A stretch of DNA of 64,000 nt from Parapedobacter indicus (lineage in GTDB: Bacteria; Bacteroidota; Bacteroidia; Sphingobacteriales; Sphingobacteriaceae): the NCBI RefSeq assembly GCF_900113765.1, contig NZ_FOQO01000003.1:310001-374000 (forward strand). The letters run 5' to 3'. How positions within the stretch are numbered: the stretch's first letter is position 1; every line of letters begins with the position of its first letter. A program made the position numbers and the translations under genes. Below the pieces are notes generated by a model. That model did no database searches, was not told the origin of the DNA, and saw only the letters and a program-made list of their open reading frames with translations. Shown one piece after another: positions 1 through 64,000 of the stretch.

Positions 1-1323
1 ACAGATATAGGGCACCAGCCGGTCAGCGACTTGTCGCTTGGTGAGAATACCGAACGCAAATAGTCCCAGCAACGGGCCGTAGGTATAACTAGCTGCCGTA
101 AAAATGGCATTCACCACGGAGTCATCATTAATGACCCGAAAGACCATGATCACGAGTAACATGATCAATGAAAAAGCAAAATGTACCCGGTTTCGGGTTT
201 TCACCAAGGTAGTGTCGTTGGGATCTGTCTTCTTGTTAAAATTAAGGAAATCTACACAGAAGGAGGTGGTCAATGCCGTCAATGCGGAATCCGTTGTAGC
301 AAATGTTGCAGCAGTCAAGCCCATCATAAAGATAATGCCGGGTACAAGGGTGAGGTGATGAAGCGCGATTTCCGGGTATAGGTAGTCAGGTGTGGGCAAC
401 GCTGTTACATCGATGCCATTTTTACTGGCATAAATATACAGCAACGCACCTACTGCGAGAAAAAACAGGTTAATGACCACAAATATACCCGTAAAGGAGA
501 GCATGTTCTTTTGGGCTTCGCCAATGGTTTTCATGCTGAGGTTTTTCTGCATAAGATCCTGGTCCAGCCCGGTCATAGCAACGGTAACGAAGATGCCGCC
601 AATGAAATGCTTCCAGAAATGGATACGGTTGCCCAGAAAATCCTCAAAAACAAATAGCTTAGCATAGCTGCTTTCCTTAACGGTTTCGATGGTTTCGACC
701 AGGCTAAGCCCCAAACTATCCGCCATGAAATAAATGGAAAGGATGACCGCAAGCACCAAAAAGAACGTCTGCATCATGTCCGTGATGATGATCGTTTTCA
801 AGCCTCCCTTATTCGTATATAGCCAGATCAACAGTAGACATAGGGCGATGGTCACCACAAATGGCACATTCCAGGCGTCAAAGATGAACCACTGCAGGAT
901 GATCGCCACAAGATACAGCCGGAACGCCGATCCGATCGTCCGTGACACCAAAAATATCATGGCGCCGGTCTTATAACTCCGATGCCCCAACCGCTCTTCC
1001 AAGTAGGTGTAGATGGACGTCAGATTCATGCGGTAATACAGAGGCAACAAGACATAGGCGATGATGATGAAGCCTACGGCATTGCCCAGGATAAACTGGA
1101 AATAGCCGAAGTCACTATTGCCGACGGCCCCTGGCACCGATATGAACGTCACACCTGAAAGAGCCGTACCGATCATACCAAAGGCGACCATGTACCACTT
1201 GGCATTCCGGTTGGCTACAAAGAAGGTGGCATTGTCTGCCGATTTACGTGAGGTAACGTAAGCTACGCCGAGCAACAAGCTGAAATAAACAACCAAAAAA
1301 AGAAAAAGGACTGCAGGTGTCAT
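1..1323 (-). CDS. Sodium:solute symporter (SSS family), 3' end outside window
   Basis: Partial gene: an open frame runs on the minus strand from ATG at 1323 to base 1 without a stop (441 codons visible). It encodes a polytopic inner-membrane protein. The N-terminus reads MTPAVLFLFLVVYFSLLLGV, followed by the SSS-type stretch KWYMVAFGMIGTALSGVTFI near residues 41-60, many hydrophobic helices, and GLTAATFATTDSALTALTTS, the usual late-helix region of Na+/solute symporters. It lies 19 bp downstream of murQ on the same strand, so the two are probably one operon. That context suggests uptake of a MurNAc- or amino-sugar-related compound, but this is inference, since SSS sequences rarely reveal substrate. 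The family call is firm; the substrate is unknown. Confidence 0.9.
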   Translation of the reverse strand, partial: MTPAVLFLFLVVYFSLLLGVAYVTSRKSADNATFFVANRNAKWYMVAFGMIGTALSGVTFISVPGAVGNSDFGYFQFILGNAVGFIIIAYVLLPLYYRMNLTSIYTYLEERLGHRSYKTGAMIFLVSRTIGSAFRLYLVAIILQWFIFDAWNVPFVVTIALCLLLIWLYTNKGGLKTIIITDMMQTFFLVLAVILSIYFMADSLGLSLVETIETVKESSYAKLFVFEDFLGNRIHFWKHFIGGIFVTVAMTGLDQDLMQKNLSMKTIGEAQKNMLSFTGIFVVINLFFLAVGALLYIYASKNGIDVTALPTPDYLYPEIALHHLTLVPGIIFMMGLTAATFATTDSALTALTTSFCVDFLNFNKKTDPNDTTLVKTRNRVHFAFSLIMLLVIMVFRVINDDSVVNAIFTAASYTYGPLLGLFAFGILTKRQVADRLVPYIC

Positions 1324-1342
1324 CCGGGAGAAGGGCTTTTAA

Positions 1343-2158
1343 CTAATGATCCGTTACACGAGAATACTCGATGGCGCTACGGACACTGCCGTACTTTTCC
1401 AACAAATCCGATGCAGATTGTGCATCAATGCCCGTCTCTTCCATGATAATCCGAATGCCCCGGCTGAACAGCTTATTGTTGGTCAACTGCATATCCACCA
1501 TCTTATTTCCTTTCACTCGCCCCAACTGGATCATGACGGTTGTACTGATCATATTGAGCACCAACTTCTGTGCGGTACCCGCCTTCATCCGAGTGGAACC
1601 GGTGACAAACTCAGGCCCTACAATAACTTCAATGGGATACGTCGCTTCCACTGCAATGACGGAATTGGCGTTACAAACAATGCAGCCCGTTACCAGTCCC
1701 GATGCATTGGCTGCCTTAAGCGCTCCTTTCACATAAGGCGTACCTCCAGATGCAGCAATACCAATGACCACATCTTTGCTATTGATACCGTATTCCTGTA
1801 AATCAATCCATGCCTGTTTCTCGTCATCTTCCGCAAATTCAACAGCTTTTCGAATGGCTGTATCACCTCCAGCGATAATGCCAATAATCCAGTCATAAGG
1901 CACACCAAACGTAGGCGGGCACTCTGAGGCATCCAAAATCCCCAGCCTACCGCTTGTTCCAGCCCCTACATAAAACAGCCGGCCCCCGTTCTTCATGGAA
2001 GATACCGTCGCTTCGATCAACCGCTCGATCTGCGGGATGGCCCGTTGTACGGCCAGCGCTACCGTTTGGTCTTCGTTGTTGATGTTCGCCAACAAGTCAC
2101 CAACCGTCATCTTGTCTAAATCTCGGTAATTTGATTCTTTCTCCGTCGTATTTGTCAT
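1343..2158 (-). CDS. murQ: N-acetylmuramic acid 6-phosphate etherase MurQ
   Basis: Cytoplasmic SIS-domain lyase that splits the D-lactyl ether of MurNAc-6-phosphate to GlcNAc-6-phosphate and D-lactate (peptidoglycan recycling or MurNAc catabolism). The N-terminal part has NYRDLDKMTVGDLLANIN, then the sugar-phosphate loop GGRLFYVGAGTSGRLGILDA and the family signature SECPPTFG carrying a catalytic glutamate. AVEFAEDDE probably holds the second catalytic acid, and GPEFVTGSTRMKAGTAQK is the other MurQ hallmark. I chose ATG 2158 (271 aa) because upstream in-frame codons to 2188 add ten residues not typical of the family; an upstream start is not excluded. It is followed by the symporter. The gap before it (2159-2412) holds a possible operator at 2273-2296. 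Confident call. Confidence 0.95.
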   Translation of the reverse strand: MTNTTEKESNYRDLDKMTVGDLLANINNEDQTVALAVQRAIPQIERLIEATVSSMKNGGRLFYVGAGTSGRLGILDASECPPTFGVPYDWIIGIIAGGDTAIRKAVEFAEDDEKQAWIDLQEYGINSKDVVIGIAASGGTPYVKGALKAANASGLVTGCIVCNANSVIAVEATYPIEVIVGPEFVTGSTRMKAGTAQKLVLNMISTTVMIQLGRVKGNKMVDMQLTNNKLFSRGIRIIMEETGIDAQSASDLLEKYGSVRSAIEYSRVTDH

Positions 2159-2272
2159 CTCGCTCTCGTTGTATGAATGTGGTCTCACAGCATTTCGACA
2201 CCGACCACCAAATGTCGATAAAGTAAAGAAAAAACGTTTGGATTGTTTAAATTATTTCATTTGGAATCACAT

Positions 2273-2296
2273 GCATGGACAATTATATTGTCATGC
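2273..2296. promoter_or_regulatory. Inverted repeat upstream of murQ, possible operator
   Basis: The arms GCATGGACAAT (2273-2283) and ATTGTCATGC (2287-2296) are reverse complements apart from one bulged G, separated by TAT. The repeat lies about 115 bp upstream of the murQ start in the otherwise unexplained gap 2159-2412. No T-run follows on either strand, so an operator fits better than a terminator. No clear TAnnTTTG promoter element was found nearby on the minus strand. Confidence 0.35.
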
Positions 2297-2412
2297 AAAC
2301 TAACTGCTTACTCGTCATTGTGTGCAAAAATGGTTTGTTTATTGCAGATAAAAAAAATGGAACCACGCCGCTTTGATTACGGTCGCAATGACATTTCTGT
2401 GTTTCCACACAA

Positions 2413-4716
2413 TTATTTAGATGGCACAAATTCAATAAAACAAATACCTCTCGGAGGTAATGAAAACGAGATTCTCGACTGATTACCGCGATACTCCCCA
2501 AGCTTACGCTTTCCATTTTCATCGCATAAATAAATCGTACCGCTATCCGCTATCCGGTATTCAGCCGGGTTTAACACAAAGTCCACATCGTACTCCTGCG
2601 TGCTGATACTCGCCAAAGCCACTGCCACCTTCCCTTCTTTTGATCGCCAAGCCGAGGTATACACGGAGGGGAACTTGCTTTCGAAACGGGTGACATTTCC
2701 GGTACGGCCCGCATAAATCGAAAGTCGGGAAACGGCAATATTTTCTTCAGGAATCGCAAGGTGTGGTGGCCTCAGGAATTCACCGAAAACAAAATAGTCC
2801 AAACCGGCTTGGCGAACATGAGCCAATCGGTCGATGAAATCGATCTCTTTTTTCCGAATGGTGTCTAGGAAAGGTTGATAATTGGCGATCATAGGCTGCA
2901 TGCCCCAAACAAATGACCGGGCCTGTTCCATTAAAAACTGCGTATTAAATTCCGGGTCTAATGGTGTTTCTGTATCGTCGGGAGCCTGCTCTTGAGGCCA
3001 CTTCTCGTCGTAAGGCGGTGTTAGCAACGACGAGTAATTCCCGAATGTAATTCCGTGCGCATGATAAACACTCTGAAAAAGTGGAATCGTCTGCCATTGG
3101 TGTACCCCGGCGTAGCGTTCTTTACTCACTTGCAACGCTAAAAACACATCCACATAAGGTAGCCAATTCTCTCCTACGCCCTCACCGGCCAATGCTGGGG
3201 CACTGCCCTGCGGAAAGGTGGCCCGTATTAGCCGGTTTTTTCGTGCCATATGCTGTATCCAGTAATTCCCACCCCCTATGGAATGGCCGTGTGTAGGATC
3301 ATAGCATCTCGTGCTGAGGCAGACCTGATCCATATAAACACCTCCCAGCCCATAGTGGTTGACAGCAGTATCGACCAATGACGCGTATTTCTGCTTCCAG
3401 AAATCGGTTGCTTCGCACATGTAAGTCAGTGCTTTTTTTGTAAAGATATTATAAACATGGCTGAGCGCATTACCGTTGATGTCTTTGACGGCAAAGCGTT
3501 CTGCCCCTTCGTCTACCCAACTTTGGGTAGACGGCCCCCACTTCAGGGCATTCATATACACCAATGCATTGACCCCCTGCTGTTGCGCCTTACTTACCGC
3601 AGTTTTAAACACCTTATCGCCATCTCGTGGCGGAAAATACTCGGGAAAAGAATCGTCATATGACTGCCCATGCCACCAGTGCCACAATACACTAACGCGG
3701 CTGTCCAGCCGTTTGCTCAATGCGACAGCTGGGGGCAACACATTCGACGCATATCCTCTGTTCCAAACCCAATAGCTGGTACTTTGCACCCAATCCGGAA
3801 CCCTCCCATTGGCGAGGCGGCTGTCCCTGCTCCAATGCTGCTTTTCGGCCCACTGCTTGTATAGCTGGGCCGCTGTAAACCAATCGCCCCGGAACCCGCC
3901 AACTAAAAAAGCATAAGGCGGCTCATAGGAAGACACGTGTTCTTCATAGGAAGGGTAGTTATTCACACCGTAAACCAACATCCCCGTGGTATCTCTCAAC
4001 AAAGTAAACGTCTTGCTATATGCCAGCGTATCATCACAAGCCAGGTAAATGCCGGTGCGATGCGGGTTATACAAACTGATAAATTGCATGGACATATGAC
4101 CGGGATATTCCCAGGTGAACCCGCTGCCACCGGGTTTCATTACCTCACGCGGCGATTTGAGCAGCGACCCCATCCAATCGGGCACTGCCAACTCTTCTTC
4201 GCCAAGGTCCGCTAATCCGGCGATACGCGGAAACGTTACTTTACGGATCAACGTTCCTTCGGTACCATCTACCCGGATGCGCCAGGCAGACATCGCCGAA
4301 TCCGGAATCAGGCTTACCAATACCGTAACCCGGAAATCCTCGGGAAGCTCTTCAAATCCTGCCCAGATTAACTTCAAGCCATCAGCAGTTTGTGCCGTGG
4401 AAAAATTTGAAGCTGCACGGGCATCAATATTCAGGGGTTTTTCCCCACCGTCGATCGTAATCTCCCAGGGCGATCCGCCGGAGAGGATATCGCTGACCAG
4501 AAACGATGCATGCTCCTTCACGGACGTCATCTCTTGGAGCTCGCCGTTGGCGCTTTTGAATGCCAACTCAAATTTGCCGTTTGACAAACGCTCGACGTTT
4601 CCGCCAATTTGCGCGTAACCCGCACCGAGACTCGTGAATATTGCCGTCAATAAAAAGGCGAAAGACAGCACCTTGCTGCGTTGCCCTACAGATAAATAAA
4701 ACATCATAACTGTCAC
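2413..4716 (-). CDS. Secreted DUF6259-like glycoside-hydrolase-fold protein
   Basis: 767 aa with an N-terminal hydrophobic signal segment (LSFAFLLTAIFTSLGAGYA, residues 17-35), so exported. The first ~300 residues look like a beta-sandwich domain; the middle looks like a TIM barrel with aromatic-rich motifs (VLWHWWHGQSYDDSFPEYFP, 343-362). VYMDQV (Asp463) and GEGVGENW (Glu512) are candidate catalytic acids. The C-terminal ~90 residues resemble a beta domain. From memory this resembles DUF6259 proteins of Bacteroidota PULs, distantly related to GH36/GH101-type barrels; substrate unknown. GTG 4716 overlaps the stop of the upstream gene by 4 bp (GTGA), indicating translational coupling; ATG 4707 and 4704 are alternatives. 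It is the last gene of the SusC-SusD-hydrolase operon PUL1. Confidence 0.6.
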   Translation of the reverse strand: MTVMMFYLSVGQRSKVLSFAFLLTAIFTSLGAGYAQIGGNVERLSNGKFELAFKSANGELQEMTSVKEHASFLVSDILSGGSPWEITIDGGEKPLNIDARAASNFSTAQTADGLKLIWAGFEELPEDFRVTVLVSLIPDSAMSAWRIRVDGTEGTLIRKVTFPRIAGLADLGEEELAVPDWMGSLLKSPREVMKPGGSGFTWEYPGHMSMQFISLYNPHRTGIYLACDDTLAYSKTFTLLRDTTGMLVYGVNNYPSYEEHVSSYEPPYAFLVGGFRGDWFTAAQLYKQWAEKQHWSRDSRLANGRVPDWVQSTSYWVWNRGYASNVLPPAVALSKRLDSRVSVLWHWWHGQSYDDSFPEYFPPRDGDKVFKTAVSKAQQQGVNALVYMNALKWGPSTQSWVDEGAERFAVKDINGNALSHVYNIFTKKALTYMCEATDFWKQKYASLVDTAVNHYGLGGVYMDQVCLSTRCYDPTHGHSIGGGNYWIQHMARKNRLIRATFPQGSAPALAGEGVGENWLPYVDVFLALQVSKERYAGVHQWQTIPLFQSVYHAHGITFGNYSSLLTPPYDEKWPQEQAPDDTETPLDPEFNTQFLMEQARSFVWGMQPMIANYQPFLDTIRKKEIDFIDRLAHVRQAGLDYFVFGEFLRPPHLAIPEENIAVSRLSIYAGRTGNVTRFESKFPSVYTSAWRSKEGKVAVALASISTQEYDVDFVLNPAEYRIADSGTIYLCDENGKRKLGEYRGNQSRISFSLPPRGICFIEFVPSK

Positions 4717-6695
4717 TTTAAGTCATCTTGTATTAGCTTGAATATCCGGGTTGATTTCGCTTCCATGGTTACTCCAAAAGAATCTCCAATGGCGATCACC
4801 ACTTCGGAATCGGGATCCATCACCTTAGCGGAGAACGGCAATTTAACCAATTTGTCGCCGCCGTCCGCCGAATGCAGACATATCCACCCCCTTCCAGCGT
4901 ACAACACGTCTTTTCCGCCTGCCAAGTAACAGTGTACGCCGGCTTTGCCAAACAACTCACTGAGCTCCGATGCACTCCACTGAATCTTTGCCTCCTTGTC
5001 GTGTACTTGCCCATTGGGTTGGTATACCCTGGATTGGTTCCCATCCGTCCAAACCACCCACGTACCGCCCTCAGCGGCCTCATTCAGATAGGATTGTTCT
5101 TCATCGGTCAGCGACAATAGCCCCATGTACCACACCACCTGATAGTCACCAGCTTTAACTGCATCCAGGTCTTCACGTAAGTAAAGGTCATAGGGGGCCC
5201 CGGTTTTGCCCAACGCGTATCGGTTGTGCAATATTTGGCCTGTAAGCCCGCCAAACGATGCATCCATAGCACCCAGTTTCTCGTCAACGATCACCGCTAC
5301 TTTAGGAGCCATTGCGGGGAAAACCTCATCCGGGTAGCGCTCGAAAAAGCGCTGTCCGGACGCAATAATGTGCATCAATTTCGGATCGCCGAACCACCCC
5401 CCCCACATATCAAACCACCACCCACCGTAGCCATAGGCTAACATACGTCCGAGATTCTTCCACAGCAAAGCTTCCGACTCCTCCATCGTTTCCGGCCCCA
5501 ACCATACGCCATCGGTATACGCTGTTCCTTCCGGTTGGATGTGCGGAGCCCGGTCGCGTAACAGGGTAGTAATCGATGTACGTGTATCGTTTTCCGCTAA
5601 CCACAGCTTGCCATGTAATTGTACGGATTTGATCGCGGCAAATGGTGCCCAATCTTCACCAATAACACGGTGATAATCATTCGGACTGGACAGGTAGTCT
5701 AAATCAGGACACCGAAGCAATTTGGACAATGCCCCGTGTCCACGGCGCAGATCGCTCACAAAGTAATGATACCCGTAAAAAGCACCCGTAAGCAACCTTC
5801 CCTGGCTTGCTTTCTTCACGACGCGACAGAAATGCGCGATATTGTCTGCTGTAGCCTCCCCATGGAAAACAAAAGTGTCGAATACCTGCCCAGCTGTATC
5901 CGGATTGCGCCAATTATCGACCTTAACCTTTCCGCTGATGTCACCTAGTTGAGCGTTCTCAAAGGTCACGTCGTCGCGATTCCAAGATCGCCTTAAACGT
6001 TCGACGTCGTCCGTATAACGCTTCCGCAACCATTTCCTGAAGCTTTCAAGCCTTACCGCGCTTTCATCGTAAAACTCGTCTTTGAAGTGGTACATCCACT
6101 CCTCGGTAAAACCTCCCGCTACATGGATGCCAATAAGATGCTTGGCATAAGGCGACTGCTCCAACCACTGCACCAGTTGAGCCAATACCTTACTGGCCTC
6201 TTCCCGCCAAAGCGTACTATACATGCTGATCCGGAACGTAGAACCATCGGGTTGCAGGCTTGCGCTCTCTGGATGCAGCTCTTCCCACCAAGTTGGAGCA
6301 TCCAAGTGAATTCGGATAATCGCCAATGCGTTGGAATCCGAAGCGATGAGTTCATCGAAATCGGTCATCAAACTCGTGTAATCCAATTGATTTTCGCCCA
6401 CCCAGATCGGTGATCGGAACGGTTTGATACCCGAAATCGAATTGATACCCCGATCACCCAGGTAGGCAGGAATGTTGTATAAATGCAGTCCTGCCTTTTC
6501 CATTTCCCGATAGAATTTCGGTTCACCGAGGTATGACATATAGGCGTACGGCGGATACGGAGAGCCATCGACAAACAGGGTCGGTACGCCTGCCCGATCT
6601 TTCACTTCCGCCAAGGGCAATTGTGCATCGACGTTCTTACATAGCATGCAGAGCAACCCTATGAATAAGCAAGCGCTACGATAAATCATCTTCAT
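4713..6695 (-). CDS. Secreted GH42-like clan-A glycoside hydrolase
   Basis: 660 aa with a signal peptide (cleavage near VDAQ, residues 22-25). The N-terminal two-thirds is a TIM barrel of the beta-galactosidase type: substrate-facing DAPTWWEELHPE (132-143), a probable acid/base in GGFTEEW (Glu198 or Glu199), and a probable nucleophile in KLWLAENDTR (Glu368), followed by GGWWFDMWGGWF. The C-terminal part (about 440-620: PKVAVIVDEK, VVWYMGLLSLTDEE) resembles the glutaminase-like trimerisation domain of GH42 enzymes. GH42 itself is usually cytoplasmic, so an exported relative in a PUL is likely a divergent subgroup. It starts 2 bp after susD stops and overlaps the DUF6259-like gene by 4 bp. Fold is fairly sure; substrate is not known. 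Confidence 0.7.
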   Translation of the reverse strand: MKMIYRSACLFIGLLCMLCKNVDAQLPLAEVKDRAGVPTLFVDGSPYPPYAYMSYLGEPKFYREMEKAGLHLYNIPAYLGDRGINSISGIKPFRSPIWVGENQLDYTSLMTDFDELIASDSNALAIIRIHLDAPTWWEELHPESASLQPDGSTFRISMYSTLWREEASKVLAQLVQWLEQSPYAKHLIGIHVAGGFTEEWMYHFKDEFYDESAVRLESFRKWLRKRYTDDVERLRRSWNRDDVTFENAQLGDISGKVKVDNWRNPDTAGQVFDTFVFHGEATADNIAHFCRVVKKASQGRLLTGAFYGYHYFVSDLRRGHGALSKLLRCPDLDYLSSPNDYHRVIGEDWAPFAAIKSVQLHGKLWLAENDTRTSITTLLRDRAPHIQPEGTAYTDGVWLGPETMEESEALLWKNLGRMLAYGYGGWWFDMWGGWFGDPKLMHIIASGQRFFERYPDEVFPAMAPKVAVIVDEKLGAMDASFGGLTGQILHNRYALGKTGAPYDLYLREDLDAVKAGDYQVVWYMGLLSLTDEEQSYLNEAAEGGTWVVWTDGNQSRVYQPNGQVHDKEAKIQWSASELSELFGKAGVHCYLAGGKDVLYAGRGWICLHSADGGDKLVKLPFSAKVMDPDSEVVIAIGDSFGVTMEAKSTRIFKLIQDDLK

Positions 6696-6697
6696 TC

Positions 6698-8398
6698 CTA
6701 ATACCCGGGGTTTTGTTCAAGAACAGCATCTTTATTGGCTTCGATTTCTGCATACGGGATGGGCCATAGCTGATGGTAATCCTGGATCTCATCCTTATTC
6801 ACAGCATTGTATTTACGGACACGCTCTACTAATTTTCCGGTCCGATGCAGGGTGATACGCCGAGGTTCTTCATAGACCAGCTCCCTTGCCCGTTCATCCA
6901 GAATATAATCCACTGTAACGTCCCCCGGTTCCACGGGTGTCGCTTTCGACCGCAGCCTAACTTCGTTGATGTCGTCGGCTGCATGCTGCTGATCTCCTTT
7001 TCCAAGGTACGCTTCAGCCCGCAGTAAATAGGTTTCCGCCAAGCGCATCATGTAACGGTCGCGATACAATGCGCCAGCCGTATTCTTTATCGTACCCAGG
7101 CTCTTATCCTCATATACGCCGTCGGGATGTTGCCCGGGTGTCGTAACTTTAGAAGGATGAGGGTACCACCTCCATGGCTGTTCAATCAATGTCGAACCTG
7201 GGTTTTCCACTGCGCTTTTGCCATACCAAGCAGAGGCCGGGTTTGTATACACCAAATCGCGTACAATATTATGTGGAGCATTCCGGATATCGTTATTCCA
7301 GTCGCTTTCCCAAAGATCGTAAAGAAAAAAATCGGTATTCATCATCAGTGAAACGCCCGCTCCACCCGTATTGTAATCCGACATGGGAACGCCAATGACG
7401 CCCTCTTCTCCATCGGGATCTTTAAGCGTTAACCAGGATGCGGGACCCGCTACCCGTTCCAATGTATGACCGTGCCCATAGCCCCCTGCGGAAGACAGTA
7501 CGCCACCGGGGATATCCGATTCATACTGGATCACCCACAACGCTTCCCGGTTACCGCTACTGCGATTCTGATTACCCACACGGAATAGGTCCCAATAAAC
7601 GTCACCCGGCTGGGTGAAGTTCAGGAGCTTATCCTGCGGATTCTGCGCCGCCATACTTCCAAAACGATTCTGCATCAAATCGGTGCTGGGATCATCGATG
7701 ACCACAGAAGCCGCAGTGATGGCTTCATCGTATCGTTCCAATGCGATATAGGTTTCTGCCAGCAATTGCTGTGCTACCAAGTTGGACACTTTACCATCCG
7801 TCACCTGGTTAATCGGCGGTAAGTTGTTGGCGGCTTCCGTCGCATCGGCAACAATCTGTTCGAGAATTTCGGTCTTGGATGCGCGCACGAAATCAGTTCT
7901 GGGGGCGGTGATCTCTTCCGTCACCAGCGGTACGCCACCCCACAGATACACGAGGAAACGATAGGCAAAAGCCCTGAAAAATTTGGCTTCGGCGGTGACA
8001 AGTACTTTTTCGTCATCCGTAAGGCTCGAATTACTAACTCTTGAAATGATCGTGTTGGCATTGCTGACGATTTTGTACCAGCTTCTCCAGTGCAATAATA
8101 CATCACTGTTAGTAGGCACCAAGTAGTTGGTGTGTCCGCCAAAACGAGCAGTAAGCTGATACCGTCCGTCCTGGGCAATATCTGTAGCAGTAAGGTACGG
8201 CTTGTACTCCGTAGCTGCGTAACAAATCGTCCGTACTTTAGCGTACAAATCGGTTAACCCCCGCTGATAATCATCGTAGCTTACAAAGCTATTTTCCGGA
8301 CTATAAAAATCCAATGGTTTTTCTTCCAATACGTTCTTGCAGGAAAAGCTCACGGAAAGGAAAACTATACAGGAGAATGAAGCTAATATCTTTTTCAT
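6698..8398 (-). CDS. SusD/RagB family outer-membrane lipoprotein (PUL1)
   Basis: Surface lipoprotein that captures glycans and works as a lid on its partner SusC. From ATG 8398 (566 aa) it has MKKILASFSCIVFLSVSFSC with lipobox cysteine Cys20; upstream in-frame codons to 8416 add only six residues before the signal peptide. SusD marks: the YDDYQRGLTDLYAKVRT helix, KFFRAFAYRFLVYLWGGVPLVTEE in the TPR region, ARELVYEEPRRITLHRTGKL, and the C-terminal HQLWPIPYAEIEANKDAVLEQNPGY typical of the family end. It directly follows susC and precedes the GH42-like gene. The call is confident; ligand unknown. Confidence 0.95.
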   Translation of the reverse strand: MKKILASFSCIVFLSVSFSCKNVLEEKPLDFYSPENSFVSYDDYQRGLTDLYAKVRTICYAATEYKPYLTATDIAQDGRYQLTARFGGHTNYLVPTNSDVLLHWRSWYKIVSNANTIISRVSNSSLTDDEKVLVTAEAKFFRAFAYRFLVYLWGGVPLVTEEITAPRTDFVRASKTEILEQIVADATEAANNLPPINQVTDGKVSNLVAQQLLAETYIALERYDEAITAASVVIDDPSTDLMQNRFGSMAAQNPQDKLLNFTQPGDVYWDLFRVGNQNRSSGNREALWVIQYESDIPGGVLSSAGGYGHGHTLERVAGPASWLTLKDPDGEEGVIGVPMSDYNTGGAGVSLMMNTDFFLYDLWESDWNNDIRNAPHNIVRDLVYTNPASAWYGKSAVENPGSTLIEQPWRWYPHPSKVTTPGQHPDGVYEDKSLGTIKNTAGALYRDRYMMRLAETYLLRAEAYLGKGDQQHAADDINEVRLRSKATPVEPGDVTVDYILDERARELVYEEPRRITLHRTGKLVERVRKYNAVNKDEIQDYHQLWPIPYAEIEANKDAVLEQNPGY

Positions 8399-8416
8399 GA
8401 TTGAATTTTCTAACAA

Positions 8417-11400
8417 TTATAAACTCAACTCGAGACCTACATTAAACGATTTCATGACAGGATAAGCATCGCTGTTGATGCCCTGGCCCGTTTCCGGATC
8501 CCATCCATCCCATTTCGTAAAAGTGAGTAGGTTTTTACCACTGACACTTAGTCGTAGGTCTTTAAATCCAATTTTGCTTATCAGCGAACTGTTAAACTGA
8601 TAGGCAAGTGAAATATCCTGTACTCTCACAAAACTCCGGGAATAATACGGCTTGGGATTGATTTGCGGCACGGTCCATCCGGTGGCATATTTGCCCGTCG
8701 GGTTGCTCACAGACCACAAGTCATAATTAAAGGTATTCAAATTGGCAAAATTTCCGGTTGATGCGACATTGGCGGGAACATTTTCACCCAGATAGCCATT
8801 TTTCCCGCCCTGAATGGCATTGACGAAAAAGCGGAACGTGAAATTTTTATACGTCAACCCGCTTTGAATGCCAAAGAAGTATGCCGGTTCAGTCTGGCCC
8901 AGGAAGACCCGGTCGTTGTCTGCCGTTATTTTCCCATCGTTGTTTTGATCGACAATGCGATACGTTCCCGGCTGGTAGCCCGTCATGACGTCGTCGTCAA
9001 GCTGCCAGATACCGTCAATCTGGTAATGATAAACGGTACCGATTGATTTTCCGATAAACAGGTTACTGCCGATCAGATCATCTTCCCTGCCGTCGTTGTT
9101 TTTATCTTCACCCAAAAGGCTCATAATTTTGTTGGTATTTTTGGCGAAATTCAAATTCACGTCCCATTTAACATGCTCCGTTCTTACAGGCGTGGTAGAT
9201 AGGCTAACTTCGACTCCCTGGTTTTTAAGTCTGCCAACATTACTTGAAATGACAGAAAACCCGGTAATTTCGGGTATGATCACATTCCATAATAAATCGG
9301 TAGTTTCCGTATTATAGTAATCAATGTTACCGCTAACTCTGTTTTTGAACAAGCTGAAATCCAAGCCAGCATTCACTCCTTTTGTTTTTTCCCAGCTCAA
9401 GTTATCATTCGAAAGTGAGCCCATCGATTGCCCCATGGCGGTACCGGATCCGTCGCCAAACACATACTTGGAGTTATCATCTGTGGTTACGCGGGCAAGT
9501 GAACTATAGCGTGTTGTCATGTTGCCGTTCACCCCGTAAGTTCCCCTTAACCTCAGGTAGTCAAGCTTGGGAATGGATACAAACGACTCATTGGATAACA
9601 CCCAGCTCGCACCTACGGATGGGAATAGGGCGGATTTATTATTTTTAGAAAACCCACTGAATCCGTCTTGCCGTAAGGTAGCAGTGAGCATATACGTATT
9701 CCGGAAGTTATAATTTATCCGTCCCATTTGATACAGAAATGTTTCTTTCCATGCATCCGAATTTATCCGTTGAATTTCTGCCTGCTCCAAGCTGTTATAT
9801 GAAAGGGATATGTTAGACACGTTAGTTCCTTCCGCTAACGTCGATTCAAACTGATTTTTCCGGTAACCTGCAACGAAGGTCGCCGATATACCATGATCGC
9901 CGAATCGATTGTCGTAAGAGAGAATATTGTCAAACGTCATGTCGTACCGTTGCTGATTGCTTTTTGATACCGACCCGGACAGGTCGGCATCATAGGGGCT
10001 GCTGTAATAATAATTTGCCAATAGGAAATCGTTGCCCAGATTCACCCGGTATTCCAAGCCCGGAATCTGAGGAATTTTTACAATTCCGTAGAACGTGCCG
10101 TTGATGCGGGTGTTCAGATCTTTATTATCGGCCGCCGCCGCTATAAATGGGTTAATGATATTGGTCGCTCCCGTGGGGTAGATGATGTATTCCCCATTTT
10201 CGTCCCAAGGTGTTGCAAACGGGCTGGTCAATTTCATGGCACTCATATTGGGATAGATGCCCGAATAGTCGGTAAACGCGCCGAACGTGTTTGCCCCGAT
10301 TGTGAGCCAGTCGGAAATATCCGTGCTCAGGTTGATTCTTACCGTATTTCTTTTGTAGTTATCATTCATCATAAAGCCCTTCTGCTTCGTAAACCCGCCT
10401 GACAAATAATAAGAAGTTTTTTCAGTACCTCCACCTACCGTTAAGGCATGATTGGTGATGTACCCAGGGTTTGTTAATGCGCCCCACCAGTCATAGTCGG
10501 TGCCTGCCTCAATTCCCCTTACGTTCTCCGGAACGAGTTCGGTATTTGAAAAATCCCAATCGGGATTCGGTTGGGTGTAGTCTGGTGCCAGGTAGGCATT
10601 TTGATAGTAGATATCCCGGATGATCTGCTTTTTTTCTTCAGCGTTGCGCAACCGCATATCAGAGGTTGGTGTTTGGGAGGCCAGATTTGTCGAATAACTG
10701 ATTACCGGTTTACCTTTTTTTCCGCTTTTGGTCGTGATCAGCATGACCCCGTTAGCCGCCTGAGCGCCATAAATAGCTTTACTGCTGGCATCTTTTAGTA
10801 TGTTTACCGATTCAATATCTGCAGGATTCAGGTCGCCCATTCTTCCGTTGTAAATGATACCATCCACCACAATCAGTACGGATGTGTTTCCATTGATGGT
10901 ATTTCTCCCCCGGATTTCGATGGCTGGCTCTGCCCCGGCCTGATTGGTTTGTCCGATTTGTAACCCTGGCACCGTCCCCTTCACAGACTGCAAAATATTG
11001 GTATTGGGTGCTTCCCTGAATGCCTCAATATCGGCGGTGACAACCGCGCCCGTGAGGTCAGACCTTCTCATTGTACCGTATCCTACCACCACCACTTCCT
11101 CCAAGCTCTGGTCGCTAGGTTCTAAGGTGACGTTTAAGGCAGCGGTGCTGACCACTAGGTCTTGCGATGCGTAACCGATCATTGTGAAACGGAGTGTTGC
11201 ACCCGTTTGCACAGAAATGCTGTAATTACCGGCTTCATTGGTGCTGGTTGCCGCTTGGCTGCCCACAACGGATACACTGACTCCGGACAACGGCGCTCCA
11301 TCTGTACCGATAACTGTGCCACTTACCGTTTGCTGCATCGGTAAATCTTTCCCTTTTCCTTCGTTAAAACCGAAGGTCCAAAGCGGAACACCTAGTACAA

Positions 11401-11431
11401 TCATCATCGAGAATCGTATTAGTTTTCTCAT
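8417..11431 (-). CDS. SusC/RagA family TonB-dependent transporter (PUL1)
   Basis: Outer-membrane beta-barrel importer energised by TonB-ExbBD. Start at ATG 11431 (1004 aa); the codon two upstream is TTG and less likely. Order: signal peptide (1-23), carboxypeptidase-regulatory-like domain (about 35-108: VSGTVIGTDGAPLSGVSVSV), TonB box EEVVVVGYGT (111-120), plug domain (RGRNTINGNTSVLIVVDGII, SSKAIYGAQAANGVMLITTK), then a long barrel ending in FNVGLELSL, a typical C-terminal strand. No STN domain, so no FecR-type signalling is expected. Its promoter must lie in the long gap 11432-12428. Divergent from the PUL2 susC, with which it may share regulation. Confidence 0.96.
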   Translation of the reverse strand: MRKLIRFSMMIVLGVPLWTFGFNEGKGKDLPMQQTVSGTVIGTDGAPLSGVSVSVVGSQAATSTNEAGNYSISVQTGATLRFTMIGYASQDLVVSTAALNVTLEPSDQSLEEVVVVGYGTMRRSDLTGAVVTADIEAFREAPNTNILQSVKGTVPGLQIGQTNQAGAEPAIEIRGRNTINGNTSVLIVVDGIIYNGRMGDLNPADIESVNILKDASSKAIYGAQAANGVMLITTKSGKKGKPVISYSTNLASQTPTSDMRLRNAEEKKQIIRDIYYQNAYLAPDYTQPNPDWDFSNTELVPENVRGIEAGTDYDWWGALTNPGYITNHALTVGGGTEKTSYYLSGGFTKQKGFMMNDNYKRNTVRINLSTDISDWLTIGANTFGAFTDYSGIYPNMSAMKLTSPFATPWDENGEYIIYPTGATNIINPFIAAAADNKDLNTRINGTFYGIVKIPQIPGLEYRVNLGNDFLLANYYYSSPYDADLSGSVSKSNQQRYDMTFDNILSYDNRFGDHGISATFVAGYRKNQFESTLAEGTNVSNISLSYNSLEQAEIQRINSDAWKETFLYQMGRINYNFRNTYMLTATLRQDGFSGFSKNNKSALFPSVGASWVLSNESFVSIPKLDYLRLRGTYGVNGNMTTRYSSLARVTTDDNSKYVFGDGSGTAMGQSMGSLSNDNLSWEKTKGVNAGLDFSLFKNRVSGNIDYYNTETTDLLWNVIIPEITGFSVISSNVGRLKNQGVEVSLSTTPVRTEHVKWDVNLNFAKNTNKIMSLLGEDKNNDGREDDLIGSNLFIGKSIGTVYHYQIDGIWQLDDDVMTGYQPGTYRIVDQNNDGKITADNDRVFLGQTEPAYFFGIQSGLTYKNFTFRFFVNAIQGGKNGYLGENVPANVASTGNFANLNTFNYDLWSVSNPTGKYATGWTVPQINPKPYYSRSFVRVQDISLAYQFNSSLISKIGFKDLRLSVSGKNLLTFTKWDGWDPETGQGINSDAYPVMKSFNVGLELSL

Positions 11432-11891
11432 TTTCAACGTGTTTAATTAATTAGTTAATGAATGCTATTTATAATCTGGTTAAAAAAACTATTCACAAAT
11501 ATGCTGCTCATGACGCCCTGACCTGCCTCTCGGACTTCCATGAAATTAAATCACCTGCCCCGCGCGTGTATAAGCTGCCGAACACCACCATTCTCTCCAA
11601 GAAGTATATTCGTACGGTTCTTTCATAATTTAGAGGTTATCCCACAATAACGGAGCAAGTATAGGAATATTCTTTAATAGATTGCATGTTTTTGCATTTT
11701 TAATTTTTAAAACCACAACAAAACGCCACACACAATCACCAATAATGCACATAAAACGCATAAACTGAAATAAAATTCGGAAGAAAACATGCAATACCGC
11801 ATTAATACGCAAAACTATTACCCCGACTCCTTACCGTCATAACTTGAAGCAAGTTTTTTAATCCAACTACAACGTTTTCGTAAAATTTGCT

Positions 11892-11907
11892 GCGTAAACG
11901 ATTGCGC
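11892..11907. promoter_or_regulatory. LacI-type operator-like palindrome, copy 1
   Basis: GCGTAAACGATTGCGC, an imperfect palindrome (12 of 16 positions symmetric) with the central AAnCGnTT arrangement usual for LacI/CcpA-family operators. It lies between the divergent PUL1 and PUL2 transporter genes. It matches 14 of 16 bases with the copy at 21960-21975 inside PUL2. No LacI-family gene is in the window. Confidence 0.5.
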
Positions 11908-12316
11908 TCTTGCAATATTTTTTTTAGAATTGTCCTAACTAATATAAACAAACACCCATTATGATCGAAAAAGCAATGCCCAGGATGATGTATTTAAAAG
12001 ATTATTGAATTACATCGCCGACATCTCTCACAATTTTTAATGACAGAAATTTGTCCATTTGTCATTTAAAGCCCTTTTAAGATTCAATTTATTGAAATTA
12101 ACATGCTATATAATGAAAACGATTGTCTTACTTCCTCCTTGATACTTGAAGTCATTACTCTCTAAGTACAAATAGATTTCGTTTACGATAACCGAATTAT
12201 GAAAAAAACCTACTATAAACAACTATTTCCTTCGGGTATGGCAGTACCAAACTCCCAAGAAACTTGATTGGTAACGGTTCATTGTGGCTAGCAGTAATGG
12301 CCCGGATAAAAAGGTG

Positions 12317-12337
12317 TCAGCTGCCGTCGCCAGCTGA
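12317..12337 (+). other. Short hairpin in the PUL2 leader
   Basis: TCAGCTG (12317-12323) and CAGCTGA (12331-12337) are perfect reverse complements with a 7-nt loop, about 90 bp before the PUL2 susC start. No T-run follows, so it is not a standard terminator. It could be a leader structure or an operator. Confidence 0.35.
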
Positions 12338-12428
12338 ATGGAGAAAAATCGACTGACTCCGTGTTTATCGGCTTTTCCCTATACCAAAAGAATGAATTGA
12401 TTAATTAATATTTTTTAAAACTTATACT

Positions 12429-15400
12429 ATGGATAAGCACTCTAAGGAGAGGAGACCATACCTCAATAACGGAAGACATGTGCTGGCAATAAAAAAATGT
12501 AGTCGGTGCTTGCTACTCTTTTACCTGTCTTTTTCCTTGGTTTCAAAAGCATATTCGTCAGAATATGGGATTCCTAACGCATCTACAAGGAACACCGGTA
12601 GCCCTACTACACCCGGAAGTACACAAGCACAACAAAAATCAATAACCGGTACAATTGTCGATAATCAGGGAATACCGATTACCGGCGCCAGTATTGTGGA
12701 AGTAGGAACCAACAATGGTACAAAAACCGACGCGGAAGGTCGGTTTTCCATGCAAGTTGGGGCGAACGCCTCCTTAAAGATTTCCTATCTAGGTTACTTA
12801 GAGCAGGAAATCAGTGTTGACGGACAAACGACCCTCAACATCACCCTGCTAGAAGATAACCAAGCGCTGGAAGAAGTCGTCGTAGTCGGATACGGAACAC
12901 AAAAAAAAGTGAATTTAACGGGCTCCGTAGCCGCGATTAAAGTTGACGAAAAAATCACGAGCCGGTCATTGTCGAATGTTTCCTCCGGATTGCAAGGTTT
13001 GTTGCCTGGCTTACAAGTGGCACAAACCACCAGTATGGCCGGAAAGAACGGCGCTTCGCTGATGATCCGCGGGTTGGGTACGGTCAATAATGCCTCGCCG
13101 TTGGTGGTGGTAGACGGGATGCCGGATGTGGACATCAACCGGATCAACTTTGCGGACATCGAAAGCGTCTCCGTACTGAAAGACGCGGCTTCTGCATCCA
13201 TCTATGGTTCACGCGCAGCAAACGGGGTAATTTTGATCACCACAAAAACGGGGAAAGGCGCAGACCGGACCGCGATCAACTTTAATTCTTCCTTTGCATT
13301 GGAACGGCCTACGCGTGGTTATGATTTTATGGCCGATTATCCGCGCGCATTGACGATTCATCAATACCGTGCAGCATCTGGTACACTAAGAGATCAGTAT
13401 AACTTTAAGGACGGCACCATTGACCAGTGGGCGGCTTTGGGTATGATCGATCCCTTGCGTTATCCGAATACCGATTGGTTTGATGCGTTCATGCGGGATG
13501 GTGCGTTGCAAAATTATAACCTCTCGGCATCGGGCGGTGGAGAAAAGTCGAATTTCTACCTTTCAATCGGCGCGATTGACAATCAAGGAGTTCAGATGAA
13601 AAACGACTATTCCCGCTATAACACGCGTTTTAACTATGACTACGATATTTCTAAGTTATTTACCGTGGGAGCTCGTTTCGACGGAAACTGGTCTGAGTTT
13701 ACGTACAGTGGTTATGCCGACGGGATAACGAATAACGACACCGATGATTCAGGTGGGGGTGATATGCAATATGCGATTGCGGGGGTATTACCCTATGATC
13801 CGGTTTCAGGGCGTTATGGGGGTGCGATGGCGTATGGAGAAGATATTCAAGCATATAATCCCTATGCTTATTTTGACTCAAGAAACCCCAGCCAGACTGA
13901 ACAGCAGGCAAATACGAGCATCTATGTTGATTTTAAACCGTTTAAAGGGTTCACAGCTCATGTGGACTATGCGTTGAGTTATCGAAACTATTTTCAGAAG
14001 CGGGCCGATATGCCTACGGGCGCTGCCTATAATTTCCAAACAGATTCGGACTTAGGACGGAACTACGTGGCGGAGAATGCCTCAGTAAGCGATAACAATA
14101 CCACGGCTTATAAAACACAATTGAATGGAAGGTTAAATTATCAAACCACGATTGCCGATCACCACAACATCAACGCCCTCTTCGTTTATAGCGAAGAATA
14201 CTGGCACACGCGCTCTACCAATGCATCCCGAAATGACCGCTTGCACCCCACCATCACTGAATTAAATGGAGCACTCACCAATGTGATTAGTAATGGCGGT
14301 AATTCGGCATCGGAGGGCCTCCGTTCCTATATTGGGCGACTCAATTACGATGCGTTTGACAAATACCTGTTCGAGTTCAACTTCCGGGTCGACGGCTCCT
14401 CGAAATTCACCGAAGAAAGCCAGTTTGGATTCTTCCCTTCTGTGGCAGTCGGATGGCGGTTTACGGAAGAGGGTTTCCTTGCCCCTGTCTTTAACTCATG
14501 GCTATCGAACGGTAAAATCCGGGCGTCCTATGGAAGTACCGGGAATAATTCGGGAGTCGACAGGTTCGAGCAACTAGAAACGTTAACAGCCATGAACTAC
14601 ATGTCAGATGACGTTGTGAAAGGGTTCGTGAACCGGAAAATGATCAATCGGACACTCTCTTGGGAGGAGTCAAGGGTGTTTAACCTCGGATTGGATATGG
14701 GCTTTGTCAACAACCGATTGACCACCGAAATAGACTATTACGATCGGCTAACGAGCGGAATGAATCGTCCTTCTGAAATGTCTATCCTGCTAACTGGTGC
14801 CTACGAGGCTCCTCGTAGAAACATTGGTAACATGCGAAATCGGGGGGTAGAACTGAACCTCACTTGGCAGGATCGGGTTGGAGCGGTTGATTATTCGGTC
14901 AATCTGAATGGCGCATACAACCGCACGAATCTCGAATCATGGAATGAATTCCTCAATAGGGGATGGATATTTATCGATATGCCGTATCACTTCTTGTATA
15001 CCTACCAAGATGCGGGCATCGCCCAAACGTGGGAAGATGTTTATAGTTATACCCCCCAAGGTATTGCACCGGGAGATGTAATCCGCGAGGATTTGAATGG
15101 TGACGGTATCATTGACGGTAAAGATCGAAAAGCCTATAGCAATACACAACGGGATCGGCCGACCACCACATTCGGGATGACGTTAACCGCTGCTTGGAAG
15201 GGCCTTGATTTCTCCGCCCTCTTTAACGGCGCAACCGGGCGCAAAGACTACTGGATTACCGATTTTAATAACACGAGTATGGGCGATCGGCGTTACGCGT
15301 CTACGTGGGATCATTGGACCAAACCGTGGTCGTTGGAAAACCGGAACACAGACTGGCCTCGGTTAGGAACCAGCACGAATCGTTCTGATAATTCCTTTTA

Positions 15401-15629
15401 TTTATATGACATGTCGTATCTACGTCTTAAGAATTTACAGCTGGGATACAACATACCAACCAAGTTCCTGTCTAAGATACATGTCGCGAACGTGAGGTTC
15501 TACCTGTCGGCAGAGAATGTGTTTACGCTCACCGCGTATCCGGGACTTGACCCTGAAAAACAAAGAAGCGGGAGAGATTTATATCCGATTAATCGATCCT
15601 ATTCTGTGGGTGTTAATATTGGCTTATAA
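12429..15629 (+). CDS. SusC/RagA family TonB-dependent transporter (PUL2)
   Basis: 1066-aa outer-membrane importer for products of the uronic-acid glycan locus. From ATG 12429 it has a long polar leader, then a hydrophobic signal (CLLLFYLSFSLVSKAYS, 27-43). A carboxypeptidase-regulatory-like domain follows (about 70-145: ITGTIVDNQGIPITGASIV), then TonB box EEVVVVGYGTQKK (148-160). The plug has MIRGLGTVNNASPLVVVDGM and SASIYGSRAANGVILITTKT, and the barrel ends in YSVGVNIGL. There is no STN domain. It is followed by susD after 44 bp. The start is uncertain: the 26-residue polar stretch before the hydrophobic core is unusual, and no better internal ATG precedes the core. Confidence 0.95.
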   Translation: MDKHSKERRPYLNNGRHVLAIKKCSRCLLLFYLSFSLVSKAYSSEYGIPNASTRNTGSPTTPGSTQAQQKSITGTIVDNQGIPITGASIVEVGTNNGTKTDAEGRFSMQVGANASLKISYLGYLEQEISVDGQTTLNITLLEDNQALEEVVVVGYGTQKKVNLTGSVAAIKVDEKITSRSLSNVSSGLQGLLPGLQVAQTTSMAGKNGASLMIRGLGTVNNASPLVVVDGMPDVDINRINFADIESVSVLKDAASASIYGSRAANGVILITTKTGKGADRTAINFNSSFALERPTRGYDFMADYPRALTIHQYRAASGTLRDQYNFKDGTIDQWAALGMIDPLRYPNTDWFDAFMRDGALQNYNLSASGGGEKSNFYLSIGAIDNQGVQMKNDYSRYNTRFNYDYDISKLFTVGARFDGNWSEFTYSGYADGITNNDTDDSGGGDMQYAIAGVLPYDPVSGRYGGAMAYGEDIQAYNPYAYFDSRNPSQTEQQANTSIYVDFKPFKGFTAHVDYALSYRNYFQKRADMPTGAAYNFQTDSDLGRNYVAENASVSDNNTTAYKTQLNGRLNYQTTIADHHNINALFVYSEEYWHTRSTNASRNDRLHPTITELNGALTNVISNGGNSASEGLRSYIGRLNYDAFDKYLFEFNFRVDGSSKFTEESQFGFFPSVAVGWRFTEEGFLAPVFNSWLSNGKIRASYGSTGNNSGVDRFEQLETLTAMNYMSDDVVKGFVNRKMINRTLSWEESRVFNLGLDMGFVNNRLTTEIDYYDRLTSGMNRPSEMSILLTGAYEAPRRNIGNMRNRGVELNLTWQDRVGAVDYSVNLNGAYNRTNLESWNEFLNRGWIFIDMPYHFLYTYQDAGIAQTWEDVYSYTPQGIAPGDVIREDLNGDGIIDGKDRKAYSNTQRDRPTTTFGMTLTAAWKGLDFSALFNGATGRKDYWITDFNNTSMGDRRYASTWDHWTKPWSLENRNTDWPRLGTSTNRSDNSFYLYDMSYLRLKNLQLGYNIPTKFLSKIHVANVRFYLSAENVFTLTAYPGLDPEKQRSGRDLYPINRSYSVGVNIGL

Positions 15630-15673
15630 ATTAAGTGTGTCAACAGAAGTAGCATTGTAAAAACACAAATGAC

Positions 15674-17566
15674 ATGAAACGAATAAAAGATATATACCGC
15701 CGGTTCTTTCTTTGCACGTTGGGATGTGTGATGTTAATCTCTTCCTGCAAGGACAACCTCATGGAACAAGTTCCGGCCGGTGAGTTGGCCTCCATTTTAT
15801 ATTGGAAGACCGAAGCGGATGCCGAATACGCCCTAAATGGGGCCTATAGCGCTGCCAGACGAATTTTCTCCAGAGATTACATGTTTGATGGTTTGGGCGA
15901 CTACCTTCGCTATCGAAGCAGGGCAACGGCGTCCCAATCAACCGGCGATCGCGCCATTGCTTACCGTAACGGCGAGTATGCCGATCCTTCCGGATCATAT
16001 GGCGATTCCTATGATAATTACTTTCAGTATTCGTATGCTGCTGTAAACCATGTAAATTATGTGATTCAGAACGTGGAAAACATGCTCAATAGCGGGGCAA
16101 ATGAATCGTCGCGTGCGAAACTCGAATCCATTATTGGGGAAGCGCGTATGCTACGCGGCATGATCTATTTTCGGTTGATCTCAATGTGGGGGGACGTCCC
16201 CTATATTGACAAAATCGTCGAAAGCAACGATGAAATAGCGAACATACCGCGCACATCGATTACAACCATAAAAGACGCCATCTTGGCCGACTTCACCTAC
16301 GCTTGGGAGAAATTGCCTGAGCAGCCTGCGGCGTTGGGACGATTCACCAAATGGGGCGCCCTTGCTTTCCGTGGAAAGTTCCATCTGTACTGGGCATGCT
16401 GGAACCGCACCTCTTGGCCTTGGAGCACACCCGTATCGCCGACCGGTGGCTGGCCGGAACTCGATACCTTTACGCCCAATTCGGCCGAGTCAGTGGCGTC
16501 CTATGAAGCCGCCGCAACTGACCTGAAGAAAGTCATTCAAGAATCGGGTATTACACTATTCCGCAATGGCGATCCCGGAGAATGGGGAGAGATGGGCGAT
16601 AGTGAGGTCTTGCCGAACTACTACTATTTATTTATCCCGACGGCCAACAACGATCCTGAATTGATGGTGGGTTTCACCCACGGGGGCACCGGAACCGGCC
16701 AAGGCGAAGAGTTGATGCGCGATTTCGGCACACGGGCAACAGAAGGTGCGCAAGGATGGGGACAACCGCGCTACGAATTGGCGGCTCGGTATCAGTCGAC
16801 CCTCACGGGCGATTTTGTTGCACCATTGACCCCAGTAGATCCGACCGAACCGGACGCACGTACCCGCGAAAACTCCACCTTGAACCCCGAATCGTACCGA
16901 AACCGGGACTACCGAATGAAATCGACCTTATTGTGGGATGGAGAAACCATGACAACCATGCGGAATCTTGCGTTTGATGAAGTGCGTAAGTATCAGTACA
17001 AAACCCTAACCGGTACTGTCGACGGCTTCGGAGCGATCAATGCCGATGCCGACCAGACGGGATACATCATGCGTAAATTTGTACGCAACTATGCAGGTCA
17101 AGGACGCTCCGATGGGGATTATTACATTCCGGTAATGCGGCTGGCAGATGTGTTCCTACTCTATGCCGAAGCGGCCAATGAAGCGTATGGCCCGATGGGA
17201 GATGGAGGATTGGCGCTGGACGTGGTCAATAAAGTACGCCACCGGGGTAACCTACCCGCGCTAAACCCTGACAAATACAGCAGTAAAGAAACCTTCTTTT
17301 ATGCAATCGAACAAGAACGGATTGTTGAACTATTCGCGGAAGGACACCGGCTGTTCGACCTTCGTCGCTGGCGGTCGATTGAACGGACCTTCTTACCTCC
17401 GCAAACGTCACCGGGCTTTCGGATGTATGATACACATGGAGGGTTGAGAAATACCTATTTCAACAACACCTCGCTTTTATCTTACCAACGGATGTATATA
17501 TTCCGCATTCCGCCTTCTGAAAGAAACCGGAACCCGAACTTAACACAAAATGTTCCGTGGTTATAA
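15674..17566 (+). CDS. SusD/RagB family outer-membrane lipoprotein (PUL2)
   Basis: 630 aa. Signal peptide with lipobox LISSC (Cys25), then the SusD N-terminal helix ILYWKTEADAEYALNGAYSA, GEARMLRGMIYFRLISMWGD and VPYIDKIV in the TPR region. DVFLLYAEAANEAYGP and ERIVELFAEGHRLFDLRRWR follow, and it ends MYIFRIPPSERNRNPNLTQN near the C-terminus. It acts at the cell surface as glycan-binding partner of the preceding SusC. It sits at the head of a run of genes with very short gaps, so probably one operon through 27321. Confident family call; the ligand is inferred to be a uronate-containing polysaccharide from the neighbouring lyases. Confidence 0.95.
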   Translation: MKRIKDIYRRFFLCTLGCVMLISSCKDNLMEQVPAGELASILYWKTEADAEYALNGAYSAARRIFSRDYMFDGLGDYLRYRSRATASQSTGDRAIAYRNGEYADPSGSYGDSYDNYFQYSYAAVNHVNYVIQNVENMLNSGANESSRAKLESIIGEARMLRGMIYFRLISMWGDVPYIDKIVESNDEIANIPRTSITTIKDAILADFTYAWEKLPEQPAALGRFTKWGALAFRGKFHLYWACWNRTSWPWSTPVSPTGGWPELDTFTPNSAESVASYEAAATDLKKVIQESGITLFRNGDPGEWGEMGDSEVLPNYYYLFIPTANNDPELMVGFTHGGTGTGQGEELMRDFGTRATEGAQGWGQPRYELAARYQSTLTGDFVAPLTPVDPTEPDARTRENSTLNPESYRNRDYRMKSTLLWDGETMTTMRNLAFDEVRKYQYKTLTGTVDGFGAINADADQTGYIMRKFVRNYAGQGRSDGDYYIPVMRLADVFLLYAEAANEAYGPMGDGGLALDVVNKVRHRGNLPALNPDKYSSKETFFYAIEQERIVELFAEGHRLFDLRRWRSIERTFLPPQTSPGFRMYDTHGGLRNTYFNNTSLLSYQRMYIFRIPPSERNRNPNLTQNVPWL

Positions 17567-17593
17567 TTGATCCTTATTTTAAAAACTTTCAAC

Positions 17594-18112
17594 ATGAAAA
17601 CAATCATAAATAGATTCATCCTATCTTCTTTGCTCCTCTTGGGTGTGGCGGCTTGCAGCAAGGACCTTCCGGTAGATGAGGATGGCCTGCTCATCACCAC
17701 CAGACAAGAATGTTACGTGAGTAATTTTGAGTTGCTAGGTACCGATCAACAAACCATTCGTGTGGGGAATTCCTATATTGATACCGTAGCGCAAGTGGCC
17801 ATTGCGTATGTTCGATTCGGTGCTGATCTAACCAAACTTTGGCCACAGGTTTCGTTGGTTGAAGATGCGAAACTGTCGCCAAAAATCCCAACCTATGATG
17901 CTTGGATGGATTTTTCCGGCTCAAAAATGTCCGTAGACTTTATCGAAGAAGATTGGGTAGGTGGAAATGCAACTGATCAGTTAAGCGAACGAATTGTTGG
18001 CAACCCTTCGGCTTTTCCCGCAACGGCGAAAAAATACACGGTCGTATCGGGAGATAGGAACATTCGAAAAGAATACACTTTTCTGATCGTCGAACGACCC
18101 TTACAACAATAA
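17594..18112 (+). CDS. Small surface lipoprotein, possible glycan-binding (PUL2)
   Basis: 172 aa from ATG 17594. It has signal peptide MKTIINRFILSSLLLLGVAA followed by Cys21 (lipobox GVAAC), then a beta-rich domain with ECYVSNFELLGTDQQTIRVG, YVRFGADLTKLWPQVSLVED, AWMDFSGS and a final KEYTFLIVERPLQQ. It resembles the DUF5018/DUF1735-type immunoglobulin-like modules that follow SusD in Bacteroidota PULs, but I cannot assign the exact family. In such positions these proteins usually act as SusE/SusF-like surface glycan-binding proteins. Its stop overlaps the region just before the next lipoprotein gene. Existence as a gene is secure; function is inferred from position. Confidence 0.8.
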   Translation: MKTIINRFILSSLLLLGVAACSKDLPVDEDGLLITTRQECYVSNFELLGTDQQTIRVGNSYIDTVAQVAIAYVRFGADLTKLWPQVSLVEDAKLSPKIPTYDAWMDFSGSKMSVDFIEEDWVGGNATDQLSERIVGNPSAFPATAKKYTVVSGDRNIRKEYTFLIVERPLQQ

Positions 18113-18138
18113 TGTGTAAAACAAAAATATACAGTCAG

Positions 18139-19137
18139 ATGAAACTAAGAAATATATATAGCGCAATCCTGCTTGCCTTTGCTTTTATGGGGGTAAGCTG
18201 TGATGACGAGCCGGTCTTGATGAAGGATCCTGTGACCGCGCTAAGCAACGATTGCATCAAAAGGAGCTTGCCGATAGCGCCGAACCTCATTGGCGAGGAA
18301 ATCGAGTTTGCCTATGCCATGGCGATACCAAAAGAACTGGGTCAGTTAACTTCGGCACAGGTAGTTGCTTCAATCCCTGGTGCATCGGGAACCTATTTTG
18401 ACCCCAATTCGTATCATACCAATGCAAGTGGTCAGGATGTCCCGGTACCGGTTGCGTCGGATAGCCAGACAAGCGGGGGCACTACCTCCATTCAGTTTAC
18501 CGCGGATACGGCTGCCGCTACCTTACGATTCTACTACATCGTTCCGGAAGAAGCACGCGGCAAGGAGGTATCCTTCAAGTTTTCGGTCAAGTCCAGCAAT
18601 GGACAATCGGCCGAATACGACATGGGACCGTATAAAATATCGAACATGGATATGACGCGCAACCTTTCACTCACCTCCGATGACGAATGTTATATCTCGT
18701 TTCACGATAACACCGAAGCTGCAGTCGTTTACTCAAAAAATGACCTCGCCACTGATCCTTCACTTGCATCGCAGATCGATCTTGTATATGCCCAACATGC
18801 GAGCGCCGACCTCGCGCACGCAATCTATGCGGCAGATGCGCCCGAAGCTTATCGCCCGGGCGTGGTGTTCCCGTCAGGATTTTCGAATCAAACAAAACTG
18901 ATTAAAGAGTATGGCCTGCGTGATCGGCAACTGTCTAACTTGCAATACAGCCACTTTATCGATGATTTGGACTTTCAACAGATAAACATGGGACGTTCAA
19001 CGAACTATGTGCTTACTTTGAAAGAGGAAGCAGGGGCATGGATTGAAACCGCCGACGGTAGTTACCGCGCGTTTGTATTTATCAATGCGGCGGGTGCCGA
19101 CGGCATGACCGTGAGTGTGAAACGCTATAAAATGTAA
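18139..19137 (+). CDS. Surface lipoprotein, DUF4466/SGBP-like (PUL2)
   Basis: 332 aa from ATG 18139 (an upstream ATG at 18112 would place nine extra residues before the signal peptide). Signal MKLRNIYSAILLAFAFMGVS and lipobox Cys21. The mature part starts DDEPVLMKDPVTALSNDCIK and is beta-rich: FAYAMAIPKELGQLTSAQVV, ATLRFYYIVPEEARGKEVSF, LSLTSDDECYISFHDNTEAA, YRAFVFINAAGADGMTVSVK. It resembles lipoproteins of the DUF4466 kind that occur next to glycosaminoglycan lyase genes; I recall this from family knowledge and cannot verify it. Likely a surface glycan-binding protein of PUL2. It is followed by a 100-bp gap with a strong inverted repeat before the first lyase. Confidence 0.8.
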   Translation: MKLRNIYSAILLAFAFMGVSCDDEPVLMKDPVTALSNDCIKRSLPIAPNLIGEEIEFAYAMAIPKELGQLTSAQVVASIPGASGTYFDPNSYHTNASGQDVPVPVASDSQTSGGTTSIQFTADTAAATLRFYYIVPEEARGKEVSFKFSVKSSNGQSAEYDMGPYKISNMDMTRNLSLTSDDECYISFHDNTEAAVVYSKNDLATDPSLASQIDLVYAQHASADLAHAIYAADAPEAYRPGVVFPSGFSNQTKLIKEYGLRDRQLSNLQYSHFIDDLDFQQINMGRSTNYVLTLKEEAGAWIETADGSYRAFVFINAAGADGMTVSVKRYKM

Positions 19138-19151
19138 TATGCAGTTTGCCC

Positions 19152-19210
19152 AGAAGGCGTTTAAACGGCTTGCGATGGCTTTTTCCGGTGCGACCTTTCA
19201 AACGCCTTCT
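19152..19210 (+). other. Long-loop hairpin between lipoprotein and lyase genes
   Basis: AGAAGGCGTTT (19152-19162) and AAACGCCTTCT (19200-19210) are perfect 11-bp reverse complements around a 37-nt loop. It occupies most of the only sizeable gap in the 5' half of the PUL2 operon. No strong T-run follows (TTAGTTG), so partial attenuation or mRNA processing/stabilisation between the binding-protein genes and the enzyme genes is more likely than full termination. Confidence 0.55.
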
Positions 19211-19237
19211 TAGTTGTAAGAATTGAAGTAACCTACT

Positions 19238-21937
19238 ATGAAACGTGTTATCACAATCTTTTTTATCGTAAATACATCCATCTCTTGTGCCGTAAGTCAA
19301 GAGGTCCATCCACACATCCTTGTAAAGAATGCGGAAAAAGAAGCTATTCTAGAAAAAATAGACAAACACGAGTGGGCTGAATCGATCTTCAACGAGCATT
19401 ATAACAAAGTAACCCCTTACGTGAAACGCCATCAAAAGGATCCGGAGTGGATCGTAAGCAGGTACCTGATGAACCGGGTAAAGGGAAAACGCTATACGCA
19501 TGCGTATGATGATGGCTCCGGACATTTCCTGGTAAAATATTCAGGCGATGCCCCGGTTCCTACCGTCCGGGTTTCCACACATAAAAGAAGCCCCGTTACC
19601 GAAAGCGGAGCTCCCTATATCCGGCCATCCATTGAGGAGTTGATACCCTATGATACTTCTCAATTTATTTGGGCGTTAAATACCGAAACCAACCAGAAAG
19701 ATTTTATCGATCCGGGGCAGTTCGTATCGCAAATTAATGGCGAAATTAACGATCTGGCCTTGAGTGCAGCTATTATTTATTGGCTAAAAGATGATGAAAA
19801 CTACGCAAAATTTGCAGCGGATATTTTAAATCAATGGGCAAGAGGCGCGTCCTATCAAGAACCTATAGTGGGCGCATGCCGAACCGGATTCTTAGATATC
19901 CAGACACTCGGGGACAATCAATACCAGGCGTTGATTCTCGCATATGATTTTTTATACCCTTTTCTAAAAAAAGAAGGGTACGAACTGGGTTGGTATCAGA
20001 ATGTCTTCGATAAATTCGCGTCCACGCTGACATTCAGGGGGTACTGGAATAATAATTGGTACGCCGCGGTGAGCTCAACGCTCGTGTATGCTGCGCTGAA
20101 TCTTGATGATAAAGAGAAACAGGATTATTACCTTCAGTTTGTACTTGAAAAGGATACCATCAATGGAGCTTGCGGACATCTAAGTCTCGCCACCACCGTA
20201 AAAGACTGGTTAACGCCCGATGGACATTGGAAAGAACCGGGTGGATATCATAATTTCCCCGTTTCAAACCTCATTAAGGCAGCTTTCGCTTTGGAGAAAA
20301 ATGGATATCCGGTATTCCAGACGTATCCCGAGCTTTTCGATGCCTCGTATGCTATGCTTAAGTATTCATTCCCGAACCTTTATGTTTCAGCTTTTGGTGA
20401 TACTGGAAGAGCGTCTCAAAGCCCCGAGACATTGGAGATTGGATTGGCGGTCGCAGCCAAATACAATCGTCCTGAAATTGCAGGCATGACAGCTGCGATG
20501 AATACCCTGATTGGGCGAGGAATATACAAGCGAAGCAATTCCGGTATCTTGGGGTTACTTACTTATTTGCCGGATATTCCAGCAGTGGAAAGCAAGCCTT
20601 TCTCTTGGCCGCGGAGCGGGACACTGGATTTTGCACGATTTTTCTTTCAACGAAACGGAACGGATGAAAAAAAAGGGCTCATGTATGGCGTGCAAGGAGC
20701 AAGTTATAACCATAATCATTGCAACGGGATGGCCATGGAACTATATGGGGGTGGAGAAGTAATGGGGGTAGATGCGGGGACAGGGCCGAATTACGAACAC
20801 TACTTACATCAAAATTATTTTAGCCAGTGGGCTGCCCACAATACCGTGGTTGCGGCGGGCAGGTCTGCCTCGACACCGTTCAGCGGGGGCGCCGGGAAGA
20901 AAAATATCGGACAGGTAGAACTGGCCGCTATGGAACCTTTGCCAGGAAACGACGGCATTTCACCATTTTATTCCTTCACCGATACCCGATACCTAGATCG
21001 TTCAACAGGAACCAATCAGTTGCGTACAATGGGCATCGTTAGAACCTCCGACTCTACCGGTTACTACCTGGATATCTACCGCTCGGATAACCAAATATCA
21101 AACGATTACGTGTATCATAATATAGGAGACACCTTGTTTCTTTCCGATCAGCATGATACCCCGCTTCGGATGGAACCGACCGAGTATCCTTTGTCGGGAG
21201 ACGACCATCCTGGATTCAGATTTTTCTCGAACGTGAAGAAAAAAGAGAACATCTCTAAAAGCTTAAAGGGAGCATTTCACGCTAAAAACCGGGCAGGAGA
21301 TGAGGTGATGATGCATGTTTTTTTTCCCGCTTCAGACAAGACCTATTACACGGCAACTTCTCCAGCAACCAAAACAGCGGGCCGTCAATACGCCAATAAA
21401 CGGTTGCCCCTGTTTACCATCCGTTCCGAAAAGGAGGCATGGACCGAACCCTTTATATGCGTCTTTGAACCCGCTGTGGGCAAAGCGAACAGCACCATAA
21501 CATCGGTGGAAAAAATCGCTGAATTATGCAATGGCGAAAATACCGTGATTCGCGTTCAACATACCGATGGTTCCGCCGAACTAATTTTCCAGGGTAATAG
21601 CGCAGAAGCAACCGTAAAAGGGAACAATTTTAGTTTTTCCGGCTTTTTTGGAATTATCTCACTCGATATGGATGGAAACTTGCAGCAGTTATACTTGGGC
21701 GAAGGAGACCATATCGCTTATGACGATGTGAAAGTTACCACATCGGATGCCCCCGGTTCCGTGTGGATTCAATTCGACACCAAGGGTGAGTACTCAATTT
21801 CAACCAATAAACCGGTTACGATCCATTTAAATGGTACAGAAATACACGTCCCGAAACCGACGAAAGGCTCAAGTATGGGGTCAATGCGAGATTTCCAAGC
21901 CGTTTCTTACGGAATAAAACCAGCAGGAAAAAGATGA
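19238..21937 (+). CDS. Heparinase II/III-family polysaccharide lyase, large form
   Basis: 899 aa, signal peptide ending near ISCAVSQE, so periplasmic or surface. Layout: N-terminal (alpha/alpha) toroid to about residue 430 (DNQYQALILAYDFLYPFLKK, NNWYAAVSSTLVYAALNL, DGHWKEPGGYHNFPVSN with a candidate catalytic Tyr near 336). A beta-sandwich region follows, with the heparinase II/III signature around YNHNHCNGMAMELYGGGEVM (490-509, candidate His492/His494) and WAAHNTVVAAG. It then continues to a C-terminal beta domain. Such enzymes cleave uronic-acid glycosides by beta-elimination, leaving 4,5-unsaturated ends. At 899 residues it is longer than typical PL12, PL15, PL17 or PL21 enzymes, so I cannot assign a PL number. 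Neighbouring PL8 and GH88 genes support a glycosaminoglycan-like substrate. Confidence 0.8.
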   Translation: MKRVITIFFIVNTSISCAVSQEVHPHILVKNAEKEAILEKIDKHEWAESIFNEHYNKVTPYVKRHQKDPEWIVSRYLMNRVKGKRYTHAYDDGSGHFLVKYSGDAPVPTVRVSTHKRSPVTESGAPYIRPSIEELIPYDTSQFIWALNTETNQKDFIDPGQFVSQINGEINDLALSAAIIYWLKDDENYAKFAADILNQWARGASYQEPIVGACRTGFLDIQTLGDNQYQALILAYDFLYPFLKKEGYELGWYQNVFDKFASTLTFRGYWNNNWYAAVSSTLVYAALNLDDKEKQDYYLQFVLEKDTINGACGHLSLATTVKDWLTPDGHWKEPGGYHNFPVSNLIKAAFALEKNGYPVFQTYPELFDASYAMLKYSFPNLYVSAFGDTGRASQSPETLEIGLAVAAKYNRPEIAGMTAAMNTLIGRGIYKRSNSGILGLLTYLPDIPAVESKPFSWPRSGTLDFARFFFQRNGTDEKKGLMYGVQGASYNHNHCNGMAMELYGGGEVMGVDAGTGPNYEHYLHQNYFSQWAAHNTVVAAGRSASTPFSGGAGKKNIGQVELAAMEPLPGNDGISPFYSFTDTRYLDRSTGTNQLRTMGIVRTSDSTGYYLDIYRSDNQISNDYVYHNIGDTLFLSDQHDTPLRMEPTEYPLSGDDHPGFRFFSNVKKKENISKSLKGAFHAKNRAGDEVMMHVFFPASDKTYYTATSPATKTAGRQYANKRLPLFTIRSEKEAWTEPFICVFEPAVGKANSTITSVEKIAELCNGENTVIRVQHTDGSAELIFQGNSAEATVKGNNFSFSGFFGIISLDMDGNLQQLYLGEGDHIAYDDVKVTTSDAPGSVWIQFDTKGEYSISTNKPVTIHLNGTEIHVPKPTKGSSMGSMRDFQAVSYGIKPAGKR

Positions 21938-21959
21938 GGATCGTAAAAGGAATGGCTAG

Positions 21960-21975
21960 GTGTAAACGTTTGCGC
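21960..21975. promoter_or_regulatory. LacI-type operator-like palindrome, copy 2
   Basis: GTGTAAACGTTTGCGC, with perfect central AAACGTTT, 23 bp after the stop of the large lyase and 44 bp before the PL8 start. It differs at two positions from the copy at 11892-11907. Position suggests an internal regulated promoter for the PL8-GH88-lyase group. Confidence 0.5.
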
Positions 21976-22019
21976 ATTTGTCCATAAATATGTATTATTG
22001 TAATCCATATACTAAAATT

Positions 22020-24188
22020 ATGATATCCAGCTCACGTATTCGGCGCATATGGATCGTAATGCTATTTATTTCGCAGAGTTACGCCCAGCAAGCCAACGAC
22101 TTCGCAATAATTGGGGAACGGCTAACAACTTCGTTGCTTGCCGCTCCCGTGAGTACCGGTCAAGTAGAACGGATCATTACCACTATGGCCAAAGACGGTA
22201 CGTGGTCCACAATCAATTACCGGGATACCAGCAAGACCGGGTTCGAGCATCGCATCCATCTTGAAAACCTGCTAGCCATGGCCAAAGCGTACAATCAACC
22301 CGGAAGTTCGTACGCGCACAATGTACAATTACTGGTTGCATTCAGGGCGGCCTTACAGCATTGGTTGGAGGAAGATTACCGCTGTGAGAACTGGTGGTGG
22401 AACGAAATCGGCACACCGGACGCAATGGCAAACATCCTGTTGTTAATGCGCGATGAACTAAATGCCGATGAACTTGCTGCAGGGATTGCGATTGCCGAAC
22501 GTTCCAACTTTGATGGCTTTGGTGCTCGCCCTGGTGGCGACTTCGTCAAAATGGCAGGTATCAAAGCAGTGACTGAACTGGTTCGCCGAGATACTGCCGA
22601 ATTCGCACGAGCCATTAAGACGATGAGCGAACAAATCTATGTGACGGAAGACCGGGGTATCAAGCCCGATATGAGCTTTCATCACCGAACGGATAACGTC
22701 CCTTCTACATTATCTTATGGCGCGCAATATGTCAGAATCTTTTTATACTGGGCGGATCTTGTCAGCGAAACACGCTTCGCCTTTGAACCCGAAGCCATTG
22801 CGCTGGTAACCGACTACTACCTGGACGGAATGCGAAAAGCCATGCCTTTTGGACGTTTCGCAGATCCGGGTATTAAGAACCGTGAAGTATCCAGAAAATC
22901 TTCCGCGGGACGGAGGAGCGATTACACCGGCAAGCTGCTGGCACGAATCAGCAATTACCGCAAAGAGGAACTCGAACATCCCAACCTTCGAAGCAACCAA
23001 TATTTCTGGTACTCTCACTATCATTCCCATCAACGTCCGAAATATTTTGCATCGGTACGGATGTTCTCCAATCGTTCCAATAACATGGAATATCCACACA
23101 ATGAGGAAGGATTGAAAAACCATTTTTACGCGGACGGCAGCCAATTCATCTCCCGCACCGGCCGTGAATACTTCAACATCTACCCTTCGTGGGATTGGCG
23201 GAAAATCCCCGGTACCACCGTGGTACAGGTCGATACGTTTCCTCATTGGAAAGACCTGGTCAAGAAAGGAACGACGGCTTTCGTGGGCGGTGTGTCCGAT
23301 GGCGAATACGGCGCAGCCACTTTTGACTTTCTTAGTCCCCATTCGGGATTAAAAGCCCATAAATCGTGGTTTTTCTTTGACGACGAAATTGTTTGTCTCG
23401 GTGCAGGGATTACATCAACCGCGACACAACCTGTAATGACCACGCTGAACCAGGCGCTGTCGAACGGTCCCGTGTGGTTGAACGATAAGCGCAATACCGG
23501 CGAGCAGGAACAACAAATCGAAGGTCCGGCCTGGGTTAATCACGACAGCACCGGATACATTGTCTTGAATGCAAACCGCATTTGGCTCCGCCGGGGAAAA
23601 TCCACTGGAACCTGGCGAAGCATCAGCCATCAGGATCATGCAACCGATGAACCCGTTACGCAAGATATCTTTACATTGGCCATTGATCACGGCACACAAC
23701 CAAAGGACGACACCTACGCGTACATCATACTACCCGCGGCAAGCGAATCACAAACCAGCGCTTATGCGCAGCACCAGCCGACGGAAGTAGTAAGCAATAC
23801 GAAAGAACTGCAGGCCGTATCAAATAAGCTGTTAGGCATTCACTATGCCGTATTCTACGAACCGGGCAACATAGTCTTCCCCGGGGGCATACACCTGGAA
23901 ACCAACGAACCGGCGTTGTTCATAATCAAAGCTGCCGACAAGGGTATAGAACAGATCACGGTGGCCGATCCTACCCGCAAACTGGAAAAAATTACTTTCC
24001 GCTTGAAGTTTGCTACAAGCAGCGATACCACCCTCACCGTACAGTTGCCCAGAGGTACACTGGCCGGAAAATCGCTCCGGTTGGATGCTATTTCAAAAAA
24101 TGCCAAGACGTTTCTTCTCCGTTCAGACACATTAGCTGCCCGCAGAGACCGTATCTGGAAAGGAGATAGGAAGTTTCCGCTAAATTGA
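22020..24188 (+). CDS. PL8-family polysaccharide lyase
   Basis: 722 aa from ATG 22020; a TTG codon at 21978 is in frame but would put 14 residues before the signal peptide (cleavage near SYAQ, 20-23). It is a PL8-type enzyme (hyaluronate/chondroitin AC/xanthan lyase fold). The toroid carries NWWWNEIGTPDAMANILLLM (124-143), a near match to the family NWWdyEIGtP motif. SFHHRTDNVPSTLSYG (219-234) supplies candidate catalytic His222 and Tyr233, and GRRS (297-300) a possible arginine. The C-terminal half holds the beta-sandwich (FFFDDEIVCLGAGITSTATQ is typical). The usual catalytic-Asn motif TGAN appears replaced by PGGD (171-174). It acts by beta-elimination on uronate residues; products feed the adjacent GH88 enzyme. 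Confidence 0.85.
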   Translation: MISSSRIRRIWIVMLFISQSYAQQANDFAIIGERLTTSLLAAPVSTGQVERIITTMAKDGTWSTINYRDTSKTGFEHRIHLENLLAMAKAYNQPGSSYAHNVQLLVAFRAALQHWLEEDYRCENWWWNEIGTPDAMANILLLMRDELNADELAAGIAIAERSNFDGFGARPGGDFVKMAGIKAVTELVRRDTAEFARAIKTMSEQIYVTEDRGIKPDMSFHHRTDNVPSTLSYGAQYVRIFLYWADLVSETRFAFEPEAIALVTDYYLDGMRKAMPFGRFADPGIKNREVSRKSSAGRRSDYTGKLLARISNYRKEELEHPNLRSNQYFWYSHYHSHQRPKYFASVRMFSNRSNNMEYPHNEEGLKNHFYADGSQFISRTGREYFNIYPSWDWRKIPGTTVVQVDTFPHWKDLVKKGTTAFVGGVSDGEYGAATFDFLSPHSGLKAHKSWFFFDDEIVCLGAGITSTATQPVMTTLNQALSNGPVWLNDKRNTGEQEQQIEGPAWVNHDSTGYIVLNANRIWLRRGKSTGTWRSISHQDHATDEPVTQDIFTLAIDHGTQPKDDTYAYIILPAASESQTSAYAQHQPTEVVSNTKELQAVSNKLLGIHYAVFYEPGNIVFPGGIHLETNEPALFIIKAADKGIEQITVADPTRKLEKITFRLKFATSSDTTLTVQLPRGTLAGKSLRLDAISKNAKTFLLRSDTLAARRDRIWKGDRKFPLN

Positions 24189-24189
24189 A

Positions 24190-25413
24190 ATGAATAGACA
24201 TATGAAATATCCAAAAACAATGAAAAAAATGGCGGGTCTCGGATTAGCCGTGATCATAGCCACCTCCGTAAAAGCGCAACCGGGTAAGTTAGCGTTAACT
24301 GATGATTTCGTAGACAAAAACTTAAAAGAAGCCGCCGCACAGTATCACACGTTGATACAACGCGTGCCGGAAGGAGTTTTCCCGCGTAACTACATCAAGG
24401 CCGACGATAAGTTGGTAACCGCCAAGAGCAACTCCTGGATTTCGGGATTCTATCCCGGCACCTTGCTTTACCTGTATGAGTATACGCGAGACGCCGAACT
24501 GCTTAAAGAAGCGGAAAATCGGCTCCAACTGCTGGAAAAAGAAAAGAATAATAAAGGCACACACGACCTGGGCTTTATGCTCTACTGCAGTTTCGGTAAC
24601 GCCCTGCGGCTTACTGGAAACCCCCACTACCAGGACGTTCTACTCACAGGCGCGGAATCACTGGCCTCCCGCTTTAACCCCACTGTCGGCTGCATCCGTT
24701 CTTGGGACCACAACGGCGACAAATGGAAATTTCCCGTCATCATTGACAACATGATGAACCTTGAGTTCCTGAACTGGGCCTCGCGCGTTTCTGGAAATCC
24801 CAAATACGCAGACATTTCGAAAACGCATGCCAACACCACCCTGAAAAACCATTTCCGGGCCGATAACAGTTCCTATCATGTAATCGACTACGATCCGGAA
24901 ACCGGGGCGGTACTACACAAACATACGCATCAAGGTGCCAGCCACGAATCCGCTTGGGCACGCGGGCAAGCATGGGGACTTTATGGTTATATCCTGATGT
25001 TCCGGGATACCCAGGATAAAACTTACCTGAAACAGGCCCGAAACATTGCGACATTTATCCTGGACGAATCAAGTACTCCGGAAGATGGCATCCCCTATTG
25101 GGATTACAGTGTCTCCGGTCCCGATGTGCCGCGCGACGCATCGGCGGCAGCCATTACGGCATCGGCACTTCTTGAACTGTCGGGTATGGTTAAAGGGAAA
25201 GAAAGCAAGCGCTATCTCCAAGCAGCTGAACATATCCTTACCAGCCTTTCGTCGGCGGCTTACAAGGCACCTATCGGCACAAACGGAGGGTTTATCCTGG
25301 AACATTCTACCGGCCATTTTCCGGGGAACAGCGAAATCGACGTGCCCCTATCATATGCCGATTATTACTATGTAGAAGCCTTGCTTCGATACAAACATTT
25401 GTTAGATCAATAA
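24190..25413 (+). CDS. GH88 unsaturated glucuronyl hydrolase
   Basis: 407 aa. It hydrates the 4,5-double bond of the unsaturated uronic acid left by polysaccharide lyases, which then releases the ring from the oligosaccharide. Seen: signal-like N-terminus ending SVKAQ (26-30), so probably periplasmic; SNSWISGFYPGTLLYLYEYT; THDLGFML with Asp126; IIDNMMNLEFLNWAS with Asp186. The 60-residue spacing matches the two catalytic aspartates of Bacillus GL1 UGL (Asp88, Asp149). HQGASHESAWARGQAWGLYG is also a family hallmark. It starts one base after the PL8 stop, and ATG 24202 is an alternative start. Together with the three lyases it completes depolymerisation to monosaccharides. Confidence 0.95.
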   Translation: MNRHMKYPKTMKKMAGLGLAVIIATSVKAQPGKLALTDDFVDKNLKEAAAQYHTLIQRVPEGVFPRNYIKADDKLVTAKSNSWISGFYPGTLLYLYEYTRDAELLKEAENRLQLLEKEKNNKGTHDLGFMLYCSFGNALRLTGNPHYQDVLLTGAESLASRFNPTVGCIRSWDHNGDKWKFPVIIDNMMNLEFLNWASRVSGNPKYADISKTHANTTLKNHFRADNSSYHVIDYDPETGAVLHKHTHQGASHESAWARGQAWGLYGYILMFRDTQDKTYLKQARNIATFILDESSTPEDGIPYWDYSVSGPDVPRDASAAAITASALLELSGMVKGKESKRYLQAAEHILTSLSSAAYKAPIGTNGGFILEHSTGHFPGNSEIDVPLSYADYYYVEALLRYKHLLDQ

Positions 25414-25425
25414 AAAAGTAGAATC

Positions 25426-27321
25426 ATGGATACTCCAGCAAGGCCCCTCGTTTATCGCTTGGTTATCTTTTTGTTGTCATTCGCGTTCCTAACCGTTACC
25501 GTGGATGCACAGACAGCTGCTCACCACGGTCCGAAACTCCAAAACCCCATTGATGTGGCGTACGTAAAAAAACACCTCCGGAAGGCACAGCCACGGTTGG
25601 TGTTGAATCGTGACATCGAGAAACGGTTGAGACAGCAACTGAAAACCGATCCGGTGGTACAAAACCTTTATAAGGCCATCCAGCGGGATGCCGCAGCCAT
25701 TCCAGGCGAACCGCTGCTGGAGCACAAAAAAATCGGCCGCAGATTACTTTCTGTTTCCAGGGAGATGCTACGCCGGGTGAATATGCTGGGCATGGTTTAT
25801 CGTATTGAAAAAGATCCCGCCATACTGAACCGCATCAACGACGAAGTACTAGCGGTTTGCCGGTTTTCAGATTGGAACCCTTCGCATTACTTGGATGTGG
25901 GCGAAATGGCGTTGGCGGTAGCCCTCGCGCTCGACTGGACCGCGGGAGATCTGCCGAAAGCGACCATTGAAGAAGCCGAAAAGGCACTGATTGAAAAAGG
26001 CATTCAACCGAGCTGGCCAACGGAAAATAAAAATGCCTGGTGGGCCTATGGTAACAATAATTGGAACCAGGTGTGCAACGGCGGGATGATTGCAGCCTCC
26101 ATTGCCATTGCCGAGCGTGATCCTGAATTGGCGGCAAAAACACTGCACCGGGCCCTCGACGGACTACCTAATGCCCTCCACGAATACATGCCAAGCGGCA
26201 TCTATCCCGAAGGATCTACCTATTGGGATTACGGCACGGGCTTCTCCGTGATCACCATCGCCATGCTGGAAAGTGCCTTTGGAACGGACTTCGGCTACGG
26301 CGATTTCCCGGGATTTCTTGAGAGTGCCACCTTCCGCGTGCTCACCAATGCACCTTCAGGCATGTATTATAATTTCGCCGATTGCGGTGACCGGCGTGGA
26401 CAGAATGGCGACATCGTGCTGGCCTGGTTCGCAAAACGTACAGGGAACGCTGCCTATTTCGAACAAGACAGGTTCTTGAAACCCGTGGATGAAATGAGCC
26501 GCCTTTCGCGACTGGGAGGGGCCGGGCTGGTATGGGTAGCTCAATTCGAGGAAAAAGCCGAGGGAAGCATCCCCACCGCTTGGAAAGGCGATGGTTCCAA
26601 TCCAGTAGTATTTTTTACAGGCGGCCCCGATGACGCTCATCAATACTACTTCGGTGGGAAGGGCGGCCGCGGCACGGTCAATCATGGCAACATGGACGGT
26701 GGCTCGTTTGTATTTGAATTGGATGGCGTACGCTGGGCAGTTGATCCCGGAAACCAAAGCTACGAAGACCTCGAAAAAACAGGGTTTGACTTGTGGGGGA
26801 AAAAACAAAATAGCCAACGCTGGACATTGCTCACGAAAAATAATTTCGGTCATAGTACGCTCACCGTAAACGGTCAGCTTCACCGTGTAGATGGAATGGC
26901 CACCGTCACCGACTTCAAAGACGGTGCTGCGCCCGAAGCGACGGTGGATCTGACAGCTGCTTTCGGTGACTTGTTGGCATCCGCCCAACGTCGGTTTGTG
27001 AAAGATAGCCCCACTTCATTGCTCATCGAAGATCAAATCTCCCCGTCCGACAAAACTGAGGAGGTGACCTGGCAGCTGATGACCACGGCAGACGTAATCA
27101 TCCAACCGGGCGGGGCCTTACTACGGCAAGATGGAAAATCCCTGCGCATCGAAAACCTATCTCATCCGGAACTCCGGTTTTCGGTTGTCTCGCTGGATCC
27201 CGCACCGTTAGCGCTGGATCGGCAAATTAAAGGCTTGAAACGGATTGAACTGCGTATACCCCGTTGGACGATGAAGCAGGCGACGGAAACCATCCGGATC
27301 CGGTTGGCGGAAGGAACGTAA
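25426..27321 (+). CDS. Heparinase II/III-family polysaccharide lyase, short form
   Basis: 631 aa with signal peptide (VTVDAQ, about 24-29). The toroid half has LDVGEMALAVALALDWTAGD, NAWWAYGNNNWNQVCNGGMI and YPEGSTYWDYGTGF with candidate catalytic Tyr (260-269). The beta half has GRGTVNHGNMDGGSFVFELD with His420, then GVRWAVDPGNQSYEDLE and a C-terminal beta region. The NNWNQVCNGG and NHGNMDGGSF motifs are typical of PF07940 heparinase II/III-like enzymes. Its length suits the PL12/PL21 range, but I cannot name the family. It is the last gene of PUL2, 12 bp after the GH88 gene. Probable action: eliminative cleavage of oligosaccharides in the periplasm before GH88 acts. Confidence 0.85.
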   Translation: MDTPARPLVYRLVIFLLSFAFLTVTVDAQTAAHHGPKLQNPIDVAYVKKHLRKAQPRLVLNRDIEKRLRQQLKTDPVVQNLYKAIQRDAAAIPGEPLLEHKKIGRRLLSVSREMLRRVNMLGMVYRIEKDPAILNRINDEVLAVCRFSDWNPSHYLDVGEMALAVALALDWTAGDLPKATIEEAEKALIEKGIQPSWPTENKNAWWAYGNNNWNQVCNGGMIAASIAIAERDPELAAKTLHRALDGLPNALHEYMPSGIYPEGSTYWDYGTGFSVITIAMLESAFGTDFGYGDFPGFLESATFRVLTNAPSGMYYNFADCGDRRGQNGDIVLAWFAKRTGNAAYFEQDRFLKPVDEMSRLSRLGGAGLVWVAQFEEKAEGSIPTAWKGDGSNPVVFFTGGPDDAHQYYFGGKGGRGTVNHGNMDGGSFVFELDGVRWAVDPGNQSYEDLEKTGFDLWGKKQNSQRWTLLTKNNFGHSTLTVNGQLHRVDGMATVTDFKDGAAPEATVDLTAAFGDLLASAQRRFVKDSPTSLLIEDQISPSDKTEEVTWQLMTTADVIIQPGGALLRQDGKSLRIENLSHPELRFSVVSLDPAPLALDRQIKGLKRIELRIPRWTMKQATETIRIRLAEGT

Positions 27322-27352
27322 AAGTTCCCTACTTTTTAGGTAAACTTGTGCC

Positions 27353-28654
27353 ATGGAATCCGCTTTGCTATACTCCTATTTTCTGAGGCACCCGTTCATC
27401 AGTACCGACACGCGCAATATCCAGCCACAAAGCTTATATTTCGCGCTAAAAGGTGAGAAATTCAACGGCAATGCGTTTGCCGCCGAAGCCCTCGAAAAGG
27501 GGGCTTCTTATGCCATTATCGACGAAGCTTACTATCAATCGGACGATCGCTTCCTGCTCGTCCCCGATGTACTGACCGCGTTGCAGGATTTGGCGAGGCA
27601 TCATCGGAGCCAATTGCAGATTCCCGTAATTGGCATTACAGGAACCAATGGTAAAACTACCACCAAGGAACTGATCCATGCGGTACTGTCGCAGCAATTC
27701 AACACATACGCCACCAAAGGAAACTTAAACAACCACATCGGCGTACCTTTGACCCTTTTATCCATCCCGCAGCAAACGAAAATCGCCATCATCGAGATGG
27801 GTGCCAATCACGTCGAGGAGATCGCATTCCTTTGCGCGATCGCCCAACCCACCCATGGCCTGATCACCAATGTCGGAAAAGCGCACTTAGAAGGATTTGG
27901 CAGTTTCGAAGGAGTAAAAAAGGCAAAAGGCGAACTATACGATTACCTGGCAGCGCATCGGGGCACGCTATTTCTGCAATACGATAACCCGTTACTTCGT
28001 GATATGGCCGCTACGCGTCGCATCGATCAGGTGGTTACTTATGGCATTTCGACGGATAACCGCCTGACCGGAGAACTGATCGCTGCCAGTCCCCTGTTGG
28101 AGGTAACATGGAGCGTCAGCGGAGTCCCTGCTTCCCACACGGTCCATACCCAGCTTACCGGATCTTACAATACGGAAAATGTACTTGCCGCCATCTGCAT
28201 TGGCCAGTATTTCGGTTTATCTGCTGAAAAAATTAATCAGGGGATATCGGGATATCAGCCAACCAACAATCGTTCTCAACTTACCCAAACGTCGAATAAC
28301 ACCGTCATCCGAGACTATTACAATGCAAATGCCAGCAGCATGGCCGCCGCATTGGAAAACTTGCGTGTCCTCAAGGCCGACAAAAAAGTGATCGTTCTGG
28401 GCGACATGTTTGAACTGGGCGAAGATTCATACGAAGAACATGGCAAGATTGTCGCGGAGGCCTCTTCACTCGGTGCTTCCCGCGTCCTGTTTGTCGGCAA
28501 GGCTTTTTTTCACCACCGCCAACCAGGTGCGGAATTTTATGAAACCACCGAAGAAGCCGGCGAGGCTTTACGCAAACAACCTGTGCAGGGCGCACTGGTG
28601 TTGCTTAAAGCCTCGCGCGGCATGGCTTTTGAAAAGTTGGTGGACTTACTATAG
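27353..28654 (+). CDS. murF: UDP-MurNAc-tripeptide--D-alanyl-D-alanine ligase MurF
   Basis: 433 aa, cytoplasmic. Adds D-Ala-D-Ala to the UDP-MurNAc-tripeptide in peptidoglycan synthesis. Seen: N-terminal domain with STDTRNIQPQSLYFALKGEK, ATP-binding P-loop GITGTNGKTTTKEL (about 94-107), the Mur ligase central region TKGNLNNHIGVPLTLLSIPQ, EMGANHVEEI, TNVGKAHLEGFGS, and the C-terminal domain with RDYYNANASSMAAALENLRV and VLGDMFELGEDSYEEH. Length is normal. It is 31 bp after PUL2, on the same strand, and convergent with the peptidase gene (3 bp between stops). Housekeeping gene, unrelated in function to the neighbouring glycan loci. Confidence 0.97.
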   Translation: MESALLYSYFLRHPFISTDTRNIQPQSLYFALKGEKFNGNAFAAEALEKGASYAIIDEAYYQSDDRFLLVPDVLTALQDLARHHRSQLQIPVIGITGTNGKTTTKELIHAVLSQQFNTYATKGNLNNHIGVPLTLLSIPQQTKIAIIEMGANHVEEIAFLCAIAQPTHGLITNVGKAHLEGFGSFEGVKKAKGELYDYLAAHRGTLFLQYDNPLLRDMAATRRIDQVVTYGISTDNRLTGELIAASPLLEVTWSVSGVPASHTVHTQLTGSYNTENVLAAICIGQYFGLSAEKINQGISGYQPTNNRSQLTQTSNNTVIRDYYNANASSMAAALENLRVLKADKKVIVLGDMFELGEDSYEEHGKIVAEASSLGASRVLFVGKAFFHHRQPGAEFYETTEEAGEALRKQPVQGALVLLKASRGMAFEKLVDLL

Positions 28655-28657
28655 TCC

Positions 28658-29950
28658 CTACTCAAAAAAATCGATGATCAATTGTTTCAAATTCGCAAAT
28701 GCGGTGAAAGGAAGCGTTTCATACCGATCGTTGATGTCGTGGTAGGCCGCTGTTCCTCCCTGTGTGTAAATAAAAAAACTGGGCACTCCTTTTTCGTAAA
28801 ATGGGCAATGGTCGCTGTTACAGGATTCGCCCCGACTATTTACAGCTTTTAAGTAATTCTTTTCTTGATTGATTGCCGTCAGCTTGCTGAACGCCTCCGG
28901 AAACATCGGTGCATTGACCACCGTCATTCCATCCTCTCCGGTACCCACCATATCAAAATTGATCAAAAACTTGATATCGGATAGATCAAATGGTGGATTT
29001 TTCACAAATGCCTTCGAGCCTAAAAGCCCGGATTCTTCACCGGAGAATGCGATAAAAACTAGCGTGTATGCAGGTGGATTTGCCGCGTAATACCGGGCAA
29101 GATCCAGGATAAAGGCAGTTCCACTGGCATTGTCATTGGCACCGGGAATGTAATTTTTCTTACCCATGCGCCCCAAATGGTCATAGTGTGCACATACCAC
29201 CATCAATGAATCGGGTGTTGTGGTACCCCGGATAATCCCGGCCACGTTCTGCGTTTCGTAGTCCGGTGTCCAAACCGATTCCACGTTTAACGCAATGGAA
29301 GTGACCGTCATCGGATCGATACTAGGCTGGTTTACGAATACCACCGGCCGGGCACTCGGCTTGGTTTGGGACGACCAGGTAAGCTTGGTATTGTCATACA
29401 GGATGACTCCGGGCAGGGAGAGATCGTCTGCATTCCGCAAATGCAAAATAGCAGCATTTGCTTGCGCTGCCAGTTCCTTGGCTTCTCCCGGCTCCTTCCG
29501 GTTATCAATCAGCAGGTACTGCGTGCTATCTACATATTGAAGTGCCTCCGAAACCGTACCATACAGGTCGCTGCGTTTGATAACCTTCACCGGAAATTGC
29601 CCGTTGACGGCCGGACTGCCCGGCCAAACGATGAAGTCGACACCTGGCTTTAAAACCCTGTCATTGAGTGAAACCTGCAGTTTCCCTGGAAATGTGTTTG
29701 CGCCCAGTTCGAAGGGCTGATAGTACGAGTCACCGAATAAGGGTGCCACTCCTTGCTTCTTGAATGCTTTCGCGATGAATGCAGCAGCCTTTTTGTCGCC
29801 ATCCTTTCGATAGCCACGACCGTTGAATCCCGGTGATGCCAGTTTTTTCACTACGTGCCTGGCGTAAGAAAGGTCTGCTTCCTGTGCTCCGGCAATAACG
29901 CTGGTCAGTAACCAGCAAATGGTCAGTACGTATCTAATTGTTGTTGTCAT
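28658..29950 (-). CDS. M28-family zinc aminopeptidase, secreted
   Basis: 430 aa with signal peptide (SVIAGAQ, 17-23). M28 peptidases release N-terminal amino acids using two zinc ions. The ligand set is visible: AHYDHLG (His255 or His258), ANDNASG (Asp273), SGEESG (Glu305, Glu306), NFDMVG (Asp333), and TAAYHDINDRYE (His404). A protease-associated-type insert (about 110-235) carries DSTQYLLIDNRKEPGEAKEL. The gene is 8 bp downstream of the CocE-like hydrolase on the same strand, and appears to be the last member of the sigma/FecR/SusCD operon-like group. This supports peptide breakdown as the job of that locus. Confidence 0.93.
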   Translation of the reverse strand: MTTTIRYVLTICWLLTSVIAGAQEADLSYARHVVKKLASPGFNGRGYRKDGDKKAAAFIAKAFKKQGVAPLFGDSYYQPFELGANTFPGKLQVSLNDRVLKPGVDFIVWPGSPAVNGQFPVKVIKRSDLYGTVSEALQYVDSTQYLLIDNRKEPGEAKELAAQANAAILHLRNADDLSLPGVILYDNTKLTWSSQTKPSARPVVFVNQPSIDPMTVTSIALNVESVWTPDYETQNVAGIIRGTTTPDSLMVVCAHYDHLGRMGKKNYIPGANDNASGTAFILDLARYYAANPPAYTLVFIAFSGEESGLLGSKAFVKNPPFDLSDIKFLINFDMVGTGEDGMTVVNAPMFPEAFSKLTAINQEKNYLKAVNSRGESCNSDHCPFYEKGVPSFFIYTQGGTAAYHDINDRYETLPFTAFANLKQLIIDFFE

Positions 29951-29958
29951 CTTTGTAG

Positions 29959-31842
29959 TTAATTTTCAATGACCATAAGGTCAATATTCGAGGGATATTC
30001 CGGCGTGAAAAACACGCGATGCCAAGCGGGCTTGAAATCCGTTGCATCCGCTTTATAAATATCCATAAACTGCTGTGGGTTCCGGTCTACGAGCGGAAAC
30101 CAGGAACTTTGGATCTGCACCATGATACGGTGTCCTTTTTTAAACGTGTGCGCTGCATCCTGCATGTCGAAAGACACCCGATTTACGGTGGTTGTATCGA
30201 GTGGCTCGGGATGCTCGAAGCTGTTGCGGAATTTAGCCCGCATCACTTCGCCCCGTACCATGAGCTGATAGCCGCCCATAACGGCATCGGGATGCTCCGG
30301 ATGGTTCGGCGTATCGTCGGGAAATACATCAATCAACTTGACAATGAAATCAGCATCCGTACCGGTTGTCTTGACGAACAGATTGGCAGCCAACCGTCCT
30401 GCTAGCTGCAGCGGCTCTTCCAGCGGCTCCGAAACGAACACCAATACATCCGGCCTTCGCGCGGCAAAACGCTGATCCTCCACCATGTATTCCCGGCCGC
30501 GCATCAACCGGGTTTCCGCTGTATAGGGAACCGGGCGATTCGGATCGCTGTAATAAGCGACGGATCCGTTCTCGCCAGTTGAAGCAGGCTTTGCAAAACC
30601 AAGCTTCCCCTGCGGCTGAAGATAAAGCTTCCGCTGAGTGGCCTGCTTCGGTGGCCATTGATTGTAGGCCGACCAGCGGAGTGCACCCGTATCAAAAATG
30701 TATGCCGGGGGCAGGTGCGGGTCGGGCTTGCCTTTCAGGTGGTGCATAAAAAAGGGGAATTCGATGGTTTCCCGGTAGAAATCGCCGGTTGCTGAACCAA
30801 ACGGGATGTTTTCCAGCCAGTCGCCCTTATCCCGCGCCCAAGTGCCGTGATACCAAGGTCCCATCACAAATACCTGCTGGGTAGCCGGACTTTGACTCGC
30901 TATTGCGGCCTGCGTCTTCAGCGGGCCATACGGATCTTCCTGGTCAAACCATCCTCCTACGGTCAGCACTGCCGGCCGGACATCCTTCAGGTGTGGCAAG
31001 GGTGTACGCGCCTTCCAAAACGCATCGTACGTGCCGTGGGTCATGAGGTCGTCCCACAGCGGATTTTTCGTGGATCCCAGCAACTGCGACAGATTCTTTA
31101 ACGTATTATGCTTCAAGTAAAAATCATAGCCGTCAGGGGTGCCATAGCCCCCATAGCCCGCGAGTCCACTCGTCGATATGCTGTCACGCTCCCGGCCATA
31201 AGACGATATAAACGAAAACGATCCCATCAGCATAAATGCGCCGTTATGGTGCCGATCATCGCCCATGAACCAATCCGTTACCGGTGCCTGTGGCGAAACC
31301 GCAACCAAATTGGGGTGTGCGTCCAGCAATGCCGCGGTCGCATAACCACCGGGAGCAGAAATCCCCCAAATACCCACGCGGCCATTGTGGCCCTTGATAT
31401 TTTTCAGCAGCCAATCGATGGTGTCATACGCGTCTGAACTCTCATCCACATCGCGTTTGCTGCGCTTATCGTTGATATAGGGCCTTACCGCCACGAAATC
31501 GCCTTCCGACAAATACTTCCCCCGTATGTCCTGATAAACAAAGATAAATCCCTCATGCATGAATTGCCTATTCGGTCCGAGCGGCACCTTGTTACGGTTT
31601 TCACCGTATGGAGCAACGCTGTAGGGCGTCCGCATAAAGAGGATCGGATAGGTCTTCGTCGTATCTTTTGGAACATAAACCGCCGTAAACAAGTGTACAC
31701 CATCGCGCATCGGTATCCGTACTTCTTTTTTGGTGTAGTGCTGTTCAACAAAGAAAGAATCTGCGGGTGTGGGTTGTGCATGTAATAAACTGCACGTTAC
31801 CATCATGACGAGTAATACGGAGGTTGTCTGTCTAAAAAACAT
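29959..31842 (-). CDS. CocE/NonD-family (S15-like) serine hydrolase, secreted
   Basis: 627 aa with signal peptide (CSLLHAQ, 17-23). Alpha/beta-hydrolase of the X-Pro dipeptidyl-peptidase/CocE type: MRDGVHLFTAVYVPKDT (45-61), FVYQDIRGKYLSEGDF (101-116), nucleophile elbow GISAPGGY with Ser162, a cap, acid region GGWFDQEDPYGPL, and MGPWYHGTW with the likely catalytic His. The C-terminal jelly-roll (MVEDQRFAARRPDVLVFVSE onward) is the usual third domain. Family members hydrolyse X-Pro dipeptides, acyl esters or beta-lactam-type amides. Next to the M28 peptidase and SusCD, peptide cleavage is the best guess. It lies 27 bp after susD. Confidence 0.88.
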   Translation of the reverse strand: MFFRQTTSVLLVMMVTCSLLHAQPTPADSFFVEQHYTKKEVRIPMRDGVHLFTAVYVPKDTTKTYPILFMRTPYSVAPYGENRNKVPLGPNRQFMHEGFIFVYQDIRGKYLSEGDFVAVRPYINDKRSKRDVDESSDAYDTIDWLLKNIKGHNGRVGIWGISAPGGYATAALLDAHPNLVAVSPQAPVTDWFMGDDRHHNGAFMLMGSFSFISSYGRERDSISTSGLAGYGGYGTPDGYDFYLKHNTLKNLSQLLGSTKNPLWDDLMTHGTYDAFWKARTPLPHLKDVRPAVLTVGGWFDQEDPYGPLKTQAAIASQSPATQQVFVMGPWYHGTWARDKGDWLENIPFGSATGDFYRETIEFPFFMHHLKGKPDPHLPPAYIFDTGALRWSAYNQWPPKQATQRKLYLQPQGKLGFAKPASTGENGSVAYYSDPNRPVPYTAETRLMRGREYMVEDQRFAARRPDVLVFVSEPLEEPLQLAGRLAANLFVKTTGTDADFIVKLIDVFPDDTPNHPEHPDAVMGGYQLMVRGEVMRAKFRNSFEHPEPLDTTTVNRVSFDMQDAAHTFKKGHRIMVQIQSSWFPLVDRNPQQFMDIYKADATDFKPAWHRVFFTPEYPSNIDLMVIEN

Positions 31843-31869
31843 AATTACATTAACTTAAAAAAATACCCA

Positions 31870-33426
31870 CTACGGATTCTGCTCCGTGATATTGGGATTG
31901 AGCAACAATTCCGACTCCAACGGCAGTTGGAACGTATAGTCCTTCTGCGGGGTCAAAACCACGTCCTTATACGGGTGGTTTGGCGAACCATTCCGATCTA
32001 CCGGCAGGTTCCACCGTTTGTTGTCGTAAAACTCAAATCCACCTTCGCCCCACAGTTCAATGCGGCGGTGCAGTTGGATCTCTTCGAACAGCGCGTCGCC
32101 TGTCTGGATCGACTTTACATAGGCAGGGTCGCGCTTGGAAACCAACTCAAAAAGCGTTTGCTGCGCCGCCGCGTCGTTGCCTGAACGAGCCTCTGCCTCA
32201 GCCTTGACGAGGATCATTTCCGAAGCCCGCATATAGATCTCATTTTGATAATAGGCCGTCGTCATCCCTTCCAGGGTCGTTGCGGCAAACTTCGTACTGT
32301 TGTATTTCGGATACTGGATGGTTGTACCCGATGCGGGATACGTAAACTCAATATAGTCCTCCCCGACGAAATTCAGTTTCCGATAGTCCGTCTCCGCAAT
32401 CTGATCGTACAGCCGTTGATCAATGGCTACCCACGATCCCTGCGACCCACCGTATCCGCCCTCGCCCCATGGATTCATCCAACCTACGAAAGAGGAAGTT
32501 CCCTTACTCGAATTGGCATCAACGGCGTATCCGAAGATCGTTTCGTTATCCAGCAGGGTCATTCCGGAAGTCGTATACTGTACCTGATCCATCAGGGTGG
32601 GGTAGGCATCCATCACCCGGCCAGCGGCGGCACTGGCGGTCTCCCAATTACCGGTAGTCAGCGCAGCCCGGGCCAGTACCACCTCGGCCACCGTGCCATC
32701 GATATCCGTACGGTCATCCGTACGATAGTATCCAGCCGCATTAAACAAGCGGACGGCCTCGGTCGCATCGGCAAGAATCTGGTTCCAGACGGTTTCAGAA
32801 GGTGCCCTGTCCTTAAACGGATCGTTATTATCCAAATGCAAGGGTACACCCGGTTTGTCCTTACCGCCGTGCAGGTAGTCATCCTGATACAACCACATGA
32901 GGTACGTATAGGCATAGGCCCGCATCGTCAATGCCGCGGCCTTGTACCGCATGAGCTTTTCATTGGCACCATCGGCGGCACTCAGATCCACATCTGCAGG
33001 AATCAGTCCAAGGATTTCATTGGCATAATAGACATACTTATACAGGGTTCCCCAATATAAGGCTACGCGGGCCGTGCTTTGTTCGCGGTATGCCCGGAGT
33101 TCATAGTCGCTTACCAGCCACCCGCCGTTTCGATTGGCCAGCACCATATCGTTGCCTTTGAGGCTTAGCAGCAGATTAATGACCGGAAAATTGCGTGAAT
33201 CCACCGAGTTTGAATAGGTATACATATTAATGGATGCCTCCATGACGTTCAGCATAGGCTCCAGCACCTGGTCCGGATCTTTTCTGACCAGTTCCTGTAC
33301 GGCCTCTTCAGTCAGTACATTGCCCGTCGGGTCAATGTCCAGCTGACTGCTGCAGGCGCCGGTCGCTAACATCCCGATGCCCATCACGTAAAAAGCGATA
33401 TGTTGTGTTACTCTTTTCATCTTCAT
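31870..33426 (-). CDS. SusD/RagB family lipoprotein (FecI-controlled locus)
   Basis: 518 aa from ATG 33426; an in-frame TTG at 33432 and ATG at 33420 are alternatives. Signal peptide with lipobox ATGAC (Cys25). SusD features: RVALYWGTLYKYVYYANEIL, AALTMRAYAYTYLMWLYQDD, SETVWNQILADATEAVRLFN, EIYMRASEMILVKAEAEARS, IQLHRRIELWGEGGFEFYDN and the terminal YTFQLPLESELLLNPNITEQ. This matches the variant of SusD usually paired with STN-containing SusC proteins. It immediately follows its susC. Partner substrate probably peptides given the downstream hydrolases, but that is inference. Confidence 0.93.
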   Translation of the reverse strand: MKMKRVTQHIAFYVMGIGMLATGACSSQLDIDPTGNVLTEEAVQELVRKDPDQVLEPMLNVMEASINMYTYSNSVDSRNFPVINLLLSLKGNDMVLANRNGGWLVSDYELRAYREQSTARVALYWGTLYKYVYYANEILGLIPADVDLSAADGANEKLMRYKAAALTMRAYAYTYLMWLYQDDYLHGGKDKPGVPLHLDNNDPFKDRAPSETVWNQILADATEAVRLFNAAGYYRTDDRTDIDGTVAEVVLARAALTTGNWETASAAAGRVMDAYPTLMDQVQYTTSGMTLLDNETIFGYAVDANSSKGTSSFVGWMNPWGEGGYGGSQGSWVAIDQRLYDQIAETDYRKLNFVGEDYIEFTYPASGTTIQYPKYNSTKFAATTLEGMTTAYYQNEIYMRASEMILVKAEAEARSGNDAAAQQTLFELVSKRDPAYVKSIQTGDALFEEIQLHRRIELWGEGGFEFYDNKRWNLPVDRNGSPNHPYKDVVLTPQKDYTFQLPLESELLLNPNITEQNP

Positions 33427-33432
33427 GTTCAA

Positions 33433-36400
33433 TTACAGACTAATGTTTAATCCAAACGAAATCGATTTGGTTTGCGGATAGTTAAACGGGTTGACCGACA
33501 CGCCATCCAGTACCTGCCTCGGGTCCACTCCCTTCTTCGCCGAAACAAAATATAGGTTGTCAGCGGCTACATATACCCGTAAACCTTGGAGGTGCAGACG
33601 TTGCGTCAGGCTTGAGGACAACCTATAGCCCAAGTTAATGGAACGCAAGTTGAAGTAGTCGGCATCAAACAAGCTGAAATCGGAATACTGCCCTTCACCG
33701 CCGCCGATCGGCTGGCTGCCGAAATTGGTATCTCCCAGCATCCGCATCGGAATATTGGAATCGGTATTTTCAGGTGTCCATGCATCCAGGAGGTCAACGT
33801 GAACGCCACGGCCTATACTTTGCCCGGTGATGTATTGGTACGTACGCGACACAACCTTACCGCCCAGCTGATAGCTCACCGCCACACCGAGATCGAAGTC
33901 TTTATAACGCACGGTCGTCGAAGCACCGCCGACTAAATCAGGCGTTGACGTCCCCAATTCAAACCGTGTAGCCTCGGAACCCACGGTTGTGGTTACCACA
34001 TCGCCAACCGACTTACCTGGATAATTTGCTAGATCTGCCTCGGTCAGCTTTTTGTACAGCATTCCCAACCCAGTTTCCTGATCCACACCGGCATACCGGT
34101 ACATATACAGGTTAAAGTAGTCCGTTCCTTCCCTGCGGAGGAAGTTTCCCGAGAGATATCCACCGTCCAGCCCGCTCGACTTCATGTTGTCCGGTATCTC
34201 CAATAGGGTTGTCCGGTAACGGGAAGCGTTGATGTTAAACGACCAGTTAAGATCCGGTTTGCGGATGATATCGACGCCGAGATCAACCTCCAAGCCGGTA
34301 TTCAACAGCTTACCCACGTTGCGCAACGCGCCGGCACGGCCGGCGGAAGCAGGATAGGATACGCTCAGCAATAGATCCACGGTTTTGCGACGAAAGTAGT
34401 CAACCGTTCCATAAAAGCGATTCCATAGCCGGAAATCCAATCCGCCATCCACGATATGGTTCGATTCCCACGTGATGGACGGATCGCCCCAGGTGTTGGC
34501 CGAAAGCGCAAATTCGGCATCCGTGATACTACCCACAGCGCTCAGTCCGTAGGTGTTGGTCCACGCATAACGGGTCGAAACCGGCACACCGTTGTTGCCC
34601 TGAACGCCGTAGCTGCCGCGCAGGCGAAGATCGGTTATCCAGTCTGCGTTGTCTTTGATAAAGTTTTCCTCGCCAATGCGGTAGGCACCCCCTAAAGACC
34701 AGAAGGTACCCCACCGGTTGCCCCGGAAATACGAGGAACCGTCCGTCCGCAAGCTGGCCGACAGGTAATATTTTTCGGCATAGTTATAATTCACCCGGCT
34801 GAAATAGCCTTCCAGTGTCCGTTCTTCATCCCCTCCGGTCAGGTCCAGCACGCGAACCGCATTACCCATGCTCGGGTTGTCCAGCGCATACATCTTATAC
34901 TTGGTTCCATTGATGTTGTCGCTTTGGAACTTATTGAACTCGTGGCCTACCAAGGCGTCCAACGTATGTTCACCGAACGACCGGTTCCACGTCAACAGCT
35001 GCGTCAGATTGAGGGTCATCGCCTTGTTGAAGGCACTTCTTATGCGTCCCTCGTAATCCCGGGCATCCGAGCCGCTCTCGTTATTGCCGTATTCGAGGTA
35101 ATTCTGGTAACTGTTGTCAACCGCTACGTCTGCTTTCAGGGTGAAGTCCTTCAAAAATTTAGCTTCGAGGTAACCTCTACCGGAGAAGAAATCGTTGGTG
35201 GTTTCCGTGAGGTCTTTCTCAAAATAAACCGCCGGCGAGTAACCGTTAAACGCATTCCGGGCCGTGCTGCCATAGGGCGAATACGTTTGGTTGGTACCCA
35301 AATCATATACCGGTTTACCGTCGGCATCGCGGATGATCTGTCCATTTGCATCGTAGGCGTAAATGGGGTACGTTGGTGCAAACAGGTTCATGAAGGTGAA
35401 GATGTTGGTATTGGTCGTACCGCCCGTGTATCCCGTCGGTGCGTTGCTGTAGTTTTTTGAGTACGACATGTTTGCTCCGCCTTTCAGCCAGGAAGCAATC
35501 TGCGTATTCAGATTCACGCGGGCCGAATACCGGTTGAACTCCGACCCCATCACGTACGAGGGGTTCTTCAGCATACCCAACGAGACGTAGTAGTCTGTTT
35601 TTTCACTGGCGCCGCTGATGTTGGTATTGTACTCTTGACGCAATGCCGTTTTCAGAAAATAATCCGGCCAGCTATCGTGGTAAAGCAATGCGGCTTCCGT
35701 CCGGATCTTTCCCGTTGCGGGATCGATCAGCGTGGTTCCTTCCGGTATTTTATAGTTCATGTAGTTGCCCAACCCATTGCCGGTGTTGCTGGCACCATTT
35801 GCAGTGAACAGGTTATCGCTGGCATATTGGCGTGCATCGGCATCTGTATACCCCTGCTTGTAGCGCATGTAGTTATAAATGCCTTGCCAGGTGTATTCGT
35901 AGTACGTACCGGGGTCGCGGACCACCTCCATGTCGGGAACGCCTTGGCTAAAAGCCCCCCAACGAAGGTCTACCCCGATTTTGGGTGTACCCGACTTACC
36001 TTTCTTGGTGGTTACTAAGATAAGTCCGTTTGCCGCACGCGAACCATAGATGGCGTTGGCGGCCGCATCCTTGGATACCACGATGGATTCAACGTCGTCC
36101 GGATTCAACGCCGACAGGCCTAAATTGAACACGGCGCCGTCCACAACAATCAGCGGGTCATTGGACGCGTTGATGCTACCCATACCCCGTACGCGTATCT
36201 TTGAATCATTACCGGGTTGACCCGATGGACTGGTCAATTGAATTCCAGCCACCTTGCCCTCCAGTGCCTGAGACACGGTGGATACCTGCTGTTGCGTGAT
36301 GTCGTCCGATGAGACGGAGGTAATCGATCCGGTAAAATCCTTCTTTTTGGCCGTTCCGTAAGCCACGACAACCACCTCATCAATTTCCTGCGACACCGTA

Positions 36401-37044
36401 GTCAATGTGATGGTCAGCGCTGTTTGGCTACCCACCGCTACTTCGCGTGTTTCATATCCCGTATTGGAAATCACAAGTGTCGCGCCTGCTGGAACATCAG
36501 GCAAGACAAATCGACCGTCGTCGTTGGTCATGGTACCGCGTTGGGTTCCTTTGATGTAAATGCTGGCACCTGCAATCAACGCACCCGTCTCATCTTTTAC
36601 CGTTCCCTGTACCGTTTGTTGCACCGTCTCAACCGGAAGCGAAGCCTTTGATGTACGTTTGGGAACTAATGTGATGATTTTTCCGTTGACCGAATATTCG
36701 AATTGCTGATTGGCAAATACGAGTGGAAGCAAGGTACCGACTTCCATTTCAGACACCTCCAGCGACACCGGCTTGAACTTGCTCAAATATTCTTCTTTAA
36801 TCAGGAAATCGTAGCCGCTTTGCTTTCTGATTTCACGCAGCACATTTTCAAGCGGTACGTTGTTCGCCCGGATGCTGACCCGTTGGGCCAACGAGGTTTC
36901 TGCGTAGGTATTTAACACCAATAAGAAAACCGCTAAAGGGGTTAGTTTCATAGCTAATGGACATCGGGGAGTCATGCTAAAAACTGCGGCCATGGCGTTG
37001 ACCGTAATTTTCACAGCTTCCCTCAAGTAAGGGACATATTTCAT
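33433..37044 (-). CDS. STN-domain SusC TonB-dependent transporter (signal-transducing)
   Basis: 1203 aa. Order: a long N-terminus with hydrophobic signal (PLAVFLLVLNTYAETSLAQ, 36-54), STN domain (about 56-128: VPLENVLREIRKQSGYDFLI, QQFEYSVNGKIITLVPK), and carboxypeptidase-regulatory-like domain (about 145-218). TonB box IDEVVVVAYGT follows (221-231), then the plug (RGMGSINASNDPLIVVDGAV, ANAIYGSRAANGLILVTTKK) and a barrel ending ISFGLNISL. The STN domain is known to contact the periplasmic part of FecR, so substrate binding can trigger the ECF sigma factor encoded upstream. Start ATG 37044 gives a 35-residue stretch before the signal core, a pattern common in this subgroup. FecR stops 137 bp upstream. 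Confidence 0.96.
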   Translation of the reverse strand: MKYVPYLREAVKITVNAMAAVFSMTPRCPLAMKLTPLAVFLLVLNTYAETSLAQRVSIRANNVPLENVLREIRKQSGYDFLIKEEYLSKFKPVSLEVSEMEVGTLLPLVFANQQFEYSVNGKIITLVPKRTSKASLPVETVQQTVQGTVKDETGALIAGASIYIKGTQRGTMTNDDGRFVLPDVPAGATLVISNTGYETREVAVGSQTALTITLTTVSQEIDEVVVVAYGTAKKKDFTGSITSVSSDDITQQQVSTVSQALEGKVAGIQLTSPSGQPGNDSKIRVRGMGSINASNDPLIVVDGAVFNLGLSALNPDDVESIVVSKDAAANAIYGSRAANGLILVTTKKGKSGTPKIGVDLRWGAFSQGVPDMEVVRDPGTYYEYTWQGIYNYMRYKQGYTDADARQYASDNLFTANGASNTGNGLGNYMNYKIPEGTTLIDPATGKIRTEAALLYHDSWPDYFLKTALRQEYNTNISGASEKTDYYVSLGMLKNPSYVMGSEFNRYSARVNLNTQIASWLKGGANMSYSKNYSNAPTGYTGGTTNTNIFTFMNLFAPTYPIYAYDANGQIIRDADGKPVYDLGTNQTYSPYGSTARNAFNGYSPAVYFEKDLTETTNDFFSGRGYLEAKFLKDFTLKADVAVDNSYQNYLEYGNNESGSDARDYEGRIRSAFNKAMTLNLTQLLTWNRSFGEHTLDALVGHEFNKFQSDNINGTKYKMYALDNPSMGNAVRVLDLTGGDEERTLEGYFSRVNYNYAEKYYLSASLRTDGSSYFRGNRWGTFWSLGGAYRIGEENFIKDNADWITDLRLRGSYGVQGNNGVPVSTRYAWTNTYGLSAVGSITDAEFALSANTWGDPSITWESNHIVDGGLDFRLWNRFYGTVDYFRRKTVDLLLSVSYPASAGRAGALRNVGKLLNTGLEVDLGVDIIRKPDLNWSFNINASRYRTTLLEIPDNMKSSGLDGGYLSGNFLRREGTDYFNLYMYRYAGVDQETGLGMLYKKLTEADLANYPGKSVGDVVTTTVGSEATRFELGTSTPDLVGGASTTVRYKDFDLGVAVSYQLGGKVVSRTYQYITGQSIGRGVHVDLLDAWTPENTDSNIPMRMLGDTNFGSQPIGGGEGQYSDFSLFDADYFNLRSINLGYRLSSSLTQRLHLQGLRVYVAADNLYFVSAKKGVDPRQVLDGVSVNPFNYPQTKSISFGLNISL

Positions 37045-37119
37045 ACATTTGTTACGTTTGGTTATGATTTTAGTTCAATGCAATCCTAACGAGGAATTAA
37101 GTTTCATGGCCAACCAACC

Positions 37120-37154
37120 GGCTGGAATTGTTGGCGCAATTCCGGCCATTTTTT
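37120..37154 (+). terminator. Hairpin plus T-run between fecR and susC, plus-strand orientation
   Basis: GGCTGGAATTG (37120-37130) pairs with CAATTCCGGCC (37137-37147) with one G-U-type mismatch and a 6-nt loop, followed by six T at 37149-37154. This is a textbook intrinsic terminator for plus-strand transcription, yet the flanking genes are on the minus strand. On the minus strand the hairpin lacks a following T-run, so it would act there as a structure between fecR and susC only. Confidence 0.5.
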
Positions 37155-37181
37155 GAGTTCACCCTGACAGTCAAGTAATCG

Positions 37182-38330
37182 TTATCTGGTCACGGCAACC
37201 CTCCTTCCTTGTAATTCAAACCGCAATCCGGTATTGGTGGCAAGCGCCTGGAGCACGGCCGACAGCTTTTTATCCCTGCCAATTTCTCCATATAGCCGAA
37301 TATCCTTGGGAACCTCCCTCATATCAAACTCCACATCATACCACCGCTCTATCTGTCGCAATATGTCGGGCAGATCGATTCGGTAAAAGAAAAACACATT
37401 GTTTTTCCATGCGATGGCCGATTCAGTATCGACGGTCTGGATCGAAAAACGCCCTCCCGTTGCTACACATTGCTCACCCGGATGCAATACCCGTGAGGCT
37501 TCGCCGGATTTATCCACGATACGCACGGCACCTTCCAGCAATGTCGTCTTCGCCGCGGGTTCATCCGCATATGCGTTGACATTAAAATGTGTTCCCAGCA
37601 CTTCGATCGCTTGTGCACCGGTCTCAACCACAAAAGGCACCGCTTTCTTTCGCGATTCAGCAAGCTGATTTTTTTCTACTTCAAAATAGGCTTCGCCGGT
37701 CAAGGAGACCCTTCGTTCGTCTTCGGCAAACCGGGTGGGATAGGTTAAGGAAGAAGCCGCATTCAGCCAAACAATTGTGCCGTCGGGAAGTATAATCTTA
37801 TAGGTTCCTCCGCGAGGGGTCTCAATGGTATTCAGCGCCGTAGAAGCGCTTTTTCCTTCGTCGCTCACTTCGTAAACAACCTCTCCTGCCTTTGTTTTAT
37901 GGATACGGATTCCGCGCTCTGCAACCAGCTGACCGGTATCTGCTTCATCCAAAAAAATCGTCCTGCCATCGGCTAGCGTTAAGGTAGCACGCTCTCCACC
38001 GGGATCGATATCTGTTATTTCCCCGTGCGCAGCGGTCGACGGCTCCGGCTCGCCATCGTTCATCTGCCACAGCCCTAACATCCCCACTACGAGCAACACC
38101 GCAGCAGCAATTGCCCAGGACAGGTACTTGTTAGGCACCCGTGAATTTACCTGACGGAACACCCTCTTCCGCATAGCACGATTTGCCCGGATCCAGGCGT
38201 CGTCACTGGGTAGTTCTTCCGATTTGCGGATATAATCCGTAAAGCCAGTTTCTATCCAAGCGCGCTCTTCGTCCGAACAAAGCCCCTGTCGATAGCGCTC
38301 CAACAGCTCCTCTATGTTTTTCCGTTCCAT
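37182..38330 (-). CDS. FecR-family anti-sigma factor
   Basis: 382 aa inner-membrane regulator. The cytoplasmic N-terminal part (1-68) is helical and should hold the sigma factor. One membrane span follows at about 69-88 (YLSWAIAAAVLLVVGMLGLW). The periplasmic FecR domain covers roughly 130-280 (LNTIETPRGGTYKIILPDGT, VWLNAASSLTYPTRFAEDER, GTHFNVNAYADEPAAKTTLL). The C-terminal DUF4974-type domain (about 310-380: FFYRIDLPDILRQIERWYDV) probably contacts the STN domain of SusC. It lies between the sigma gene and the STN-SusC, the standard order for Bacteroidota cell-surface signalling. Confidence 0.95.
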   Translation of the reverse strand: MERKNIEELLERYRQGLCSDEERAWIETGFTDYIRKSEELPSDDAWIRANRAMRKRVFRQVNSRVPNKYLSWAIAAAVLLVVGMLGLWQMNDGEPEPSTAAHGEITDIDPGGERATLTLADGRTIFLDEADTGQLVAERGIRIHKTKAGEVVYEVSDEGKSASTALNTIETPRGGTYKIILPDGTIVWLNAASSLTYPTRFAEDERRVSLTGEAYFEVEKNQLAESRKKAVPFVVETGAQAIEVLGTHFNVNAYADEPAAKTTLLEGAVRIVDKSGEASRVLHPGEQCVATGGRFSIQTVDTESAIAWKNNVFFFYRIDLPDILRQIERWYDVEFDMREVPKDIRLYGEIGRDKKLSAVLQALATNTGLRFELQGRRVAVTR

Positions 38331-38397
38331 TATTTTCGGAAATCCGTTACTTTCCTATTAGCATGGAAGCGAAACCCCAAAAAAGTCCCGATTTTTT

Positions 38398-38982
38398 TTA
38401 AAAATTTTGCAGTAACATTAATAGGAATAGGGAAATTACACGGCCCAGCTTAAACCTCAATTGCTTGAGCGCAGCACTCGAAAGATTTTTGACTGTCTTC
38501 ACAGATAAATTCAATTGACCGGCAATCTCTTGATTCTGGAAACCTTGTCGTTTCAGCCAAAAGACTTCTGCCATATGGGATGAAAATCGATTGGTTACGC
38601 TATCCAGGTAATCCGCCAACTCCTTCTCCTCCAAATTTCGGGTAGTGGTATCCATCGCGTACTCACCACGATGCTGCAGGTAATCCACAAACTTTTCTTG
38701 CACCTTGCGGCGGTCTGTAAGGTTTAGGAACCGATGCCTCACACATTGGTAAAGATAGGGCAATCCTTCACCGATGAGCCGCAAATCGCCGCGTTTTTCC
38801 CACAGGTAAACGAATACCTCCTGCACCATGTCCGCCGCTTCATCTGCATCTTTCACCAACTTAAAGGCATACAGGTAAAGATTTTTATGATACATCTCGT
38901 AGATGGCCGTAAATGCTGCCGTATCGCCCGCACTCAGCGCCTGCCACAGCTCACGGTCATTTTTTCGACTGCCACCATCCAT
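38398..38982 (-). CDS. ECF RNA polymerase sigma factor (FecI-like)
   Basis: 194 aa. Region 2: YEMYHKNLYLYAFKLVKDAD and EAADMVQEVFVYLWEKRGDL. Region 4: ADYLDSVTNRFSSHMAEVFW, LKRQGFQNQEIAGQLNLSVK and TVKNLSSAALKQLRFKLGRV. It directs transcription of the downstream SusCD locus once FecR is signalled. The 67-bp gap to fecR contains the run of T's at 38391-38398 on the plus strand, close to its own stop. A TTG-N20-TAGTTTTG promoter candidate lies about 60 bp upstream of the ATG (38982). Confident. Confidence 0.95.
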   Translation of the reverse strand: MDGGSRKNDRELWQALSAGDTAAFTAIYEMYHKNLYLYAFKLVKDADEAADMVQEVFVYLWEKRGDLRLIGEGLPYLYQCVRHRFLNLTDRRKVQEKFVDYLQHRGEYAMDTTTRNLEEKELADYLDSVTNRFSSHMAEVFWLKRQGFQNQEIAGQLNLSVKTVKNLSSAALKQLRFKLGRVISLFLLMLLQNF

Positions 38983-39041
38983 TGTTGTACTATTTAGTTA
39001 ACCATGCCACCGTAAAATGCGGGCATGTCTTTTAGGATAGG

Positions 39042-39072
39042 CAAAACTAGCCAATGGAAATGAGATTAGCAA
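39042..39072 (-). promoter_or_regulatory. Bacteroidota-type promoter for the ECF sigma gene
   Basis: On the minus strand TTG (39072-39070), a 20-nt spacer and TAGTTTTG (39049-39042) fit the -33/-7 (TTG, TAnnTTTG) pattern of Bacteroidota housekeeping promoters. The expected transcript start is about 50 nt before the sigma ATG at 38982. Confidence 0.5.
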
Positions 39073-39219
39073 CGTTTCTCCGCTCATTGTTCGCTACCGC
39101 ACAACAAGTGTCCGATTTCGAACAGTTTTGTTTTGCAATCAATCCCAACAAGCTGTTTTCAAATCAGTTGTATTTTTGGCACGGCGTTGTATAGTATTAG
39201 TCGATTGGAAAGGACGGCT

Positions 39220-39296
39220 ACTGATAGCTGATCGCTCATAGCCGAGAGCTGATCGCCGAGCGCTGATAACTGATAGCCGACTGCCAATTGTTGATA
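39220..39296. repeat. Heptanucleotide repeat array (11 units), consensus GCTGATA
   Basis: Eleven consecutive 7-bp units in perfect register. Exact or near units include ACTGATA (39220), GCTGATC (39227), GCTCATA (39234), GCCGAGA (39241), GCTGATC (39248), GCTGATA (39262) and ACTGATA (39269). A degenerate twelfth unit follows at 39297. The array ends 13 bp before the ATG of the HlyD-family gene. Short heptad repeats of this type are known in cyanobacteria (STRR) and occur in other genomes; here the register is kept without indels. Confidence 0.85.
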
Positions 39297-39309
39297 GCGA
39301 TTAAAAAAA

Positions 39310-40563
39310 ATGGACAGAGCATTACCGAAAAAAACGTGGAACAGTAAACGTATTACGATGGTTGTGGGCGGAGCGGGCATCCTGGCGTTGATATTTGCCA
39401 GCTACTATTTCACTTCCGGCAATTCAACGCTCAATGTAGATGCCGAACGCATCACCATATCGGAAGTCAAAGAGGATTCCTTCCGTGAATTTATTCCGGT
39501 AAATGGCACTGTCTTACCCATCACGAGCATTTTCCTCGATGCGTCTGTGGGTGGGCGTGTGGAAGAGAAGTTTGTCGAAGATGGCGCCAAGCTTAAGAAG
39601 GGAGATCCCATTATGCGCCTTTCCAATACCGATCTGGAACTGAGTCTTGTAACGCAAGAAACGCAGGTATACAACAACCTCACCCAGATGCAGATTGCCC
39701 AGACCGCCGCACAGCAGACATCCATCAACAACCGCAACCAAATGGCCGATGCCGAAAACGCACTGAAAGAAGCCAAGCGGGTGTACGATCTCAATAAAAC
39801 GTTATACGAAAAAAAAGCCATTGGCAGTCAAGAATACCAAGAGGCAAAAAACAACTATGATTACCAAGTGGAGCGGATCAAACTCACCCGTGAAAACATC
39901 GTTCAGGATTCCATCCGAAGTGTCCAAACGCTCGAACAAAACAAACAACTGTACGCCAGCGGCATGTCTGCATTGGAATTGATGCGCAAAAAGGTGGGAG
40001 ACCTTATCCTACGATCACCGGTAGATGGTCAGCTTACTTCATTCGATGCGGAAATCGGACAAAGTAAAAACCCCGGCGAACGCCTTGGACAAATCGATGT
40101 GCTGACCGGCTTTAAAGTACGTGCCGACATCGACGAACATTACATTTCCCGCATTTATCCCGATTTGGAGGGGGAATTCACATTTGCCGGAAAGAGCTAT
40201 AAACTCGTCATCAAGAAAGTCTATACGCAAGTAACCAATGGCAGATTCCAGGTAGATATGGAGTTCGTAAACGAGGTCCCCGATGGGATCCGACGCGGGC
40301 AGACCCTGCAAATCCGCCTAGCCTTGAGCGATGAAACAAAGGCCATTTTATTAGCCAAAGGAGGCTTTTATCAACAAACAGGGGGCAACTGGGTATTTAA
40401 ACTTACTGAAGACGGAAAGACAGCTTACCGGGTAGATGTGCAACTTGGTCGTCAGAACCCCGACTATTATGAAGTAATCGGTGGATTGGAGCCTGGGGAT
40501 AAAGTGGTCACGTCAAGTTATGAAACGTATGATCGGGTTCAGGAATTGAATATTCGGAATTGA
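39310..40563 (+). CDS. HlyD/MacA-type periplasmic adaptor protein
   Basis: 417 aa. N-terminal membrane anchor at about 17-38 (ITMVVGGAGILALIFASYYF), then a beta-barrel/lipoyl half-motif (GGRVEEKFVEDGAKLKKGDP), a long coiled-coil hairpin (about 110-220, rich in Gln, Asn and Glu), the second lipoyl half (LILRSPVDGQLTSFDAEIGQ) and a C-terminal beta domain (VQLGRQNPDYYEVIGGLEPG). Such proteins link inner-membrane exporters (MacB-type or RND) to an outer-membrane channel. The three downstream FtsX-type permeases point to an ABC exporter, but no ATPase gene follows. The start codon comes after a poly-A stretch and the heptad array, with no evident Shine-Dalgarno sequence. Confidence 0.93.
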   Translation: MDRALPKKTWNSKRITMVVGGAGILALIFASYYFTSGNSTLNVDAERITISEVKEDSFREFIPVNGTVLPITSIFLDASVGGRVEEKFVEDGAKLKKGDPIMRLSNTDLELSLVTQETQVYNNLTQMQIAQTAAQQTSINNRNQMADAENALKEAKRVYDLNKTLYEKKAIGSQEYQEAKNNYDYQVERIKLTRENIVQDSIRSVQTLEQNKQLYASGMSALELMRKKVGDLILRSPVDGQLTSFDAEIGQSKNPGERLGQIDVLTGFKVRADIDEHYISRIYPDLEGEFTFAGKSYKLVIKKVYTQVTNGRFQVDMEFVNEVPDGIRRGQTLQIRLALSDETKAILLAKGGFYQQTGGNWVFKLTEDGKTAYRVDVQLGRQNPDYYEVIGGLEPGDKVVTSSYETYDRVQELNIRN

Positions 40564-40591
40564 GTCATAAGCTGATCGCTGAAAGCTATGC
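40564..40591. repeat. Heptad repeat remnant before first permease gene
   Basis: Four units in register: GTCATAA, GCTGATC, GCTGAAA, GCTATGC. The ATG of the permease gene (40588) falls inside the last unit, so the whole 24-bp spacer after the adaptor stop consists of repeat units. Confidence 0.75.
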
Positions 40592-42939
40592 TAAAAAATT
40601 ACATCAAAATCGCCTTCCGTACGCTCGTTAAGAGCAAATCATATGCTATTATCAATATTGCAGGCCTCGCAATCAGTCTTACAGCGTCTGTTTTACTGTT
40701 GCTGTGGGTTTCGGACGAGTTAAGCTACGACCGCATGCACAGCAAGGCAGACCGTATTTACATCGCAGCGGCGGCCATCGGGAAAGATCAGCTATGGCCC
40801 GTAACCAGCGCTCCCTTGGCCATTTTCGGAAAAGCCGAAATTCCTTCCATTGAGGAAGCATGCCGCGCATCCACTTTCAATAACAGCGTCCTACTGGAAT
40901 ATCAGGACAAAAAATTCACCGAGCCCAGTGTTTATGTCGATCAAAATTTCTTCGAGCTATTCGATTTCAAGTTGCTGGAAGGCAATCCTTCGCAACCGTT
41001 TCCGGATAACCGATCCATTGTGTTAAGCAAGACCACTGCCGAGAAATATTTTGGCAGAGAACCCGCGATGGGCAAAATACTGCAGGTAAAAGAAGGAAAC
41101 GCATACAAGGTGACAGGCGTCATGGAAGACATGCCCAAAAACTCCAGCTTGCAGTTTCCACTGATGCTGCCTTTCGACGTGCTGGCGGAAAACAGACCCA
41201 ACAATCCGCTAAATGCTGACTGGGGCAATCTCAATTATCAAACGTATTTTCTCCTCAAGGCCGATGCCGATGCGGCTGCCGTGGGCAAACAGCTGGCTGA
41301 CATCCATCGGAAAAACCAGCCTGCGGACTTCTGGAAAGACCTCAACTACCTGATGCAACCGCTTACCAAGTACCACCTGTATACGGCTGATGGTGACGAA
41401 CAGGGGATGAAACAGGTTAAAATCTTTGCGTTGGTAGCCGTTGTGATCCTTCTTATTGCGTGTATTAACTATGTCAACCTGGTAACTGCACGTGCCACCC
41501 GGAGAAGTAAAGAAGTGAGTGTTCGCAAGGTAGTGGGTGCCAATAAGGGACACCTGTTCTGGCAATTTATCTCCGAGTCACTGGTGGTATTTTTTATTTC
41601 CATGCTCGTTGCGATCGGGTTATTATATGCATTGATGCCGATGTATAACAGCCTTTCGGGGAAAGAAATGGTCTTCAGCTTATCAGATCGCAACGTGTGG
41701 GCGATATTCAGCTTATCTCTATTGGTTGTGCTGGCATTGGCGGGTATATATCCCGCGCTGATGCTGTCTTCCTTCAACCCGGCGCTCGCACTGAAAGGCA
41801 TTATACCCGGACTTGGGAAGAACAGCGGTTTTAGAAAAGCACTGGTCGTCGTTCAATTCACCTGTTCGATCGTCCTCATTGTAGCGACCATCATTATCAG
41901 CAGGCAATTGGAGTACATCAGAAGCATGAATCTGGGATATTCCAAAGAAAATATCTTCACGTTTGAGAGCCGCAATTTCCGAAGAAACTACGATGACATC
42001 AAGCAACAACTGGAGCAGCAGCCGGGAATCTTAGGGGTAACCGCATCCACTCAACGGATACTCAACGTGCAGAGTTCCACGGGCGACCTGGAATGGGAAG
42101 GGAAACCGGCAAACATGAACTCATTCATGGTTAATCAGCTGTCTATAGACCGTACATTCCCGGAAGTGATGAATATGGAACTCGTGGCGGGAAATGGCTT
42201 CACCGGTACAGCGGCAGACAGCAGCCGTTATCTGTTGAACGAAACCGCCATCAAGGTCATCGGGTTAGACGACCCGGTTGGCAAGCCCATTACCTTCCAT
42301 GATAAACCGGGAATCATCGCCGGCGTGCTCAAAGACTTCCATTTTCAGGACATGAAAACTGCCATTGAACCCTGTATTTTATTTATGGATCCCGATTGGT
42401 CGTGGAATACGATGTACGTAAAGACGACGGGAGCTCAAGCTAAACAGGCGCTTGCAGCCGTGGGGAAACTTTGGAAACAGCACAACGCCGACTATGAATT
42501 CGATTACCAATTCCTCGACGAGTCCTTTGACGCTTTGTACAAGAGTGATATCCGTGCCGGGAAACTATTCAACCTGTTTGCCGGCGTCGCCATCCTCCTT
42601 TCCTGCCTCGGTTTATTCGGACTGGTTACCTACACTGCCGAAACCAAGGTGAAAGAAATCGGCATCCGGAAGACCCTTGGAGCCAGTGTCAGTAACATCA
42701 TTCTTTTGATATCACAAGATTTCCTCAAGCTGGTCGGCGTATCTTTTCTGGTGGCTTTCCCGCTGGGTTGGTGGATGATGAACCGGTGGCTCGAAAATTA
42801 TGTATACCGAACCGCTATCGAATGGTGGGTATTTGCGATAGCCGGCTTTGCAGCATTCGCCATCGCCGCCATTACCGTATGTGGTAAATCACTCCGTGCG
42901 GCGCGGGAGAATCCGATTAAGGCAATAAGGACAGAGTGA
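40588..42939 (+). CDS. FtsX-like ABC transporter permease (MacB_PCD/FtsX x2), copy 1
   Basis: 783 aa inner-membrane protein. TM1 at about 20-42 (YAIINIAGLAISLTASVLLL), a first periplasmic MacB_PCD domain (about 45-240), an FtsX core with RATRRSKEVSVRKVVGANKG (a cytoplasmic coupling-helix region) and three helices (about 285-400). A further helix (VVVQFTCSIVLIVATIIISR) precedes a second periplasmic domain, and a second FtsX core begins AETKVKEIGIRKTLGASVSN and ends in GKSLRAARENPIKAIRTE. This duplicated architecture is the common Bacteroidota type of large FtsX permease. It needs a separate nucleotide-binding subunit, which is absent here. It shares its architecture and many identical stretches with the next gene. 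Confidence 0.94.
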   Translation: MLKNYIKIAFRTLVKSKSYAIINIAGLAISLTASVLLLLWVSDELSYDRMHSKADRIYIAAAAIGKDQLWPVTSAPLAIFGKAEIPSIEEACRASTFNNSVLLEYQDKKFTEPSVYVDQNFFELFDFKLLEGNPSQPFPDNRSIVLSKTTAEKYFGREPAMGKILQVKEGNAYKVTGVMEDMPKNSSLQFPLMLPFDVLAENRPNNPLNADWGNLNYQTYFLLKADADAAAVGKQLADIHRKNQPADFWKDLNYLMQPLTKYHLYTADGDEQGMKQVKIFALVAVVILLIACINYVNLVTARATRRSKEVSVRKVVGANKGHLFWQFISESLVVFFISMLVAIGLLYALMPMYNSLSGKEMVFSLSDRNVWAIFSLSLLVVLALAGIYPALMLSSFNPALALKGIIPGLGKNSGFRKALVVVQFTCSIVLIVATIIISRQLEYIRSMNLGYSKENIFTFESRNFRRNYDDIKQQLEQQPGILGVTASTQRILNVQSSTGDLEWEGKPANMNSFMVNQLSIDRTFPEVMNMELVAGNGFTGTAADSSRYLLNETAIKVIGLDDPVGKPITFHDKPGIIAGVLKDFHFQDMKTAIEPCILFMDPDWSWNTMYVKTTGAQAKQALAAVGKLWKQHNADYEFDYQFLDESFDALYKSDIRAGKLFNLFAGVAILLSCLGLFGLVTYTAETKVKEIGIRKTLGASVSNIILLISQDFLKLVGVSFLVAFPLGWWMMNRWLENYVYRTAIEWWVFAIAGFAAFAIAAITVCGKSLRAARENPIKAIRTE

Positions 42940-42956
42940 AACCAATCACGCAGGAA

Positions 42957-42991
42957 TCTGATAGCCTACTGCTGAAATCTGATCGCTATGA
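42957..42991. repeat. Heptad repeat before second permease gene
   Basis: Five units in register: TCTGATA, GCCTACT, GCTGAAA, TCTGATC, GCTATGA. As at the first permease, the start codon (ATG 42988) lies inside the last unit with the same GCTATG context. Confidence 0.75.
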
Positions 42992-45363
42992 TAAAGAATT
43001 ACCTCAAAACCGCTTTTCGTACGCTGACGAAAAACAGATCGTACTCAGCCATTAACATTTTCGGACTGGCGATCAGTCTTTCCGCAGCTATCCTGATTCT
43101 GCTGTGGGTATGGGACGAGCTAAGCTTTGACAAAATGCACAGCAAAGGCGACCGTATTTATCAGATATCCACAACATTTGATCCCACCTCGGATAATGTA
43201 TGGCCTGTAGGTCCGCCGCCGCTGGCAGTGTTCGCAAAAGCCGAAATACCGGCTATTGAACAAGTCTGTCGTTTAAACAACAGCGACGCTGTAGTAACAC
43301 TGGCTGGAGGGCAGAAATTCAATGAAGGCGGCCAATATGTAGATCCCTCGTTTTTTCACATTTTTGACTTCCCGCTATTGGAGGGAAACAGCGAAAATCC
43401 GTTTCCTGATAACAATTCCATTATTCTTACCAAATCACTCGCCCGCAAATATTTTGGCAACAAAGATCCCATGGGACAACTAGTTTTGGTAAATCTGGAT
43501 CCGTTCCTGGCCGATAGCAAACGAAATTTCCGCGTGACAGGTATTATCGATGATTTCCCTTTGAATTCATCGATTGAGACCGACTTCCTGCTACCCTTTG
43601 GGTTGATTTACGAAAACCAAAAAGACGATGACCTCAATGCACAATGGGGTAGCTTCCATTACCGGACCTTCTTTCTGCTTCAAAATGGAGCCGATTCAAA
43701 GGTGGTTGAAAAGCAACTTGCAGACCTACATCGAAAAAACGATCAAGCTGATATTTTCAAGACATTGGTCTATTTCCTACAACCGTTAAAAAGCCTTCAT
43801 CTTTATAATGCAAAAGGGAAAGATCACGGTATGCAACAGGTGCGGATATTCGCACTCGTCGCGGGCATCATCCTATTGATTGCCTGTATCAATTACGTTA
43901 ACTTGGTAACGGCACGCTCCACACGCCGGAGCAAGGAGGTCGGCGTCCGGAAAGTCATTGGCGCCAATCGTCTTCATCTCTTCTGGCAATTCATCACCGA
44001 ATCGGTTGTCGTATGTATCATCTCCATGGCATTTGCCATCGGACTCACCTACGTAGCCATGCCGTTCTACAATAGTCTATCCGGCAAAGAAATGGAATTC
44101 ACCCTGTTAGACACACGCGTATGGTTACTCTTCAGCGGCACCCTGCTGGCCGTCGTTCTGTTGGCGGGCATTTACCCTGCGCTGTTGCTTTCAACATTTA
44201 GACCCACACAGGCAATAAAAGGGATCGTGGCAGGAATTGGTGGAAACGGCGGGTTCCGCAAAGCATTGGTGATCGTCCAATTTAGCTGCTCGGTAGTGCT
44301 TATTATCTCCACCCTCATTATCAGTCGGCAACTGGAGTACATCCGGCATAAAGAATTGGGTTACGACAAGGAAAACGTCTTCCTATTTAATCAGCGCAAT
44401 TTCCTGGGCCACTTTGAAGCCATACGTGCCGAGCTGGAACGGCAACCGGGTATTGAGGGCGTAACGGCGGCGAGTAGCGACGTCAGTAACATCGGCAGCG
44501 GTACTGGAGATATCGAATGGGAGGGCAAACCAGCCAGTATGTCTAATTTCATGGTCAACCAGATCGCTGTCGATCATCAATTTACAGAAGTGCTAGGTAT
44601 TTCCCTAGTGGAAGGTAAAGGATTAACGGGTACGCCCGTTGATACCAGTTACATCATTCTCAACGAAACGGCTGTTAATCAAATGGCGCTAGAAAATCCC
44701 GTTGGGAAGGTTATCACATTCAAAAACAGCCCAAAAACCATTGTTGGCGTAGCGAAAGATTTCCATTTCAGCGATTTGAAAAAAGCCATCGGCCCGTGTG
44801 TACTGTTTTACGACAAAGGCTTTGCGCTGGGCGGGATGTATGTCAAAACCACAGGGAAGGACGCTGCACAAGCTGTAGCAGCGGTAGAAAAGTTATGGAA
44901 ACAATACAACAGTGAGTTTGATTTTGACTATCAATTTATGGATGATTCGTTCGACAAATTTTACAGAAGCGACATCCGGGCCGGCAAACTATTTAATGTC
45001 TTTGCCGGCATCGCTATTCTCATTTCCTGCCTTGGTCTCTTCGGATTGGTTACCTTTACCGTCGAAACCAAAGTCAAGGAAATCGGCATCCGTAAAACGC
45101 TCGGGGCAAGCGTATCATCGATCATTACATTGCTATCAAAAGACTTTCTCAAATTGGTTGCCCTCTCATTTCTTATTGCCTTCCCCTTGGGGTGGTGGAT
45201 GATGAACCGGTGGCTGGACAACTATGTGTACCGAACCGGTATGGAATGGTGGATATTTGCCGTAGCTGGCTTCGTTGCTTTTGCCATTGCAACCATCACC
45301 GTCTGCGGCAAGTCACTGAAAGCCGCGAAGGAAAATCCGGTTAAGGCGATCAGAACAGAGTAG
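42988..45363 (+). CDS. FtsX-like ABC transporter permease, copy 2
   Basis: 791 aa, the same architecture as the preceding permease: TM1 (YSAINIFGLAISLSAAILIL), MacB_PCD domain, FtsX core with RSTRRSKEVGVRKVIGANRL, a central helix (ALVIVQFSCSVVLIISTLII), second periplasmic domain, and final FtsX core (VETKVKEIGIRKTLGASVSS ... SLKAAKENPVKAIRTE). High similarity to copy 1 over its whole length indicates tandem duplication. Stop at 45363 is followed after 10 bp by the start of a third, damaged copy. Probably part of an exporter together with the HlyD-family adaptor; substrate unknown. Confidence 0.94.
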   Translation: MIKNYLKTAFRTLTKNRSYSAINIFGLAISLSAAILILLWVWDELSFDKMHSKGDRIYQISTTFDPTSDNVWPVGPPPLAVFAKAEIPAIEQVCRLNNSDAVVTLAGGQKFNEGGQYVDPSFFHIFDFPLLEGNSENPFPDNNSIILTKSLARKYFGNKDPMGQLVLVNLDPFLADSKRNFRVTGIIDDFPLNSSIETDFLLPFGLIYENQKDDDLNAQWGSFHYRTFFLLQNGADSKVVEKQLADLHRKNDQADIFKTLVYFLQPLKSLHLYNAKGKDHGMQQVRIFALVAGIILLIACINYVNLVTARSTRRSKEVGVRKVIGANRLHLFWQFITESVVVCIISMAFAIGLTYVAMPFYNSLSGKEMEFTLLDTRVWLLFSGTLLAVVLLAGIYPALLLSTFRPTQAIKGIVAGIGGNGGFRKALVIVQFSCSVVLIISTLIISRQLEYIRHKELGYDKENVFLFNQRNFLGHFEAIRAELERQPGIEGVTAASSDVSNIGSGTGDIEWEGKPASMSNFMVNQIAVDHQFTEVLGISLVEGKGLTGTPVDTSYIILNETAVNQMALENPVGKVITFKNSPKTIVGVAKDFHFSDLKKAIGPCVLFYDKGFALGGMYVKTTGKDAAQAVAAVEKLWKQYNSEFDFDYQFMDDSFDKFYRSDIRAGKLFNVFAGIAILISCLGLFGLVTFTVETKVKEIGIRKTLGASVSSIITLLSKDFLKLVALSFLIAFPLGWWMMNRWLDNYVYRTGMEWWIFAVAGFVAFAIATITVCGKSLKAAKENPVKAIRTE

Positions 45364-45373
45364 TTAGTTGGCT

Positions 45374-46704
45374 ATGATAAAAAATTATTTCAAAACAACC
45401 TTCCGCAACCTCTGGAAAACCAAGGGGTACAGCTTCCTCAACGTGTTCGGGTTGGCCATTGGCATCACGTGCGCATCGCTCATTTTCCTATGGGTAGAGG
45501 ACGAAATGAGCTATGACAATCATTTTCCAAATAAGGAAGACATCTATCTATCCAAGTCCAAGCAGCCTCACGATGGCGGCACCTACGTGTTTGACGCCAA
45601 TCCTGGGCCGTTGGCGCCTGCAATTAAAGCTGAATTGCCGGGCATCAAGTATGCCGCACGCGTAAACTGGCCAATGCCCCTCCTATTCAATCTCGGCGAA
45701 AAGAGTCTCTATCAAACCGGATTCTATGCCGACCCCGACTTCCTTGCTATCTTCTCACCGGAATTCGTCGAGGGCAACCGGAGCTCAGCGATGGACGATC
45801 TTAATGATATCGTACTTACCCAAAAAGCCGCTGGACGTCTTTTCGGCAACGAACCGGCCTTGGGAAAACAGGTCCGGATAAACAATGAGGAAAGCTACAC
45901 AATCGCAGGCGTAGTGGCGGATCTGCCCAGGGAATGCAATTGATCGACGGACGCAACTTCCGGCCACATATGTTATGCGACAGCAGTAGCATCGTCATCA
46001 ATGAAGCATTTGCCAAGCTTATTAAGCCCGATGGCCAGGTTGCCGGACAAACAGTGCGCTGGGGAGAAGACCCACACACCATTGTCGGCGTTGTGAAGGA
46101 TTTCGTGTACAACAATGTGTATAAACCTGCGGAACCTGTTCTCTTCTACCCCTTTTCGACCAAATCCGGCATCCTTAACATCAAGACCAAAGCAGGAATA
46201 GATCTTCCCAAAACGGTTTCTCAGATAGGCGAAATTCTTAAGGAAACCAATCCGGGATACCCATTTGAGTACGAGTTTTTGGACAATGTCTTCAGTGAAA
46301 AATTTAAATCGGAAATGCTTATCCAGCGATTGGCGGGTGTATTTGCGGTACTTTCTATTATTATTTCCTGTCTTGGCTTGCTCGGTCTTGCTGCCTTCAC
46401 AGCCGAAAGGCGCACCAAGGAAATGGGAATCCGCAAAGTGTTGGGAGCATCCGTCGCATCACTGATCGGATTGCTCAACGGGGAATTCGTCGTACTCGTG
46501 CTGCTCTCATGCGCCGTCGCATTCCCTGTTGCATGGTGGATCATGAACGATTGGCTTAGCAATTACCAATATCATACCGTCCTGCACTGGTGGATATTCG
46601 CCCTGGCTGGCGGGGGTGCATTGCTGATCGCTTTGCTAACGGTCAGTTCCCAGGCCATTAAGGCCGCATTAACGAACCCGACGAGAAGTCTAAGGGATGA
46701 GTAA
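45374..46704 (+). pseudogene. FtsX-like permease copy 3, internal deletion plus frameshift
   Basis: Two fragments of one permease. 45374-45943 (ATG in the same GGCTATGA context as copy 2) gives TM1 and the first periplasmic domain up to TIAGVVADLP, then RECN and a stop. From about 45930 the reading continues in another frame with GMQLIDGRNFRPHMLCDSSS through the second periplasmic domain and final FtsX core (RRTKEMGIRKVLGASVASLI) to the stop at 46704. Compared with the two intact copies (783 and 791 aa) about 340 residues are missing, including the whole first FtsX core. ATG 45934 could in principle start a 256-aa C-terminal product. An assembly error is possible but would have to remove about 1 kb. 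Confidence 0.85.
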
Positions 46705-46804
46705 TTATCGTATTAGTCCTTTCGCGTAACATATCGCTTCATCGGAATCGATCACGCTGGTTCGCTAAATTTCATTTCTGGACTCCTTCGGCAAAACAAA
46801 AAGT

Positions 46805-46831
46805 ATTGCAAGATAATCGTACATTTGCAAT
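46805..46831 (+). promoter_or_regulatory. Promoter and inverted-repeat operator of the GntR-type regulator
   Basis: TACATTTG (46820-46827) is an exact TAnnTTTG -7 element, 39 nt before the regulator ATG; no clear -33 TTG is seen at the usual distance. ATTGCAA (46805-46811) and TTGCAAT (46825-46831) form a perfect 7-bp inverted repeat that spans and overlaps the -7 element, a layout typical of an autoregulatory operator. Confidence 0.5.
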
Positions 46832-46866
46832 GTTTACTTTTTTTAAGCACCCTTGCTTACATAACC

Positions 46867-47502
46867 ATGAGGGAAGATTCGTTATCCGATAAAGTTTATT
46901 CAGAAATCAGGCGCAAGATTTTGTCAAATCAATTAGTCCCGGGGAACCGGCTCAAAGAAGACGCTTGGGCCAAAAAAATGGACGTAAGCCGAGTGGCTGT
47001 ACGGGAGGCATTGAATAGGTTATTCGGTGAGAACTTGCTTGAAAAAGGCGAAAAGGGTGGATATTTTGTAAAGTCGATGGGCATTGCCGATCTGCGGGAG
47101 ATCCGTCAGCTTCGCGAAGTATTGGAACTGGGCGCCTTGCGTATCGCCTTTAAAAAGGTTACGAAGGAACATATCGATGAGTTGGATCGGATCTGCAATG
47201 ACTTTACATTAATGGTAAGAAATGGCTATTACGGAGGCGCTTGCGAGGCAGATGTCAAATTTCATGAAACGCTTTTTGATATAGCCGGAAACAAAAAGCT
47301 GAAAGACGTTTATGTGGCAAGCAATATACCGCTGTTTCATCTGAAACTTGGCCAGACAAGCCAAATGGACGATTACGAGTTAACGGACAAGGAACATAGG
47401 GAAATTGTGGGCGCGTTCAAAAGAAAGGATCTATCTTTAGCAGAACGGGTATTGTCACATCATCTCGAGCGCGGAGAGCTTTCTGCCTTGGAGTTCGCAT
47501 GA
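46867..47502 (+). CDS. GntR-family (FadR/FCD subfamily) transcriptional regulator
   Basis: 211 aa from ATG 46867; an in-frame TTG at 46825 lies inside the promoter and can be dismissed. N-terminal winged helix-turn-helix (about 5-68): LSDKVYSEIRRKILSNQLVP, GNRLKEDAWAKKMDVSRVAV, REALNRLFGENLLEKGEKGG, YFVKS. C-terminal all-helical FCD ligand domain (about 76-205) with ADLREIRQLREVLELGALRI, ADVKFHETLFDIAGN (Asp and His of the metal site) and HREIVGAF plus SHHLERG for further histidines. FCD regulators commonly respond to sugar acids such as glucuronate or galactonate. Position just before PUL3 makes it the likely regulator of that locus. Confidence 0.93.
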   Translation: MREDSLSDKVYSEIRRKILSNQLVPGNRLKEDAWAKKMDVSRVAVREALNRLFGENLLEKGEKGGYFVKSMGIADLREIRQLREVLELGALRIAFKKVTKEHIDELDRICNDFTLMVRNGYYGGACEADVKFHETLFDIAGNKKLKDVYVASNIPLFHLKLGQTSQMDDYELTDKEHREIVGAFKRKDLSLAERVLSHHLERGELSALEFA

Positions 47503-47592
47503 TCTGAATTGTTTTTCTCCTGATCCACTTTTCCCTTTTATCCTAGATTTCACGCTGATTTTCTATTACACGCGAAAAACCCATTTTATTTT

Positions 47593-47636
47593 ATGTATAC
47601 ATTTTTTATCAGACAATTGCTGTATGACTGATAAAA
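47593..47636. promoter_or_regulatory. Palindrome cluster, candidate GntR operator
   Basis: ATGTATACAT (47593-47602) is a perfect 10-bp palindrome with the GT-N2-AC core seen in operators of FadR-subfamily regulators. It abuts TTTTATCAG (47604-47612) paired with CTGATAAAA (47628-47636). The pair could alternatively form a hairpin after the regulator gene, but there is no T-run on its 3' side. Confidence 0.4.
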
Positions 47637-47776
47637 TCCGCTCGTCAAATTTCTCTATCTAAATTAGGGTTTTTCATTAATGATAAGCTTTTTCCTTTAC
47701 AATAAATTCATAAAACGCATTTTATCCTATTTCAGACCCCACCAACCAGCCCGATATTAAAAATGAAATATATTTT

Positions 47777-47803
47777 TTTGAAAACAAAAAAAGTATATTT
47801 TTG
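47777..47803 (+). promoter_or_regulatory. Promoter of PUL3 susC
   Basis: TATTTTTG (47796-47803) matches TAnnTTTG exactly. TTTG at 47777-47780 could be the -33 element, though the 15-nt spacer is shorter than the usual 19-21. The expected transcript start is about 25 nt before ATG 47835, which supports that start codon. Confidence 0.5.
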
Positions 47804-47834
47804 CATACAATTATCCAAAAAGAAACCAACTAAT

Positions 47835-50800
47835 ATGAAAAGATGTAATCAACTTTCAAGTACACGGCTTGTAACGCGACTGATGTGCACACTTCTCGTA
47901 GTTGCCGGTATGTCCCCTGTCGTTATTGCCCAACAACTCACCCAGGTTTCCGGAAAAGTTGTTGACGCAAAAAATAACGAAATACTCGCAGGAGTCACGG
48001 TTACCGCGAAGCGTTCAGGTAAATCGACAGCTACTTCCGACAATGGCACGTATGCGATCGAAGTAGCAAACAATGACACCTTGGTATTCTCGTACAGCGG
48101 CTATCAATCTCAGGAAATCGGGGTACAGCACCAGCAGGTTATTCCTGTGTTTTTACAGATCGAGATCCAGGGACTGGAAGAGGTGGTGGTAACCGGTTAC
48201 TCTTCACAGCGTAAACAGGACATCACAGGTTCGGTCTCGGTAGTCAATATGGACGGCGTGGATGCGATTCCCACCGGTTCGACGCTTGAGGCGCTCCAGG
48301 GACAAGCATCGGGTGTGAATATCATTAGTTCGGGCGTTCCTGGCAGTGCACCCAATCTTTTTATTAGGGGAGTATCGTCCTTTGGAGACGCATCGCCACT
48401 AATATTGGTTGATGGCATACAAACCGATTTGAACAACATCAATGTAAACGATATTGCATCTATCCAAGTATTAAAAGATGCGGGCGCAGCAGCCATTTAC
48501 GGTGTTCGGGGCGCTAATGGTGTCATTATCGTTACGACCAAGCGAGGCAAAACGGGTGAACCGAGCGTCAGCTACAATGCATTTGCTGGAGTACAACTGC
48601 CAATTCCGGGAAATCCGTACGACATTGTCATTGACCCCGAGGGGTTCAGAACACTCGCACTAATCGCCGACCCCAACAATGCGTTGTTTCGGGACGGTGT
48701 TCCCGACTTTCTCTATTCAGGGCCTTCAGGCTCAGGAATAGCTTGGGCGGGCGATCCTCAGGTTGACCCTGCGTTATACCGCCTTGATAAGACCAACCCG
48801 GGTAATAGCTACCTGATACAAGCTGTCAATAAACAAGGCACCAACTGGTTTCAGGAATTGTTCAACCCGGCAGTGACGACCAATCACAACCTTTCCATCG
48901 GCGGTGGAACCGATAAATCAACTTACCTCGTATCGCTGGATTATATGAACGAGCAAGGTACGTTGAAGGAAACCTACCTGAAGCGGTATTCCGGAAGGGT
49001 AAATACGTCGTTTCAATTATCCAAAAACATCGAAATCGGCGAGAACCTAACCGTTTACTATCGCCAGAGCCCCGGATTTGCCAACAACAACCAATTTTCA
49101 GGTATTGCCGCGACGTATGCGCTCATGCCACTGATTCCCACTCACGACATTCAGGGAAACTATGGGGGTACACGCGCTGGTGTAAATCTGGGTAGTTCCT
49201 CCAATCCAGTAGCGGCCCAGGAAAGAACGGCGATTAACAAAAACAATTCATGGAACACTGCCGGTAATGTCTATATGCAAATCAGCTTTTTATCCGATTT
49301 TAAATTTAGGACCAGCTTTGGCGGTGCACTAACCAATACCTATAACTACGCCTTTAGCGACACGCCTTATGAAAACGTACAGGGATTCCTTAATCCGAAT
49401 TCCTTCAGTGAAAACTCCTCGTATTCAGCCCGGTTAATGTGGACCAACACGGTAAGTTATGATAAGTTATTTGACAGGCATCGCATCCAGGTTGTCGCCG
49501 GATCTGAATCGGTTGAAAACAAAGGCCGGGGTTTATCCGGTTCCCGCAGGGCTTACTTTTCAACCGATCCGGACTATCTGACCCTAAATACCGGGACTGA
49601 GAACATTATGAATGGCAGCACCGCCTATGAAAACGCTTTGTTTTCGCTTTTCGCAAGAGCGGACTATAGCTTTGATGATAAATACCTGATCGGAGGCACG
49701 ATAAGGCGCGATGGCTCTTCCTTATTCGGCCCGGAAAACCGATATGGTATATTTCCTTCCGTCAGCTTCGGATGGCGGTTATCAAAAGAAAATTTCCTGA
49801 CCAACGTTTCATGGCTGAACGATCTCAAACTCAGAGGCAGTTACGGCATCTTGGGATCACAAAACAACATCAGTCCGGAAAACCAATTTGATCTCTATGG
49901 CGGTACATTGGCCAATGCATACTACGATATCCGTGGAACAAGCAACAGCCTCGTCCAAGGATTCGTGCAAACGCAAAGCGGGAACATCTTTACCGGCTGG
50001 GAACGCAACATCGTATCAAACATCGGCTTGGACGCAACTATTCTCTCCAACAGGTTCGAACTGTCTGCTGAGTACTATAAAAAATCCATCGACGGCTTGC
50101 TTTTTGCGCAAACACTGCCGGGAATCGCGGGAGGCGCTTCGCCCGCCACCATCAACGTCGGCGATATCCAGAATACCGGCGTCGATTTGTCGGCAACCTA
50201 TCGGGACGGCCAACCTGACAACCTCCAATATTCAATAGGAGCCAATATCACAGCCTATAAAAATATAGTGAAGCACGTACCGGATCCTGGCTATTTCGAC
50301 GCAGCGGCACATCAGCAACTCGGCGTACTCGTACGTAACCAAGTAGGCCGGGCGGTAAGCTCCTTCTATGGATATGATGTGATCGGACTTTTTAACAGCG
50401 CCGACGAAGTGGAGGCGGCTCCAGCACAGGACGGTGCTGCGCCCGGTCGATTCCGTTACCGGGATGTGAACGGTGACAACATCATCAGTGCCGAAGACCG
50501 AACCTTTCTGGGAAGTCCCAATCCGGAGTTTACCTACGGCATTAATTTGGCAGCTCAATACAAAGGATTTGACCTTTCTACCGTATTATATGGCTCGCAA
50601 GGCAACGAAGCCGTCAACACCGTGCCGGTCCAGACCCACTTTTTCGGAACGTATGTCGGTGCAAAAGGTAATGCGTTGTTTAATGCATGGACACCCGAAA
50701 ATCAAAACACGACCGTACCAAAAATTGAAAATCAAAACAACTTCAGTACCGCGGGCGTGTTCAACTCATATTTTATCGAAGATGCTTCTTACCTAAGAAT

Positions 50801-51026
50801 GCGATCGCTTATCCTGGGTTATACATTCGCTTCGTCGTCGTTTCTTCAGCGGATTAATTTGCAGAAGTTGCGGATCTATCTACAGGCAGCGAATCTCTTT
50901 ACCATAACCGGCTATTCAGGACTGGATCCAGAGTTGGCAGGCAGCAGCTCAAGCTTCGGAATCGATATGGGTGCGTATCCCAACAACCAGCGAAGCTTTC
51001 TGTTCGGTGTGAATATTTCATTTTAA
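47835..51026 (+). CDS. SusC/RagA family TonB-dependent transporter (PUL3)
   Basis: 1063 aa from ATG 47835, which follows TAAT and has a normal signal peptide (LVTRLMCTLLVVAGMSPVVI, 12-31). Order: carboxypeptidase-regulatory-like domain (about 36-110: VSGKVVDAKNNEILAGVTVT), TonB box LEEVVVTGYSS (114-124), plug (FIRGVSSFGDASPLILVDGI, AAAIYGVRGANGVIIVTTKR), and a barrel ending FLFGVNISF. No STN domain, so control is by the GntR-type regulator rather than by FecR. First gene of a 15-kb, tightly spaced run of same-strand genes to 62483. Ligand unknown; the downstream enzymes suggest an oligosaccharide or glycoside whose sugar is oxidised. Confidence 0.95.
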   Translation: MKRCNQLSSTRLVTRLMCTLLVVAGMSPVVIAQQLTQVSGKVVDAKNNEILAGVTVTAKRSGKSTATSDNGTYAIEVANNDTLVFSYSGYQSQEIGVQHQQVIPVFLQIEIQGLEEVVVTGYSSQRKQDITGSVSVVNMDGVDAIPTGSTLEALQGQASGVNIISSGVPGSAPNLFIRGVSSFGDASPLILVDGIQTDLNNINVNDIASIQVLKDAGAAAIYGVRGANGVIIVTTKRGKTGEPSVSYNAFAGVQLPIPGNPYDIVIDPEGFRTLALIADPNNALFRDGVPDFLYSGPSGSGIAWAGDPQVDPALYRLDKTNPGNSYLIQAVNKQGTNWFQELFNPAVTTNHNLSIGGGTDKSTYLVSLDYMNEQGTLKETYLKRYSGRVNTSFQLSKNIEIGENLTVYYRQSPGFANNNQFSGIAATYALMPLIPTHDIQGNYGGTRAGVNLGSSSNPVAAQERTAINKNNSWNTAGNVYMQISFLSDFKFRTSFGGALTNTYNYAFSDTPYENVQGFLNPNSFSENSSYSARLMWTNTVSYDKLFDRHRIQVVAGSESVENKGRGLSGSRRAYFSTDPDYLTLNTGTENIMNGSTAYENALFSLFARADYSFDDKYLIGGTIRRDGSSLFGPENRYGIFPSVSFGWRLSKENFLTNVSWLNDLKLRGSYGILGSQNNISPENQFDLYGGTLANAYYDIRGTSNSLVQGFVQTQSGNIFTGWERNIVSNIGLDATILSNRFELSAEYYKKSIDGLLFAQTLPGIAGGASPATINVGDIQNTGVDLSATYRDGQPDNLQYSIGANITAYKNIVKHVPDPGYFDAAAHQQLGVLVRNQVGRAVSSFYGYDVIGLFNSADEVEAAPAQDGAAPGRFRYRDVNGDNIISAEDRTFLGSPNPEFTYGINLAAQYKGFDLSTVLYGSQGNEAVNTVPVQTHFFGTYVGAKGNALFNAWTPENQNTTVPKIENQNNFSTAGVFNSYFIEDASYLRMRSLILGYTFASSSFLQRINLQKLRIYLQAANLFTITGYSGLDPELAGSSSSFGIDMGAYPNNQRSFLFGVNISF

Positions 51027-51047
51027 TACTACTTAAAACTGTGTGTC

Positions 51048-52841
51048 ATGAAATTGACTAATCATATCCTGAAAATGCTATTTTGTACGATCCTTTCGGT
51101 AACTTTATCGTGCGGCGACGCGTTTCTGGAAAGGGCTCCGAAGGGGGCATTGTTCTCTGAAAATCTGGCGACCGAACAAGGCGTTAATGGCTTGCTTATC
51201 GGCACGTATTCATTATTGAATAATGGCGGAACAACCGGAAGCGGATGGCAATCGGGAAAATGGATTTTCGGCGGGGTCACCTCCGACGATGCCCATACCG
51301 GTACCGAGGCCGGTGCGTTGCAACCTGTCCCGCAGTACGAAAGCTACAGCTATAATTCAGCTACGCCCGGTCTTAATTCTCGTTGGCGGGTGCTCTATGC
51401 CGGCGTGCAGCGGGCCAACGATGTGCTACGGGTGCTGGAGGTTGCTTTAGCCGATCAGGCCATCAGCGAAGGAGCGGCGGCGCAAGTGCGTGCTGAGGCC
51501 CGGTTTCTACGGGGAGTTTATCACTTGGAAGCTATATTGATGTGGAGGAATATTCCCTTTGTTGATGAAACCGTCAGCGCCGCAACCGGCAATTACTACG
51601 TGTCAAATACGGAATCAGCATGGCCAAAAATAGAAGCGGATTTTGCCTATGCTGCTGATCAGTTAACCGACACCAAATCTGAAGTGGGCAGGGCCAATAA
51701 ATGGGCGGCCAAGTCATTCTTGGTCAAGGCGTATCTATTTCAGTATAAATACCAGGATGCCAAATTACTGCTTGACGATATCATACAAAATGGCGTGACC
51801 AGCAACGGACTTAAATACGATCTGAACACCCACTATTTCGATAATTTCAAGCCCTCTACCAAAAACGGGCCGGAACAGGTTTTTGCGGTCATGCACTCGG
51901 TGAACGATGGTGCGGGAGGCGAACGAGGTAATACGCCCAGTGGCGACGGGCATGCCGGCCCCTATGGGGGTCCGTTCCCAAGCTATGGCTTTTACCAACC
52001 TTCGTTCAGCTTGGTCAACTCTTACAAAACAGATGCAGCGACCGGACTGCCTTTGATTGACAGTTTCAACGACGAGGATGTAACGCACGACTTGGGCATT
52101 CCGTCATCAGCACCTTTTCAACCTTACAGCGGTACGCTTGATTCACGGCTCGACTGGATTGTGGGGAGACGTGGAATTCCCTTTCTGGATTGGGGAGTTA
52201 ATCCCGGCATGTCCTGGGTACGGCAGCAAAGTGTCGGCGGCCCTTACCTGCATATGAAGAATGCCAATCCCAAGTCAGAACCTGAAGCCCGCGAAAATAA
52301 CAGCAGTGCCAATACGTATAACATGATCCGATTTGCCGACGTACTGCTATGGGCAGCAGAAGTTGAAGTAGAACTGGGTAACCTCGCCGAAGCGGAAGCA
52401 TACGTTAATCGCGTCCGGGCACGGGCGGCCAATCCTGCAGGGTGGGTAAAGAAGTACATCAACGATAGCCAGCCCGAACGCGGCTTTAGCAATACACCGG
52501 CTGCAAATTACAAAGTCGGCTTATACGCCGGTCATTTTGAAGCAAGGGGAAAAGAGTTTGCCCGCGAAGCGGTTCGTTTCGAACGGAAGCTTGAATTGGC
52601 CATGGAGCATCACCGCTTTTTTGACCTCCAGCGTTACGATCAGGGCACGGGTTATATGGCCGACTTGCTCAATGCGTATATTCAGCATGAAATCGGCATC
52701 CCAGATTACAATTTTTATTACATGCAGAGCGCACATTTTACCAAAGGGCGGAACGAGATCTATCCCATTCCGCTTGAACAGATTGACCTCAGTGTGGTCA
52801 ATGGACAACCCACTTTACAGCAGAATCCAAACTACAACTAA
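51048..52841 (+). CDS. SusD/RagB family outer-membrane lipoprotein (PUL3)
   Basis: 597 aa. Signal peptide with lipobox TLSC (Cys22). SusD features: EQGVNGLLIGTYSLLNNGGT, AQVRAEARFLRGVYHLEAIL, MWRNIPFVDETVS, AWPKIEADFAYAADQLTDTK, YNMIRFADVLLWAAEVEVEL, EFAREAVRFERKLELAMEHH and the terminal EIYPIPLEQIDLSVVNGQPT. It is the surface binding partner of the preceding SusC (21 bp between genes). It ends six bases before the Tat-signal Gfo/Idh gene, so it is very likely co-transcribed with the catabolic genes. Confidence 0.95.
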   Translation: MKLTNHILKMLFCTILSVTLSCGDAFLERAPKGALFSENLATEQGVNGLLIGTYSLLNNGGTTGSGWQSGKWIFGGVTSDDAHTGTEAGALQPVPQYESYSYNSATPGLNSRWRVLYAGVQRANDVLRVLEVALADQAISEGAAAQVRAEARFLRGVYHLEAILMWRNIPFVDETVSAATGNYYVSNTESAWPKIEADFAYAADQLTDTKSEVGRANKWAAKSFLVKAYLFQYKYQDAKLLLDDIIQNGVTSNGLKYDLNTHYFDNFKPSTKNGPEQVFAVMHSVNDGAGGERGNTPSGDGHAGPYGGPFPSYGFYQPSFSLVNSYKTDAATGLPLIDSFNDEDVTHDLGIPSSAPFQPYSGTLDSRLDWIVGRRGIPFLDWGVNPGMSWVRQQSVGGPYLHMKNANPKSEPEARENNSSANTYNMIRFADVLLWAAEVEVELGNLAEAEAYVNRVRARAANPAGWVKKYINDSQPERGFSNTPAANYKVGLYAGHFEARGKEFAREAVRFERKLELAMEHHRFFDLQRYDQGTGYMADLLNAYIQHEIGIPDYNFYYMQSAHFTKGRNEIYPIPLEQIDLSVVNGQPTLQQNPNYN

Positions 52842-52847
52842 AACACA

Positions 52848-54086
52848 ATGACAATGAAAACAATGCAGGATTACGCAGGATTTTCCGAAAGTCGGAGAAA
52901 ATTCCTAAAAATGGCGGGAGCAGGTACCGCTGCTCTCATCACCCCCCGGTTTTTATTTGCATCCTCCGCCCAATCGTCCCGCAAGGTACGGGTAGGCATT
53001 ATCGGAGGTCGGTTTGGGTTGGGCTTTTACTTCCATGAGCATCCCAACTGCATCGTAGAGGCCGTCAGCGATCTGCGTGAAGATCGCAGACAGGCACTTA
53101 TGAAGACGTACCGATGTCAAAAGAGCTATCCCTCGCTGACAACATTATTAAAAGATAAAAAAGTAGAAGCTGTTTTTATAGCCACTCCTGCTCCGGATCA
53201 TGCCCGCCATGTAATAGAAAGTCTAAGAGCCGGCAAACATGTACTCTGTGCCGTACCAGCAGCCATGACCCTGGAGGAGTGTGCCCAAATCAGGGAAGCC
53301 GTCCAGCAAACCGGCCTCACGTACATGATGGCCGAAACCAGCGTATACCGTCAAGGCGCTATTTCGGCAAAGAAGTTCTTCAAGGAGGGCAAATTCGGCA
53401 CCATTTTCAGCGCCGCTGCCGAATACAATCATCCCGGTTTGGATGTGTTGTTTTTTGAAGAAGGAAAGCAAACATGGCGTCACGGGCTTCCACCCTTGTT
53501 GTATCCTACGCATTGTACAGCCTTTTTGATCGCAGTCACCGGCGCGCGGCTCACACATGTCTCGGGCATCGGCTGGGGAGACGATAGCAAAGCACTGCAA
53601 GGTAACCCGTATAACAATCCATTCTGGAATGAAACCGCATTCTTTAAAACCGATCAGAACATTCCTTTCCGTGTGGAGGTAAACTGGAAAGGTGCACTCA
53701 TGGAAGCGGAACGCGCTGAATGGCGTGGCGACAAAATGAGCTTCTACTATCCAGATGGGCGGAACAACCAATTTACAATGGTGAAGGCCGCCGAGCAACA
53801 AGGCCGGGACGATGCCGGTTTTGAGCACACGAAGAACATTACCGAAGTCTATGAGGTACCTGAATGGTGGCAAACCGACTTACTGCCTCAGCCACTGCGG
53901 CATAACAGCGGTCACGAAGGTTCCCATACTTTCATCACACATGAGTTCATAGACGCCATCGTCAACGAGCGCGAACCGGAAGTCAATATTTACGAAGCGC
54001 TGGCTTATACGGCGCCGGGTATTGTCGCCCATCAATCCGCACTTCGCGACGGAGAATACATGGCTATTCCCAGCTTCGATAAATAA
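52848..54086 (+). CDS. Tat-exported Gfo/Idh/MocA-family protein with AVP in place of EKP
   Basis: 412 aa. The N-terminus has a twin-arginine signal: SRRKFLKMAG (15-24) then AGTAALITPRFLFASSAQ, so it is exported folded with bound cofactor. Rossmann domain from KVRVGIIGGRFGLGFYF (46-62); YPSLTTLLKDKKVEAVFIAT; ATPAPDHARHVIESLRAGKH. Where this family normally has the catalytic Lys in EKP, it reads LCAVPAAMT (133-141, AVP). The second glycine of the nucleotide motif is Arg55. C-terminal domain: AETSVYRQ, AEYNHPGLD, WRHGLPPLLYPTHCTAFLIA, WGDDSKALQG. A close paralogue lies at 60456-61580. Family members oxidise sugars, and exported relatives such as GH109 hydrolyse glycosides by an NAD-dependent mechanism. 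The exact reaction is unknown. Confidence 0.88.
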   Translation: MTMKTMQDYAGFSESRRKFLKMAGAGTAALITPRFLFASSAQSSRKVRVGIIGGRFGLGFYFHEHPNCIVEAVSDLREDRRQALMKTYRCQKSYPSLTTLLKDKKVEAVFIATPAPDHARHVIESLRAGKHVLCAVPAAMTLEECAQIREAVQQTGLTYMMAETSVYRQGAISAKKFFKEGKFGTIFSAAAEYNHPGLDVLFFEEGKQTWRHGLPPLLYPTHCTAFLIAVTGARLTHVSGIGWGDDSKALQGNPYNNPFWNETAFFKTDQNIPFRVEVNWKGALMEAERAEWRGDKMSFYYPDGRNNQFTMVKAAEQQGRDDAGFEHTKNITEVYEVPEWWQTDLLPQPLRHNSGHEGSHTFITHEFIDAIVNEREPEVNIYEALAYTAPGIVAHQSALRDGEYMAIPSFDK

Positions 54087-54113
54087 CAGCACATAAATAA
54101 ATCAATATTAAGC

Positions 54114-55451
54114 ATGAATAATTGGCCAAAATCATTGTCCGCAATACGTGAAAATGAAAAATGGATTCCCGGGGGTGTAGTTTCGCTTAACCGGAAATCA
54201 GAACCGAACATATGTTTTGAAAGAGGGGCAGGAAGCCGGGTCTGGGATGTCGATGGCAATGAATATATCGATTATCAAGCTGGATTCGCGGCTGCTTTCC
54301 TAGGCCATAACGACCCTGATGTAAATCAAGCCGTTGCCGAAACGTTAAATAGGAACAGTGTCCTGATGGGGGCCGGACCTACCGACTTGGAAGGTGAGTT
54401 TGCCGAATTGTTTTGCCGATGCGTGCCTACGGCCGATAAAATCCAGATTACCACCACAGGTTCCGAGGCTACCTACCACGCCATTCGCATCGCCCGCGCG
54501 GTCACTCAGAAAAGCCATGTCATCATTATGCAGGGCGGATACAATGGTTGGCATAACGACGTTGCCGGCAACGTAATCAGCCGACTCGAAGACGTTGGCG
54601 AGCGCGTCAGTCCGGGCGAATACCCGTTCGATGCGCTGTCAGCAGGCATTCCCGAACAGCATCGATCCCTGGTTCACGTAGTCAATTTTAATGATCTGTC
54701 ATCCGTTGATTACCTGATCAAGCGCTTTCCGATAGCCTGTATCATTCTCGAACCGATTCTACAAAACATCGGCATCGTGAAACCGCAGGAAGGCTACCTC
54801 GAAGGCTTGCGTAAAATGGCCGATACCCATGGATTCCTCCTCATTTTTGATGAAGTAAAGACCGGCTTCCGACATGCCTTGGGCGGCTACCAAAGTATCT
54901 GTGGGGTGACGCCGGATCTGTCCACCTTTGGCAAAGCTGTGGCCAATGGCTATCCGATGGGTGTCATCGCCGGCAAGGCGGCCTATATGGACTATTTTAT
55001 CCATCCTGACAAAGAAAAGCGTGTGTTGATTGCCGGAACATTCAATGCACACCCGCTGACTACAGTGGCTGCCATTGCAACGCTCAAGAAACTGGCATCC
55101 CCTGAATATCAAGTCTATGCGCATATAGAAAACCTGGGGCATGTACTCGAAAAGGGACTGACAGCTATTTTTTCTGCGTACAGCAAACCTTTTCACGTTG
55201 CCCGGCAGGGATCGGCATTTTGTGTCTACTTTATGGATCATGCTCCAGTTGACTTCCACGATATTGCGCAGCATCACGATGCATCGTTTGACAAAGAATA
55301 CCGGCTGCGGCTCATATCGGAAGGAATCTTTAATTTCCCGTTGCCGATCAAACAGGGAAGCATCTCGTTTGCTCACCAGTTGACGGATATTGAAGAAACG
55401 CTTGACAAAACGCAACGAGTGGTTGCGGCGCTGGCAAATGGAAAACACTAA
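54114..55451 (+). CDS. Class III aminotransferase (GSA aminomutase-like)
   Basis: 445 aa PLP enzyme, cytoplasmic (no signal). Seen: WIPGGVVSLNRKSEPNICFE, RVWDVDGNEYIDYQAGFAAA, TTTGSEATYHAIRIARAVTQ (phosphate-binding GSEAT 116-120), GGYNGWHND, ILEPILQNIG, FDEVKTGFRHALGGYQS (Asp246 contacts the PLP ring nitrogen) and STFGKAVANGYPMG with the Schiff-base Lys274. The layout is that of glutamate-1-semialdehyde aminomutase-like members, but haem synthesis is implausible inside a PUL; a transaminase or aminomutase acting on an amino-sugar derivative is more likely. It follows the Tat-signal protein by 27 bp and precedes the dehydratase by 27 bp. Class is firm, substrate unknown. Confidence 0.9.
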   Translation: MNNWPKSLSAIRENEKWIPGGVVSLNRKSEPNICFERGAGSRVWDVDGNEYIDYQAGFAAAFLGHNDPDVNQAVAETLNRNSVLMGAGPTDLEGEFAELFCRCVPTADKIQITTTGSEATYHAIRIARAVTQKSHVIIMQGGYNGWHNDVAGNVISRLEDVGERVSPGEYPFDALSAGIPEQHRSLVHVVNFNDLSSVDYLIKRFPIACIILEPILQNIGIVKPQEGYLEGLRKMADTHGFLLIFDEVKTGFRHALGGYQSICGVTPDLSTFGKAVANGYPMGVIAGKAAYMDYFIHPDKEKRVLIAGTFNAHPLTTVAAIATLKKLASPEYQVYAHIENLGHVLEKGLTAIFSAYSKPFHVARQGSAFCVYFMDHAPVDFHDIAQHHDASFDKEYRLRLISEGIFNFPLPIKQGSISFAHQLTDIEETLDKTQRVVAALANGKH

Positions 55452-55478
55452 TCGCAACAAAATAACAGGGCGCTAATT

Positions 55479-56657
55479 ATGAAAATTACAGCCATCGAAA
55501 CATACGTCTGCCACGCGCGGATGCGCAACTGGATTTTTGTCAAAGTAATCACCGATCAGCCGGGATTGTGGGGATGGGGAGAAGCCACGCTGGAATGGCA
55601 CACCCGGGCGGTGGTCGGTGCCATCGAAGATATCTCCCAACTACTCGTGGGAGAAGACCCTCGCCGGATCGAGCACCTTTGGCAGATGATGTACCGTCAG
55701 CATTTCTGGCATGGCAACGGCATTGTCCGTGGAACGGCTATCAGTGGGATCGATATCGCATTATGGGATATTCTTGGAAAAGTCCATGGCGTACCGTGTC
55801 ACGAACTGTGGGGTGGGCGCGTCCGCGACTATATCCGGCTTTACTGCCATCTGGGTGGTGGCCGGATGGAGGATTTTTACCAGACGCAGCCCGACGATGC
55901 AAAGCGATTCGGGGAACTTGCGCAGCAAGCAGTCGAAGAAGGATTTACCGCATTTAAATCGATGGCGGTTCCCGAAACGATGCCGCTGGAGGGACTCCGG
56001 CCGATCCGCTATGCCGAAGCCTGCGTCAGCGCCATGCGTGAAGCCGTGGGCCAAGATGTTGATATCATGGTCGACTGTCATGCACGGCCTAGTCCACGCA
56101 TGGGTATGCAGTTTGCCAAGGCACTCGAACCGTATGGCCTTTATTTTTTTGAAGAACCTTGTTGGCCCGAGACCATCGCCGATATCGCGCTCATCCAACG
56201 CGCAGTATCTACCCCGATCGCCAGTGGGGAAAGATTGATTACCCAGCATGCCTTCCGTGAGTTGTTCGAAAGCCGCGCGGTCAGTGTCGTCCAACCGGAT
56301 ATTACCCATTGTGGCGGATTGAGTGAAGTCCGACGGATTGCTGCCATGGCCGAGACCTATCGCGTCGCGATTGCACCGCACAACCCGCAGGGACCTGTGA
56401 GCACCGCAGCCTCCATCGAATTTGGTTTTGCCACACCTGCCTACACCATTTGTGAAAGCGTACACAACGACGTCCCCTGGAGAACGGACGTCGTCAGCGA
56501 AGGTTTTCAGGTGGAAAAAAAGGGACGGATTGTCCGTCCCAATACCCGTCCCGGTCTGGGTATCGAGATCAACGAAGAAGAAATAAAAAAACATCCGTTC
56601 CAGCAGGAAGTCCTACAACGAACGTTCTATAAAGACGGGAGTGTGGGTGACTGGTAA
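55479..56657 (+). CDS. Enolase-superfamily sugar-acid dehydratase (galactonate dehydratase-like)
   Basis: 392 aa of the mandelate racemase/muconate lactonising family. Capping domain: [20 protein letters not shown] and [20 protein letters not shown]. Barrel: VDCHAR with Asp199 and His201, FFEEP with Glu225, ASGER with Glu251, and APHNPQGP with His301. These five positions are each exactly 16 higher than Asp183, His185, Glu209, Glu235 and His285 of E. coli D-galactonate dehydratase, so metal ligands and both catalytic histidines are in place. The expected reaction is dehydration of an aldonic acid to a 2-keto-3-deoxy acid. The substrate could be any of several sugar acids. Flanked by aminotransferase and SDR genes. 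Confidence 0.9.
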
Positions 56658-56674
56658 TCTGAACAAATAAGCCA

Positions 56675-57445
56675 ATGAGCAAAACATTTCAAAACCAAAC
56701 AGCTGTGATCAGCGGAGGGCTGGGAGATATCGGCAAGGCGATTAGTTTGGCCTTCGCCGCCGAGGGAGCTGCCATCGGTTTATGCGACGTGCATAATCTT
56801 TCCGAAGCAACCGGCTTTCTGACGCGGTTGAAAAACGAATACGGTGTCCCATGCTATTACGAGCAAGTTGATGTCTCCGAAGCTGGAGCCGTGAAGGCCT
56901 GGCTTTATAACGTCAAGCGGGAACTGGGAATCCCTTCGTTGATTATTGTGAACGCCGCCACGGCGACACTCGCCAATATGCTGGAAATCACGACCGATCA
57001 ATGGCTCCGGGAAATCAACGTCAATCTGAACGGTGCATTTTATATGGCACAAGAGGCAGCACGACAGTTGGTCGAAAGCCAAACAGGCGGTCGTATCGTA
57101 TTCATCGGAAGTTGGGCTGCACACGCCGTTCACCTGCATATGCCGGCCTATTCCGTGTCCAAAGCCGGAATCCGTATGTTAAGCAAAACCATGGCGTTGG
57201 AACTGGCCCCCCACAACATTCTGGTTAATGAAGTAGCTCCCGGTTATGTACAGGCAGGTCTCAGCGGCAAAATATGGGAACAGCACCCTGAGTTGTCCCG
57301 GGAAGCAGCCGAGCGTGTTCCGACCGGAAAATTCATCAGTACCACTGCCGTGGCAGATCAGGTCTTATATCTATGCCGGCCCGATAATGTACACATAACC
57401 GGTAGCACCCTGCTAATGGATGGCGGCCTATCCCTGCGATCCTGA
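56675..57445 (+). CDS. Short-chain dehydrogenase/reductase
   Basis: 256 aa, cytoplasmic, classical SDR length. Cofactor motif GGLGDIG (14-20), Asp38 (CDVH) suggesting NAD(H) preference, VNAATA (92-97), catalytic Ser146 (IGSWAAH), Tyr159 and Lys163 (YSVSK), and C-terminal ITGSTLLMDGGLSLRS. SDRs in sugar-acid pathways of this type often oxidise a 2-keto-3-deoxy acid or the sugar itself. The NNAG-type motif reads VNAA, a common variant. It starts 17 bp after the dehydratase stop. The family is certain; the substrate is inferred only from neighbours. Confidence 0.94.
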   Translation: MSKTFQNQTAVISGGLGDIGKAISLAFAAEGAAIGLCDVHNLSEATGFLTRLKNEYGVPCYYEQVDVSEAGAVKAWLYNVKRELGIPSLIIVNAATATLANMLEITTDQWLREINVNLNGAFYMAQEAARQLVESQTGGRIVFIGSWAAHAVHLHMPAYSVSKAGIRMLSKTMALELAPHNILVNEVAPGYVQAGLSGKIWEQHPELSREAAERVPTGKFISTTAVADQVLYLCRPDNVHITGSTLLMDGGLSLRS

Positions 57446-57474
57446 ACTTGACAGCAACTGAGAATTTAACCACC

Positions 57475-58857
57475 ATGGAATACACGAACTCCACCCGCAT
57501 CGATGCCGCCTCTTTTGCCGGCCTGATCGGCCTAGCTAGAAAAGACATCACACCCTCGATCGGCATCTATTCCCGCAATTGGGGTGCCAGCAAGACCGAT
57601 ATCGCAACTGGCGTGCACCGCCCGCTTACGCTCACCTGCATGACTGTTCAGGAACACGCATCTGCGTTGCCGCTGGTGCTGATTGCCGCTGATCTGGGAT
57701 GGTGGAGAAGCGCAGCCGACGAGCGCGCCCTGCGTGGTGCCATTTTGGAAGCATTCCATCTCCCCGAGTCCCGGCTCATGTTCTGCCTCTCCCACACCCA
57801 TGCCGGCCCGGTACTGTTTACCGAAGATCGTTCGCGACCCGGAGGAGACCGGATCGCTCCGTATCTCGAACAACTGAAAGACGACGCCATTGCGGCCATC
57901 AGCGAAGCGCTGGCGCAGGCCGTACCATCCACATTAGCGTGGCACTACGGCCGATGCGGTTTGGCCACCAACCGCGACCTACCGAGCGAGCATGAAAACC
58001 GGGTGTTGGTAGGGTTCAACCCTGCGATCCCGGCAGATGACACCCTGTTGGTAGGCCGGATAACCGACGAAGATGAAAAAATCACCGGTATCCTGGTCAA
58101 TTATGCCTGTCATCCCACCACATTAGCGTGGGACAATCCGTTGCTATCTCCCGACTATGTAGGTGCCATGCGCACATTGGTTGAGGAGCAAACCGACGCA
58201 ACGTGTTTATTCTTCCAAGGTGCATCGGGTGAATTGGCCCCGGCCGAACAGTATGTCGGCGATGTAGCCATCGCCGATGCCCATGGTTATCAGCTGGGTC
58301 ATGCCGTATTAGCCACCCTAGCGGGCATGCGGAAGCCCGGATCCGTTTTGGTTCGCGGCCACGTCGTGGAATCAGGAGCTCCCCTAGCCATTTGGCAGTC
58401 CGTTCCAAAAACGCCTTCCGCTACCCTTCGTGCCGAAATGCTTACCGTTAACATGCTTCTGAAAGAGCTCCCATCGCTTCAAGAAATCGAATCCCAATGG
58501 CATGACAGCACCGATCGTGTGCGCAAAGAACGGCTTTGGCGCTTACGGGGCATCCGGAAGACGGTTGGAGCGGGCAGTTCTTCACCCATGCCCCTATGGA
58601 TTTGGCGTTTGGGCGATGCTTGCCTCGTGGGACAGCCAAACGAAGCTTATTCATGGTTCCAGCAGCAGGTCAGGCAAGCCTTGGCGCCTACACCCGTTGC
58701 TGTGATGAATATCGTTAACGGCTATGCCGGATATCTGCCCCCCCATAACCGGTATCATGAAGATATATACGCAGTTTGGTCTACCCCATTTGCTTCCGGC
58801 GCGCTGGAACAGCTGGCGGAAACGACCATCAACGCATTGAAAAAGGCAATGCAATAA
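57475..58857 (+). CDS. Neutral/alkaline ceramidase-fold protein lacking the ceramidase nucleophile
   Basis: 460 aa from ATG 57475 (an in-frame TTG at 57448 is less likely); no signal peptide, so cytoplasmic. It resembles the N-terminal zinc-dependent domain of neutral ceramidases: GLARKDITPSIGIYSRNWG, LPLVLIAADLGWW, CLSHTHAGPVLF (His108 and His110, candidate zinc ligands), VNYACHPTTLAWDN (His213), YVGAMRTLVEEQTDATCLFF, QGASGELAPAEQYVGD. At the position of the ceramidase GDVSPN motif, where Ser is the nucleophile, it has GELAPA, so Ser is replaced by Ala. The C-terminal ceramidase immunoglobulin-like domain is absent. A lipid amidase role is therefore unlikely; a metal-dependent hydrolase acting on a sugar derivative fits the context better. 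Confidence 0.75.
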   Translation: MEYTNSTRIDAASFAGLIGLARKDITPSIGIYSRNWGASKTDIATGVHRPLTLTCMTVQEHASALPLVLIAADLGWWRSAADERALRGAILEAFHLPESRLMFCLSHTHAGPVLFTEDRSRPGGDRIAPYLEQLKDDAIAAISEALAQAVPSTLAWHYGRCGLATNRDLPSEHENRVLVGFNPAIPADDTLLVGRITDEDEKITGILVNYACHPTTLAWDNPLLSPDYVGAMRTLVEEQTDATCLFFQGASGELAPAEQYVGDVAIADAHGYQLGHAVLATLAGMRKPGSVLVRGHVVESGAPLAIWQSVPKTPSATLRAEMLTVNMLLKELPSLQEIESQWHDSTDRVRKERLWRLRGIRKTVGAGSSSPMPLWIWRLGDACLVGQPNEAYSWFQQQVRQALAPTPVAVMNIVNGYAGYLPPHNRYHEDIYAVWSTPFASGALEQLAETTINALKKAMQ

Positions 58858-58868
58858 ACAATCATCTT

Positions 58869-60440
58869 ATGAGTTCTAACTTTACGACGCTTGACGCACT
58901 GGTTTTCGGCATCTACTTGTTGGGTATCATCGTCTTGGGCTTAGTAGCTTCGAGAAAGGGAAGCGGTACCAAAAGAGATTATTTTTTAGCCGGCGACAAA
59001 TTACCCTGGTGGATGATTGGGGGAAGTATCATTGCCGCCAATATCAGCAGCCACCAACTTGTCGGCGTAATGGGCGTAGCTTATAGCCGCGGCTTTCTGG
59101 CAATGGTCGTCGAATGGGGCGCTATCCTTATCGGATTTAATGCGTTGTTGTGGATATTTCTGCCATTCTATCTGCGCAATGGATTCTATACCATGCCGGA
59201 ATTTTTGCAACGGCGATTCGGTGCCGGTTCCCGTACCATTTATGCCGTGCTGGTCCTCCTAACTTATATTTTCGTTGAAATCAGCGCCGTTCTCTATCTA
59301 GGAGCACTTTCACTGCATGCGTTACTCGGCATCCCGATGCTGGTCAGTATTCTCGTACTGGCCATCACCACTGGCCTGTATACCATTGCCGGCGGATTGC
59401 GGGCTGTGATCTGGACCGAAATGGTCCAACTCGGCGTCCTGATGCTAGGCATGCTCGCGCTTTCGTTCACAACCATCCATGCTGCCGGCGGGTTTTCCGC
59501 TGTGCTGGAAACCACAAAGGACTGGAAGCTGATGATGCCGGCGGATGACCCCGATTTTCCTTGGACGATGTACCTAGGCGGTCTGCTCTGCATCAGCATA
59601 TTTTATAATGCCACTAATCAGTTTATTGTACAACGCACCCTAGCTGCAAAAAACGAGTGGCATGCCCGCATGGGCGTTATTTTTGGCGACTACCTGAAAT
59701 TTTTGCTGCCGTTTCTGATTATTTTTCCAGCTTTGGTGGCACCCCGTTTATTTCCGGATCTGGAAAAGCCGGATCTGCTATTTGCCACGCTGGTTGAAAC
59801 GCTGCTGCCTACGGGTCTGGTGGGCCTGGTAATGGCCGGTCTCATTGCCGCGGTCATGTCACACCTGTCGGGAGCTATCAACTCCTGTACGACCATCCTG
59901 ACAATGGACGTATACATTGCATATGTTAAACGAGGTGCTACCGAGCGACAGTCGGTACAATTCGGCCGCCTGGCAGGCATGGCCATCATTATCTTAGGGA
60001 TCGGCTGTACCGGCCTGTTGGCACTGTATTCGGAAAAGCCTATCTTTATTTACCTCATGAATGCCTATGGCTATTTCACCCCCGGTATCGCCACGATGTT
60101 CTTGCTGGGCATCTTGTGGAAACGGACCACCCATGCGGGCGCCGTCGCCGCTGGCCTGCTGACCATCCCGCTATCGCTCATCATCGAATATGCTTTTCCA
60201 GAAATGCCGTTTTTTAACCGCACTGGAATCGTATTTTGGGCATGTATGTTGGCATGTATCGTTGTCAGCTTGGTAACCAAACCCAAGTCGGATGCCGCGC
60301 TGGCTGGCCTTATCTGGAATAAAGAAAGCCTGACGCTTCCACCGGCACAACGCGCGCAACAGCGGGGGCTCCGGAATCCGGTCATCTGGTGGGCACTTAT
60401 TACCGGGCTGGTCTTATTTTTTTACATCCGATATGCATAA
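58869..60440 (+). CDS. Sodium:solute symporter (SSS family, PUL3)
   Basis: 523 aa from ATG 58869, 11 bp after the previous stop; an upstream in-frame ATG at 58776 would overlap the preceding gene by 82 bp and precede a non-membrane stretch, so I reject it. Polytopic inner-membrane carrier: TLDALVFGIYLLGIIVLGLV, RDYFLAGDKLPWWMIGGSII, AANISSHQLVGVMGVAYSRG, GLYTIAGGLRAVIWTEMVQL, VMAGLIAAVMSHLSGAINSC, TTILTMDVYI. These are standard SSS (sodium/glucose or solute cotransporter) hallmarks, including the TEMVQ stretch. It presumably brings the periplasmic product of PUL3 into the cytoplasm, where dehydratase, SDR and aminotransferase act. Confidence 0.95.
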   Translation: MSSNFTTLDALVFGIYLLGIIVLGLVASRKGSGTKRDYFLAGDKLPWWMIGGSIIAANISSHQLVGVMGVAYSRGFLAMVVEWGAILIGFNALLWIFLPFYLRNGFYTMPEFLQRRFGAGSRTIYAVLVLLTYIFVEISAVLYLGALSLHALLGIPMLVSILVLAITTGLYTIAGGLRAVIWTEMVQLGVLMLGMLALSFTTIHAAGGFSAVLETTKDWKLMMPADDPDFPWTMYLGGLLCISIFYNATNQFIVQRTLAAKNEWHARMGVIFGDYLKFLLPFLIIFPALVAPRLFPDLEKPDLLFATLVETLLPTGLVGLVMAGLIAAVMSHLSGAINSCTTILTMDVYIAYVKRGATERQSVQFGRLAGMAIIILGIGCTGLLALYSEKPIFIYLMNAYGYFTPGIATMFLLGILWKRTTHAGAVAAGLLTIPLSLIIEYAFPEMPFFNRTGIVFWACMLACIVVSLVTKPKSDAALAGLIWNKESLTLPPAQRAQQRGLRNPVIWWALITGLVLFFYIRYA

Positions 60441-60455
60441 AAAAATCCAAGGCAG

Positions 60456-61580
60456 ATGAACCCGGAACGAAAAATAAAAATCGGTGTAGTAGGAAGCGGT
60501 TTTGGAGCCAGCTTTCTTTTTCACAAACATCCACACAGTATCGTGGAAGCCATCAGCGCCAACTTGCCGGATGAGCGGGCCAAGCTGCAGTCGGTTTACC
60601 AATGCAGCAAAGCGTATCCATCACTGGGCGAGATGCTTCGGGATTCTGATATTGATGCGGTTGCGTTGTTTACGCCGGCGCCGCTTCATGCCCGGCACAC
60701 CGTTGAGGCACTCCATGCGGGGAAACATGTGTTATGTGCCGTCCCTGCCGGAATGAGCATAGACGAGTGTGCCCAGGTAAAGCAGGCCGTTCAGCGTACG
60801 GGCCTGACCTACATGATGGCAGAGACAAGTGTTTATCGACAAGATACCATTTCTGTCAGACAGTTTTATGAACAGGGGTTATTCGGAAAAATAATGGCCG
60901 CTGAAGCGGAATACCACCATCCCGGATTGGAAGACTATTTTTTTGACCAAAATAGACAACCCACCTGGCGCCACGGCCTGCCCCCCATGTTGTATTCGAC
61001 TCATGCCACCGCCTTCCTGATGTCCGTTACAGGCGAGCGGCTTACCGCGGTCAGCTGCATCGGATGGGGGGATGATAGCCCACTGCTGCACGGTAATACC
61101 TATAACAACCCGTTTTGGAATGAAACCGCGTTGTTCAACACCAACCAGGGTACCGCTTTCCGGATTAACATTAGCTGGCGGGGCGCGCTGTTACCCACCG
61201 AACGTTGCGTATGGCATGGCGAGCAAATGAGCTTTCATAGCCGCGATCCGCGTGGGCTAGGGCCGGTGCTGGTAAAAAAGGCCACGACCATGGGTCAGGA
61301 TGACGCTGGTTTTCTTACGCATGAAAGCCATCTGGAGCCCTACGACCAGCCATCGTGGTGGCAAACCGCCTTGCTGCCGGAACCCCTGCGCGTCGACAGT
61401 GGCCATGATGGTTCGCATCCTTTTATTACCCACGAATTCGTGGATGCACTGGTCACAGGTCGTCGTCCGCGGATCGATGTGCGAGCGGCCATCGACTACA
61501 CGTTGCCGGGTATTGTAGCCCATGCCTCGGCGTTAAAACAAGGTGCTTCCATGCACATCCCCAGTTTCGATCAACTGTAA
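60456..61580 (+). CDS. Cytoplasmic Gfo/Idh/MocA-family protein with AVP in place of EKP
   Basis: 374 aa, no signal peptide. N-terminal Rossmann motif KIKIGVVGSGFGASFLF (6-22, intact GSGFGA), YPSLGEMLRDSDIDAVALFT, LCAVPAGMS (93-101) with AVP at the place of the usual EKP. C-terminal half: LTYMMAETSVYRQDTISVRQ, EAEYHHPGLEDYFF, TWRHGLPPMLYSTHATAFLM, CIGWGDDSPLLHGNTYNNPF, WRGALLPTERCVWHGEQMSF. Long stretches are identical or nearly so to the Tat-exported protein at 52848-54086, so they are paralogues working in different compartments, perhaps on the same sugar. The non-canonical motif suggests a mechanism other than simple Lys-assisted sugar oxidation. Confidence 0.88.
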   Translation: MNPERKIKIGVVGSGFGASFLFHKHPHSIVEAISANLPDERAKLQSVYQCSKAYPSLGEMLRDSDIDAVALFTPAPLHARHTVEALHAGKHVLCAVPAGMSIDECAQVKQAVQRTGLTYMMAETSVYRQDTISVRQFYEQGLFGKIMAAEAEYHHPGLEDYFFDQNRQPTWRHGLPPMLYSTHATAFLMSVTGERLTAVSCIGWGDDSPLLHGNTYNNPFWNETALFNTNQGTAFRINISWRGALLPTERCVWHGEQMSFHSRDPRGLGPVLVKKATTMGQDDAGFLTHESHLEPYDQPSWWQTALLPEPLRVDSGHDGSHPFITHEFVDALVTGRRPRIDVRAAIDYTLPGIVAHASALKQGASMHIPSFDQL

Positions 61581-61589
61581 GCCCGAAAC

Positions 61590-62483
61590 ATGAGCACTGT
61601 GAAAAAAACATGGCAAGTTGCTGCAAAAACATCCTGTATGCTGGGTGAAGGGCCCTTTTGGGATGACCAGCGGCAGCGATTGTTATGGGTGGATATCATT
61701 GCCGGAGATGTCCACGAGTGGTATCCTGCAGATAACCGCCATACCGTAACGCATTTTCCCCTCCAGCTGGGAGCCGTCATCCCCGATGACCAGGGACTTT
61801 TTATTGCTGCATCTGATCGGGGAATTGTGCGCATCAATCCAGCGACGAAGGAAATAACGGTCCTTACCGATCCCGAAGCTCATCTTCCCAACAATCGCTT
61901 CAACGACGGAAAATGTGATCCGCTTGGCCGATTCTGGGCGGGCACCATGGATGCGGTGACACAACAGCCCGCCTCCGGCAGCCTCTACATGCTCGATAAT
62001 GCCGGTCAGCTGTCAACAAAGATCCGTGATGTTACCTGCTCCAACGGCATGGCATGGAGCGCGGACCAACAAACATTCTATTACATTGATTCGCCAACAC
62101 GCCAGGTTCATGCGTTTGACTTCGAAAAATACAGCGGGTCCATCTCAAACCGGCGGGTGGTCATAGAAATACCCGCGTCCGAGGGCCTTCCCGATGGTAT
62201 GACCATCGACCGCGCCGGCATGCTTTGGGTCGCGCTATGGGGAGGCTGGAAGGTAGCTTGCTGGGATCCACATTCTGGAAACAAACTTGACGAGATCCCC
62301 CTCCCCGTATCCCAGGTTACCTCGTGCGCCTTCGGAGGCACCGATTTATCAGACCTCTATGTTACCTCCGCGAGAACAGGTCTTGGGGAACAAGAGCAAC
62401 TACAACAACCATTAGCTGGTTCATTATTTGTAGTCAAAAAAGTCACGCCGGGAGGAACCGCCAGCCAACGTATTTACATATAA
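61590..62483 (+). CDS. SMP-30/gluconolactonase-family lactonase
   Basis: 297 aa, six-bladed beta-propeller, cytoplasmic. Metal site residues by motif: Glu20 (LGEGPFWD), Asn101 and Arg103 (PNNRFNDGKCD), Asn152 (CSNGMAW) and Asp202 (LPDGMTID). Other marks: RLLWVDIIAGDVHEW, GRFWAGTMD, TFYYIDSPTRQVHAFDF, MLWVALWGGW. These enzymes open sugar-acid lactones made by sugar dehydrogenases. Placed 9 bp after the Gfo/Idh gene, it fits an oxidation-then-lactone-hydrolysis pair feeding the sugar-acid dehydratase. It is the last gene of the PUL3 run. Confidence 0.93.
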   Translation: MSTVKKTWQVAAKTSCMLGEGPFWDDQRQRLLWVDIIAGDVHEWYPADNRHTVTHFPLQLGAVIPDDQGLFIAASDRGIVRINPATKEITVLTDPEAHLPNNRFNDGKCDPLGRFWAGTMDAVTQQPASGSLYMLDNAGQLSTKIRDVTCSNGMAWSADQQTFYYIDSPTRQVHAFDFEKYSGSISNRRVVIEIPASEGLPDGMTIDRAGMLWVALWGGWKVACWDPHSGNKLDEIPLPVSQVTSCAFGGTDLSDLYVTSARTGLGEQEQLQQPLAGSLFVVKKVTPGGTASQRIYI

Positions 62484-62733
62484 AAACGAATATTGCGGAT
62501 TACAAGGTCATGCCTTGGTCTGAACGTTCTAGGAGGATCTGTGCCGGGTCAGCAAAGACAGAGAGGAAAAAGTAAAGATCCCACCTCCCTCCTCGATCCA
62601 GATGCAAATCATGATCAATACGCTCAATCACATGCCGTTATCGGAAAACACCGTCTCAGGAAGCTCTTATATCAGCGTATTGATGGCCTGCACGTCAATC
62701 CGGACGCGGGTGATGCCGCAGTAACTTTAGCCC
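62484..62733. other. Unassigned 250-bp gap after PUL3
   Basis: No gene is supported. An 83-codon plus-strand frame (62493-62744) overlaps the end of the membrane acyltransferase gene, has no recognisable protein features and is most likely spurious. No convincing terminator hairpin was found for the converging PUL3 and acyltransferase transcripts. The stretch is GC-rich compared with other intergenic regions, so it could be the remnant of a lost gene. Confidence 0.4.
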
Positions 62734-63903
62734 TTATATCTTAAGGAAAATTTTCTTCTTGTACATCCAATGTAGCACCAGCCATTCCAGCAAAAGCACA
62801 AGGGCACCGGAGACCAACGTCGCGTAAGCGGAGCCGAACAGCTGATCGAAATCCGCGCCCAAATGAATAAATAAAGATCGCTGGAAAAAGGTCTTGATTC
62901 CTCCGTCTGCAATCACATACGCTGCAATCGAATTGACGCCGATCACTTTCAGAAAAAAGGACCATCTGTCTTTCCGGATGACGTCAATTATCCAGTAGAA
63001 CGCTGTCAGGAACAGGAAACAGATTCCGCCACTGAAAAGCGTCCAAGCAGGCGTCCATATCCGCTTAACGATCGGGTTTACACCGATGAAATGGAAAAAT
63101 AAGGCTATCCCTATCAGTCCCGCGCCCCATTGCAGAAACAGCCGGATACGCTTCCCTGGCTCCAGATCCGCACGCAATATATTGCCGGCAACGAGCCCCA
63201 GTATCATGGTACCCAAGGTGGGGATAAAACTAAGCGTCGCATACCCTCCCCCATTGTACAAAAAGACCTTCTCCCTGGGAAACAGGTTGAGGAACCACGT
63301 GTCAAATGCCCAGGCTGCATTGGAATTTTTATTCCAGTGTGCGGCAAACCCGTCCATGTTGTAGGGCCAGTTCGGAGGAACGCCTACGGCCCGATAGTCG
63401 AAGTTCGGATCCGGAAGCGGGTATACCGCAAACAACAGCCAGTAACCAATCAGGATAACACCCAGTGTAATCAGCTGTGTCCGAGGCTTGCAAAACGCCA
63501 GCAATACCAAAAATGTATACCCCAATCCGATCTGGGTAAGGGTATCCTCAAAGGTGAAATACGTTTGGTCGGCGTGCATGGAACGCAGAAAAATCCCCAA
63601 CAGGATCAGAATGACTGATCGCTTGACGGTGTGTTTCAATAACGAACCAAACGTAGCCCCCTTGCTTTTACGGCTGGCGATGGAATATGGCAATACCACA
63701 CCGACCAAAAAGGTAAAAGAGGGCTGGATCATATCGTGCAGGCTGAACCATTGCCATTCTACGTGACTTTGGTTAAAGGCCAACATGTGCCAAAACGCAC
63801 TATCGGGCAACGCCCTTGATACCGCCGAGAGATTCAGTACTTCGCCCATCATCAGCAACATGACAAACCCCCGGTAAACGTCTACAGATGCAACTCGCTG
63901 CAT
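62734..63903 (-). CDS. HGSNAT/NagX-like membrane acyltransferase (DUF5009-type)
   Basis: 389 aa with about ten membrane spans. N-terminal RVASVDVYRGFVMLLMMGEV matches the start of heparan-alpha-glucosaminide N-acetyltransferase-like proteins, followed by FSLHDMIQPSFTFLVGVVLP with the likely catalytic His, an arginine-rich loop (SIASRKSKGATFGSLLKHTV), DTLTQIGLGYTFLVLLAF, and C-terminal VIGVNSIAAYVIADGGIKTF. In eukaryotes HGSNAT acetylates terminal glucosamine across a membrane. Bacterial relatives (NagX) occur next to GlcNAc/chitin genes; the exact role is unknown. Convergent with PUL3. Its location near PUL3 and its glycan-type chemistry may be linked to amino-sugar use, but this is inference. 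Confidence 0.85.
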   Translation of the reverse strand: MQRVASVDVYRGFVMLLMMGEVLNLSAVSRALPDSAFWHMLAFNQSHVEWQWFSLHDMIQPSFTFLVGVVLPYSIASRKSKGATFGSLLKHTVKRSVILILLGIFLRSMHADQTYFTFEDTLTQIGLGYTFLVLLAFCKPRTQLITLGVILIGYWLLFAVYPLPDPNFDYRAVGVPPNWPYNMDGFAAHWNKNSNAAWAFDTWFLNLFPREKVFLYNGGGYATLSFIPTLGTMILGLVAGNILRADLEPGKRIRLFLQWGAGLIGIALFFHFIGVNPIVKRIWTPAWTLFSGGICFLFLTAFYWIIDVIRKDRWSFFLKVIGVNSIAAYVIADGGIKTFFQRSLFIHLGADFDQLFGSAYATLVSGALVLLLEWLVLHWMYKKKIFLKI

Positions 63904-64000
63904 AATTTAATGATTGACTAATTGGTTAAGCAATTCTACATTAAAATCAGCCATTTAACAAACAATATCGGAAGTCAACCGATTGCGTAACTTGCATTTC

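Follow-up and report, generated by a model that had tools for sequence, protein, structure and literature searches.

Two near-identical palindromes in a glycosaminoglycan-type PUL of Parapedobacter, B1 and B2, seem likely to be operators for a LacI-family hexuronate repressor, with a further palindrome, A, as a second operator and two paralogous LacI genes, R1 and R2, as the best candidates for the regulators; we would give this reading as a whole a probability of roughly three in four. The set of targets resembles a KdgR/ExuR/UxuR-like LacI regulon for hexuronates that has been extended to a PUL for glycosaminoglycans.

The locus and its palindromes

In the window (the whole stretch of 64,000 nucleotides that was analysed), the genes that concern us are as follows.

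12429..15629, + strand: PUL2 SusC-like TonB receptor (Pfam Plug, CarbopepD_reg_2)
15674..17566, + strand: PUL2 SusD-like lipoprotein (Pfam SusD_RagB)
17567..18112, + strand: small PUL2 protein, without a Pfam match
18112..19137, + strand: DUF4466 protein
19238..21937, + strand: heparinase II/III-like protein (Pfam PF07940)
22020..24188, + strand: PL8 family lyase, chondroitinase-AC-like (Pfam Lyase_8 domains)
24190..25413, + strand: GH88-like unsaturated glucuronyl hydrolase (Pfam PF07470; no NCBIfam match)
25426..27321, + strand: second heparinase II/III-like protein

The combination of a SusC/SusD pair with carbohydrate-active enzymes identifies the locus as a PUL, and it probably degrades animal-type sugar polymers (glycosaminoglycans). 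The PL8 protein scored 373 bits against the NCBIfam chondaseAC model, far under the cut-off of 1000. For PL8 we prefer the ATG at 22020 to the TTG at 21978 as start codon, because a signal-peptide-like stretch follows it (by eye).

The regulatory elements are the following.

11656..11726, - strand: conserved 71-bp block upstream of PUL1 (62/71 identical in a sister species)
11866..11881, + strand: site A, putative LacI-type operator ACTACAACGTTTTCGT, 6/8 palindromic, centred about -63.5 from the predicted start
11892..11907, + strand: site B1, putative LacI-type operator GCGTAAACGATTGCGC, facing PUL2, centred at -37.5 from the predicted start
11901..11904, + strand: -33-like ATTG in the right arm of B1 (N20 geometry)
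11925..11932, + strand: -7-like box TAGAATTG, 5/6 to TAnnTTTG, predicted start about 11937
21960..21975, + strand: site B2, putative LacI-type operator GTGTAAACGTTTGCGC, preceding PL8, centred at -37.5 from the predicted start
21969..21972, + strand: -33 box TTTG in the right arm of B2 (N20 geometry)
21993..22000, + strand: -7-like box TATTATTG, predicted start about 22005

The preliminary description had pointed to B1 and B2 as near-identical 16-bp palindromes of LacI type. Both are there, differing at two bases, and an even 16-bp palindrome with a central CG is what would be expected of a LacI operator (the rule is taken from PMC4052901). Each is an imperfect palindrome, equal to its own reverse complement at 6/8 half-site positions, and each is non-coding in a window of which 95.4% is covered by ORFs of at least 150 aa. 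When one rule for CG-centred LacI-like palindromes was applied throughout the window, five were found, and the three intergenic ones were B1, B2 and, at 11866, site A. Site A, which is differently patterned from B, and the link to hexuronate catabolism were both absent from the preliminary description.

According to PMC4052901, more than 75% of LacI sites lie 30-140 bp upstream of a start codon. B2, 44 bp before the ATG at 22020, is within this range, and B1, 521 bp upstream of the SusC start (12429), is outside it, implying a PUL2 leader of about 490 nt. An Rfam search of 11300-12600 gave nothing at E values of up to 1, which leaves the long leader unaccounted for by any family of that library; the conservation of small ORFs within the leader was unconvincing (by eye).

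B1 does lie between the divergent PUL1 and PUL2, as had been described, but the accompanying proposal of joint control is not supported. That one shared operator serves both PULs seems very unlikely to us: the promoter elements overlapping B1 face PUL2 only; the conserved PUL1 block, 140-166 bp from A and B1, is distinct from them and has no LacI-like site by the palindrome rule used for the window; and the operator block is found at PUL2 with no adjoining PUL1 orthologue in two other species, G005 and G008 (in G008, whose promoter and SusC lie at separate contig ends, adjacency is inferred). Besides the position of B1, what speaks for sharing is G006, in which an 88% identical PUL1 SusC orthologue diverges, at a similar distance, from a site-B-bearing GH88 gene.

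Distribution of the sites and their hexuronate catabolic targets

Scanning the 6.16-Mb genome (G000) with the 16-mer at up to two mismatches gave 13 rows against 12 for a reversed control, and this loose scan was dropped as uninformative. The lack of excess is what would be expected if both palindromes were chance matches, but this we consider hardly credible, being contradicted by the specificity of the exact motif across species, by conservation and by the N20 geometry described below. The exact 14-mer GYGTAAACGWTTRC gave five rows, representing four places (control, one row): the promoters of PUL2, PL8, kduI-kduD and an exuT-like transporter gene. None of these is coding, whereas frequent occurrence inside coding regions had been named beforehand as a sign against the motif. 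As GYGTAAACGWTTRC was picked in knowledge of both palindromes and of the loose scan's matches at kduI and exuT, its count in this genome is partly circular, and other species provide the more independent test. In the nine genomes of the genus it gave 29 rows against four for the reversed control; with the palindromic exuT matches (two rows each) merged, these are 24 places, 22 of them at kduI, exuT-like, PL8, GH88 or PUL2 promoters. Site B is present at kduI in all eight genus genomes having that gene (seven exact, one variant), at the exuT-like promoter in 7/8 (none in G007), and at PUL2 or PL8 in all four with PL8. B2 is absent from before PL8 in G005 and G008, where PL8 abuts the upstream gene without a gap.

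Site A has a different partner. At up to one mismatch from CTACAACGTTTTCGTAAA, our genome contains only site A itself and one copy upstream of uxuB, the first gene of uxuB-uxuA-uxaC2, which, like the site B targets kduI-kduD and the exuT-like gene, belongs to hexuronate catabolism; KduI, tagaturonate reductase and glucuronate isomerase all exceeded their NCBIfam cut-offs. Across the genus there are 14 such places in 8/9 genomes (control, none), eight of them, in eight genomes, upstream of uxuB. The 26-bp spacing of A to B is kept in three related species, the A+B composite occurs at PUL2 or PL8 promoters in all four genus genomes with PL8, and when PUL2 is aligned with an 82%-identical relative, no non-coding stretch aligns better than the 42-bp A+B block (36/42). 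The only genus member without close relatives of R1 or R2 (best 36-37%), G001, likewise lacks a match to kduI, site A (up to one mismatch) and exact copies of site B, and its uxuA-uxaC is not accompanied by uxuB.

Outside the genus, CTACAACGTTTTCGTAAA-like sites were found in 35/242 genomes. They accompany mixed genes where loci were read (30 loci, those of the genus included) and were not counted as part of this regulon; an exception is G118, in which a kduI-like gene is preceded by two of them. In G050, kduI has a site-B-like motif upstream.

Promoter geometry at the two operators

Taking TAnnTTTG as the -7 consensus (PMC7366714, PMC9723704), we found the arrangement xTTG-N20-TAnnTTTG, with xTTG supplied by the right arm of the operator, at 16 of 17 oriented sites, and N21 at the remaining one. 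The sites comprised eight at PUL2, PL8 or GH88 and nine at kduI (one outside the genus); exuT sites, a uxaB double site and the kduI sites of G050 and G057 were left out. No shuffle among 20000 matched this, and the same held for a reduced set of eight sites, hand-chosen and only partly independent; many sites in the full set are orthologous, not independent. This geometry supports repression by occlusion of the -33 region. It also favours the internal regulated promoter that had been proposed before PL8, as does the 33/39 identity between that putative promoter and the GH88 promoter of a sister species. At exuT promoters the operator is just downstream of a TATATTTG box (by eye).

The corresponding test of distances carries less weight for site A than for B, best boxes having been sought only 40-48 nt after A. 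The 41-44 window was the best of all (68/84; next outside it, 62), a score reached by 0/3000 shuffles; for six less related sites it scored 27/36, the runner-up window scoring 26, with 9/3000 shuffles reaching the maximum and 0/3000 doing so at the fixed window. The gap was 47 at 1/14 sites (SusC on contig C25 of G005). A position near -63 is activator-like, so that a protein bound at A is more likely to help RNA polymerase than to block it. On this basis the PUL promoter might integrate two paralogous LacI hexuronate sensors, a repressor at -37.5 and a class-I-like activator at about -63, as an AND gate, but we offer this tentatively, and rather doubt it.

Alternatively, a single LacI protein might bind A and B as tandem operators and repress cooperatively, without any activator. 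A and B do have an AACGTT-type core in common; multiple sites occur in some 20% of LacI-regulated operons according to PMC4052901, where most LacI factors are said to bind DNA in the absence of ligand. Yet the sequences of A and B diverge beyond that core, our scans picked up the kduI and exuT-like promoters with B but uxuB with A, and the centre spacing of 26 bp is not among the peaks of 13, 22 and 32 bp reported for LacI pairs; we think such an arrangement unlikely.

Candidate regulators and the meaning of the regulon

The expectation that the regulator would be encoded outside the window agrees with the distribution of LacI-HTH genes, of which there are 12 in the genome and none in the window. 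Among them, the paralogues R1 (G000:C21:208249-209253) and R2 (G000:C19:161776-162885) are the best candidates for sites B and A, respectively. R1 orthologues are on the same contig as, and at most 50 kb from, uxaC1 or kduI in 12/17 genomes, and an R2 orthologue adjoins uxaC2 in G022, a genome that, despite having relatives of both, is without site A at up to one mismatch. Within the genus R1 and R2 are found in the same members, and their presence or absence therefore gives no clue to which of them binds A or B. It had been suggested that the regulatory gene would carry the same site upstream, but no LacI gene was found to do so: genome scans (A at up to one mismatch, B exact) placed no site at R1 or R2, and within 330 bp upstream of the ORF starts used for them A had no match at 11/15 and B none better than 10/14. 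With 72% of LacI regulators autoregulating (PMC4052901), this is evidence against the assignment.

The regulator of site B might instead be another LacI protein, such as a relative of the one encoded in the kdu-uxa operon of G050, beside its site-B-like kduI promoter, which is closer to a third Parapedobacter LacI (44% to C23:48k). In eight other genera with R1 relatives (G009-G011, G013, G014, G018-G020), moreover, no site B of at least 13/16 was seen at the kduI and uxaC1 loci examined; the recognition helices of these relatives differ from that of Parapedobacter. Against this, C23:48k is divergent beside sugar kinase- and xylose isomerase-like genes (by eye), and R1 orthologues have the linkage to uxaC1 or kduI described above, so we regard R1 as the better choice and another LacI as somewhat improbable.

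The sites and their targets, the conservation and the promoter-like geometry are directly observed; from these we infer the pairing of proteins with sites, the effector and the sign of regulation as follows. A LacI-family hexuronate repressor, for which B1 and B2 would be the operators, would cover the -33 region at a pair of main-sigma-type promoters: that of PUL2, from SusC/SusD onward, and an internal one serving PL8-GH88-heparinase. The lyases and GH88 would release unsaturated uronates into the KduI-KduD/UxaC pathway. One of the intermediates, perhaps 2-keto-3-deoxygluconate, would probably act as effector and lift the repressor off, so that genes for uptake, lyases and catabolism are switched on in concert. 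Site A lies 26 bp upstream of B1 and would be a second operator, shared with the uxuB-uxuA-uxaC (glucuronate) operon and probably bound by a paralogous LacI-family protein that more likely aids RNA polymerase than blocks it.

Likewise, KdgR, UxaR and UxuR of Bacteroides thetaiotaomicron are LacI factors predicted to control glucuronate/galacturonate catabolism, and the KdgR regulon is described as including a restricted set of genes for periplasmic or extracellular proteins (PMC3878776, PMC4052901). Unlike those regulons as described, the Parapedobacter one appears to take in SusC/SusD, PL8 and GH88. ManR and AraR, monosaccharide regulators of B. thetaiotaomicron, also act on SusC/SusD operons, an arabinan operon being under dual control with a hybrid two-component system as partner; they are GntR- and NrtR-family proteins, whereas both Parapedobacter inputs are predicted to be LacI-type (PMC3878776).

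The same account has Bacteroides glycosaminoglycan loci switched by hybrid two-component polysaccharide sensors, HTCS_Hya (BT3334) for chondroitin/hyaluronan and HTCS_Hep (BT4663) for heparin genes (PMC3878776), the substrates and enzymes being of the same kind as here. For the Parapedobacter locus, in contrast, LacI control at the monosaccharide level is predicted, and the 28 window proteins that were scanned included neither a hybrid two-component system nor a SusR-type regulator. An AND gate on degradation products, if it exists, would replace the usual hybrid two-component polysaccharide sensor. The operator arm would itself be the -33 promoter box, in a small regulon with exact predictions (start sites, operators and regulators). 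Uptake and lyase genes appear to be wired to sensors of the final sugar acids, not of the polysaccharide, and two short switches appear to tie genes for the probable degradation of polymers to those for burning sugar acids, through sugar-sensing regulators encoded elsewhere in the genome.

Site B in the window and across the genus

The features concerned are as follows.

8417-11437, - strand: SusC of PUL1, a locus that also encodes SusD, GH42-like, DUF6259 and SIS-domain proteins
11866-11881: site A, ACTACAACGTTTTCGT, a second operator overlooked in the preliminary description
11892-11907, + strand, intergenic: site B1, GCGTAAACGATTGCGC, facing PUL2
From 12429, + strand: PUL2, in the order SusC, SusD, small unknown, DUF4466, heparinase II/III-like, PL8, GH88-like, second heparinase II/III-like
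21960-21975, + strand, intergenic: site B2, GTGTAAACGTTTGCGC, before PL8

Both copies of site B lie outside coding sequence, where the preliminary description had placed them, and both have CG at the centre and half-sites matching at six of eight positions, the central-CG palindrome being the form given for LacI-family operators (PMC4052901). Their regulator had been supposed to lie outside the window, and indeed the window contains no LacI gene, the genome having 12 elsewhere. The window is 310001-374000 of contig C22, and a loose scan of the whole 6.16-Mb genome with the site-B 16-mer (up to two mismatches) gave no excess (13 rows versus 12 for the reversed control); the argument therefore depends on the exact motif, its conservation and its context. 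The exact pattern GYGTAAACGWTTRC, picked after that scan, gave 29 rows in the nine genomes of the genus, versus four for the reversed control, and these became 24 places once the double rows of palindromic sites had been merged. Seven are upstream of kduI and seven upstream of an exuT-like transporter gene; six are at PUL2, PL8 or GH88 genes (two in Parapedobacter indicus itself, and one each in G002, G005, G006 and G008), two at other GH88-like genes (G004 and G007), and two within ORF calls (G002 and G006). The exuT site of G008 is inside an N-terminally extended ORF call, yet upstream of the conserved start. P. indicus has four exact places: kduI, exuT, PUL2 and PL8. The kduI promoter of G004 has a variant site (ATGTAAACGTTTGCAT), no exuT site was found in G007, and G001 yielded neither the exact site nor a kduI match. 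KduI, tagaturonate reductase and glucuronate isomerase pass their NCBIfam cut-offs and KduD is slightly under (336 versus 338.85 bits), while the exuT-like transporter, far under every cut-off, is assigned by family and context only.

Upstream of uxaB in P. indicus (L026:3530-3557, contig C21) is a 28-bp perfect palindrome, GCGCAAACGTTGCCGGCAACGTTTGCGC, made up of two LacI-like sites at an offset of 12 bp; G009 and G010, from other genera, have related sequences in their hexuronate clusters (L165:11574, L167:17713).

Promoter geometry, PL8 and PUL1

Seventeen sites were oriented to their genes: eight at PUL2, PL8 or GH88 and nine at kduI (that of G022 being the only one from outside the genus). 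The right arm of the operator includes ATTG or TTTG. Exactly 20 bp past this in 16 cases, and 21 bp past it in one, begins a TAnnTTTG-like box (four to six of six matches). The summed box score is maximal at N20 (83/102), and was reached in 0 of 20000 shuffles; the same was true (0/20000) for a reduced set of eight sites, themselves only partly independent. TAnnTTTG is located at -12 to -5 (PMC9723704); for Flavobacterium johnsoniae, a -33 box is described as one that could not be identified. By the rule of PMC9723704, both window operators are predicted to be centred at -37.5, with starts near 11937 and 22005. If the former is right, the PUL2 SusC leader is about 490 nt long (11937-12429); no Rfam match was found in it. 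The leader in G008 is seemingly of similar length (across contig ends), and that in G005 is about 110-120 nt from the predicted start.

The suggestion of an internal promoter before PL8 survives for the window: this region matches the GH88 promoter of G006 at 33 of 39 bases (the GH88 proteins of the two being 84% identical), a likeness that fits such a promoter. It does not carry over to G005 and G008, in which none was seen before PL8. Downstream, only 31 bp separate the second heparinase-like gene from a Mur ligase gene (27353-28654) of like orientation, so that read-through from the PUL2 and PL8 promoters is possible.

Joint control of PUL1, also proposed, was not borne out. Upstream of its SusC gene is a 71-bp block of its own (11656-11726), 87% identical in G006 (where the orthologous SusC protein is 88% identical), in which no LacI-like site was found by the palindrome rule used. 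A TATACTTG box and a direct repeat of TGCATGTTTTTGCAT type are present in the block, which may be a site for some PUL1 regulator. In G006, too, a gene with site B lies divergent from PUL1, which makes the neighbourhood a conserved one in two species; this is linkage, however, not control.

A different control system is encoded at 31870-38982 of the window, where genes for an ECF-type sigma factor and a FecR-type protein come before a cluster with SusD on the - strand (putative SusC at 33433-37044). A GntR/FCD regulator gene (46825-47502) immediately precedes what is likely a third SusC/SusD cluster (47763-52841; SusD scanned). Overlapping ORFs (45368-45943 and 45934-46704), after two longer copies, together make one MacB/FtsX ABC permease that looks to be split by a frameshift.

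Site A

With at most one mismatch, CTACAACGTTTTCGTAAA occurs at 14 places in eight of the nine genus genomes (control, 0). Eight are upstream of uxuB-uxuA-uxaC2 (UxuA being called by Pfam, and UxuB from its context and a Pfam short-chain dehydrogenase match), one is upstream of a SusC gene in G005, and G007 has one at a GH88 gene, with a variant site B. The remaining four are composites with site B, always at a spacing of 26 bp, at PUL2 (P. indicus, G005 and G008) or PL8 (G002), and these four genomes are exactly those in the genus with PL8 (E <=1e-60). In G008, SusC and the PUL2 promoter are on different contigs, the promoter being at a contig end, and we infer their adjacency. The 42-bp A+B block aligns with that of G008 at 36 of 42 positions, the remaining upstream region giving only short, weak matches. 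In a search of genome contigs, Parapedobacter composti, P. soli and P. luteus were the only species with the composite; P. indicus itself was possibly absent from the set.

A -7-like box was sought only 40-48 nt past site A; the best one starts at 41-44 nt in 13 of 14 cases, with moderate statistical support, and this would put site A near -62 to -64. None of the eight uxuB promoters has TTTG at N19-N21. On this predicted geometry the position of site A is activator-like, and activation by LacI-family proteins has precedent in Cra/FruR and the predicted PckR (PMC4052901).

Candidate regulators and wider context

Two paralogous LacI-family genes outside the window are candidates.

C21:208249-209253: R1, candidate for site B
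C19:161776-162885: R2, candidate for site A

Orthologues of R1 (82-90% identity) and R2 (68-85%) are present in the same seven other members of the genus, the best matches in G001 being only 36-37%. Relatives of R1 (50-69%) occur in nine more genomes, and in 12 of these 17 genomes R1 shares a contig with uxaC1 or kduI, no more than 50 kb away; the R2 orthologue of G022 (52%) directly adjoins uxaC2. Relatives of R1 and R2 appear to form neighbouring groups in a quick tree, and in the sequences shown their recognition helices differ (SPSTVSRAL versus SVSTVSKAL). We propose that R1 pairs with site B and R2 with site A. This pairing is weakened on three counts: a LacI gene with the same site upstream was sought, but neither R1 nor R2 has its own motif there; the kduI and uxaC1 loci inspected in eight other genomes with R1 relatives (G009-G011, G013, G014 and G018-G020) yielded no site B (at least 13/16); and in G050 a site-B-like kduI promoter is beside a LacI gene other than R1.

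Among the matches listed from open-licence literature, no glycosaminoglycan PUL of Parapedobacter was reported to be under LacI control. PMC3878776 describes monosaccharide regulators that reach SusC/SusD operons, a KdgR regulon that includes some periplasmic or extracellular genes, and an arabinan operon under dual control. In G118, from another genus, two site-A-like sequences lie 33 bp apart upstream of a gene that by eye is kduI-like (L203), which suggests that this motif may be a sign of hexuronate genes beyond the genus too.
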